Positions 1 to 40,195 of a DNA stretch of 40,195 nucleotides are shown one piece after another. Numbering within the stretch: position 1 is the stretch's first letter; every line of letters begins with the position of its first letter. Source of the stretch: Chloroflexota bacterium (GTDB lineage Bacteria > Chloroflexota > Dormibacteria > CF-121); assembly GCA_005889345.1 (NCBI GenBank), contig VBFR01000192.1, forward strand, positions 1-40,195, read 5' to 3'. A program made the position numbers and the translations under genes. The notes beneath the pieces are model-generated. The model did no database searches, was not told where the DNA came from, and saw only the letters and a program-made list of their open reading frames with translations.

Positions 1-522
1 GCCATAGCCATCGGCGACTGCCTGCCGCGCCCGCGCGATCAGCGCGGATTCGTCCTCGCTTTGCGACACGCCGCGCGTGCGCCACACGATGCAGTAGGTG
101 CAGCGGTGATTGCAGCCATCCTGAACTTTGAGGAAGAATCGGGAACGCGTAAAGGTTGTCGAGCCGCGCTGATCCGCGGCCGGCGCGAAGGTTGAGGTGA
201 GGTAGTCGTAGATCTCGCCTTTCCGCGCGTTGCTGAACGCGACATCGACGCTCGGAACCGCGGAGACGCGCGGGTTCGGATTGTCGACGTGGCAACCAGT
301 CAGGATCAGCTGCGCCAGCGGGTGACGGCGACGCAGGCCGTGCACCATGGTCCGGAGCTTGCGATCGGCCTGTGCGGTGACGGTGCAGCTGTTGATCACG
401 CAGATGTCGGCATCTTTATCGCCGTCCGACACGGTGAAGCCGGCGCGCGCCAGCCGGTCGCCGAGCTCGGCCATTTCGGCGAAATTCACCTTGCATCCGA
501 GCGTTTGAATCGAGACGTTCAT
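1..522 (-). CDS. mtaB: tRNA methylthiotransferase MtaB-like, 3' part outside window
   Basis: The reading frame is open from an ATG at 522 to the window edge, giving the first 174 residues of a radical-SAM methylthiotransferase. The N-terminal domain starts MNVSIQTLGCKVN and carries the three cysteines expected to hold the auxiliary 4Fe-4S cluster (about C10, C46, C77). The radical-SAM motif CNHRCTYC gives C137, C141 and C144. The family adds a methylthio group to modified adenosine-37 of tRNA; the short N-terminal sequence and the pairing with rsmE favour MtaB (threonylcarbamoyladenosine substrate) over MiaB, but the C-terminal TRAM region is not visible. Its ATG overlaps the rsmE stop as ATGA, so the two are translationally coupled. 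Confidence 0.88.
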   Translation of the reverse strand, partial: MNVSIQTLGCKVNFAEMAELGDRLARAGFTVSDGDKDADICVINSCTVTAQADRKLRTMVHGLRRRHPLAQLILTGCHVDNPNPRVSAVPSVDVAFSNARKGEIYDYLTSTFAPAADQRGSTTFTRSRFFLKVQDGCNHRCTYCIVWRTRGVSQSEDESALIARARQAVADGYG

Positions 523-1217
523 CGCTGTTGGACGAGGATAGCAGCGGCCACCACGGGAGCCAGACGGGCCCGCAGGACGCGCGGACCGAGGTTGACCGCG
601 ATGGCTCCACGATCTCGAAATGTGGTCATCTCATCATCGGTCCAACCACCTTCTGGTCCGACCGCGATGGCGTAGGCCGGTGAGCCATCGATCGCGCGCA
701 TCAGCGGCGTCGAGGCCGCCGGATCGAGGGCGAGTAGTCGGCTGCCGGCCACGCGATCGAGCGCCGGCGACAGGCCCATCGGCCCGGCCACCTCCGGGAT
801 CTCCCCGCGATGGCTCTGCTCTGCCGCCGATTGCGCGATCGCCTGCCACCGCACAAGTCGGCCGGCCGGCGGGCGCCCGATCGAGCGCGCGGCCTGAATA
901 GCGACGAACCGTCGGATTCCGACCGCGGTCCCGCCCTCGATCACGGCATCGAAATCAGGGTTCGGCAGCACCGCCTGGAGCAGCGCGACCGGAATGGCCG
1001 CCTCGCCGCGAGCGGACCGCTCACCGAGGACGCGACCAACCACGCGCTCGCCCTCGATTTCGATCACCTCGAGCTCATATTCGTGGCCGTCCGTAACGGC
1101 GACACCGCGCTCGCCGGGACGCACGCGGAGGACCCGCGCCAGGTGATGACCCTTTTTGCCGTCGATCCGGACCGAGCTGCCCGAGATCTGCGACGCTTCG
1201 ACGAACGCCCAGAACAT
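519..1217 (-). CDS. rsmE: 16S rRNA (uracil-1498-N3)-methyltransferase RsmE
   Basis: A 232-residue protein of the usual RsmE length. An N-terminal PUA-like part (residues about 1-70, with KKGHHLARVLRVRPGE) is followed by a SPOUT methyltransferase domain. The SPOUT knot shows the SAM-binding stretch VGPEGGWTDDE and then LGPRVLRARLAP, where most members have LGxRILRTETA, so the RTETA end is altered to RARLA. It methylates U1498 of 16S rRNA. It starts with ATG, its stop overlaps mtaB, and it is divergent from the HD-GYP gene across about 65 bp. The rsmE-mtaB pairing is common in Gram-positive-type genomes. Confidence 0.9.
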   Translation of the reverse strand: MFWAFVEASQISGSSVRIDGKKGHHLARVLRVRPGERGVAVTDGHEYELEVIEIEGERVVGRVLGERSARGEAAIPVALLQAVLPNPDFDAVIEGGTAVGIRRFVAIQAARSIGRPPAGRLVRWQAIAQSAAEQSHRGEIPEVAGPMGLSPALDRVAGSRLLALDPAASTPLMRAIDGSPAYAIAVGPEGGWTDDEMTTFRDRGAIAVNLGPRVLRARLAPVVAAAILVQQR

Positions 1218-1282
1218 GCCGGACTATGCTAGCCGGGCCGTGGGCGACGGAAGCTCCAAGAGGGGGCGTTGTATCCGCCAGC

Positions 1283-3427
1283 ATGACAAGCCGTCGCCCG
1301 GCCACCCTGCAGTTGCACCGTGCGACGTTCAAGGTTGCGGCGGTGTCGTTTTGGGGGCTGGCGACGATCGTGATGGCCACCAACTATCTCGGAAGCGACT
1401 TGCAGGTCAACTACCCGACGGAATGGGTCGTCACCGCGCTCGCCTGTGCGGCCGGCATCGTGTGCTGGGTATTGCCATGGGCGGAGATCCCTGCTCGTTG
1501 GGTCGTCCCGGTGGTTTTTGGCGGGCTCGCCATGCTGACCGTCGGCGTTTTTGCCACGGGTGGAACCCACTCGCATTTATCGGTCCTGTACCTGGTCATT
1601 GTGGTGTTCACCGCCTCTATCCTCGAATTCCAGACAGCGGTCGCTGTGCTGGTCAGTGCGATTGTTGCGGCCGCCCTGCCCATCGCGATCCAGGGATGGG
1701 ACAGTTATTACGTGCGCTTCCTCGTCCTGCTTGCGGCGTCGATGGTGATATGCGCGTATATCCCGGCCCTGGTGCGCAAGGCGTTACGGGCGGAAAACCA
1801 GCTGGCTGAGCGGCGGCGCCTGGAGCTCGAGGACAGCTACCTGTCGACCATCGAGGCGCTCGCCGCCGCCCTCGACGCCAAGGACCGCCACACCGAGGCG
1901 CACTCGCGCGAAACCGCCGCGCTGGCCAGGGCGGTCGGCCAGCGGCTTGGGCTTCCCGAGGAGACTCTGCGATTTCTCGAGTACAGCGCGCTGCTGCACG
2001 ATATCGGCAAGATCGGCATCCCCGGCTACATCCTCAACAAACCAGGTCCACTCGATGACGAGGAAACTGCCATCATCCGGGAACATCCGGTGATTGGTGA
2101 ACGCATCGTCGCCTCAGTGCCATTCCTCGCCCGCATCCGCCCCGTCGTCCGGGCCGAACACGAACGATGGGATGGCGGTGGCTACCCGGATGGGTTAAGC
2201 GGCGAGCAGATCCCGATCGAGGCGCGCATCATCCATGCCTGTGATGCTTTCGAGGCGATGTCCAGTGACCGCCCCTACCGGCGCGCCCGGCCGCGCGAGT
2301 GGATCCTCAGCGAAATCCGTGTCCAGTCTGGTCGGCAATTCGACCCGAAGGTGGCTGACGCGCTGCTGGAGGTGATCGCAGCCGGCGAGGTCGCCGCCAA
2401 TGGAACTACGGCGAGTGCGCTGCACGAAGATCGCAGGCCGCTTGTGCATTCCTGGACCCAGCATCTCGACGCTATCCAGCAGTTGGGGGCCCAGTTGGCG
2501 ACGGTCGTGAGCGTGCCCGAGATCTGCGACACGATCGGTCGGGCGATCACGACGTTGTTGCCCTATGACCAGTGCCGGATCTACCTGCTCGAGGACGACG
2601 GCCGTACGCTGAGGCCGGCCTACTTCAGCGATACCAAGCGGGCCGAGTACGAAGGCGTCACCGCCGAAACGCTCGCCATCCAGGTGGGCGAGGGCATCAC
2701 CGGCTGGGTCGCCGAAACCAAACAAGGGGCGCTCGTCGGCGACACCGAGGGCCATCCAAAGGCGGTGCACATTCCGGGAACCACCCGCGCCAACGAATCG
2801 ATGCTCGCCGTCCCGGTGATCTTCGAGGACCGGCTTATCGGGGTCATCGTCAACGTGAAGGTGGGCATCAACCAGTACACCGGTGACCACCTGCGCTTGC
2901 TCACGATTCTCGCCAACCAGGCGGCGGTGGCCATTTTCAATGCCGGCCTAATCGAGCGGCTCGCGGCCTCGGCACGAACGGACCCGCTGACCGGACTGGC
3001 GAACCGTCGTGCATTCGAGGAGGCGCTCGACGAGCGGCTTGCCCCCGATTCACGAGAGTCGTTTGCCATCCTCATGCTCGATGTGGACGGACTCAAGCAG
3101 GTGAATGACGCCCGCGGCCATGCGGCGGGCGACGCCGTCCTGAAGCGGGTCGCCTCGGTGATCAGCGGTGATCTTCGAGAGGCCGATCTTGCCACCCGCT
3201 GGGGCGGCGACGAGTTCGTCCTTCTGGTGCCTGGCACAGACAGCGTCGGCGCCGTGTCTCTCGCCCGACGGATCGGTGGGACGCTGCTGAACCCGGACGA
3301 TCCCGCGGGCGCGGTCTCGGTGTCGATCGGGACGGCGGCGTTTCCAGGCGACGGGACCACCGCGGTGAGTCTGCTGGCGGCGGCTGATCGGTCGATGTAC
3401 GTCGAAAAGCGGCAGCGGGTCGCCTGA
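1283..3427 (+). CDS. Membrane HD-GYP / GAF / GGDEF signalling protein
   Basis: A 714-residue multidomain protein predicted to both make and break cyclic di-GMP. Residues about 15-165 hold five or six hydrophobic segments. The HD-GYP phosphodiesterase domain follows (about 190-365), with HDIGKIGIP at about 239 and the signature ERWDGGGYPDG at about 295. A GAF domain spans about 400-550. A C-terminal GGDEF domain carries an intact RWGGDEF (GGDEF at 641-645) and the inhibitory-site RxxD (READ, 632-635) five residues before it. Both catalytic motifs look intact, so it may be bifunctional, with the GAF domain sensing a ligand. The ATG at 1283 is preferred because a GAGGGGG stretch lies upstream; an in-frame ATG at 1226 is the alternative. 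It precedes the transporter operon, but that operon has its own promoter. Confidence 0.88.
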   Translation: MTSRRPATLQLHRATFKVAAVSFWGLATIVMATNYLGSDLQVNYPTEWVVTALACAAGIVCWVLPWAEIPARWVVPVVFGGLAMLTVGVFATGGTHSHLSVLYLVIVVFTASILEFQTAVAVLVSAIVAAALPIAIQGWDSYYVRFLVLLAASMVICAYIPALVRKALRAENQLAERRRLELEDSYLSTIEALAAALDAKDRHTEAHSRETAALARAVGQRLGLPEETLRFLEYSALLHDIGKIGIPGYILNKPGPLDDEETAIIREHPVIGERIVASVPFLARIRPVVRAEHERWDGGGYPDGLSGEQIPIEARIIHACDAFEAMSSDRPYRRARPREWILSEIRVQSGRQFDPKVADALLEVIAAGEVAANGTTASALHEDRRPLVHSWTQHLDAIQQLGAQLATVVSVPEICDTIGRAITTLLPYDQCRIYLLEDDGRTLRPAYFSDTKRAEYEGVTAETLAIQVGEGITGWVAETKQGALVGDTEGHPKAVHIPGTTRANESMLAVPVIFEDRLIGVIVNVKVGINQYTGDHLRLLTILANQAAVAIFNAGLIERLAASARTDPLTGLANRRAFEEALDERLAPDSRESFAILMLDVDGLKQVNDARGHAAGDAVLKRVASVISGDLREADLATRWGGDEFVLLVPGTDSVGAVSLARRIGGTLLNPDDPAGAVSVSIGTAAFPGDGTTAVSLLAAADRSMYVEKRQRVA

Positions 3428-3441
3428 GTCGAGCCCTCTGC

Positions 3442-3470
3442 TTGCTTGTCCCATGACGGCCGCATAGAAT
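3442..3470 (+). promoter_or_regulatory. Sigma70-type promoter for the ABC transporter operon
   Basis: A -35 box TTGCTT (3442-3447) and a -10 box TAGAAT (3465-3470) are separated by exactly 17 bp in the gap between the GGDEF gene and the substrate-binding protein gene. The predicted leader is about 50 nt and ends in a strong Shine-Dalgarno run, GGGAGGAGAAGGGC, before the ATG at 3528. Found by eye only. Confidence 0.5.
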
Positions 3471-3527
3471 CCAAGGCACGGCCGGCGCCATCGGAGTCGG
3501 GGAAGCACGATTTGGGAGGAGAAGGGC

Positions 3528-4793
3528 ATGAAGCGGGGAAGCACCCTCGTCGCATTGGTCGCCACGGTAGCGCTGACGCTCGTCGCCTGCGGCTCGTCGA
3601 ACGCGGCGGGCGGCAGTAAGGAGTTTAAGCTCGGCATCGGTGGCCCGTACACCGGCCCGGTGGCGAAGACCGGTGCGGAGTTCAAGGGCGCAGCCACGCT
3701 CGCGCTGGAGAAGGTCAACTACAAGATCGGCGACTACAAGATCACGCCGGTATGGGTCGACGAGGCCTCCAAACCGGATAAGGCCTCGAGCGCGCTCGAA
3801 GAGGCCATCGTCAGCAAGGGCATTGGCATGGGTTGCCTCAACTGGCACAGCTCCGATGCCGTAGCGATGATGGACGTCGCGGCACGGCACAAAGTGCCGT
3901 ATTTCTTCGGCATGGGCGCGACGGAGATCGTCAATCAGAAGTTCAAGAGCGACCAGGCCAAGTACGGGTACTGGGCGGCCAAGGGTTGGCCGATCCCCGG
4001 TAACCTGGCCACCCCGTACGCCGATGCCCTCGATGCCTTCGCGACCTCGGGCGCCTACACACCGGCCAACGGCAAGACCTATGCGCTCTGGGGCGAGGAC
4101 ACCGACTGGGGCCACAGCCTCACCAGCGCACTGGACAAGCGATTCGCCAGCCTGGGCTGGACCAAGAAGGACGCCCAATTCTTCGCGATCGATCAGACCG
4201 ATCATCACGCCCTGCTCAACCGCTTCAAGAACGAGCACGTTTCGGTGCTGGCGGGCACGAGCACTGCACCGGAGACGATGAGCGCGCTCGTCAAGCAGTT
4301 CAAGGAAGTCGGGCTGCCCGGCAGCGTCCTCGTGGCCGACGGCTTGGGTTACGTAGGCGAGTTCTACAAACTGACCGGGGCCGCGTCGGACGGCGTCGTT
4401 GACATGCAGCCGCTCTTCGCGACGGATGCGGCCAAGCAGTTCGTCAGCACCTTCAAGAGCCGCTTCGGCTCGGATCCCAGCCCGAGCGCAGCGGGGCTGG
4501 CCTACGACTGGACGGGGTTCTGCTTGAAGGTCCTGCAGCGCACCCTGGACAAGACGGGTTCGTTGACGAAGGAGAACATCTATAAGGTTGCCCAGGACGA
4601 GCTCTGGACCGGCAAGCTCACCTACACCAGCGGGATCATCATGCACGAGTACAAATTCACCCAGGACACCATCCCGGACCCCGTGATTGGGAAAGGCGAG
4701 TACATCTTCCCGGTCATCCAGTACTCGGGCGGCCAGGGACAGATCGTCTTCCCGCCGGACGTCAAGACCACCGACTTCAAGGCGCCCGCCTGA
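3528..4793 (+). CDS. ABC transporter substrate-binding lipoprotein (LivJ/Peripla_BP_6 type)
   Basis: A 421-residue extracytoplasmic solute-binding protein. The N-terminus is a lipoprotein signal with a hydrophobic core and the lipobox LVAC, giving a lipidated cysteine at about residue 21. The mature part begins like type I periplasmic binding proteins (KLGIGGPYTGPVAKTGAEFKG). This family feeds LivHMGF importers with amino acids, amides, urea or other small polar compounds. The substrate cannot be told from sequence by eye. The amine-degradation genes nearby make an N-methylated amine or amino acid possible, but that is inference. First gene of the transporter operon. Confidence 0.88.
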   Translation: MKRGSTLVALVATVALTLVACGSSNAAGGSKEFKLGIGGPYTGPVAKTGAEFKGAATLALEKVNYKIGDYKITPVWVDEASKPDKASSALEEAIVSKGIGMGCLNWHSSDAVAMMDVAARHKVPYFFGMGATEIVNQKFKSDQAKYGYWAAKGWPIPGNLATPYADALDAFATSGAYTPANGKTYALWGEDTDWGHSLTSALDKRFASLGWTKKDAQFFAIDQTDHHALLNRFKNEHVSVLAGTSTAPETMSALVKQFKEVGLPGSVLVADGLGYVGEFYKLTGAASDGVVDMQPLFATDAAKQFVSTFKSRFGSDPSPSAAGLAYDWTGFCLKVLQRTLDKTGSLTKENIYKVAQDELWTGKLTYTSGIIMHEYKFTQDTIPDPVIGKGEYIFPVIQYSGGQGQIVFPPDVKTTDFKAPA

Positions 4794-4810
4794 TAGCGGA
4801 GCAGTGACCA

Positions 4811-4833
4811 GGGGCGGTCGTCAAGACCGCCCC
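4811..4833 (+). terminator. Intercistronic stem-loop between binding-protein and ATPase genes
   Basis: The arms GGGGCGGTC (4811-4819) and GACCGCCCC (4825-4833) are perfectly complementary over 9 bp with a 5-nt loop (GTCAA). No T-run follows, so it is unlikely to be a full intrinsic terminator. It sits where many ABC operons carry a hairpin that stabilises the abundant binding-protein mRNA and lowers expression of the downstream membrane genes. Confidence 0.6.
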
Positions 4834-4849
4834 ATCGGTCCAGCGAGCC

Positions 4850-5569
4850 GTGGCCATTCTGCAGTCGCGACAGCTCACCAAACGCTTCGGCGGACTGGTC
4901 GCGGTCAACCGCGTGTCGCTCGCGGTCGAGGAGGGCTCCATCTTCGGGCTGGTCGGCCCCAATGGCGCGGGGAAATCCGTGTTCCTGAACTGTGTCGCCG
5001 GGGCACAGCGACCAGATGACGGCCGCGTCATCTTCCGCGACCAGGACACGACCGGGTCGCCGGCGGAGCGCCTCTGCCACCTGGGCTTGAGCCGTACCTT
5101 CCAGATTCCGCAACCCTTCCCGCGAATGACGGCGATCGACACGGTGCTGGTGGCCGCCCACTTCGGGTCGCCCACGGATGGCGTGCCGCCACTTGAGCAG
5201 GCGCGCCGCTCACTGCGCTTCGTGGACTTCCCCCATCCGGAGGGCACCCCCGTCAGCGGCCTGAATACTGTAGAGCTGAAGCGCCTCGACCTCGCCCGGG
5301 CGCTTGCCTCGCGTCCGAAGCTCCTCTTGCTCGATGAGCTGGCGGCGGGCTTGATGACAGGCCAGCTCGGCGCGCTGGAGGACATCCTGCGCAAGATCCG
5401 CGACAGCGGCGTGACCATCATCATGGTCGAGCACGTCATCCGCACCATCCTCGGCCTGTGTGACCGGCTGGCCGTGCTGCGCCAGGGCGAGAAGATTGCC
5501 GACGGCCCGACCAGGGAGGTCGCGGGTGACCCGGCGGTCATCGAAGCCTATCTGGGGCAACGACGCTGA
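4850..5569 (+). CDS. livG: Branched-chain-amino-acid-type ABC transporter ATPase (LivG-like)
   Basis: A 239-residue ABC ATPase, one of the two nucleotide-binding subunits of the importer. Walker A is GPNGAGKSVF and Walker B is LLLLDELAAGL, followed by the switch histidine in MVEHVI. The ABC signature is not canonical: LNTVELKRLDLARAL stands where LSxGQxRRLEIARAL is usual. The GTG start at 4850 is preceded only by a weak ribosome-binding site, consistent with lower expression than the binding protein. The stop overlaps the livF start (TGATG), so the subunits are coupled. Confidence 0.85.
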   Translation: MAILQSRQLTKRFGGLVAVNRVSLAVEEGSIFGLVGPNGAGKSVFLNCVAGAQRPDDGRVIFRDQDTTGSPAERLCHLGLSRTFQIPQPFPRMTAIDTVLVAAHFGSPTDGVPPLEQARRSLRFVDFPHPEGTPVSGLNTVELKRLDLARALASRPKLLLLDELAAGLMTGQLGALEDILRKIRDSGVTIIMVEHVIRTILGLCDRLAVLRQGEKIADGPTREVAGDPAVIEAYLGQRR

Positions 5570-6276
5570 TGCTGGAGGTGGAGGCGGTCGACTCCGGCTA
5601 CGGCTTCCTGCAGGTGCTTCACGGGGTCAACCTGCGCGTTGAGGAGGGCGAGCTGGTTGCCATCCTCGGACCGAACGGCGCCGGCAAGTCGACGATGCTC
5701 AAGTGCATCGCCGGGATGCTGCGACCCTGGCGCGGTGAGATTCGTTTCCGCAACCGCTCGCTCGCAGGGCTCAAGGCAAACCGGGTCAGCCGTCTGGGCA
5801 TGGGCTATGTCTCCGAAACCCTGAACCTGTTCACCGGCATGAGCGTCTATGAAAACCTGTTGCTCGGCGCCTACGCGATCACCGACCACGAGATCCGGCG
5901 GCAGAGCCTCGACTTCGTGTTCGACCTGTTCCCGCGGCTCGCCGAGCGCCGGCCACAACTGGCAGGAACCCTGAGTGGGGGCGAGCGAAAGATGCTCGCC
6001 ATTGGACGCGCGTTGATGGGACGGCCTGCCCTGCTGCTCGTCGATGAACCGTCGCTCGGGCTCGCGCCCTTGCTGACGCAGTCCGTCTTTGCCGCCCTCA
6101 AGCGGCTCAGCCAGGACGGGCTCACGATCCTGCTGGTCGAGCAGAACGTTCCCGGCACCCTGGAGATGGCCGATCGCGCCTATGTCCTGGAGCAGGGTGC
6201 GGTCGTTCTCGAAGGGCCGGCCCGCCGCCTGCAGGAGACCGCTCACATCCAGGAGGTCTACATGGGGCTGCGATGA
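5569..6276 (+). CDS. livF: Branched-chain-amino-acid-type ABC transporter ATPase (LivF-like)
   Basis: A 235-residue second ATPase. It has a canonical Walker A (GPNGAGKSTML), an ABC signature LSGGERKMLAIGRAL, Walker B LLLVDEPSLGLAP and the switch histidine replaced by the LivF-typical VEQN. Length and motifs match LivF, which pairs with LivG beneath the LivH/LivM pore. Together with the degenerate LivG signature this suggests an asymmetric ATPase pair with one canonical site. ATGA overlap with the downstream permease gene. Confidence 0.9.
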   Translation: MLEVEAVDSGYGFLQVLHGVNLRVEEGELVAILGPNGAGKSTMLKCIAGMLRPWRGEIRFRNRSLAGLKANRVSRLGMGYVSETLNLFTGMSVYENLLLGAYAITDHEIRRQSLDFVFDLFPRLAERRPQLAGTLSGGERKMLAIGRALMGRPALLLVDEPSLGLAPLLTQSVFAALKRLSQDGLTILLVEQNVPGTLEMADRAYVLEQGAVVLEGPARRLQETAHIQEVYMGLR

Positions 6277-7313
6277 GCGCGGTCAAGCAGGCGCGTCGGC
6301 ACGGGCGGCGATCGCGCCTTGAATTCGCGAGCATGCGCTCGCCCGTCGTCCTCACGCTCGCGGTGACCGCGGCCGTCGCGATCGTCGGCACGGCCCGCGC
6401 CGGCCCGTTCATCATCGTCAACGGCCTGGTGACGGGAGCCATCTGGGCGCTGGTGGCCGCCGGCCTCGCCCTCGTCTTCGGCGTCATGAACATTCCCAAC
6501 TTCGCCCAGGGCGAGTTTTTCCTCGTGGGATCGCTATCCGGCTACCTCGTCTTCACCAATGTGAGCCCGCGGATCGGCGGCGGGCTGGCCTGGGCGGCGC
6601 CGATCATCACGATCCTGGTGGCGCTCTTGGTAGGGATGCTGGTCGGTGGCTTACTCGACGTCGTCATCTTTGGCCAGATGCGGCGCCGCATCCGAGAACA
6701 ATGGGTGATGAACACCTTCGTGGTCACCGTCGGCATCTCGGTGGTGATGATCAATGGCTACCAGCTGATCTGGGGCACGGACTACCGTGGTATTCCAGCC
6801 TACTTCACGGCGCCACCGATTCATGTCCTGGGCGTTGGCATCGCTATCGACCGGGTCTTTGCCCTCGCCGTCGGCGCGGTGGCGATTTCCGGACTCTGGG
6901 CACTGCTCCGCTTCGCCCGCCTTGGTCGCGCCATCCGCGCCGTGTCGCAGGACGAGGCCGGCGCCCTCATGTCGGGCATCGACATCAGCCGCATCCAGAC
7001 ACTGACCTTCGCCATCAGCAGCGGACTGGCCGCTCTCGCCGGCGCGACGCTCCTTTTCAACTTCCCCGCTTTTCCGTACGTCGGCATCAAGCCGTTGTAC
7101 GTCGCCTGGACGGTCGTCATCCTCGCCGGGCTGGGCAACGTCGGCGGGGCGGTGGTGGCCGGCTTCATCATCGCGCTCTTCCAGACCAGCACCTCCTACT
7201 TCATCGGATCGCAGTGGGAGGACGTCGTGCCCTTCGCGTTGATCGTCGTCATTCTCGCCTTGCGGCCCAACGGGCTGTTCGGTCGCGGCGTCCGCGGAGT
7301 CTGGGAGCAGTGA
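6273..7313 (+). CDS. livH: Branched-chain-amino-acid-type ABC permease (LivH-like)
   Basis: A 346-residue integral membrane protein with about eight hydrophobic segments. Family landmarks are visible: GLALVFGVMNIPNFAQGEF near the N-terminus, then a conserved loop with RAVSQDEAGALMSGIDISR, and the terminal NGLFGR. The first 25 residues are basic and lie before the first membrane segment. The ATG at 6273 is chosen because it overlaps the livF stop. It forms half of the translocation pore with LivM. Confidence 0.9.
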   Translation: MSAVKQARRHGRRSRLEFASMRSPVVLTLAVTAAVAIVGTARAGPFIIVNGLVTGAIWALVAAGLALVFGVMNIPNFAQGEFFLVGSLSGYLVFTNVSPRIGGGLAWAAPIITILVALLVGMLVGGLLDVVIFGQMRRRIREQWVMNTFVVTVGISVVMINGYQLIWGTDYRGIPAYFTAPPIHVLGVGIAIDRVFALAVGAVAISGLWALLRFARLGRAIRAVSQDEAGALMSGIDISRIQTLTFAISSGLAALAGATLLFNFPAFPYVGIKPLYVAWTVVILAGLGNVGGAVVAGFIIALFQTSTSYFIGSQWEDVVPFALIVVILALRPNGLFGRGVRGVWEQ

Positions 7314-8287
7314 TCGCCTACCTCAAGCGGCGCAGGGGCCTGGCGCTGGGCGCCATCGTCCTGCTGGTGCTGCCGCTGATCCCGCCCTTCGACCAGGAGG
7401 ACATCCGTCGCTGGCTGGTCGCCGGTGCCTTGTTTGCCGGGCTCGCGATCGCTTTCGATTTCACGGCCGGCTACATCAATGTCGTCAACTTCGGCTTTGC
7501 CGCCTTCAGCGGCGCGGGCGGTTACGCCTCAGCCCTGGTCGCGATTCATTTCAACCTTCCGCCGGTCATCAGCATGTTCGCCGGGGTGCTCGTCGCCGGC
7601 CTGCTCGGCCTCTTCACCGGGGTACTCACGCTGCGCTTCCGGGGGATCTATGCGGCGGTCGCCGCCTGGTTCCTCGGCCTGGCGCTGCTGGGCATCACCC
7701 GCAACATCACACCGCTGACGCGCGGCCCGCTGGGATTGAGCGTGCCGACCTTCCTCGAGTCGGATTCGAACCTGCCCTTCTACTACATCGCGCTCGGGAT
7801 GATGGTCGTGACCTATCTCGTGCTCAAGGCTGTCACCGAGTCACGCACCGGCCTGGCCTTCCGCGCCATCGGCCAGAACATGGAGGCCGCCCGTGCCTCG
7901 GGCGTCAACCCAACCCGTTACCGCATTCTCAATTTCACGCTCTCCTGCATGTTCGCCGGGTGGCTGGGCGCCTTCTACGCCCACTACTACGCGATTCTCA
8001 CCCCTGATGTGATGAACACGACGCAAACGGTCCAGGTGCTCGTCATTGCCTATCTTGGCGGTCGCGGGAGTCTCTGGGGCCCGGCCGCGATCGCTTTTCC
8101 CATGATCTTCATCACGGAGTGGTTGCGGGCAAACCTGGACCGCTTCCCTGGGCTCGACCTCGTCATCTATGGAATCGTGTTGATCCTCGTCATGGTCTAT
8201 TACCCGGGCGGTTTTGCCGCGCTAGTTTCCGCGCTACGCCCGCAAGGCATTCGCCTTATCTGCGGTGTCGGCCGGGTCGGTAAGTGA
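7310..8287 (+). CDS. livM: Branched-chain-amino-acid-type ABC permease (LivM-like)
   Basis: A 325-residue integral membrane protein, the second pore subunit. The start is a GTG overlapping the livH stop (GTGA). Landmarks are AIAFDFTAGYINVVNFGFAA near the N-terminus, RAIGQNMEAARASGVNP in the cytoplasmic coupling loop and the terminal YYPGGFAAL. The last 54 bp overlap the end of the convergent receiver gene. Last gene of the transporter operon. Confidence 0.9.
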   Translation: MIAYLKRRRGLALGAIVLLVLPLIPPFDQEDIRRWLVAGALFAGLAIAFDFTAGYINVVNFGFAAFSGAGGYASALVAIHFNLPPVISMFAGVLVAGLLGLFTGVLTLRFRGIYAAVAAWFLGLALLGITRNITPLTRGPLGLSVPTFLESDSNLPFYYIALGMMVVTYLVLKAVTESRTGLAFRAIGQNMEAARASGVNPTRYRILNFTLSCMFAGWLGAFYAHYYAILTPDVMNTTQTVQVLVIAYLGGRGSLWGPAAIAFPMIFITEWLRANLDRFPGLDLVIYGIVLILVMVYYPGGFAALVSALRPQGIRLICGVGRVGK

Positions 8288-8647
8288 GCTGAGCGTGGGG
8301 TCGACGCGGATCACGTAATCCATCGCATCGGTCCCAAACCCGATGCCGGCCATGTACTGCGGTCGCTGGTTGGACAGGATGATGACTGGGACGTGCTGCG
8401 TCGCGTCGGTGGCCCGCACGGCGCGGAGGATCTCAATGCCCTCCTTTTGCCGCCGCCGGACATCGAGGAAGACAAGGTCAGGCCGCAGCGAAGCCGCGCG
8501 GTCGACCACGCCATCGCTGCCGGAAACGATCGTGACCTCGTAGCCATCGAGCTCGAGCTTCAACTTGTACATCTCCGCGACCGCGGCGTCGTCTTCGATA
8601 AAGAGCACACGGATGTTGTCGCCACCGCGGTGCCTGCTGGGTGCCAT
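8234..8647 (-). CDS. Stand-alone response-regulator receiver protein
   Basis: A 137-residue single-domain receiver with no output domain. The start is the ATG at 8647, preceded by AAGGAGGGCGGCG. The acidic pair is in VLFIEDD (about D19/D20) and the phospho-acceptor is in VFLDVRRR (about D62). The conserved hydroxyl is S92 in IILSNQ. The lysine usually present after beta-5 is replaced by arginine in DYVIRVD (about R114), so activation may be unusual. No histidine kinase is in the window. Its 3' end is antisense to the last 54 bp of livM. Confidence 0.82.
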   Translation of the reverse strand: MAPSRHRGGDNIRVLFIEDDAAVAEMYKLKLELDGYEVTIVSGSDGVVDRAASLRPDLVFLDVRRRQKEGIEILRAVRATDATQHVPVIILSNQRPQYMAGIGFGTDAMDYVIRVDPTLSSLTDPADTADKANALRA

Positions 8648-8668
8648 CGCCGCCCTCCTTGCGAAACC

Positions 8669-8687
8669 GACCGGAACCGCGCCGGTC
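8669..8687 (-). promoter_or_regulatory. Small hairpin in the leader of the receiver gene
   Basis: GACCGG (8669-8674) and CCGGTC (8682-8687) form a perfect 6-bp stem with a 7-nt loop, in the 93-bp gap between the nucleotidyltransferase stop and the receiver start. It could be a weak terminator for the upstream operon or a leader hairpin. No T-run is seen. Confidence 0.3.
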
Positions 8688-8740
8688 CTGCCCTCCACAC
8701 TATCGGGCGAGGTGGCAACCGTGTCAATGGCCGGTTGGAT

Positions 8741-9454
8741 CTATTCCGCCTGGTAGGGCTGCCGGACTTCCTCGGGGAGCTCGTACCAGCTCACGCGATC
8801 GCCGACCCGGGCGCGCAACCGCCACTTCAGCGATTTGGGCTCGGCCTCGATGCGGTTCCAGAGCTGGTCGAGCCGCTGCTCGACCGTTTCCGACGCCACG
8901 GGCAGCTCTTTGGCCGTTTGGCGAAGTCGCTGCGTGTTCAGCTGCAGTGTCCGGTACAACCCCCAATCCTGAGAGAGCAAGCGGGCGAGGTAGTCCGCGT
9001 TGATGGCGTCGTTGTCGTGGTCCGCGATGGGATGGTCGAGCAGCAGGGCGGTGAGGTCCACCAGGTCCTTCATGTTCATCTCGAAGACCTGGAGCTTGCT
9101 GAGCAGTAGGTCGGCGGGCGTCAGGCAGGCACCGTCACCCCCCAGCCGGTCAGCCAGCTCGATGACATGACACATGCGCATGCGGTCGATGAAGATGTCG
9201 ATCTGCCGGCCGTTGACGCCGTCCAGGTAGAGAAGGCGCTGGTGCCCATTGAGGGTGTTGAAGCGGCGGTCGCCCTGGTAACCGAGCGACTCGAACAGCT
9301 TCTGGACCTGGGCCAGCTGCCTCGAGGGCGCGACGAAATCGAGATCGCCGTACTTCCGCTTGAGCGGAGGTTGCCTCGCGCTGGGGGAGTGGAGGTTGAC
9401 CGCGGCGCCGCCCACCAACTTCAGCGGCACCCGCGCCTCGCCGGCTGCGGCCAC
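8741..9454 (-). CDS. Nucleotidyltransferase-fold protein
   Basis: A 237-residue protein resembling the nucleotidyltransferase-fold proteins sometimes annotated AbiEii-like or as hypothetical. It shows LKLVGGAAVNLHSP, then a DxD in YGDLDFVAP and a further acidic strand QIDIFID, the usual pattern of metal-binding acids. Function and substrate are unknown. The only standard start is the GTG at 9454, with poor ribosome-binding sequence, yet the frame upstream continues with family-like residues (ADVIAEAERI) back to a TGA inside the aldehyde dehydrogenase gene without any ATG, GTG or TTG. The true start is therefore uncertain. Confidence 0.7.
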   Translation of the reverse strand: MAAAGEARVPLKLVGGAAVNLHSPSARQPPLKRKYGDLDFVAPSRQLAQVQKLFESLGYQGDRRFNTLNGHQRLLYLDGVNGRQIDIFIDRMRMCHVIELADRLGGDGACLTPADLLLSKLQVFEMNMKDLVDLTALLLDHPIADHDNDAINADYLARLLSQDWGLYRTLQLNTQRLRQTAKELPVASETVEQRLDQLWNRIEAEPKSLKWRLRARVGDRVSWYELPEEVRQPYQAE

Positions 9455-9515
9455 GATGCGCTCGGCCTCGGCGATGACGTCAGCTGCCGGGACGTTGCCT
9501 GGGCTGGTGGCCGTC

Positions 9516-10982
9516 TCAGCTCTCCTTGACGTCGACGATGATCGTCTTCAGGTCTGTCATCTGTTCGATCGCGCGATGGCCGCCGACTCGGCCGATGCCG
9601 CTCTCCTTTCCAGCTCGGCCACCGAACGGGATGTGCGCCTCCCAATAGTTGGACGACTCGTTGACGTTGACCCAGCCGGTCTCTAACCGCTGGGCGAAGC
9701 GCAGCGCGCGGTCGATGTCCCTGGTGTAGACCGATCCGAGCAATCCGTAGGGCGAATCGTTGGCGATCGAAAGCGCCTCGGCCTCACCCTCGAAGGGGAT
9801 GACCGGGGCGATCGGTCCGAACGTTTCCTCCCGGCTGACGCGCATCTGCGGGTCGACGCCGCGAAGCACGGTGGCCTCGTAATACAGGCGGGTCGGAAAG
9901 CGTGACGCCCGACACCCGCCAGTCACGATCTCCGCGCCGCGGGCCACTGCGTCCGCAACGTGCTCGTCCATCTTGGTGGCGACGCCCTCATTGTTCAATG
10001 GTCCCATCGTCGTCGCATCGTCGAAGGGATCACCCAGCCTGATCTCCTTGACCGCGCGCGTCAGGCGGTCGATGAAGGCGTCCTGGATAGCGCGCTCGAC
10101 GAGGATCCGCTCGCCGGCCGTACAGCTTTGCCCGGCGCAGAGGAAGCAGCCGACGATGGTACCTTCGACCGCCTTGTCAACGTCCGCGTCGTGGAAGACG
10201 ACGACCGGGCCATTGCCACCCAGCTCCAGCATCACGTGCTTGCCCGCCGCGCGGCGGGCAACCGATCGGCCCGTTTCGGTCGAACCGACGAAGCCGACCC
10301 CGGCGATCCGCGGATGTCCGGCGATCTCATCGCCGACCACCGATCCGGGACCGGTGACCAGGTTGACCGCGCCGCTCGGCAGGTCGGCCTCGGCGAGGCA
10401 TTCCATCAACTTCACCGATATCGCGGAGGTCGAGGAGGCCGGCGCCCAGACGAGGGTGTTGCCGCCGGCGAGTGCCGGGGCGATCATCTCGGTCGCCATC
10501 GTGAGTGGCCAGTTCCATGGCGTGATCACGCCGTACACTCCGCGGGGAACCCGCAGCGTGAAAACCAGCTTGTTCTTGCTCATCGAGGGGATGACATTGG
10601 TCTCCAGCCGCTTGATGTCCTCGGCGGCGATGCGGAAGTACTCGATCGCTTCGCCCACCTCGCCAACGGCCTCGGCCTTGAAGGGCTTGCCCTGGTCGAG
10701 CGTCAGCCAGCGGGCGAGCTCATCCCGCCGGCGTTCCATGACATCCGCCACGCGATGAAGCAGAGCCGCGCGCTCGAAGGCGCCCAGCCCGGCCATCGCG
10801 GGACGCGCCCGGTCCGCGGCTTCGACCGCCCGGCCCGCATCGGCCCTGGTTCCTTTCGGAAGGCGCGCGATCACCTCGCCGGTCGCGGGGCTGGAGGCCT
10901 CGAACGTCTCGCCGCCCTCGGAATCGACCCAGCGGCCCTCGACGAACATCTGCAGCGTCTCCGTCTTGGCGACGACCTTCAT
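9516..10982 (-). CDS. NAD(P)-dependent aldehyde dehydrogenase, candidate betaine aldehyde dehydrogenase
   Basis: A 488-residue aldehyde dehydrogenase of normal length. The oxyanion asparagine is in TPWNWP (about N157), the general-base glutamate in LELGG (about E253) and the catalytic cysteine in GQSCTAGER (about C287). The usual WKPS/WKPA lysine that contacts the cofactor ribose is an alanine here (VWAPASST, about 179-185). The start ATG overlaps the stop of oxidase B (ATGA) and follows AGGAGGAAG. Its place after the iron alcohol dehydrogenase, MttB protein and oxidase suggests oxidation of betaine aldehyde or a related aldehyde, parallel to GbsA. Substrate assignment is inference. Confidence 0.85.
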   Translation of the reverse strand: MKVVAKTETLQMFVEGRWVDSEGGETFEASSPATGEVIARLPKGTRADAGRAVEAADRARPAMAGLGAFERAALLHRVADVMERRRDELARWLTLDQGKPFKAEAVGEVGEAIEYFRIAAEDIKRLETNVIPSMSKNKLVFTLRVPRGVYGVITPWNWPLTMATEMIAPALAGGNTLVWAPASSTSAISVKLMECLAEADLPSGAVNLVTGPGSVVGDEIAGHPRIAGVGFVGSTETGRSVARRAAGKHVMLELGGNGPVVVFHDADVDKAVEGTIVGCFLCAGQSCTAGERILVERAIQDAFIDRLTRAVKEIRLGDPFDDATTMGPLNNEGVATKMDEHVADAVARGAEIVTGGCRASRFPTRLYYEATVLRGVDPQMRVSREETFGPIAPVIPFEGEAEALSIANDSPYGLLGSVYTRDIDRALRFAQRLETGWVNVNESSNYWEAHIPFGGRAGKESGIGRVGGHRAIEQMTDLKTIIVDVKES

Positions 10983-13480
10983 CCTCTTCCTCCTGATGCG
11001 GCAGCGGCGGGTATCTCTTTCAAGCGGGTCATGGCTGGGTCGTACAGCGGCTCGCGGGTTACCGTCGCCCGATGGCGTCGGCCGAAGTACTGCACCTCGA
11101 CCGCGGTTCCTTCCGCGGTGAACTCGAGCGGCAGGTAACCATAGATGATGCTCTTCCCGACGGTGTACCCGTAATTCGCGCTCGTCACGTAGCCGACGCA
11201 TTGTTCGGCGGCGAAAATCGGCTCCTTGCCCAGCACGGCAACCGCCGGGTCATCGAACGTCAGGCAGCAGAGCTTCCGGTCGATGCCGCGCGCCTTGATC
11301 TGCCGCAGCGCCTCGCGGCCAATGAAGGCACCTTTGTCCAGCCGGACGGCGAAGCCCAGCCCGGCCTCGTAGGGGTTGTACTCGCTGTGAATGTCCGCGC
11401 CCCACAGCCGGTAGCCCTTTTCCAGGCGCAGTGAGTCGAAGGCACCCCCGCCCAGGGGCGCGACGCCGAGCGCACGGCCCGCCTCCCACAACGTGTCCCA
11501 GAGCCGAAGTGCGTACTCGGTGGGTGCGTAGATCTCCCAGCCGAGCTCGCCGACATAGGAAATCCGAATCGCATAAGCCGGCACGCCTCCGACGGTGACG
11601 GACTGGGCGCTGAGATAGGGGAAAGCCTCCCTCGACAGGTCCTCCTCGGTGAGCGGCTGAAGCAGGTCGCGCGCGCGCGGGCCCCAGACGCCGATGCAAC
11701 ACCAGCTGGAGGTGAGGTCGCGCAGCTGCACCGAACCATCGTCGGGAAGCTGGCGCCGCATCCAGGCGAGGTCGTGCATCCCGACGCCGCCGCCCGTCAC
11801 CACCCAGAAGCGCTCCTCGGCGAGGCGTGTCACCGTGAGGTCGGTCATGATGCCGCTGCGCTCGTTGAGCATCGCGGTATACGTCACCTTTCCCGGCGGC
11901 CGGTCCATCTGGTTGGCGGCGATCCGTTGCAGGTAGGCCAGCGCGCCGGCGCCGCTCACCTCGAGCTTGACGAAGGGCGTGGCATCGAAGAGCACGACGC
12001 GCTCGCGGGCCGCCCGATGCTCCGCGGCTTGGACCGGTGACCAGAAACGGGCGGCCCAGCCGCTACGGGTCGGAAAGACCTGGCCGTCGAGCGTCGACTG
12101 GTTCGACTCAAACCATTGTGGGCGCTCCCAACCGGCCGCCTCGAAGAAGACCGCGCCAAGCTGGTCCTGTCGCTCGGAGAATGGCGACAGCCGCAGCTTG
12201 CGCGGACGTTCCATCGGCTGCAGCGGATGGATGATGTCGTAGATCTCTCGATAGTTTTGTGCGCCGCGGGTCTTAAGGTAGCTGTGGCTGAAGACGTGCG
12301 GATAGAAGCGGTTGAGATCCTCCTCGCGGAGGTCGAGGCTCGAGTCGCCATCGACCATCAGCTCGGCGACCGCCTGCGCCGCTCCCGGCCCGTGCGTCAG
12401 CCAGATTGCCTCGCACGACCAAAAGCCGCGGACGTCGAGTGACTCGCCGATCAAGGTGTGGGCGTCGGGCGTGAAGGAGAACATCCCGTTCACTTTCTCG
12501 ACCAGCTCGGCGGACTCCAGCGGCGGATACAGTTCGCGGGCGTAGCCCACCGCGGCCTCGAAGAGGTCGTCCCGGAAGGGTGCGCAGGAGGGCATCATGC
12601 CGTCCTCCCAGGAATGTCGCAATTCTTGGGCGTCGACGAGAACGGGTTCATGCCGGTAGGAGCCGAACAGGTACCCCCGGTGGTGCTGTCGGAAATACAT
12701 CGACCGATCCTGGTGGCGAACGATCGGCATCGACTGCCAGCCCGTCTCGCCCGCCAACTCGGGGAGTGGGTCCGTGATGGCGTAGAGGTGCTGCATCGGT
12801 TGCAGCGGAATGGGGACGCCTGCCATTCTGCCAACCACGGGTCCCCAGATGCCGGCCGCCGACAGGACGTGCTCGGTCTCGATCCGTCCGCGGTCGGTCG
12901 TCACCGAAGCGACCCGGCCGCGCCGGACCTCGATTCCCGTCACCCGCGTCGAGCCGATAAAGCGCGCGCCCTTCGGCTCGGCCTGGCGCGCGAGCGCCTC
13001 GCAGGCTTTGACGGTGCGGACGCAGCCGTCGCGTGGCACATGGATAGCGCCGAAGAGATGATCGGTCCGCATGATGGGGACCATGCGCTTGACCTCCTCG
13101 GGACTGACGAGCTGCGTCTGTAGGCCCCAGGAGGTTGCATGCCCCTGCTTGCGCTTCAACTCTTCCCATCGTTCCTGCGTGGTGGCCACCTCGAGACTGC
13201 CGGTTTCCAGCCAGAGCGGCTCTCCGTCGAGCTGCAGTTCGCGATAGGAATCGACGGAGCGCATCGCGAAGTGGCAGGTGGTGCGAGCGACGTTGTTTTG
13301 AAACACCATGCCGGGGGCGTGCGACGTGGAGCCGCCCGCCCGAAAGAGGGGACCCTGGTCGAGGACGACGATGTCCTTCCAGCCGAGGCGGGTCAGATGG
13401 TAGGCGGCGCTGCTCCCGACGATGCCGGCGCCGATGATGACGACCCGGGCGCGGTCCGGCGGGTCATCAAACCCTGGCAT
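10979..13480 (-). CDS. DMGDH/sarcosine-dehydrogenase-like FAD and GcvT-fold protein B
   Basis: An 833-residue fusion of an N-terminal FAD-dependent amine oxidase (DAO) domain and a C-terminal aminomethyltransferase (GcvT) domain, the layout of dimethylglycine and sarcosine dehydrogenases. The dinucleotide-binding motif VVIIGAGIVGSSAAYHL is at about 13-29. GGSTSHAPGM places a histidine (about H54) where family members attach FAD covalently. The GcvT part has MLNERSGIMTDLTVTRL with the conserved aspartate and SYVGELGWEIYAPTEYALRL. The family oxidises N-methylated glycines and passes the one-carbon unit to tetrahydrofolate. It starts 14 bp inside the end of the MttB gene, so the two are coupled. 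The divergent flavin-site sequence leaves the exact substrate open. Confidence 0.85.
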   Translation of the reverse strand: MPGFDDPPDRARVVIIGAGIVGSSAAYHLTRLGWKDIVVLDQGPLFRAGGSTSHAPGMVFQNNVARTTCHFAMRSVDSYRELQLDGEPLWLETGSLEVATTQERWEELKRKQGHATSWGLQTQLVSPEEVKRMVPIMRTDHLFGAIHVPRDGCVRTVKACEALARQAEPKGARFIGSTRVTGIEVRRGRVASVTTDRGRIETEHVLSAAGIWGPVVGRMAGVPIPLQPMQHLYAITDPLPELAGETGWQSMPIVRHQDRSMYFRQHHRGYLFGSYRHEPVLVDAQELRHSWEDGMMPSCAPFRDDLFEAAVGYARELYPPLESAELVEKVNGMFSFTPDAHTLIGESLDVRGFWSCEAIWLTHGPGAAQAVAELMVDGDSSLDLREEDLNRFYPHVFSHSYLKTRGAQNYREIYDIIHPLQPMERPRKLRLSPFSERQDQLGAVFFEAAGWERPQWFESNQSTLDGQVFPTRSGWAARFWSPVQAAEHRAARERVVLFDATPFVKLEVSGAGALAYLQRIAANQMDRPPGKVTYTAMLNERSGIMTDLTVTRLAEERFWVVTGGGVGMHDLAWMRRQLPDDGSVQLRDLTSSWCCIGVWGPRARDLLQPLTEEDLSREAFPYLSAQSVTVGGVPAYAIRISYVGELGWEIYAPTEYALRLWDTLWEAGRALGVAPLGGGAFDSLRLEKGYRLWGADIHSEYNPYEAGLGFAVRLDKGAFIGREALRQIKARGIDRKLCCLTFDDPAVAVLGKEPIFAAEQCVGYVTSANYGYTVGKSIIYGYLPLEFTAEGTAVEVQYFGRRHRATVTREPLYDPAMTRLKEIPAAAASGGRG

Positions 13481-14921
13481 GGAGGATCGCGTCTTTACGG
13501 ACCTCGATGAAGGCCTTGATCTGCTCATCGACGCCCGAATCGATACCCGGGTCCTTGTAATCGGCCAGGAGCTGCTTCCACTTCTCGTTGGCGACCTTGT
13601 CGGCGGTCCGCGCGCCCATCCGCTGCCATCGGTCGTAGTTCTCCGTGGAGGAGATCAGCGGGCGGTAGAAGCCGGTGCGATAGTGCCGCATGGTGTGCTC
13701 CGAGCCGAGGTGGTGACCGCCGGGACCGACCTCGCGAATCCCATCCATGGCGAACCCCTCCTCGTCGAAGGGTAGGCCCTTTTCCAGCATCCACTCGAAC
13801 ATGCGGAGGGCCTCGACGTCGATGATGAACTTCTCGTAGGAGGCGAGCAGGGCGCTCTCCAGCCAGCCCGCCGCGTGGAGGACGAAGTGCACCCCACCGA
13901 GCACGGTCGGCCACATACACATCATCGATTCGTAGGCGGCCTGGGCGTCGGGCGCCTTGGACGACGTCAGCGCACCGCCGCCGCGGAATGGGATGCGGTA
14001 ATGGCGGGCCATCTGGGCGCTGGCCAGGATGCCCAACCCGGACTCCGGCGTCCCGAACGCGGGGCTGCCCGACTGCATGTCGATGTTGGTCAGGAAGGAG
14101 CCGTAGATGCAGGGTGCCCCCGGCCGGATCAGCTGGATGAGGGCGATGCCCGCCAGCGCCTCGGCAGTCTGCTGCGCGAGCGTCCCCACCAGGCCCATCG
14201 GCGACATCGCGCCCGCCATCAGGAAGGGGGTGACGACGACCGGCTGGTTCGCCTCCGCGTAGGTCATCAAGGCGCCCAGCATGCGGTCGTCGTATCGGAG
14301 CGGGCTGTTGACGTTGACCAGGGCGAGCAGGGCCGGCGTTTTTTCGATGCTGGCGCGGCCGCCGAACAGGATGGACGCCATTTCGATGGAATCGCGCGCT
14401 CCCTCCTCCGAGATCACGCTCCCCATGAACGGCATGTCGGTCCAGCGGATGTGGGAATAGACCATGTCGAGGTGACGCGTGCCGAGCGGCAGGTCCTCGG
14501 GCTCGACGATGGTGCCACCGGCGCAGTGGATCTGGGGCGTGGCCTGCGCCATCTTGTCGAAGTTCGTGAAGTCGAGGATGGTGGCGCCGCGCCGGCCCCG
14601 GTCGAGATCCGTGATGAACGGCGGCCCGTACACCGGGGCGTTGACCATGTAGTCACCCCCGATGGTCACGGTGTTCCTCGGGTTGCGGGACTGCACGTTG
14701 AAGGTCGCCGGTGCTTTTGCCACCTGTTCTTCGATGAAGGCACGTTCGAAACGAATCCGCTGATCCTCGATCTTCAGTCCCGCCTTACGGAAGATGTCGA
14801 GTGAGCGTGGATGCAGAAAATCGACGCCGATCTCCTGCAGGATCTGCATCGCGTGGTCGTGGATCTGCTGGACCTGGTCCTCATCGAGGATCTCGTACCG
14901 GGGCAGCGTGTTCTTCCACAT
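13467..14921 (-). CDS. MttB-superfamily corrinoid methyltransferase, non-pyrrolysine (glycine-betaine-type candidate)
   Basis: A 484-residue protein of the trimethylamine methyltransferase (MttB) superfamily. The start MWKNTLPRYEILDEDQVQQI at the ATG 14921 follows GGGAG. The visible body is family-like, including GGTIVEPEDLPLGTRHLDM, GAMSPMGLVGTLAQQTAEAL and AFGTPESGLGILAS. The frame is open to a TGA with no internal amber codon, so it lacks pyrrolysine, as do the characterised glycine betaine methyltransferases (MtgB). The expected reaction moves a methyl from a quaternary amine to a Co(I) corrinoid protein. It is 4 bp downstream of the iron alcohol dehydrogenase and overlaps oxidase B. Its likely partner corrinoid protein lies at 35836 on the other strand. 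Carnitine, proline betaine or another quaternary amine is possible. Confidence 0.85.
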   Translation of the reverse strand: MWKNTLPRYEILDEDQVQQIHDHAMQILQEIGVDFLHPRSLDIFRKAGLKIEDQRIRFERAFIEEQVAKAPATFNVQSRNPRNTVTIGGDYMVNAPVYGPPFITDLDRGRRGATILDFTNFDKMAQATPQIHCAGGTIVEPEDLPLGTRHLDMVYSHIRWTDMPFMGSVISEEGARDSIEMASILFGGRASIEKTPALLALVNVNSPLRYDDRMLGALMTYAEANQPVVVTPFLMAGAMSPMGLVGTLAQQTAEALAGIALIQLIRPGAPCIYGSFLTNIDMQSGSPAFGTPESGLGILASAQMARHYRIPFRGGGALTSSKAPDAQAAYESMMCMWPTVLGGVHFVLHAAGWLESALLASYEKFIIDVEALRMFEWMLEKGLPFDEEGFAMDGIREVGPGGHHLGSEHTMRHYRTGFYRPLISSTENYDRWQRMGARTADKVANEKWKQLLADYKDPGIDSGVDEQIKAFIEVRKDAILHARV

Positions 14922-14925
14922 GGTG

Positions 14926-16146
14926 TCAGCTCCCTGCGTGGGCCAGCGCCCGCGCGACCTTGCGATGACGTCCGGCTTCGAAGGCGCGGGCATAGATCTT
15001 TTCGTAGTTCCTCGCGTCGACGTCGCGCGGGTTGCCGATGGTCTGCGAATCTTCTTCCGCCTTCTTCGCCAGCATCGGGATCTCATCCTCGGCGAAGCCG
15101 AGCTCGTTCAACGACGGGATGTCGAGGTCCTCGGTCAGCTGATAAACGTACTCGACGGCGACCTCGGCCGCCTTCCACACCGTCCTGTTGGCGGTATCGA
15201 GGCCGAGGGCCGTGGCGATCCTCGCAAAACGTTCCGGTTCGCCGGCGTAGTTGTATTCCATGACGGGGGCGAGCAGGCGGCCGGTGAGGGCGCCGTGCGG
15301 CGCATCGTGCACGCCGCCGGCACTCTGGCTCATCGCGTGGGCCGCGCCGGCGGAGTCGGTTCCGTAGGCGAGTCCGGCCAGCATGGCGGCCATGCTCATG
15401 TTGTAGCGTGCCTCGAGGTTGTGGCCCTGCGCGTAGGCCACCCGCAACCAGCGGCCGCAGAATTCCATGGCATGGAGCGCCACCGCATCCGTGAACGGCT
15501 GATGGTAGGCCATCGTGTAGCACTCGATCGCATGCGTGAGGGCGTCCATGCCGGTCCCGGCCGTCACGCCCGCCGGCAGGTTCACGCTCAGTTGCGGATC
15601 GATGAGTGCCACCCAGGAGGCGATATTTGGGGTGCCGCCGACGTTGAATTTGATTTTCCGGTCAGGGTCGGTGATCACCGCCCAGAGCGTCACCTCGCTG
15701 CCGGTCCCGGCGGTCGTCGGGACTGCCACCAGCGGCGGAATGCGCGAGTGGATGGGATCCTTCCCCCACTCGTACTGCACGATGCTGCCGCCGTGGACGG
15801 CGACGACGCCGATGCCTTTCGCCGAGTCGATGGAGCTCCCGCCGCCGATCGCGACCAGGCCATCGCAGCGCTCTTTCTTGTAGTACACGGCGCCGGCGTC
15901 GACGAGGGCGATCCCGGGGTTGGCGCGGACCTGGTCGTAGGTCACCGGGTCCAGGCCCGCGGCGCGAAGCGGCTTCAACGCCTCGTCGAGCAACCCCGCC
16001 TTGACGATTCCCTGGTCGGTCACGACCAATGGCCGCTTCATGCCGACGCCGGCCGCTTCATCCCCAAGCGCGCTCAGGGCACCGATGGCATGCACCATTC
16101 GGGTCGGTGACTGATACGCCTTCAGGACACTGTCAAGCACGGCCAA
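14926..16146 (-). CDS. Iron-containing (type III) alcohol dehydrogenase, candidate choline dehydrogenase
   Basis: A 406-residue group III metal-dependent alcohol dehydrogenase. The cofactor motif is GGGSSIDSAKGIG, followed by PTTAGTGSEVT. Metal ligands are all present: Asp and His in GMDALTHAIE, His in AHAMSQSAGG and His in VHDAPHGA. GbsB of Bacillus, which oxidises choline to betaine aldehyde, is in this family, and the aldehyde dehydrogenase downstream makes that reaction plausible here. Other short alcohols remain possible. The start is a TTG at 16146 (GTG at 16140 is the alternative) preceded by GAAGGAGG at good spacing. It opens the ADH-MttB-oxidase-ALDH block. Confidence 0.85.
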   Translation of the reverse strand: MAVLDSVLKAYQSPTRMVHAIGALSALGDEAAGVGMKRPLVVTDQGIVKAGLLDEALKPLRAAGLDPVTYDQVRANPGIALVDAGAVYYKKERCDGLVAIGGGSSIDSAKGIGVVAVHGGSIVQYEWGKDPIHSRIPPLVAVPTTAGTGSEVTLWAVITDPDRKIKFNVGGTPNIASWVALIDPQLSVNLPAGVTAGTGMDALTHAIECYTMAYHQPFTDAVALHAMEFCGRWLRVAYAQGHNLEARYNMSMAAMLAGLAYGTDSAGAAHAMSQSAGGVHDAPHGALTGRLLAPVMEYNYAGEPERFARIATALGLDTANRTVWKAAEVAVEYVYQLTEDLDIPSLNELGFAEDEIPMLAKKAEEDSQTIGNPRDVDARNYEKIYARAFEAGRHRKVARALAHAGS

Positions 16147-16186
16147 CGAATCTCATCCTCCTTCCATAGATGAACGGTAATCTTAG

Positions 16187-16227
16187 GTATACGCCGAAAG
16201 TCTCGTCTGAGATGCGAACTCTGTCAA
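16187..16227 (-). promoter_or_regulatory. Candidate promoter and GTATAC site upstream of the ADH-mttB block
   Basis: On the minus strand TTGACA (16227-16222) is a consensus -35 box overlapping the stop of the kinase-like gene. Seventeen bases on, GAGACT (16204-16199) is a weak -10. GTATAC (16192-16187) lies just downstream; it is a palindromic core often seen in operators of FCD-type GntR regulators, and a GntR gene heads this gene run. The 77-bp spacer holds nothing else. Confidence 0.35.
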
Positions 16228-17132
16228 GGGCCGTCACGCTGGGCCTCGGTCAACCAGCCTTCGAGGCGGCCCGACTCCAACACCGCGACCGCCCGATTCC
16301 ACCGCATCGTGTAATAACCGGTGAAGTCGAAGTCCAGCGTCGAGATCCGGGCCTGGATGGCTCCCCACAGCGTCCAGCCGACGTCTGACATCAGGGCAAA
16401 CAGGTTCATGCGGGCCAGTTGCTGGGGGTCCAGCCGGCCGAAGTAGGCCTCGCAGAGGACGGCCCGCAAATCCTGATCGAGGCACGCCTCCTGCGCGGTG
16501 TTGCCCAGGTCGAAGCAGGCGTCGTTGTTCCCGCTCAATTCGTAGTCGACGATCCGCAACCACCGCCCGTCGTCGATGAAGTTCTCGCAGAGCAAGTCGT
16601 TGTGACACGGCACACTGGGGAGCGACCCAACGCGGACCGCCCGCTCGATTTCTCCCACCCGCGGCAGCCACGCCCGATACTCGGCGGGAATCGGGACCTC
16701 GTGTTCATCGACGATCCGGAGGTAGTCCTCGATCAGGCGGAACATATCGAAGTCTTTCAAAAAACGAGGAGCGGCGTGTAAGCGCTTGAACGACTCCGCC
16801 ATCCGCCGCACCATCGATGCCGTCTGCAACGTCTTCGCCGACATCGTGGGTCCTGCAATGAACTCGAGGACCATGACGTCGACCTGTGGGACATGCTCTA
16901 GCACCGCCGGACCGATGCCGGTGCTCGCCGCAGCCCTGGCGTTGTGCACCTCGTTGACGCGATCGATCGAGAGCAGCTCCGTCGACGCACCGGGGATGCG
17001 CATCACGTAGCGCTCAACGCCCGCCTCGACCAGGTAGTTCTCGTTGGTTAGCCCGCCCGACAACGACGTCACCTTTACGTCCCTTCCTCGCCACAGCGAG
17101 ATCCGAGCCACCGCGTCCTCAACTCGCCGCAT
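16224..17132 (-). CDS. Choline/ethanolamine-kinase-like phosphotransferase
   Basis: A 302-residue protein of the aminoglycoside phosphotransferase / choline kinase fold. An N-terminal nucleotide-binding part has LSGGLTNENYLVEAG and a VMRIPG strand whose usual lysine is replaced by arginine. The catalytic loop is CHNDLLCENF (HxDxxxxN type) and the magnesium loop is VDYELSGNNDACFDLG. It probably phosphorylates choline or another small amino alcohol, which would compete with or regulate oxidation by the neighbours. The ATG at 17132 is chosen for its GGAGAGG; a TTG lies at 17150. It overlaps the end of oxidase A by 14 bp. Confidence 0.78.
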   Translation of the reverse strand: MRRVEDAVARISLWRGRDVKVTSLSGGLTNENYLVEAGVERYVMRIPGASTELLSIDRVNEVHNARAAASTGIGPAVLEHVPQVDVMVLEFIAGPTMSAKTLQTASMVRRMAESFKRLHAAPRFLKDFDMFRLIEDYLRIVDEHEVPIPAEYRAWLPRVGEIERAVRVGSLPSVPCHNDLLCENFIDDGRWLRIVDYELSGNNDACFDLGNTAQEACLDQDLRAVLCEAYFGRLDPQQLARMNLFALMSDVGWTLWGAIQARISTLDFDFTGYYTMRWNRAVAVLESGRLEGWLTEAQRDGP

Positions 17133-19569
17133 GCCTGGCGTCCTCTCCAACCGCTTGCTCGCGCTTCAGCACCGCGTCGCGGCTGACCTCGGCCGGCACG
17201 CGCCGCCCGAAGACCTCCACCTCGACCTGGGCTCCCGGCCCGAGCGCGATCGGGAGATAGCTGTAGGCGATGTTGCGCCGGACCGTGAAGCCATACGCGC
17301 AGCTGCGGAGCCGGCCAACGACTGAACCATCGTCGTACACGGCCTCTCCGCCATAAACAGTGAGGTACTCCTGGTCGCCGACCAGCAGGGTGCGCAAGCG
17401 CCGCGTGACGCCCGCCGCCCTGGCGGCCAGCAGCGCGTCCCGGCCGTTGAAATCGCCCTTGTCGAAGCGCACGCAGAACCCAAGTCCGGCCTCCAGGGGA
17501 TTGTCCAGCAGGGTGAGGTCGGTGCCGTAGTAGCGGTAACCCTTCTCCATCCGCAGTGAGTCGAGCGCTCGGTAGCCACCGGGCCGGATGTCAAATCGTC
17601 GCCCGGCCTTCATCAGGTGATCCCAGACCTGGACCGCCAGCCCAGGTTCGACATAAAATTCCCAGCCCAGCTCCCCGACGTAGGTCACCCGCTGGGCGAA
17701 GACGTCGAATCCTTCGATACGGATGTTGCGACACTGCATGAAGGGGAAGCCGTCTTCTGAAACATCGTCATCGGTCAAGGCACCGAGGACCGTGCGGGCC
17801 TGTGGTCCCCACATCCCGATGACGCACAGGTCTTCGGTTGTCTCGCGGATCTCGATGGGCCCGTCCTCCTCGCGCTGCTCTAGCCGCAGCCACCCGAGGT
17901 CACTGTTTACGTATCCGGCCCCCGTGACCAGCCTGAAGCGCTGCGGACCGAGTCGGGTGACGGTGACGTCCCCCGCGATCCCGCCACGGCGGTCGAGCAA
18001 CTGCGTATAGACGACGCTGCCAACCGGTCTATCGATCTGATTCCCTGCGACACGCTCGAGCAGCGAGAGCGCTCCCGGACCATCGAGCTCGATCTTCCCG
18101 AAGGATGTCATGTCGATGATCCCCACGCGTTCGCGAAAGGCGCGATGCTCCTCGGCCTGCAAGGCGAACCATGGTGGCCGGTCCCAGCCGAAACTGCGCT
18201 GGTCCGCTCCCGCGCGCCGCCAGGTTCTGCCCGGCTCGAAGTGCTCGGGCCGTTCCCAACCGTGTTTGGTTCCAAAGACCCCGCCGAGGTCCTGGATCCG
18301 GTGGTGGAGGGCGCTCGTGCGGCGCGGCCGGCCCCACTCGTCGGCGTCGTATGGATAGCGAAGAAAGTAGTAATGGCGGTACGTCTCTTTCGCCAGCTCA
18401 GCGACATAGCGATGATCGCGGTGGACCGGCCCGAAGCGCCAGGGGCGATAGGCATAGAGGTCGAGCTCGCTCTCTCCGGCGGTGATGAGCTCCGTCACCG
18501 ATTTCCCGATCCCGCCGGCGCCGCCGAACCCGTTGAGTGAAAGCCCGGCCGCCATGTACAGCCCACGGACGCCGGGGACCGGCCCCAGCAGAGGGTTGGC
18601 GTCTGGCGTCATGGCGTCGGGATGGCAGACGAGTTTGACGATCCCCGCCTCGCTGATGAAGGGAAAGCGCCGTGCCGCGCCTTGAAGCAGAGGTTCGAAG
18701 CGACGCTGGTCTGGAGGTACCGAGGTCCCGGCATGCTCCCACGGGACGCCGTCGATCCATCGCGCGTTGGGGTTCAGCTCGTAGCCGCCGAGCACCACAC
18801 CTCCCGCCTCGGCTTTTCCGTAGATGAGGTTGTCCGGGTCGCGAAAGCAGGGCATGTCGTGCGGGAGCTCGGCGCCCGCCACCGCACGCAGCGCGGCGTG
18901 CTGGTGATCGACCGGCGTGGAGACGACGAATGCCCCGGCCATGGCGGCCACCTGCGGGGCCCAGATGCCGCACGCAATCACGACCACCTCGGCCTCGATC
19001 CGCCCGGCCTCCGTCTCCACCGTTCGCACCGCCCCCCGCGAGGACAACTCGAGCCCGGTCACCCGGGTGCCCGTCAACACCCTCACTCCGAGTTCGCCTG
19101 CAGCCCGGGCCAGCGCGAAGGTGGCCGTATGGGGATCGAGGGCCCCGTCCCCGGGCACCCAGACCGCGCCAAACAACGACGCCGTGCTGATCGCCGGCAT
19201 CAGCTGCGCCGCCTGCTCGGCCGAGACCAGCTCGACGTCAAGCCCGATCGCTCGAGCACGGCTCACGCCCCGTTGCTGCTCGAGCAGTTGCTCGCGGCTG
19301 GAGGCAAAGCGCAGGCTGCCCACCTTCTCAAAGATGCCCAGCCGGTGGTACAGCTCGATGCTGTAGCGGCGGAACCGCATCATCGTCGGGGAGGGGTTGA
19401 ACTGGGTGACCAGTCCCGCCGCGTGACAGGTTGAGCCGCTGGTCAGCTCGGCCTTCTCAACGAGGACCGTGTCTTTCCATCCAGCCTGCGCCAGGTGATA
19501 GGCGACGCTGGTGCCGGTGATGCCGCCCCCAATGACGACGGCGCGCGCACGGCTCGGTAGCTGAGTCAT
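17119..19569 (-). CDS. Dimethylglycine/sarcosine dehydrogenase-like protein A (FAD + GcvT)
   Basis: An 816-residue DAO-GcvT fusion, the most canonical of the three paralogues. The FAD fold begins with AVVIGGGITGTSVAYHL (10-26). TSGSTCHAAGL matches the covalent flavin-histidine motif of mitochondrial DMGDH (here about H49). The middle part carries the FAO_M-type WGRPRRTSALHHR region. The GcvT domain shows QLLDRRGGIAGDVTVTRL with the catalytic aspartate. It is expected to oxidise dimethylglycine or sarcosine and hand the methylene to tetrahydrofolate, with electrons to ETF. It follows an APC permease and overlaps the kinase-like gene, fitting an uptake-and-degradation operon. Confidence 0.87.
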   Translation of the reverse strand: MTQLPSRARAVVIGGGITGTSVAYHLAQAGWKDTVLVEKAELTSGSTCHAAGLVTQFNPSPTMMRFRRYSIELYHRLGIFEKVGSLRFASSREQLLEQQRGVSRARAIGLDVELVSAEQAAQLMPAISTASLFGAVWVPGDGALDPHTATFALARAAGELGVRVLTGTRVTGLELSSRGAVRTVETEAGRIEAEVVVIACGIWAPQVAAMAGAFVVSTPVDHQHAALRAVAGAELPHDMPCFRDPDNLIYGKAEAGGVVLGGYELNPNARWIDGVPWEHAGTSVPPDQRRFEPLLQGAARRFPFISEAGIVKLVCHPDAMTPDANPLLGPVPGVRGLYMAAGLSLNGFGGAGGIGKSVTELITAGESELDLYAYRPWRFGPVHRDHRYVAELAKETYRHYYFLRYPYDADEWGRPRRTSALHHRIQDLGGVFGTKHGWERPEHFEPGRTWRRAGADQRSFGWDRPPWFALQAEEHRAFRERVGIIDMTSFGKIELDGPGALSLLERVAGNQIDRPVGSVVYTQLLDRRGGIAGDVTVTRLGPQRFRLVTGAGYVNSDLGWLRLEQREEDGPIEIRETTEDLCVIGMWGPQARTVLGALTDDDVSEDGFPFMQCRNIRIEGFDVFAQRVTYVGELGWEFYVEPGLAVQVWDHLMKAGRRFDIRPGGYRALDSLRMEKGYRYYGTDLTLLDNPLEAGLGFCVRFDKGDFNGRDALLAARAAGVTRRLRTLLVGDQEYLTVYGGEAVYDDGSVVGRLRSCAYGFTVRRNIAYSYLPIALGPGAQVEVEVFGRRVPAEVSRDAVLKREQAVGEDARHAAS

Positions 19570-19598
19570 GCGCGCGCCGCTCCGGTCAGAACGAACGA

Positions 19599-21242
19599 CT
19601 ACTCAACGGGGATCTCCTGATGGATGCGAGCCAGGTCGATGCCCTGGCGCTTGCGCACCACGCGGGCGACGACGTAGATGACGACGGCCGCCAGGTAGGT
19701 CACGAGGAAGTAGATCGGCGACGAGGCGTTCAGCGAAAACGCGGTGCCGTAGACGGCGTTGAACGACCACTCGGCGAGCATGAACACCAGGAAGATGGCG
19801 CTCACCACGCCGGTGATGGTGATCACCGGGATACCGGCGATCCTGAAGCGGGCGATCGGCGAGTTCTCGAAGATGTCCTTCCTTCGCCACGGCATGATGG
19901 CCGCCGCGACGACGGTCCCCAGGAACGTGATCGCGATCACGCCCGTCGCCCACAGGAAGATGCCCTGGAAGTTCGGCCGGTACGCCCAGATGGCGCTGAC
20001 CACGAGTGATGGCACGATCATGAGGATCAGCGAGCCATAGGGGACGCGCCGCTTGGCCGAAATGTTCGCGGCCCACTCCGGCAGCACCCGGTCGAAGGCC
20101 GCGGCGAAGATGACCCGGGTCGAAGACAGGAAGAGCGTTCCGGCCCAGCCGAAGAACCAGAGACCCATGACGGCGATCAAGAGCGCTTGGAACAGATGGT
20201 TACCGACCAGCCAGCCGGCGAACATGACCGGGTAAGGCCAGATCGGGATCGGCGGCGCCGCCCCGCCCACCAACGAGTTCCAGTATGCCCCGTTTGCCGC
20301 GTTGTAGAAGTCCCACCCGATGGTCTTGACGATCAGCAGGATGACGACGGCAACCAGCGCGACGGTCACCCACAACCCCCAGAACATGGCGTTAAAGACC
20401 TTGCGGTACTCCTTGGCGCCACGAACCTCGCCGTAAAGGGTCGCGCCCCAGACCGGCCAGAGCAAGTAGAAGGCGAGGAAGGGAAGGAGAAGGAAGGTCG
20501 CCCCGATCCCAAAGCTGCCGAAACTGATGCCGCCAGCGCCGGCTTTGGCGCCCACCGCGAGGGTGTTCGCGTAGGCATCGCCAGAAGCGCCGAAGAGCGA
20601 GGCGGCCTCAGTATTGAAGGCCTTCACGAACGCATCGTGGCTGGAGAAGAGCAGCAAGCCGGCCATGACCACGAGACCCGCCAACCCGAGCCAGAAGCAG
20701 AACTTCTGGATCTTCGCGTAGGTTTCCATGCCCATGGTGATGACCAGGCTGACGAAGGCGAGCACGATTAGGCAGCTGACGAAGACTCCCGTCCCGCTGC
20801 CGAAGAAGGTGGCGACCCCGGTCCAACCGATCGTGTAGGCCAGCGGAGCGAAGAACTGCACGACCAGGATGTTCGCGTAGATAGGCGTCCACAACCACAG
20901 CGTGAACCACCAGCCGGTGATCGCCAGCACGAAGCCTGCGCCACCGCCCAGGATGCGGCTCTGCCAGGCGTAGTCGCCGCCTGCGCGCGGCATGGCGCTG
21001 ACGAGTTGCGCGTAGGTGATGACCAGAAACGTCGTGAGCACGCCAGTGATGAGCACGGCAAGGAGCAACTGGCCTTTTGGAATCGCGTAGGCGAAGGACA
21101 TGCCGTAGAGGCCGAGCGTAATCAGGTTGACGGACCAAAATGAATACAGGAAGGCGTCGAATGTCGACCAGGCTTTGACGAGCCCGGTGGCGTTCCGCAA
21201 GAACAGCGTTTGCCTTGGTGGACTCGCTGTCGTTGTCGCCAT
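19599..21242 (-). CDS. APC-superfamily amino acid/amine permease
   Basis: A 547-residue integral membrane protein with about twelve hydrophobic segments. The N-terminal part has LSAMPRAGGDYAWQSRILGG-like helix-3 features (observed VSAMPRAGGDYAWQ), diagnostic of the APC amino acid-polyamine-organocation family. The start ATG at 21242 has GGAGGT five bases upstream. The substrate is not evident; its position ahead of oxidase A suggests an N-methylated amino acid or amine. It is 30 bp upstream of oxidase A and probably cotranscribed. Confidence 0.85.
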   Translation of the reverse strand: MATTTASPPRQTLFLRNATGLVKAWSTFDAFLYSFWSVNLITLGLYGMSFAYAIPKGQLLLAVLITGVLTTFLVITYAQLVSAMPRAGGDYAWQSRILGGGAGFVLAITGWWFTLWLWTPIYANILVVQFFAPLAYTIGWTGVATFFGSGTGVFVSCLIVLAFVSLVITMGMETYAKIQKFCFWLGLAGLVVMAGLLLFSSHDAFVKAFNTEAASLFGASGDAYANTLAVGAKAGAGGISFGSFGIGATFLLLPFLAFYLLWPVWGATLYGEVRGAKEYRKVFNAMFWGLWVTVALVAVVILLIVKTIGWDFYNAANGAYWNSLVGGAAPPIPIWPYPVMFAGWLVGNHLFQALLIAVMGLWFFGWAGTLFLSSTRVIFAAAFDRVLPEWAANISAKRRVPYGSLILMIVPSLVVSAIWAYRPNFQGIFLWATGVIAITFLGTVVAAAIMPWRRKDIFENSPIARFRIAGIPVITITGVVSAIFLVFMLAEWSFNAVYGTAFSLNASSPIYFLVTYLAAVVIYVVARVVRKRQGIDLARIHQEIPVE

Positions 21243-21263
21243 GTTTACCTCCGAATGATTAGT

Positions 21264-21295
21264 GTCGAACGTTATCAATGACGTGGTCGAGCGTT
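21264..21295 (-). repeat. Tandem imperfect repeats upstream of the permease gene
   Basis: GTCGAACGTT (21264-21273) and GTCGAGCGTT (21286-21295), given on the plus strand, differ at one base and have a 22-bp period, two helical turns. They occupy the 75-bp gap between the phosphoesterase stop and the permease start, so they may bind a regulator on one DNA face. The protein is unknown. Confidence 0.4.
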
Positions 21296-21317
21296 TGGTG
21301 CTTTAGCCTTTCACCTC

Positions 21318-22250
21318 CTAGCCGTTGACCAGTTGGTAATTCTTGATGCCCTTCTTCGGATCGAGCTCGATGATCGATGAAAGGAGCATGCCTTCTTCGT
21401 ACGCGCTGCCGGGGTTGATGGAGAGCGTCTTGCCGAGCCGGGTGATTCCCTTGCCTTCATGGATGTGACCGTGCAGTGAGAGCATCGGCTGGTATTTGTC
21501 AATCGCTTCGCGCACGGCCTTGGAGCCGACGTGTCGAAGCGCCCGGCCCCCGTGCAATGGCCGCAGATTCTCATCCAGCGCCGGCGCTTCGTCGAGGGCG
21601 GTGCCGAACGGCGGCGGATGAAAATTGAAGATGGCCCGGCTCATGTCCTTGACGTCGCGGAGCATCGGCTCCATCCGTTTGGTCAGCTCCTCTTCCGGCG
21701 CCTCGCGATAGGTGTGCCACGGCGTCGGGTTGGCCCAGCCGGAGGAGATCATCTCGTAGCCGCCGATGTCGATCACCTTGCCCTCGGCCAGCTCAACGCG
21801 ACTGGCGTTGGCGATCACCTCGTCGATCTCGATCTCGTCGTCGTTGCCCGGCGCTACGAAGACGCGGACCTTGCTGTCTTTCAGCTTCTCCTCGGCCATT
21901 TGCATCCAGCGCTCGACCGTCTTGCACATCTGCTCGGTGAACAGGGTCTGGACCTTCGCCGGGTCTTTCTCGAGCTCGGCAACCTGCGCGGAGGTCATCC
22001 GCACCGGGTAATAGCCCTTGCGCTGCACCTGGCTCTCGACTTCGGCGACCTGGTCGCGGCCGACCCGCTGCGAGACGCCCGACAGCGTCAGCTCGTAGCT
22101 ATCGCCGTCTTCGACGATCGGGATCATTGCCTTGCCGGTCATGTCACCCCCGCAGATCAAGACGTCGGCGTTGTAGAACTTCGCTGCGTTGATGAACTTC
22201 CGCCAGCAGACTTCGGATCCGTGCAGGTCGGTGGCGTAAAAAACTCTCAC
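21318..22250 (-). CDS. Calcineurin-like metallophosphoesterase
   Basis: A 310-residue protein with the dinuclear-metal phosphoesterase motifs in order: YATDLHGS (about 5-12), CGGDMTG, APGNDDEIE and HGHIHEG near the C-terminus. The core is interrupted by a helical insertion of about 80 residues between the second and third motifs. It has no signal peptide, so it is cytoplasmic. The start is a GTG at 22250 preceded by AGGAGGAAAGA. The substrate is unknown; release of choline from a phosphorylated form is a possible but untested link with the amine genes. It lies directly after the GntR gene. Confidence 0.8.
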   Translation of the reverse strand: MRVFYATDLHGSEVCWRKFINAAKFYNADVLICGGDMTGKAMIPIVEDGDSYELTLSGVSQRVGRDQVAEVESQVQRKGYYPVRMTSAQVAELEKDPAKVQTLFTEQMCKTVERWMQMAEEKLKDSKVRVFVAPGNDDEIEIDEVIANASRVELAEGKVIDIGGYEMISSGWANPTPWHTYREAPEEELTKRMEPMLRDVKDMSRAIFNFHPPPFGTALDEAPALDENLRPLHGGRALRHVGSKAVREAIDKYQPMLSLHGHIHEGKGITRLGKTLSINPGSAYEEGMLLSSIIELDPKKGIKNYQLVNG

Positions 22251-22259
22251 TCTTTCCTC

Positions 22260-22904
22260 CTAAAGAACCTTGCGAATGGCGTGCTCGAAGCCCGCGACGT
22301 GTTGGCGCATGACCGATTCCGCCTTCGCCGGGTCGCGCGAAACGATCGCGTCGAGGAGCTGGCGGTGCTCCTCGACCGCTTCCTTCAGCCGGACGCCACG
22401 GTCGAGGCCGAGAAACCAGATGCGCAGACTCAGGTTGAAACTCTCCTCCAGCATTGCCTGCAGGAAGGCATTACGCGTCGCCTGGTAGACGAGCCGGTGG
22501 ATGTGCTGATCGAGCCGCATAAAGTTGTGCACGTCCGCCTCGTCGATGGTGCGGAGCTCGCTCATCAGGGCTTCCATTTGTGCGCGGTCGCGGGCGGTTG
22601 CCCGCTCCGTGGCGAGCCGCGCCGCATACCCTTCCAGCTCGGTGCGGACCTCGGTCAGTCGGTGGAGGTCGGTCAGATTGATGTCGGAGACGAACGTCCC
22701 GCGGTGCGGCACGAACGTGACCAGGTTCTCGTGCGCCAGCCGCTGGAGGGCCTCCCGGATCGGCGTCCGGCCCAAACCCAACTCCTGGCGGAGCCGCACT
22801 TCCTCGATGACCGAACCCGGGGCGAGCCGGAGGGTGACGATCTGGTCACGGATCAGGAGGTAGGCGCGCTCACCCTGGGAGCGCGCCGAGGCGCTCTGCA
22901 GCAC
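22260..22904 (-). CDS. GntR-family transcriptional regulator (FCD type)
   Basis: A winged-helix N-terminal domain with SVIEEVRLRQELGLGRTP and IREALQRLAHENLV is followed by an all-helical FCD ligand-binding domain. The metal-binding histidines of FCD domains are plausible in RLDQHIHRLVYQ and EEHRQLLDA and in RQHVAGFEH. Such regulators usually repress a catabolic operon until a small carboxylate binds. It is first in the minus-strand run and only 10 bp before the phosphoesterase, so it probably controls this run. The start is uncertain: GTG at 22904 gives 214 residues, a CTG at 22916 sits closer to the GAGGAGGGG ribosome-binding site, and the frame is open to 23054. Confidence 0.83.
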   Translation of the reverse strand: MLQSASARSQGERAYLLIRDQIVTLRLAPGSVIEEVRLRQELGLGRTPIREALQRLAHENLVTFVPHRGTFVSDINLTDLHRLTEVRTELEGYAARLATERATARDRAQMEALMSELRTIDEADVHNFMRLDQHIHRLVYQATRNAFLQAMLEESFNLSLRIWFLGLDRGVRLKEAVEEHRQLLDAIVSRDPAKAESVMRQHVAGFEHAIRKVL

Positions 22905-23143
22905 GACCGTGTGCAGCGTCCCCTCCTCGCTGTTCCGGTGCGATCGACGAGCCGCGGTCAGCCCGCTCGCCAACGTCCCTCCCCGTATATCGGCCGTACA
23001 CGAGCGATATATCGGCCTGCAACGAACGCTAGCACCCCGGCGGTATGGCGTCAATCGTTTCGTTTCGTCGCCGTCGTCGGTCCGTCACGGGCCCCGTAAG
23101 GCTGCAAGGTTGGGCGAAAGTTCGCGGCTGTTCAATCTGGTAG
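22905..23143. promoter_or_regulatory. Divergent intergenic region between gntR and the tad genes
   Basis: About 239 bp without a convincing gene. It contains the tandem TATATCGGCC repeats annotated separately. No strong sigma70 promoter could be chosen for either side, and the tad side shows no clear Shine-Dalgarno before the ATG at 23144. Confidence 0.5.
22986..23017. repeat. Tandem TATATCGGCC operator candidate for GntR
   Basis: TATATCGGCC occurs at 22986-22995 and again at 23008-23017, an exact 10-bp repeat with a 22-bp period. The second copy lies within the perfect palindrome CGATATATCG (23005-23014). The AT-rich core stands out in otherwise GC-rich DNA just upstream of gntR, which fits an autoregulatory operator or a promoter. 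Confidence 0.5.
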
Positions 23144-23698
23144 ATGGCACGCCACGTCCTGTTCCCTCGGCGGCGGGCTCAGGGGCAGCACGCCCAGTCG
23201 ATGGTTGAGTTCGCCCTGATCGCCCCCTTCCTGTTCTTCGTGATGTTTCTGCTGATCGACTTCGGCCGCCTCGTCTACACGTACGCGGCCGTGTCCTGGT
23301 CCGCTCGGGAGGCTGCCCGGGTGGTATCGATGCAGCCCCAGGCTGACAGCGATTGCCTGGCGCTGAGCATCGCGGAATCGACGGCCCAGGGCTTTATCCT
23401 TCGTCCGGACGAGAACTCTGTCGTAAACAACTCCGATCCCAACGGCACCGGAACCCCCAATGCGGATCCGCGGCCGCCCGCGGGTATGGGGAAGATCTAC
23501 ATCTGGCCCGCCGTGGCGACGGCCGCGCCCGCTGATGCCCCCGCCAATTGCAGCGGGTCGCCCCGCGCGATCTCGCCCACGGTCCAGGATGTCGCGGTGC
23601 AAATCAAGTACACCTTCCTTCCACTGATGCCGTTGATCAGCAACATCATCCCGCCGATCACGATCACATCGATCAGCGTGGTGCACACGGAGTACTGA
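23144..23698 (+). CDS. TadE-family pseudopilin-like protein
   Basis: A 184-residue protein with a short basic N-terminus, then AQSMVEFALIAPFLFFVMFL, the TadE-type hydrophobic helix with the glutamate at position +5 of the processing-site region. A second motif, YTYAAVSWSAREAARV, follows. Tad pili use TadE and TadF as minor pseudopilins processed by a TadV-type prepilin peptidase. No tad ATPase or prepilin peptidase lies in this window, so it may belong to a distant assembly locus. Two bases separate it from the next gene. Confidence 0.82.
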   Translation: MARHVLFPRRRAQGQHAQSMVEFALIAPFLFFVMFLLIDFGRLVYTYAAVSWSAREAARVVSMQPQADSDCLALSIAESTAQGFILRPDENSVVNNSDPNGTGTPNADPRPPAGMGKIYIWPAVATAAPADAPANCSGSPRAISPTVQDVAVQIKYTFLPLMPLISNIIPPITITSISVVHTEY

Positions 23699-23699
23699 C

Positions 23700-26273
23700 A
23701 TGGGTTGGATACGCGGACACCGGATCGATCATCCTGGGCAGCGGCGCGGCCAGGCGATGGTGATTTTCGCGTTGATCTTCGTGGTCCTGGTGGGCTTCGC
23801 CGGCCTGTCGCTCGATGCCACTCACCTCTACCTGGTCCAGCACACGGCTCAGAAAGCGGCCGACGCTGCGGCGCTCGCCGCCGGTAAACGTCTTGCCGGC
23901 GCGACGCAGCAGTCTCCCGTCCCGAACTCAAACGACCTCGCCGCCGTCGCGGCGCATGATTTTGCCGGCGCGGACGGCTTTATCACGACGCGAAGCACGG
24001 CGTGCGACACCACCGTCACCAGTGGAAGCCTGACCCGCTTTACGACCTGGTGGTACGACACCGCGGGGGTCAGCTGCGGCGCGAGCTCGGGTTTCAACAC
24101 AGCGGTCGAGATCGCCGTGCCGCCGTTCAGCTTGACACCGCACTGCCAGACCACGCCCTACAACTGCATGCAGGTCATGGTCCGCTCGAATGTCCAGAAC
24201 TTCCTTGTCGGCACGCTGGGGATTCCGACCACGATGGTCACGGCATCCGCGACCGTCTACGCGCAGCCGACCGGTACCAGCTATGACTACCCGTTCCCCG
24301 TGGCGCTCTACCTCTACGAACCGGCGGTGACGAGCATGCTCTTGTGCCCCGCCGGACAGCAGTGCTTCGACCGGACCAAGGTTCCGGCAAGGACACTGAT
24401 GAGCTGCAGCAGCGCCGGCGCCAACTGCCCAACATACTGGGCGCGGCCCGAGGCGTCGAGCATCATCGTCGGCGTGGATGGCACCACACTCAATCCACCG
24501 CAGGACGTCGTGGCCGTGGAGTCGAACGGTGACACCGTGATGCAGGGTGCCCTGGGCGATCAGTACTGCGATCCCTACGGCGTCGGGGTGACCGGTTGCA
24601 CGCTCGGAGCAGCGATCGGCAGCAAGGGTTACGCCATTGCGCCTGGTGCGATCGCGTACTGCGCGACCGTCGGTGGCGCCGGCACGCGGCTCCCCATCCC
24701 CTGCATTGCCGCCGGACCAGGCGGCACACCAACCACGCCGATCTACGGCAACGAGACGACGTTTGCCAGCCATACCTGGACGCCCCGCGTCGACCTGACC
24801 GGCCTGAGGACCTGCGGATCGCTGCTCTTGAACGGCGGTACCGTGGCCAGCGGGCTGTCGAGCCCGACGTGCGCGCCCCCGGCCGCCGAGCCCTACGCCG
24901 TCTTGCCGGGGATTTACGACTGGATCGTCATCAATCACGGGCAGTACACCTTCGAGCCCGGCATCTATGACATCACCGGGGTCGCCCGAGTCAACAGGAA
25001 CGCCAGCGGTTTCGCCGACGGCATCGATCACAGCCGCGAGACCGCGACCGACTGGGACCTGTGTACGACCGCGGCGGGTAGCGTTACGGCTTGCAACGGC
25101 GTCGGCGCCCAGCCGCTGCTGACCGCCGGCGTCTGGTTCGGGCACGGCAGTCTGAGCTACACGGCATCCGTCACGACCACCTACGGCACCTGCACCGCCG
25201 GCACGGTGATGACGGGCGGCGGTGGCGACAACACCGTGGTCAGCGCGCATGGAGTGGTCTTCCGCTTCGAGAGCGGCTCGAAGGGCTATGTCTCGACGGC
25301 GGAAGTGTCGTCCGTCGGCATGACCTCACCGGGCCTCGGCCAGATGCGGGCGGTGGGCGGCGCGCCGCTGCTCTTCGACATGGAGAACAACAACTTCATC
25401 CACATCGATGCCAGCGCGGCTCGGGCGCCGGCTTCACCTCAGCTGAACCAGTATTCGGGCATCATCTACCAGATGTGGAACGCGACCGCCGGCGGTGTTG
25501 AAGTCAACCCCGGCTTCCCAACCAACTTCGACGGCGAGGGCGGCGGCACCTACAACAACGCCGTCGTCGGCCAGGTCTACGCCTACAGCTACACGCACTT
25601 CGGCAGCATCGGGGCCTTCGACTTCAGCAACGGCACCGGTGGCGCCGCCACTCCGTCGGTCGTTACCAGCGGCAACCTGGAGAACTCGATCCTGGTCAGC
25701 TCAGTCCTCGTCGCCGCGAGCGGGACCAACGAGTCGCTGGTCGTGAAATACACCGATGAGTGGGCGCTGGACGCTTACGACGCGTACATCAAGATCAATG
25801 CCAACAGCCCGGTCTACTTCTCGGACGGGATCTGGAGTCCTCGTCCCGGTCTCGGTGCAACCCTGCCCCCCAACGGGGCCGGAAACATTCCCAGTGACGT
25901 GAACCCCCGAGTTCCGAGCGGCGGCGCGCCATCGCCCTACACCGGCGGTCCCGACACGGCGGGAAACCCCGACTGGACGATGCATTACAACACCGCCAGC
26001 ATCTATGGTCCCGCCGACGGCAGCAGCTTCCGGATTCAGGGCAACTGGACCTGGGGCCACCAGCGAGACATCCTAGGCAGCGTGACCGGAAACAACAACG
26101 CCACACTGACCTACACCTTCCCGGTGCCCGCCGGCCAGACGGTCACGATCAGCATGTTCATGACCGACGGTGATCGGTGTGGCGACTATGTGACGGCGAC
26201 CTGGACCTTCAACAATATTGGAACGCCGGCCCCGGGCGTGCAAGTGGTGGGCGCGGTGCGGCTCGAGCAATGA
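23700..26273 (+). CDS. Large TadG-like pilus-associated protein
   Basis: An 857-residue protein. A basic leader is followed by GQAMVIFALIFVVLVGFAGL, a TadE/TadG-type transmembrane helix, then YLVQHTAQKAADAAALAAGK, a hallmark of TadG N-termini. The remaining 750 or so residues are an exported region rich in Gly, Thr, Asn and aromatic residues with many cysteines, suggesting a disulfide-bonded beta-rich structure. No von Willebrand domain motif (DxSxS) was recognised, unlike many TadG proteins. It may form a tip or surface adhesin of a Tad pilus. Its stop overlaps the next gene (ATGA). Confidence 0.75.
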   Translation: MGWIRGHRIDHPGQRRGQAMVIFALIFVVLVGFAGLSLDATHLYLVQHTAQKAADAAALAAGKRLAGATQQSPVPNSNDLAAVAAHDFAGADGFITTRSTACDTTVTSGSLTRFTTWWYDTAGVSCGASSGFNTAVEIAVPPFSLTPHCQTTPYNCMQVMVRSNVQNFLVGTLGIPTTMVTASATVYAQPTGTSYDYPFPVALYLYEPAVTSMLLCPAGQQCFDRTKVPARTLMSCSSAGANCPTYWARPEASSIIVGVDGTTLNPPQDVVAVESNGDTVMQGALGDQYCDPYGVGVTGCTLGAAIGSKGYAIAPGAIAYCATVGGAGTRLPIPCIAAGPGGTPTTPIYGNETTFASHTWTPRVDLTGLRTCGSLLLNGGTVASGLSSPTCAPPAAEPYAVLPGIYDWIVINHGQYTFEPGIYDITGVARVNRNASGFADGIDHSRETATDWDLCTTAAGSVTACNGVGAQPLLTAGVWFGHGSLSYTASVTTTYGTCTAGTVMTGGGGDNTVVSAHGVVFRFESGSKGYVSTAEVSSVGMTSPGLGQMRAVGGAPLLFDMENNNFIHIDASAARAPASPQLNQYSGIIYQMWNATAGGVEVNPGFPTNFDGEGGGTYNNAVVGQVYAYSYTHFGSIGAFDFSNGTGGAATPSVVTSGNLENSILVSSVLVAASGTNESLVVKYTDEWALDAYDAYIKINANSPVYFSDGIWSPRPGLGATLPPNGAGNIPSDVNPRVPSGGAPSPYTGGPDTAGNPDWTMHYNTASIYGPADGSSFRIQGNWTWGHQRDILGSVTGNNNATLTYTFPVPAGQTVTISMFMTDGDRCGDYVTATWTFNNIGTPAPGVQVVGAVRLEQ

Positions 26274-26845
26274 GCGCGAAGCAGCGGCGGCGGCGAGCCC
26301 AGGCGCTGGTCGAGACGGCGATGATCCTGCCCGTTCTGGTGCTTCTGATGCTCGGTGCGGCCGACCTGGGGCGCGCCTTCTATCTCAAGCTCGAGATGTC
26401 CGGCGCCAGCCGGGCCGGCATGCGCATGGCCGTGCTCGGCCCGGTCGTGGACATTGGAAACGCGGTTCGGTCTGAGCCGAACTCGGCGATCCCCAACAGC
26501 GCAGCAGCCTGGGGCTCGATGGCCCAGGGGGGGTCGAATGGCGATTGCACCTCCGCCACCCAGCGTTGCGGCGACCCGACGGGCTGCCGCCCCGGTTCCG
26601 CTTCCGCCTGGGGCGGCGTCAACCAGCAGGCCTGCTTCGCGGTGCGAACCTGCATCACCTGGACGAGCGGCTCCTGCGCCAGCTACAGCGCGTGGGGGGT
26701 TCGGCCCAACGCCGGCGCCGATCAGGCCGTCGAGGTGTTTACCGTCTACCGCTTCCTGCCAGCCACGCCACTCATCGCCAACTTCGCCGGTGGTACCGGC
26801 ACGTTCTATCTCACGGCTGACACGTTAGGCCTGCAACTGTATTGA
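26270..26845 (+). CDS. TadE-family pseudopilin-like protein, cysteine-rich
   Basis: A 191-residue protein with the TadE motif AQALVETAMILPVLVLLML after an arginine-rich leader, then FYLKLEMSGASRAGMRM. The exported part holds six cysteines within about 55 residues (GDC, QRC, TGC, QQAC, RTC, GSC), an even number suggesting disulfides. With the two upstream genes it forms a three-gene pseudopilin operon of the TadE-TadG-TadE kind. Confidence 0.8.
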   Translation: MSAKQRRRRAQALVETAMILPVLVLLMLGAADLGRAFYLKLEMSGASRAGMRMAVLGPVVDIGNAVRSEPNSAIPNSAAAWGSMAQGGSNGDCTSATQRCGDPTGCRPGSASAWGGVNQQACFAVRTCITWTSGSCASYSAWGVRPNAGADQAVEVFTVYRFLPATPLIANFAGGTGTFYLTADTLGLQLY

Positions 26846-26849
26846 TCTC

Positions 26850-26865
26850 GCCCCTTTCGTGGGGC
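26850..26865 (+). terminator. Short GC hairpin after the tad-like operon
   Basis: GCCCC (26850-26854) and GGGGC (26861-26865) pair across the loop TTTCGT, four bases after the last pseudopilin stop. It may end that transcript, although no T-run follows. Confidence 0.4.
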
Positions 26866-26874
26866 AAGCCGCGG

Positions 26875-26907
26875 ATGGCCGCCGACGATATACCGCTCAG
26901 CGGCCAT
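26875..26907 (+). promoter_or_regulatory. Inverted repeat covering the start codon of the FMN-binding gene
   Basis: ATGGCCGC (26875-26882) and GCGGCCAT (26900-26907) are perfectly complementary around a 17-nt spacer that includes CGATATACCG. The right arm ends in the first two bases of the ATG at 26906. In RNA it would hide the start codon; in DNA it could be an operator. Confidence 0.45.
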
Positions 26908-27322
26908 GGCACGAAAGCGACGTCCTTCCACAGAGCTCATGGTGCTCGGCGCCTCGGCAGTCCTGGGCGTCTACGCAGCTGGCTATCTGATCACCGAGCC
27001 GGGGGCCGGCTTGCTGGATCAGATCGTCAGCGCGGCCCCATCCGCGATCGCGGCTACCGGCAGGCTTCGTGACGGGACGTACCTCGGACAAGGGCAGAGC
27101 CGGTTCGGCGCCGTCTACGTCACGGTGGCGATCACGCAGGGCCGGATCAGCCAGGTATGGATCAACGCGGTGACGACGACCTTTCCCAGCCAGGCGATCG
27201 ATGCGCTGCGCGACCAGGTGGTGGTGCGGCAATCGGCGGCGGTCGACCTGGTCAGCGGCGCGACGGCCAGTAGCAGCGCATTCGTGCAGGCGATCCAAGC
27301 CGCCCTCCGGCAGGCCCAGTGA
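26906..27322 (+). CDS. Membrane-anchored FMN-binding domain protein
   Basis: A 138-residue protein with a basic N-terminus, one transmembrane helix (about 11-30) and a C-terminal FMN-bind domain. The flavinylation motif is DLVSGATASS, with Thr120 in SGAT the expected attachment point for a covalent FMN, as in NqrC and RnfG. The anchor orientation places the flavin outside the cytoplasmic membrane. The next gene is apbE, the FMN transferase that recognises this motif, and the third encodes an RnfD-like protein, so the three form a compact electron-transfer unit. No clear Shine-Dalgarno is present and an inverted repeat covers the start. Confidence 0.83.
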   Translation: MARKRRPSTELMVLGASAVLGVYAAGYLITEPGAGLLDQIVSAAPSAIAATGRLRDGTYLGQGQSRFGAVYVTVAITQGRISQVWINAVTTTFPSQAIDALRDQVVVRQSAAVDLVSGATASSSAFVQAIQAALRQAQ

Positions 27323-28251
27323 CGTCTGCAATCGCCCACCGCCACCGCCCTGCGCGCGCCCTGATGGACACGGTCGTGTCGATCGACATCGTGGGTGACC
27401 CCGGTCCCACCGTCGAACGGGGTGCGATCGATCGAGCCTTCGGGTGGTTTTCCGCCGTGGAGTCGGCGTGTACCCGGTTCGACCCGACGAGCGAACTGAT
27501 GCGTCTGTGCGCCACGATTGGCAGCCCGGTGCGTGTCAGTCCCATTCTCTTCGAAGTGGTGCGGTTCGCCCTGGCCGTTGCGCGCTTGACCGACGGCGCG
27601 TTCGACCCCACCGTCGGTGGGCTGATGGAAGCGCGCGGCTTCAACCGCAGCTACCGTACCGGCCTACGGACGGCGTCTGCCATCGCGGAAGGTCAGCAGC
27701 CCACCTACCGCGACGTCGAGGTAGACGAAACCGCGCATGCGATCACGCTCCATCGTCCCCTCGTCGTCGATCTTGGGGCGGTGGCGAAGGGCTTCGCGAT
27801 CGACCTGGCGGCTCGGGAACTGGCTGGCACAGGTGGCTACGCGATCGATGCCGGCGGTGACATCTCTGTCCGCGGTCGCCGCGGCGACGGATCACCCTGG
27901 CGCGTCGGCGTTCGACACCCCGCGCAACCTGATGCGCTCTGGTGCATCCTCCAGCCAGAGGATGCTGCCGTCTGCACCTCCGCTGGCTACGCGCGACGGA
28001 TTGACGCGCTCGAGCACCATCTTCTCGACCCGCGCACCGGCCGGTCGCCGCGCGATCTTGTCAGCACGACGGTGGTCGCACCCAGCGCAATGCTCGCCGA
28101 CGCCCTCTCGACCGCCGCCTTCGTCCTGGGCCCCGAAGCCGGTCTGCGGTTGCTGGCACGGCAGGGTGTCGATGGACTGACGCTCGACCGCGCCATCGCT
28201 CCCGCCATGACCGCTGGGTTCGCCGGGATGATCGAGCGCAGGTCGCCGTGA
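27319..28251 (+). CDS. apbE: FAD:protein FMN transferase ApbE
   Basis: A 310-residue ApbE-family flavin transferase. Visible family motifs include MDTVVSIDIV, DPTVGGLMEARGF, VDLGAVAKGFAIDLAA and YAIDAGGDISVRG, the last two being the FAD- and magnesium-binding regions. It transfers FMN from FAD to a threonine in an SGAT motif, here most likely Thr120 of the preceding protein. No signal peptide or lipobox is visible, which is unusual if the acceptor domain is outside the cell. The GTG start overlaps the preceding stop (GTGA), so acceptor and enzyme are translationally coupled. Confidence 0.88.
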   Translation: MTSAIAHRHRPARALMDTVVSIDIVGDPGPTVERGAIDRAFGWFSAVESACTRFDPTSELMRLCATIGSPVRVSPILFEVVRFALAVARLTDGAFDPTVGGLMEARGFNRSYRTGLRTASAIAEGQQPTYRDVEVDETAHAITLHRPLVVDLGAVAKGFAIDLAARELAGTGGYAIDAGGDISVRGRRGDGSPWRVGVRHPAQPDALWCILQPEDAAVCTSAGYARRIDALEHHLLDPRTGRSPRDLVSTTVVAPSAMLADALSTAAFVLGPEAGLRLLARQGVDGLTLDRAIAPAMTAGFAGMIERRSP

Positions 28252-29075
28252 TGGTCGAAGCCCGACGCTGGATTCGATCGCCCAAGGGCAACCTCACCGC
28301 GCTGCTTTGTCTTCTGCTGATCGTCGCCATACCGGTCGAGGGCATCGCTCGCATCGCCAGTCAGCTCGTGGTCGCGGTGGCGTTATCCGTCGGGGTCGAC
28401 GTAGCCGTTTCGCTGGTCAGACGCGGAAGCCTGTCCCTTCCGGATGGAGGCCTGATCACCGGCTTGATGATCGGCTTGATTCTGGTCCCGGGCGCGCCGA
28501 TGGCGGCGGTCCTGACGGCAACCGCGCTGGCGGCCGCGTCGAAGCACGCACTTCGGACCCCGCAATCGAACCTCTTCAATCCGGCGGCCTTCGGTCTGCT
28601 CGCCTCGCTGCTGCTGGTGCCGGCCGGCCAGAGCTGGTGGGGGGCGCTGGCCGACCTCCCGGCGCCCTTCGTCGCCGTCCTGCTCGTCGGCGGCAGCGTC
28701 ATCGCCTGGCGCGTCAGCAAGCTCCCCATGGTCCTCGCCTTCTTCGCCGGCTACTTTGCCGCCTTCACACTGGCCGCGATCGTGGTGAACGGACCGAGTG
28801 CCAGCCTGGCCGCGGTCTTCCGGCCACCCTTCCTCGATGCCACGCTCTTCTTCGGCTTCTTGATGCTCACCGACCCGGCCACGTCGCCCAACCGCCTCGA
28901 GGACCAGCTCGTGTTCGCCGCCGCGACCGCCGCAGTCAGTGCCTCCGCGTTCGTGACGATTCATGGCCTCCATTACCTCTTCATCGGCTTGCTGGTGGCC
29001 AATTTGTGGTGGGCCTGGCGTCGGGCCACGGCGCGACCCGCCGGCCAGCTGGCGCCGTCCCACGCGGGACCGTAA
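28248..29075 (+). CDS. RnfD/NqrB-like membrane protein
   Basis: A 275-residue integral membrane protein with eight or so hydrophobic segments. The stretches TPQSNLFNPAAFGLL and FFGFLMLTDPATSPNR match conserved regions of RnfD and NqrB, which carry flavin and electrons across the membrane. The SGAT motif that binds FMN in true RnfD/NqrB is not seen. It likely passes electrons between the membrane quinone pool or a cytoplasmic donor and the outward-facing FMN protein. The start is a GTG at 28248 (or the adjacent ATG at 28251) overlapping the apbE stop. Confidence 0.75.
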   Translation: MMVEARRWIRSPKGNLTALLCLLLIVAIPVEGIARIASQLVVAVALSVGVDVAVSLVRRGSLSLPDGGLITGLMIGLILVPGAPMAAVLTATALAAASKHALRTPQSNLFNPAAFGLLASLLLVPAGQSWWGALADLPAPFVAVLLVGGSVIAWRVSKLPMVLAFFAGYFAAFTLAAIVVNGPSASLAAVFRPPFLDATLFFGFLMLTDPATSPNRLEDQLVFAAATAAVSASAFVTIHGLHYLFIGLLVANLWWAWRRATARPAGQLAPSHAGP

Positions 29076-29118
29076 GCTCCTCGTTATGCTGTGATCCGGC
29101 GTTAAGGACGGAGGAGGG

Positions 29119-31641
29119 ATGCGCGTGACCAGCCTGCCCGACCGGGCAAGGGTCGTCGTGATCGGCGCCGGCATCGTCGGTAACAGCATGGCCTACCACC
29201 TGGCGCAGCAGGGTTGGAAGGAGATCGTCCTGATCGACAAGGGCCGACTTCCCAACCCGGGCGGTTCGACGGGGCACGCCTCCAACTTCATCTTTCTCAC
29301 CGACCATTCGAAGGAGATGACGCTCTTCACGCTGGACAGCGTGCGCCAGTACAAAGAGCTGGGTGTCTTCACCCAGAGCGGCGGCGTCGAGGTCGCTCGC
29401 ACCGCCGAGCGGATGGACGAGCTCAAGCGGCGCATGGCATCGAGCAAGGCCTGGGGTATCGACGCCGAGCTGGTATCGCCGGCCGAAGTGAAAGGCCTCG
29501 TGCCCTACATCAACGAAAAGATCATCCTCGGCGGTTTCAGCACGCCAGGCATCGGCACCGTCGACTCGCTGCGGGGCGGGACCTTGATGCGCGAGCAGGC
29601 AGAGGCGTCGGGCGCCCTCACCGTGATGGCGAGCACTGAGGTGATAGGCATCGTTGTCGAAAACGGCCGGGTCAGCCGTGTGCGGACGGACAAGGGAGAG
29701 ATCGAAACCGAGACCGTGGTCATTACGAGCGGCATCTGGAGCCCGCGTCTCGCCCGCATGGCTGGCGCCTCCATCCCGCTCAGCCCCGCCGTGCACCAGA
29801 TGATCAGTGTCGGGCCGGTGCCGCTCTTTGCCGACACCGTCGGCGAGATCAAGTACCCGATCATCCGCGACATGGATACCAACGGGTACGAGCGCCAGCA
29901 TGGCGGCGACCTCGAGGTGGGCTCTTACGACCACCGTCCGATCCTGTGGGAACCCGACGATATCCCGTCGATCGGCCAGTCCAAGCTGTCGCCGACCGAG
30001 TTGCCCTTCACCAAGGAGGACTTCGACGAATCGCTGGAGCACGCGCTCGAGCTCATCCCCGACATCCTGGGCGACCCGAGTGTCGGCATCCGGCACGCTA
30101 TCAACGGTCTGCTCTCGCTGACCCCGGACGGGTTGCCGCTGCTGGGGGAGACGCCAGAGGTGAAAGGGCTGTGGTCGGTGGCCGCGATTTGGATCAAGGA
30201 AGCCCCCGGCATCGCGCGCTGCGTCGCCGAGTGGATGACGTCGGGCGTCCCCGAGATCGACCCTTCGGGATCGGACATCGCGCGCTTCTACGATCACCAG
30301 AAAACCGGGGCGCACATTCGTGCACGTACGGCGGAGGGTTTCAACAAGACCTACGGCATCGTCCACCCGCGCGAGCAGTGGGAATCGAATCGCCGGGTTC
30401 GCGTCAGCCCGTTCTACGAGCGCGAGAAGGCGCTCGATGCCGTCTTCTTCGAAACCGCGGGCTGGGAACGTCCCAACTGGTACGCCTCGAACAAGTTGCT
30501 GCTCGAGGAGTACGGCGAGCGGGTGATGCCGCGCCGCTACGAGTGGGACGCGCGCTGGTGGTCGCCGATCATCAACGCCGAGCACCTGGCGATGCGCGAC
30601 CGCGTGGGCATGGTCGACCTGTCGGCCTTTGCGGTCTTCGATATCGCGGGCAGCTGCGCGCTCGATTACATGCAGAAGATGTGCGTGGTCCAGATGAATG
30701 TCCCGGTCGGGCGTGTCATCTACACCTCACTGCTGAACACGGCCGGCGGGATCAAGGCCGATCTCACGGTAATGCGGTTGGGTCCGAACCACTTCCGTGT
30801 GGTGACCGGCGGCGCCGACGGGATGCGCGACCGCAAATGGTTTACGGATCACCTGCCCGATGATGGCGCGGTCCAGCTTACCGACCTGACCTCGAGCTGG
30901 GCCACCATCGGCGTCTGGGGGCCGCGCGCTCGCGACCTGCTGCAATCGATCACCGGCGCCGACGTGTCGAACGAGGGCTTTGCGTTCGGGACCTGCCGCT
31001 TCATCGACATCGGTCCGGTGCGCGCGCTGGCATCGCGCATCTCCTACGTCGGCGAGCTGGGCTGGGAAATTTACGTGCCCTTCGAGCAGGGCGCGCGCCT
31101 CTGGGACGCGATCTCCGAGGCCGGGCAGCCGCACCGGATCGCGCCGGTCGGCATCGGTGTCTATGGCACCACCGGCCGTCTAGAAAAGTGCTACCGCGCC
31201 TACGGCAACGAGTTGGAGCAGGAGTTCAACCTGGTGGAAACGGGTCTTGCCCGGCCTCAGGTCAAGCCGCAGGACTTCATCGGCAAAGAGGCGTACCTCA
31301 AGCAGCGCTCCGAGCCGCCGGCGGTCACGCTCTGCACGCTGACGATCGACGACAACACCTCGCGCTCGGGTTTCAAGCGCTTCATGATGGGACGCGAACC
31401 GGTGCTGTCCCCGCAGGGCAAGCGGCTCGTCGACCGGCACGGTCGGGGCTCCTATGTCACCAGCGCCGGGTCAGGCCCATCGGTCGGCAAGACCATCCTG
31501 ATGAGCTTCCTTCCACCGGAACAGGCGAAGGCCGGCACCAAGCTCGCGGTCGAATATTTTGGCGAGCAGTATCCGGCAACCGTCGCCGTTGTCGGTCCCA
31601 CGCCGCTCTTCGACCCGCAGAACGCCCGCGTGCGGAGCTAG
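29119..31641 (+). CDS. DMGDH/sarcosine-dehydrogenase-like FAD and GcvT-fold protein C
   Basis: An 840-residue DAO-GcvT fusion. The FAD fold starts VVVIGAGIVGNSMAYHL (12-28). The flavin-histidine region reads GGSTGHASNF (about H53), clearly different from protein A. The GcvT domain has LLNTAGGIKADLTVMRL with the conserved aspartate and SYVGELGWEIYVPFEQGARL. ETF beta and alpha follow at 11 and 2 bp spacing, so this paralogue almost certainly reduces that ETF. It is preceded by GGAGGAGGG directly before the ATG. The substrate is an N-methyl amino acid by family; the divergent flavin site means it may not be dimethylglycine or sarcosine. Confidence 0.86.
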   Translation: MRVTSLPDRARVVVIGAGIVGNSMAYHLAQQGWKEIVLIDKGRLPNPGGSTGHASNFIFLTDHSKEMTLFTLDSVRQYKELGVFTQSGGVEVARTAERMDELKRRMASSKAWGIDAELVSPAEVKGLVPYINEKIILGGFSTPGIGTVDSLRGGTLMREQAEASGALTVMASTEVIGIVVENGRVSRVRTDKGEIETETVVITSGIWSPRLARMAGASIPLSPAVHQMISVGPVPLFADTVGEIKYPIIRDMDTNGYERQHGGDLEVGSYDHRPILWEPDDIPSIGQSKLSPTELPFTKEDFDESLEHALELIPDILGDPSVGIRHAINGLLSLTPDGLPLLGETPEVKGLWSVAAIWIKEAPGIARCVAEWMTSGVPEIDPSGSDIARFYDHQKTGAHIRARTAEGFNKTYGIVHPREQWESNRRVRVSPFYEREKALDAVFFETAGWERPNWYASNKLLLEEYGERVMPRRYEWDARWWSPIINAEHLAMRDRVGMVDLSAFAVFDIAGSCALDYMQKMCVVQMNVPVGRVIYTSLLNTAGGIKADLTVMRLGPNHFRVVTGGADGMRDRKWFTDHLPDDGAVQLTDLTSSWATIGVWGPRARDLLQSITGADVSNEGFAFGTCRFIDIGPVRALASRISYVGELGWEIYVPFEQGARLWDAISEAGQPHRIAPVGIGVYGTTGRLEKCYRAYGNELEQEFNLVETGLARPQVKPQDFIGKEAYLKQRSEPPAVTLCTLTIDDNTSRSGFKRFMMGREPVLSPQGKRLVDRHGRGSYVTSAGSGPSVGKTILMSFLPPEQAKAGTKLAVEYFGEQYPATVAVVGPTPLFDPQNARVRS

Positions 31642-31652
31642 AGGCCGGCTCG

Positions 31653-32417
31653 GTGAACGTCCTGGTCTGCGTCAAGCGCGTCCCCGCCACCGCCGGCCAG
31701 ATCACGCTGACGGCCGACGCCCAGGACATCGACACGCGCTATCTCGGATTCACGATCAGCCCCCACGAGGAATGCGCGGTCGAGGAAGCCGTGCGAATGA
31801 TCGAAGCGCACGGTGGCAGTACGACCGTGCTGACGCTGGGGCCGGAGGCCGCGACCGACCAGCTGCGCGATGCCATGGCGCTGGGCATCGAGCGCGCGAT
31901 CCTGCTGCAAAGCGATGGCCGCGAGTGGGATCCGGTAGCGACCGCGTCGGCGATCGTCGAAGCGATCGAGGCCGAAGGCGCCGCCGGTCGAAGCTACGAC
32001 CTCGTCCTCTTCGGAAACGAGTCGGCGGACAGCGCCGGCTACCAGGTGGGTGTGCGCGTCGCCGACGCTCTCGATCTTCCGTGCGCGACCGGCATCAAGG
32101 CGATCGAGCTCAGCGACGGCCGCGCGACGGTCCGCCGCCAGACGGAATCAGGCTGGGAGTCCGCCGAATTAGCGCTCCCGGCCGTGGTGACGGTGAAGGA
32201 AGGCCTCAACCTGCCGCGCTATCCGTCACTCCCCGGGCGACTCAAGGCGAAGAAGAAAGAGGTCGAGCGGATCACGCCACAGTGGCGGGATGGGGGGCTG
32301 GAAAAGGTCCGCCTCAAGCTGCCGGTGCAGGCGGAACACACCGTCGAGATCCTGGGAAAGAACGGCGACGCCGGAGCCCAGCTTGTGGAAGTCTTTCAGC
32401 GCCTGCGGTTGCTTTGA
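31653..32417 (+). CDS. etfB: Electron transfer flavoprotein subunit beta
   Basis: A 254-residue protein opening NVLVCVKRVPATAGQI, the typical ETF beta start, with the signature VKEGLNLPRYPSLPGRLKAK near residue 190, the region that recognises partner dehydrogenases. It binds AMP and, with EtfA, one FAD. The GTG start lies 11 bp after the oxidase C stop. It is the expected electron acceptor of the DMGDH-like proteins. Confidence 0.92.
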   Translation: MNVLVCVKRVPATAGQITLTADAQDIDTRYLGFTISPHEECAVEEAVRMIEAHGGSTTVLTLGPEAATDQLRDAMALGIERAILLQSDGREWDPVATASAIVEAIEAEGAAGRSYDLVLFGNESADSAGYQVGVRVADALDLPCATGIKAIELSDGRATVRRQTESGWESAELALPAVVTVKEGLNLPRYPSLPGRLKAKKKEVERITPQWRDGGLEKVRLKLPVQAEHTVEILGKNGDAGAQLVEVFQRLRLL

Positions 32418-32419
32418 TC

Positions 32420-33415
32420 ATGGTCCTCGCGTTCATCGAGCACGTCGCCGGAGCGCCGACCATGCTGTCCCTCGAGGTGCTCACGATGGCAAACCGCCTC
32501 GCTGGGGAGATGGGCACCCAGCTCGAGGCCATCGCCATTGGTCCGAACGCGGCCGCCGCCACCGGGATCCTCTCTTCGTACGGGGTGAGCACCCTGCACG
32601 TTGCGGACGACGGACGGTTGGCCGACTACGCGCCGGCCGCCTGGGCGCACGCGATCGCCGAGCTTGTCCGCGAGGTCGATCCCGACGTCGTCATCGGAAC
32701 GGCGAGCGACCGTGGTGGCGAGGTGATGGCCCATGTCGCGACGCGCATGAAGTTGCCGATGGCCGCCAACTGCACCGAGATCGCACCCGGCGATCCTTTC
32801 ACCGTGATACGACAGCGTTGGGGTGGCAGCCTGCTCGAGGAGGCGCATCTCAAGGGCACGATCAAGCTCCTGACGCTCGCGCCTCACGCGCTCACGGCGG
32901 CGGCGTCGCCCAGCCGTACCGAGGTCACGACGCACGCGTTTTCGCCAGCGCTCGATGACAAAGACTTTCGCGTGCGACTTCAGCCCCAGGTCGAGGTAGA
33001 TACCGGAAAGATCTCGCTCGCACAGGCGCGCGTGGTCGTCGGCGGGGGCCGCGGTGTGGGCAGCGCCGAGGGATTCGCCGCGCTCGAAGAATTGGCAGGC
33101 CTGCTCGGCGGCGCCGTCGGCTGCTCGCGCGCGGTGACCAGCCTCGGCTGGCGGCCACACAGCGACCAGGTGGGCCAGACCGGGACGCGGATCGCGCCCG
33201 ACCTCTACATCGCCTGCGGCATTAGCGGCGCGATCCAGCACATGGTCGGCTGCCGCGCGGCGAAGCACATCCTCGCGATCAATACGGACGCCGGCGCGCC
33301 GATCGTGGCCCAGGCCGACTATGCGGTGATCGGCGATGTCCAGAAAGTGCTCGCCGCCGTCAACGCCGAAGTCCGGCGGGTCAAGGCAGGCGAGCCGAGC
33401 CGCAGTCCGGCTTGA
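32420..33415 (+). CDS. etfA: Electron transfer flavoprotein subunit alpha
   Basis: A 331-residue protein. The N-terminal half is ETF-like, and the C-terminal FAD domain shows the family signature VGQTGTRIAPDLYIACGISG, followed by HMVGCRAAKHILAIN and DAGAPIVAQADYAVIGDV. It carries the FAD of the heterodimer. No ETF:quinone oxidoreductase gene is in the window, so the onward route to the respiratory chain is not shown. The gene ends at an inverted repeat facing the convergent cyclase gene. Confidence 0.93.
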   Translation: MVLAFIEHVAGAPTMLSLEVLTMANRLAGEMGTQLEAIAIGPNAAAATGILSSYGVSTLHVADDGRLADYAPAAWAHAIAELVREVDPDVVIGTASDRGGEVMAHVATRMKLPMAANCTEIAPGDPFTVIRQRWGGSLLEEAHLKGTIKLLTLAPHALTAAASPSRTEVTTHAFSPALDDKDFRVRLQPQVEVDTGKISLAQARVVVGGGRGVGSAEGFAALEELAGLLGGAVGCSRAVTSLGWRPHSDQVGQTGTRIAPDLYIACGISGAIQHMVGCRAAKHILAINTDAGAPIVAQADYAVIGDVQKVLAAVNAEVRRVKAGEPSRSPA

Positions 33416-33420
33416 GCCGG
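33407..33420. terminator. Inverted repeat between convergent etfA and cyclase genes
   Basis: CCGGCT (33407-33412) and AGCCGG (33415-33420) pair perfectly across TG and span the etfA stop. It lies between two convergent genes 14 bp apart, the position expected for a shared terminator, but there is no T-run on either strand. Confidence 0.35.
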
Positions 33421-33429
33421 GCTCTCTCG

Positions 33430-34959
33430 CTAGGAGCGCTCGTCCGGGACTTGCCCAGGCGAAGACCCGTACAAACGCCACGTGCCAGGGAGTCCCTTCA
33501 GCGCCCGCTCACCCAGGTCGCGGAATGCCCCGTCGGGATTGCCAAGCGACTCATGGACGATCTGAGAGACAACGATCTCGTTCGGGCCGGCGGTCGCCAT
33601 CACGCGAGCCGCGACGATCACGGCCACACCGCTGACCTTTTCACCACGAAGCTCGCATTCACCCAGATGCAGCCCGAAACGACTGTCGAGGCGGAGCTCA
33701 CGTAGTCGGTCGCGAAGCCACTGCGCCGAGTGGAGGCCGTTGCCCGGTCGATCGAACACCGCGAAGAATCCGTCCCCCGCGGTATCCATCTCACTTCCCT
33801 TGAATCGCCGCAAGCCTCGTCTGACAGTCGCACGGTAGGTCGTGAGCGCCTCGCGCCAGCGCTCATCGCCCATCGTCACGGCGCGAGCCGTTGAATCACA
33901 GATGTCCGTAAAGAAGAGCGTAAGGAGGGCCCGCGGTGGGAGCAGGCGATCGACAACGGGTCGGATGCGCCGTTGTAACGGTCCAAAGGCGACGGCCGCG
34001 GCAACGATCAGTGGGATTGTCATGATGTCGGACGAATGGCCGGTCGCCGCCTCGATGATGCGCTTGGAAACCGCGCTCAGACCGGCGAACGCGATAACTA
34101 GGAGGACCGTCGCCGAGCCATACAGGATCGTGCGATTCACCACCAGGTCGATGTCGTACAACCTGAACCGGATCATCGCGATGCCAAAGAGCAATGCCGA
34201 GACGATGCTGGCCAGCTGAACCAAAATGTCGGCTAGCGTCGCAAAGACCTGGTTGTGCGTCCCAAACTCGACGAACGACCAGAGGGCGTACGCCGCAACG
34301 ATGAGGATCAGGCCGTAGAAGATCCACTTGGTCTGCCGTCGCTCGGTGGGCGAGGAAACGCTGTTGAGCCGATACGCCTGCGCGCCCAGACCCGAGAAGA
34401 GGAACGCCAGCAGCACCAGTTGCCAGACACCGCGAGCGACCACGGGATCGACGGCCGTCAGCACAACACCGGCCACGGTCCAGGCGGCGAACACCACGAG
34501 AAGCCAGCGGGTCCAACTCGGGACGAAGCGGCCGTTAGGAAAGGTGTAGAGCACCGCGACGATCGCGATCAGCGCCAGCTTGATCGCTGCGCGGGTGGGG
34601 AGAGACCAGGAGTCCGCGAGGGAAACTGAGCTCCACGGACCCGCGATGGCGCAGCCGAAGAGCACGGCCTCGGCCGACGCGAGCAGGCCGAACCAGTCTC
34701 GCGAACGATACCGGAGGATAACCGCGGCAACCGCCGCGCTGGCCAGGGGTACGGCCAATGCGGCCGCGATATCGATGCCGACGAGGGTTGCCGGAGGCCG
34801 GTCCCCGGAAGCGCGCGGCGGCTTGAGCAGCGTGCCATCCACCCAGTGCGGCACCGCGTGGAGGAACGTCGCGATCGCGAGAAGAAGGACAACCACGTAC
34901 GCGAGCCGTGCCAGAACCAACCGGCCGCCGTGAAGGGTGGCGACGGTCCCGACTGCCAT
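33430..34959 (-). CDS. Membrane class III adenylate/guanylate cyclase-domain protein
   Basis: A 509-residue protein. The first 310 or so residues hold about nine hydrophobic segments of a sensor type also seen in some histidine kinases. The C-terminal class III cyclase domain has the metal aspartates in FFTDICDST and DTAGDGFFAVF, and GLHLGECELRGEKVSGVAV followed by AARV. The base-selecting lysine of adenylate cyclases is replaced (EMDTAGDG), as in a known subfamily, so ATP specificity is uncertain. The ATG at 34959 has no clear ribosome-binding site. Divergent from the iclR operon. Confidence 0.83.
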   Translation of the reverse strand: MAVGTVATLHGGRLVLARLAYVVVLLLAIATFLHAVPHWVDGTLLKPPRASGDRPPATLVGIDIAAALAVPLASAAVAAVILRYRSRDWFGLLASAEAVLFGCAIAGPWSSVSLADSWSLPTRAAIKLALIAIVAVLYTFPNGRFVPSWTRWLLVVFAAWTVAGVVLTAVDPVVARGVWQLVLLAFLFSGLGAQAYRLNSVSSPTERRQTKWIFYGLILIVAAYALWSFVEFGTHNQVFATLADILVQLASIVSALLFGIAMIRFRLYDIDLVVNRTILYGSATVLLVIAFAGLSAVSKRIIEAATGHSSDIMTIPLIVAAAVAFGPLQRRIRPVVDRLLPPRALLTLFFTDICDSTARAVTMGDERWREALTTYRATVRRGLRRFKGSEMDTAGDGFFAVFDRPGNGLHSAQWLRDRLRELRLDSRFGLHLGECELRGEKVSGVAVIVAARVMATAGPNEIVVSQIVHESLGNPDGAFRDLGERALKGLPGTWRLYGSSPGQVPDERS

Positions 34960-35008
34960 CGTGTGAGCTTAAGTCCAGCGATCTGCCGTACTCGGGCACG
35001 TGGCGCCG

Positions 35009-35023
35009 GGTCTTGCCAAGACC
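35009..35023. promoter_or_regulatory. 15-bp palindrome over the iclR promoter -35 box
   Basis: GGTCTTG-C-CAAGACC is a perfect palindrome with 7-bp arms. It covers the -35 box of the iclR promoter, the position expected for an autoregulatory IclR operator. It lies in the 91-bp divergent gap, so it might also affect the cyclase gene. Confidence 0.55.
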
Positions 35024-35041
35024 GAAAAGGGCCGCTATAGT
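35013..35041 (+). promoter_or_regulatory. Sigma70-type promoter of the iclR-corrinoid operon
   Basis: TTGCCA (35013-35018) and TATAGT (35036-35041) are separated by exactly 17 bp. The ATG of iclR is at 35051, only nine bases after the -10 box, so the transcript would be leaderless or nearly so. No Shine-Dalgarno is present, consistent with this. Confidence 0.65.
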
Positions 35042-35050
35042 TGTTGTGTC

Positions 35051-35839
35051 ATGAGCACCGGTTTCGTGACGCGCAACAAAGTGCAGTCGCTGGACCGGGC
35101 GTTGGAGATCCTCAAGCTGCTGGGGACCGAGCCCGAAATGCGGGTCACCGACCTCGCTCGCCGGCTGGAAGTGCACAAGTCGACCGTGTTCCGCCTGCTG
35201 TCCACGCTCCAGGAGCACGGCCTCGTGGAGCAGAACCCCAGTACCGAGAAGTACCGACTCGGATATGGGCTAGTGCGGCTGGCCGGCTCGGTTGTTTCCG
35301 AGCTCGACCTATCCCGCGCCTCCCGCCCCGTGCTGGAGGAGCTCGCTCTGCGCACCGGCGAAACGGTCAACCTGGCGATCCTGCAGGGGAACCAGGTGGT
35401 CAACATCGACCAGATCGCCGCGCCCAACCTGGTCGTCAACGTCAATTGGGTAGGGAAGCAGACGCCGCTCCACGCGACCTCGAACGGCAAGGTCCTGCTC
35501 GCCTACCTTCCCGCGGATGAGCGTCGCCGTCTCCTCGCCGCCTCGCTCCCGCGGTTGACGCCGCGTACCATCACCGACCCGCGAACGCTCGAGAAGCAGC
35601 TGCGCAGGGTGGTCGACGAGGGATTTGCCTTCACCCTCGAAGAGCTCGAGCTCGGCTTGAATGCCGTAGCCGCCCCGGTTCGGGCTGCCGACGGCCGGGT
35701 TCAGGCGGCGGTCAGCGTCGCCGGGCCTTCGTATCGAGTGACCCCTCAGCGGCTGACCGAGCTTGGTGACTTGACGAAAAAGGCGGGCGAGGCCATCTCG
35801 CGACGAATGGGCTACATCCCTGGAGGAGGCGAGGCATGA
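35051..35839 (+). CDS. IclR-family transcriptional regulator
   Basis: A 262-residue regulator of standard length. The winged helix covers about residues 9-75 (ALEILKLLGTEPEMRVTDLA, LEVHKSTVFRLLSTLQEHGL), and the effector-binding domain follows, with TPLHATSNGKVLLAYLP and AVAAPVRAADGRVQAAVSVAG. It is the first gene of the corrinoid operon and overlaps the next gene (ATGA), so it is made together with the pathway and probably controls it in response to a substrate or intermediate. A palindrome sits on its promoter. Confidence 0.92.
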   Translation: MSTGFVTRNKVQSLDRALEILKLLGTEPEMRVTDLARRLEVHKSTVFRLLSTLQEHGLVEQNPSTEKYRLGYGLVRLAGSVVSELDLSRASRPVLEELALRTGETVNLAILQGNQVVNIDQIAAPNLVVNVNWVGKQTPLHATSNGKVLLAYLPADERRRLLAASLPRLTPRTITDPRTLEKQLRRVVDEGFAFTLEELELGLNAVAAPVRAADGRVQAAVSVAGPSYRVTPQRLTELGDLTKKAGEAISRRMGYIPGGGEA

Positions 35840-36552
35840 GTCGGGAAGAAGAGATTCGACAGGAACTGTTCGACCACACCCTCAACGGCCACGCGCCCGA
35901 GGTAAAGGCGCTGACTGAAGAGGCATTGAAGCTGGGGATGGATCCGATGGACATCCTCTTCAAGGCGCTGATCCCTTCGCTGGAGGAGGTCGGGCGCCGC
36001 TTCGAGAAAGGTGACTTCTTCGTCCCCGAGATGCTGATCGCCGCGCGGGCGATGCAGGGTGCGCTCGTGATCCTGCGCCCGCTGATCGCGGAGACCGGCG
36101 CCAAGCCGATCGGCAAGTACGTGATCGGCACCGTCAAGGGCGACATCCACGACATCGGCAAGAACCTGGTGGTCATCATGCTGGAAGGCGCCGGCTTCGA
36201 AGTCGTCGACCTGGGGGTCAACTGTCCACCGGAGAAGTTCGTCGAAGCAGTACGGACCAACGAACCGCACATCGTCGGCTTCTCTGCCTTCCTCACCACC
36301 ACGATGCCGATGTTCAAAGTGAACATCGAAGCGTTGCAGAAGGCCGGGCTGCGGGACAAAGTAGTCGTGATGGTGGGCGGCGCTCCGGTCACCGAGGAAT
36401 ACGCGAAGCTCGCGGGCGCCGACCACTACGCCCCCGACGCCTCCTTCGCCACGCGGATGGCCAAGCAGGTCGTCGGCGCGGCACAGGCCGCTGAGAATGC
36501 AGCACTGACTCAGGCGGTCGAGCTGATCGACAAGACGCTGCGCAAGGGCTAG
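35836..36552 (+). CDS. Methyltransferase corrinoid-binding protein (MtgC/MttC/MtbC type)
   Basis: A 238-residue protein. An N-terminal helical cap domain (about 1-90) is followed by a Rossmann-like B12-binding domain with the base-off/His-on motif GDIHDIGKN (D103, H105, G108), then PHIVGFSAFLTTTM and VVMVGGAPVTEEYA. It carries the corrinoid that is methylated by an MttB-type enzyme and demethylated by the MtgA/AcsE-type protein. No MttB gene is beside it; the likely partner is at 13467-14921 on the other strand. Directly after iclR and 5 bp before the MetV-like gene. Confidence 0.9.
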   Translation: MSREEEIRQELFDHTLNGHAPEVKALTEEALKLGMDPMDILFKALIPSLEEVGRRFEKGDFFVPEMLIAARAMQGALVILRPLIAETGAKPIGKYVIGTVKGDIHDIGKNLVVIMLEGAGFEVVDLGVNCPPEKFVEAVRTNEPHIVGFSAFLTTTMPMFKVNIEALQKAGLRDKVVVMVGGAPVTEEYAKLAGADHYAPDASFATRMAKQVVGAAQAAENAALTQAVELIDKTLRKG

Positions 36553-36557
36553 AAACG

Positions 36558-36932
36558 ATGCGCGTCCTCGAGCGCCTGGTGGTCGCCGTCGAGAAGCCGC
36601 TCAAGGAGGCGGTTTGGGACTGCCGCATGTGCGGCCAGTGCATCCTGCACTCGACCGGACTCAGCTGCCCGATGCGCTGCCCAAAAAATCTGCGCAACGG
36701 TCCCTGCGGCGGCGTGCGCGCCAATGGCAATTGCGAGGTCTATCCCGACAAGCGCTGTGTTTGGGTTGAGGCCTGGGAGGGCTCGCGCCGCATGCCCGTG
36801 TTCAAGGATCACATCGAGCACCTCCAGAAGCCCGTCGACTGGCAGCTGCAAGGGACCTCATCCTGGATCAACCTCGTCAGTGGTCGGGACCATGAAGCAC
36901 CAAAAGGCTGGGAGGGGCATGCCCGGTCCTAG
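36558..36932 (+). CDS. metV: MetV-like cysteine-rich protein, methylene-THF reductase partner
   Basis: A 124-residue protein with a dense cysteine cluster: WDCRMCGQCILHSTGLSCP, then RCPKNLRNGPCGGV and two further cysteines (C22, C25, C28, C37, C41, C50, C59, C67). This is the pattern of the methylenetetrahydrofolate reductase C-terminal-type family, of which MetV of acetogens is a member and partners MetF. It likely binds zinc or iron-sulfur and supports activity or electron transfer. It overlaps metF by 14 bp, consistent with a complex. Confidence 0.82.
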   Translation: MRVLERLVVAVEKPLKEAVWDCRMCGQCILHSTGLSCPMRCPKNLRNGPCGGVRANGNCEVYPDKRCVWVEAWEGSRRMPVFKDHIEHLQKPVDWQLQGTSSWINLVSGRDHEAPKGWEGHARS

Positions 36933-37872
36933 CCGCCTGGCCGAGCTGCTGCGCGATGGCCGCTTCGTGGTCACCGCCGAGCTGACGTCCACCAACAGCG
37001 CCGATCCCGAGGCAACCTGGCGACTGGCCGAGGTGCTGCGCGGATCGGTCGATGCCGTCAACTGCACCGATAACACCGGTGCCCACGTCCACATGTCGTC
37101 GCTGGCGGCGGCCCACCTCCTTGTCGAGAAGGGAATCGAGCCGATCATGCAGCTCACCGTCCGCGACCGGAACCGGCTGGCGCTGCAGGCCGACCTGCTC
37201 GGTGCCGCGGCGCTCGGCGTCCGCAACATCGTCCTGATGAGTGGTGATGATGTGACTGTCGGCGATCACCCCGAGGCCCGGCGCATCTATGACATCGACT
37301 CGATGCAACTGATCGAGGTTGCGGCCGGCATGCGCGACCGTGGCACCTACCTGAGCGGCCGAACGCTCGACCAGGCGCCATCGTTTTTCATCGGCGCTGT
37401 CGAGAACCCCTTCGCGCCCCCATTGGAGTTCCGTCCCCTGCGGCTGCAGAAGAAAGTCCGGGCCGGGGCCGACTTTATTCAAACGCAGCTGGTCTTTGAC
37501 GTGCCGCTCTTCGCCCGCTTCATGTCGATGGTCGGCGACCTCGGCCTGACCGACAAGGTCTTCATCATCCCCTCGATTGGCATCCCGCGCTCGGCCCGGG
37601 GGGCCCGCTTCATGCGGGAGAAGGTTCCCGGGTTGCACGTACCCGACTCGCTCGTCGACCGGCTCGAAAAGACGCCGCCGGCCCGGCAATCCCAGGAGGG
37701 CATCCAGATCGCGGTCGAGCTTCTCAACGCCGTGCGCCAGATCCCCGGAGTGGCCGGCGTCCACCTGATCGGCATCAAGTGGGAAGAGGGGGTGGTGCAG
37801 GTGGCGGAGGCGGCCGGGCTCCTGCCCAGGCCGACGCTCAGCCCGCTGGCCACGGTTGGAGGCAGCCGCTGA
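36919..37872 (+). CDS. metF: Methylenetetrahydrofolate reductase (MetF family)
   Basis: A 317-residue TIM-barrel flavoprotein of the MetF family. Visible features are VVTAELTSTNSADPE near the N-terminus, LGVRNIVLMSGDDVTVGDHP, GADFIQTQLVFDVPLF and the C-terminal GVHLIGIKWEEGVVQ. In this operon it would work in the oxidative direction, turning methyl-THF from amine demethylation into methylene-THF. The ATG at 36919, after GGGAGGGG, is preferred over the in-frame ATG at 36892. It overlaps the MetV-like gene and the downstream methyltransferase start (TGATG). Confidence 0.88.
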   Translation: MPGPSRLAELLRDGRFVVTAELTSTNSADPEATWRLAEVLRGSVDAVNCTDNTGAHVHMSSLAAAHLLVEKGIEPIMQLTVRDRNRLALQADLLGAAALGVRNIVLMSGDDVTVGDHPEARRIYDIDSMQLIEVAAGMRDRGTYLSGRTLDQAPSFFIGAVENPFAPPLEFRPLRLQKKVRAGADFIQTQLVFDVPLFARFMSMVGDLGLTDKVFIIPSIGIPRSARGARFMREKVPGLHVPDSLVDRLEKTPPARQSQEGIQIAVELLNAVRQIPGVAGVHLIGIKWEEGVVQVAEAAGLLPRPTLSPLATVGGSR

Positions 37873-38738
37873 TGGACACCACCGTCCGCTCCCGGTCACG
37901 CGAGGTCGTCATCTCTGGCGACCGGCCCTTCGTGATGATCGGTGAGCGGATCAATCCCACCGGCCGCAAGGTGCTCGCCGCTGAGATGAAGGCGGGCGTC
38001 ATGGACCGGGTCAGAGCGGATGCCATCGCCCAGGTTCAGGCCGGCGCGCAGATGCTCGATGTCAACGCGGGTGTTCCGCTGGTGGATGAGCCGGCGCTGC
38101 TGGTGGCAACCATCAAGGCCGTCGGCGAAGTGACTGACGTGCCGATCTGCATCGACTCATCGGTGATCGAGGCGTTGGAGGCAGCGCTGGCCGCCTATGA
38201 AGGCAAGGCGCTGGTCAACTCCGTAACGGCGGAGGACGAGCGCATGGATCGCATCCTCCCGGTTGTCAAGAAGTACGGGGCCGCGGTGATCGGGATGAGC
38301 AACGATGAGACGGGCATCACGATGGTGCCGCAGGAACGGGTCGAGATCGCCCGCAAAATCATCGAGCGCGCGAAGTACTATGGCATCCCGGCGGAGGACG
38401 TCATCATCGACCCGATCGCGATGACGGTCGCGGCTGATCCCCAGGCGGGCCTGATCACGCTCGAGACCATGCGTCTCATCAAGGAGCAGCTCGGCAACAA
38501 CATGATCTGCGGAGCCTCGAACGTCTCCTTCGGCCTGCCCGACCGGCACATCCTCAACGCCGCCTTCTTTCCGGTCGCGATGCATGCCGGTCTGACCTGC
38601 GCGATCACCAATCCGCTGGTTGCGGAGGTGCGCAAGGCGGTGCAGGCCTCGGATCTCCTGCTAGGGCACGACGAGTACGCGATGAACTGGATCTCGGCGT
38701 TTCGCGCCGAGCAGAAGAAGGCGGTCCCCGCCGGATGA
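37872..38738 (+). CDS. Methyl-corrinoid:tetrahydrofolate methyltransferase (MtgA/AcsE type)
   Basis: A 288-residue pterin-binding TIM barrel, starting at the ATG that overlaps the metF stop. Family marks are MIGERINPTGRK, AQMLDVNAGVPLVDEP, PICIDSSVIEALEAAL and GASNVSFGLPDR, matching AcsE, MtgA and the pterin domain of MetH. It would move the methyl from the corrinoid protein to tetrahydrofolate, or the reverse. Its neighbours favour the MtgA role in amine or betaine demethylation. ATGA overlap with the activator gene. Confidence 0.9.
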   Translation: MDTTVRSRSREVVISGDRPFVMIGERINPTGRKVLAAEMKAGVMDRVRADAIAQVQAGAQMLDVNAGVPLVDEPALLVATIKAVGEVTDVPICIDSSVIEALEAALAAYEGKALVNSVTAEDERMDRILPVVKKYGAAVIGMSNDETGITMVPQERVEIARKIIERAKYYGIPAEDVIIDPIAMTVAADPQAGLITLETMRLIKEQLGNNMICGASNVSFGLPDRHILNAAFFPVAMHAGLTCAITNPLVAEVRKAVQASDLLLGHDEYAMNWISAFRAEQKKAVPAG

Positions 38739-40195
38739 TCCAGAAGAAGCTCGAGGTCCTCTACAAGCCCTTCGACAAGGCGACGCGCGTTCCGCCGGGC
38801 ACCACGCTGTTCAGCGCCGCGCACTGGATCGGCCTGCCGATCGACTCCACCTGCGGCGGCCGCGGCACCTGTGGCAAATGCAAAGTGCAGGTGCTGGAGG
38901 GCGGCGCGGAGATCACGACCGCCGATCGCAAGCAGCTGCGGCCGAGCGAGCTGGAGGCAGGCTGGCGCCTCTCCTGCCAGGCGAAGGTCTACGAGGACAC
39001 GACCGTCACAGTCCCCGAGCTCCTCCGAGTGCCCAAGGCCGCCACCATGGGTGTCAACCGGCTGGTGCTGCTCGACCCCAACGTGCGGAAGGTGTACGTG
39101 GAGCTCACCGAGCCCGATCTCGAGGACCAGCGCAGCGATGTCGAACGGCTCCGCGATGCCCTCACCGCCGAGGGCTTCGACATGAAGGCCGACCTGCGCG
39201 TCTTGCGAACGCTCCCGGGACTGCTGCGCGGAGCCGAGTTCAAGGTGACCGCCGTGCTGGGCGGCGACCAGCTGATCGCGGTCGAGGGGGGCGACACGCG
39301 CGAGGAGAGTTATGGTGTCGCCTTCGACCTGGGCACGACAACCGTCGTCGGCACGCTGATGAACCTGCGCACCGGCATGGCCGAGGCGGTCCGCTCGACG
39401 CTCAACGGCCAGGCGCCCTTCGGGGCCGACGTCATCTCCCGGATCAGTCACGGCATGCAGGGCGATGAGGCGAAGGCGGAGCTGCGCGAAGCGATCCAAG
39501 GCACCATGAACGGCGTCCTCCACGAGCTGTACGAATCGGCCGGGGTTGCGCGCGAGCGAGTCTACGAGACCGTCGTCGTGGGCAACGCCACGATGCTGCA
39601 CCTGCTGCTTGGCATCGACGCGACGCCGATCTCGATGATGCCCTTCACTCCCGCGTTTCGGGAACCGCTCTACCTTCCGGCCCGCGAGGTCGGCCTCGAC
39701 ATCCACCCGGGTGGCTATGTGCAGACGCTCCCCGTCATTGGGGCCTACGTCGGCGCCGACATCGTCGCCGGCGTCGTGGCGACCGGCCTCGCCCGCGAGG
39801 ATAAGCTGCGGGTCTTCGTCGACGTCGGAACCAACGGCGAGATCGTCCTCGGCTCGGTCAAACGCGTCCTGTGCACCGCCGCGCCGGCGGGCCCCGCGTT
39901 TGAGGGCAGCCAGATCCGCTGCGGCATGCGGGCGACCGACGGCGCCATCGAGGGCGTGACCCTGACCGACCATGTTGAGCTCCAGGTCATTGGGGGCGAC
40001 ATCCCGCCCAAGGGCATCTGCGGCTCGGGCCTCGTCGACACGGTTGCCCAGCTCCGCCTGGTCGGCCTACTCGATGCCGGCGGCAAGATGCGCAGCCGGG
40101 AAGAGGTCCCGGAGCATCCGCTCTCGGACCGGCTGATCACGATCGACGGCGTGCGCGCCTTCCTTCTTGCCGAAAACGTCTACCTGAGCCAGCGC
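38735..40195 (+). CDS. Reductive activator of corrinoid enzymes (RamA/RACE-like), 3' end outside window
   Basis: The first 487 residues are visible and the frame is open to the edge. The N-terminal domain is a 2Fe-2S ferredoxin with CGGRGTCGKC (C40, C46, C49) and C81. A linker is followed by an ASKHA ATPase-like domain with AFDLGTTTVVGTL, VVVGNATMLHLLLG, VFVDVGTNGEIVLG and PKGICGSGLVDTV. Such proteins use ATP to return oxidised Co(II) corrinoid to the active Co(I) state. It is cotranscribed with the corrinoid protein and methyltransferase, which fits that role. The C-terminal part is missing. Confidence 0.9.
   Translation, partial: MIQKKLEVLYKPFDKATRVPPGTTLFSAAHWIGLPIDSTCGGRGTCGKCKVQVLEGGAEITTADRKQLRPSELEAGWRLSCQAKVYEDTTVTVPELLRVPKAATMGVNRLVLLDPNVRKVYVELTEPDLEDQRSDVERLRDALTAEGFDMKADLRVLRTLPGLLRGAEFKVTAVLGGDQLIAVEGGDTREESYGVAFDLGTTTVVGTLMNLRTGMAEAVRSTLNGQAPFGADVISRISHGMQGDEAKAELREAIQGTMNGVLHELYESAGVARERVYETVVVGNATMLHLLLGIDATPISMMPFTPAFREPLYLPAREVGLDIHPGGYVQTLPVIGAYVGADIVAGVVATGLAREDKLRVFVDVGTNGEIVLGSVKRVLCTAAPAGPAFEGSQIRCGMRATDGAIEGVTLTDHVELQVIGGDIPPKGICGSGLVDTVAQLRLVGLLDAGGKMRSREEVPEHPLSDRLITIDGVRAFLLAENVYLSQR

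Follow-up and report, generated by a model that had tools for sequence, protein, structure and literature searches.

What might a flavin carrier, the enzyme that would load it and a single RnfD-like membrane protein do together, and does it matter that their genes stand directly before a DMGDH-ETF operon? These questions are raised by a 40,195-nucleotide stretch of DNA (hereafter the window), which is one entire contig of a Chloroflexota metagenome bin that is 88% complete. An FMN_bind protein, an ApbE and a short NqrB/RnfD-like protein are encoded there side by side (Table 1), with a 4-bp overlap (GTGA) at each gene junction and Pfam scores above the curated cut-offs for all three. Open reading frames and Pfam families bear out the coordinates, strand, overlaps and families that the original prediction gave for this trio. 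Its claim that no other Rnf or Nqr subunit is present also held, both for the window frames scanned and genome-wide in the 88%-complete bin, where neither PF02508 (RnfA/E, NqrD/E) nor PF04060 (RnfB Fe-S) found a match. FMN_bind occurs once in the bin and ApbE three times, and two further, distant RnfD-like frames lie on contigs C279 and C31. We give about even credence to the view that the trio is a self-contained, apparently acquired cassette serving as a flavin conduit between the quinone pool and an outer partner.

Table 1. Features of the cassette and its surroundings (window positions)
Feature	Position	Strand	Basis or remark
6.04-kb segment absent from congeners: TadE-like, TadG-like, TadE-like, FMN_bind, ApbE, RnfD-like	23036-29077		homology break
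FMN_bind protein, 138 aa	26906-27322	+	PF04205 33 bits, cut-off 22
Predicted single transmembrane anchor, residues 12-29	26939-26992	+	hydropathy 1.83, charge count
SGAT flavinylation motif (predicted)	27254-27265	+	direct reading; Thr120 codon 27263-27265
ApbE, FAD:protein FMN transferase, 310 aa	27319-28251	+	PF02424 216 bits
Short NqrB/RnfD-like protein, 275 aa, 10 helices	28248-29075	+	PF03116 40 bits, cut-off 27.7
Asn111 of FNPA motif	28578-28580	+	opposite C. tetanomorphum RnfD Asn124; invariant 81/81
Asp209	28872-28874	+	opposite RnfD Asp248 (riboflavin/Na+ site); invariant 81/81
DMGDH-like, EtfB, EtfA genes, outside cassette	29119-33415	+	syntenic copies ~73-95% identical in family without cassette

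The trio recurs across bacterial phyla

Within the class, 110 genomes contained no close relative of the window RnfD-like protein (the next best matches reached at most 54 bits and were mostly longer proteins), and no short RnfD homologue was found in 14 congeners (best ~40 bits). A set of 400 genomes drawn from the phylum yielded 16 other matches at E 1e-12 or better, 11 of them at 36-45% identity. As a single query against species genomes the protein gave no match; it was an alignment of RnfD-like proteins that retrieved the relatives, 446 related stretches in 84,980 species genomes. We kept the best 80, picked by RnfD similarity alone. The order FMN_bind, ApbE, short RnfD was found in 73 of these best 80 of 446 loci, a recurrence far beyond what chance would produce. 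The remaining loci comprise four with FMN_bind and RnfD without ApbE, two in which the contig ends at ApbE and one with RnfD alone. The best 80 belong to Bacillota (the cultivable Paenibacillus, Neobacillus and Alicyclobacillus, and others), Acidobacteriota, Gemmatimonadota, Opitutae (Verrucomicrobiota) and Chloroflexota, and one record bears the label Gammaproteobacteria. At least five bacterial phyla share the trio as a conserved unit, a widespread and under-described variant. The earlier description of a minimal flavinylation cassette is supported.

Neighbours of the best 80 loci were clustered, and 132 immediate neighbours were scanned with Pfam. A conserved extra partner gene beside the trio was ruled out for the 80 loci, where the shared neighbours are two-component regulators only, mainly in Bacillota.

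RnfD-like genes also occur in other settings. A class-conserved protein of ~560-600 aa (L006-L033; in the bin itself L054, 5063-6742 of G000:C31) combines an RnfD-like N-terminal half with a large C-terminal part, and the L054 copy has no Pfam family match and no FMN_bind neighbour. Another Chloroflexota family has RnfD-like proteins without FMN_bind (L074-L078), one of whose genes (L075) adjoins TPR and FG-GAP/ASPIC_UnbV proteins; a literature search for an UnbU/enediyne link found nothing.

A predicted outward-facing flavin carrier

The FMN_bind protein consists of an N-terminal membrane anchor, a short linker and a C-terminal FMN-binding domain. By charge count, the anchor carries a net +3 before and -2 after the helix, an N-in/C-out pattern, and most of 24 FMN_bind relatives likewise have positive charge ahead of the helix and neutral or negative residues behind it. 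Since these flanks are positive-inside, the FMN domain should face outward, in agreement with the predicted outward-facing FMN acceptor. Direct reading confirmed that Thr120 is the Thr of SGAT, a sequence of the [S/T]GA[S/T] acceptor type of ApbE-dependent covalent flavoproteins. A motif of the SGAT type is present in 88/88 FMN_bind sequences, the window included (SGAT 76, TGAT 4, SRAT 4, SGAS 3, SGCT 1). The structural model is confident only from residue ~55, with the domain (~55-138) at pLDDT >90, and the nearest solved folds are the covalent-FMN domains SaFMN3 domain 2 and CbFMN4 domain 1.

The four proteins with SRAT in place of SGAT come from loci L071, L072, L073 and L147. In 44 of the 88 sequences, mostly from Acidobacteriota and Gemmatimonadota (e.g. 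L090, L138), two cysteines in the pattern CxTRY[SP]C stand ahead of the SGAT motif; the window protein and those of Bacillota lack them. The pair could form a disulfide near the flavin.

A short RnfD-like protein that probably keeps a riboflavin site

That the third gene encodes an RnfD-like membrane protein was substantiated by both its Pfam match and its predicted fold. An AlphaFold2 model has ten helices (pLDDT 91.6, pTM 0.88), and its top Foldseek matches are RnfD structures (8rbq, 8ahx, 9eri, 7zc6), followed by NqrB (E 1.8e-4). PF03116 is the sole family found in the 275 residues, which include no C-terminal NAD-binding domain, and most of 95 related short RnfD frames are 256-320 aa long. 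In RnfD of C. tetanomorphum, the linker between the five-helix halves (residues 140-190) bears Thr153, to which flavin is covalently attached; Asn124 and Asp248 are part of a Na+/riboflavin site (PMC9588780). In a profile alignment with this protein, the linker bearing Thr153 is unmatched by the window protein. A [ST]GA[ST] motif is absent from 93 of the 95 short frames, and the window protein has none. Asn111 and Asp209, paired with the RnfD residues by counting along the printed profile alignment, are invariant (Table 1). NqrB Asp346, a riboflavin ligand (PMC10643135), would be the equivalent of Asp209, as we infer from the ATD/LTD context. With linker and motif missing and the Asn/Asp pair invariant, the sequences indicate that the covalent flavin of RnfD is lost in the short protein and that the riboflavin site is probably kept.

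The same residues bear on whether the RnfD-like subunit couples flavin electron transfer to Na+/H+, as a minimal ion pump or an ion-driven electron pusher. The RnfD fold is retained, and the invariant Asn/Asp pair is the one proposed to bind Na+ in RnfD (PMC9588780). However, the same Asp also holds riboflavin, so that its conservation is not specific to Na+, gating partners of the RnfA/E and NqrD/E type are absent, and the occluding linker has been lost together with its covalent FMN; we regard ion coupling as quite improbable.

The window RnfD-like protein is itself divergent, a point that weighs against the conduit reading. In the tree it sits on a long branch (end branch 0.84) at an uncertain position, the nearest rows by path being Chloroflexota, and three near-invariant positions are changed (P211 to Ala, N157 to Ser, F124 to Val). 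The long branch is consistent with transfer from an unsampled donor. Together with the presence of the cassette in a single genome of the genus, the branch and the substitutions might also suggest that the cassette is an acquired fragment in decay, with no function in this organism. The three frames are nevertheless intact, with their 4-bp overlaps, SGAT, the riboflavin-site residues and the ApbE motifs all preserved, and decay is the reading to which we give hardly any weight.

ApbE without an export signal

Characterised extracytosolic ApbEs are secreted lipoproteins, and cytosolic ApbEs also exist (PMC12052999). The reading frame of the window ApbE opens only at 27274, and, judged by hydropathy and available length, it has no hydrophobic leader, signal peptide or lipobox, the marks of a secreted or lipidated enzyme. 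This arrangement is general: in the 73 loci, a median of 33 nt separates the FMN_bind stop from the catalytic core (M-G/D-T-x-V), too little in nearly all of them for an ApbE signal peptide. Two more ApbEs of the window genome (L213, L214) are equally leaderless, as is the ApbE of an MsrQ-like set in Paenibacillus.

A leaderless ApbE is at odds with a target domain on the outer side unless the flavin is already in place when that domain is exported, and this counts against the conduit reading. There are three ways out: the carrier receives its FMN before crossing the membrane, ApbE leaves the cell along a path not recognised so far, or the carrier faces the cytoplasm. We consider it rather unlikely that the trio is, in full, a distinct and widespread quinone-linked conduit of two structural proteins in which the leaderless ApbE attaches FMN inside and the flavin domain is exported afterwards. 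If true, such a modify-then-export route would be unlike the secreted-ApbE route of characterised systems, and the consistent lack of a leader raises the question at what point, and on which side of the membrane, extracytosolic flavoproteins acquire their FMN.

Relation to known flavin-based systems

By the definitions in the survey of Meheust et al. 2021 (PMC8238504), the cassette is the nearest kin of the two-subunit NQR/RNF-like system and yet lies outside it. That system, described there and by Huang et al. 2024 (PMC11334425), occurs for example in Ktedonobacter racemifer, and one-way transmembrane electron flow has been proposed for it. The two share FMN_bind, a single NqrB/RnfD-like membrane domain without a covalent-FMN site, and ApbE. 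The survey text asks for a PF04205 or ApbE gene in the cluster and for a PF03116 membrane domain, and the window has all of these (Table 1), the last with a fold match as well; the lack of a flavinylation Thr in the membrane domain (PMC11334425) is also found here. The same text grants NQR/RNF-like status only when a C-terminal cytosolic PF00175 domain is fused in the same protein, whereas the window protein ends after ten helices, and it is the absence of this NAD-binding domain that places the cassette outside the definition. Because the class is defined by the fused domain, a cassette found in several phyla falls outside the ten systems named in the survey. We found no paper describing the short form in the open-access literature, a search whose coverage included few subscription journals and no supplementary tables. 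In the same class as the window genome, a fused RnfD-like/PF00175 gene (PF00175 35 bits; L055) adjoins ApbE and fits the published NQR/RNF-like system.

The larger complexes are more distant. With RNF (RnfABCDGE) the cassette shares the RnfD fold, the riboflavin-site residues and an FMN_bind domain like that of RnfG, but it has no RnfC-type neighbour and no RnfD linker with a flavinylated Thr; RnfB, which PMC8238504 requires in the cluster, and RnfA/RnfE are missing from the 88%-complete bin (PF04060, PF02508). Na+-NQR (NqrABCDEF) has the NqrB fold and, in NqrC, a similar FMN_bind domain, whereas the scanned window frames include no NqrF, the cassette carries neither an NqrF-type domain nor the NqrB flavinylation site, and the bin has no NqrD/E (PF02508). 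The MsrQ-like system (ferric-reductase membrane protein, FMN_bind, ApbE) follows the same FMN_bind and ApbE logic, but its conduit is a haem-type Ferric_reduct protein in place of an RnfD-like flavoprotein.

Sets of related composition are found in the genus. One congener (G066, L210) has an MsrQ-like system, a Ferric_reduct/NAD_binding_1, FMN_bind and ApbE set, at a different genomic place, and another (G053, L211) has an FMN_bind-ApbE pair that probably belongs to one as well. In the window genome, an ApbE gene followed by genes for a Ferric_reduct membrane protein and a Complex1_51K (NuoF-like) protein (L213; 3701-6425 of G000:C92) is a possible further flavinylation set without an FMN_bind protein.

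A possible path for electrons

The sequences show which genes these are, their order and conservation, the predicted fold, the motifs gained and lost and the insertion. For the conduit reading, we propose the following scheme, in which flavin occupancy, quinone coupling, direction of flow and the outer partner are what we infer. ApbE would attach FMN from FAD to Thr120 of the FMN_bind protein, whose one N-terminal helix would anchor it with the flavin domain outside the membrane. As membrane conduit would serve the ten-helix RnfD-like protein, with its riboflavin-site residues near the inner face, and electrons would move between the conduit riboflavin and the tethered FMN docked at the outer face. 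The docking idea comes from the model of Huang et al. (PMC11334425) for the fused system, in which the tethered flavin may visit a non-covalent site within the membrane domain. The tethered FMN would then relay electrons to or from an extracytosolic partner encoded elsewhere.

At the inner side, exchange would most likely be with the quinone pool, the alternative being an unlinked cytosolic reductase. We prefer quinone because riboflavin in NqrB passes electrons on to quinone at the rim of the membrane (PMC10643135) and because no reductase gene stands regularly beside the trio: reductase families are not among the commonest of the 132 immediate neighbours. In the alternative, the cassette would be an NAD(P)H oxidase path from the cytosol to the outside, like the NQR/RNF-like complex, and an unlinked gene would provide the NAD(P)H-flavin reductase in trans. 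The fusion of PF00175 to the RnfD-like domain in the nearest described system (PMC8238504 and PMC11334425) and the fused gene beside ApbE in the same class both speak for such a path, but PF00175, too, is missing from the commonest neighbour families, and we treat this reading as possible, if doubtful. If it works, the cassette would be among the simplest transmembrane flavin conduits known, and would separate from the pump the half-reaction of NqrB/RnfD (tethered FMN to riboflavin to quinone).

An insertion beside the DMGDH-ETF operon

The cassette does lie directly before the DMGDH-ETF operon, as the original prediction had it, but the functional link to this operon and to growth on methylated amines that the prediction implied is not supported. 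Homology with congeners ends at ~23035 and restarts at ~29078, just past the RnfD stop codon, and the intervening segment between the GntR and DMGDH genes is unique to the window genome. Five congeners have GntR and DMGDH as divergent neighbours separated by a gap of 0.5-1.6 kb without the insertion; the shortest gaps (L193, L198) contain a small reading frame that we read as SRPBCC-like. The EtfA proteins of congeners and of one member of a sister genus are 74-90% identical, and sequence comparison indicates that the DMGDH-EtfB-EtfA operon is vertically inherited in the genus. The cassette, in turn, was apparently acquired. Neither convincing repeats at the insertion ends nor a tRNA at the insertion was found, and its GC content does not differ. 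Synteny of both flanks with those of congeners, mostly at 78-97% identity, ruled out a mis-binned contig; a mis-assembly confined to the 6-kb segment is possible. Tad-like pseudopilin genes (TadE, TadG, TadE; Pfam TadE/Tad) at 23144-26845 share the insertion with the cassette.

Could the cassette nevertheless serve the operon, for instance as a membrane acceptor for reduced ETF? The two are adjacent on the same strand, an EtfB-EtfA-FMN_bind-RnfD tandem without ApbE exists in another Chloroflexota genome (L067 of G121, 6573-9966), and none of 15 genus genomes has a PF05187 ETF:quinone oxidoreductase. That lack, however, affects the cassette-free congeners equally, which have DMGDH-EtfBA all the same, and ETF genes do not recur beside the other loci of the best 80 of 446, L067 being the only other case we saw of ETF beside FMN_bind-RnfD. 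With the cassette inside an insertion and the congener operons lacking it, the adjacency is best read as an accident, and service to the operon as very unlikely. CCG proteins were rejected as an alternative ETF:quinone route, since the two found look GlpC-type and GlcF-type by sequence and neighbours and neither looks like an ETF acceptor. The surrounding one-carbon locus (window 9516-22250 and 29119-40195) encodes an MttB-like methyltransferase, three DMGDH-like proteins, ETF, a corrinoid protein, MTHFR, a pterin-binding methyltransferase and a RACo-type activator.
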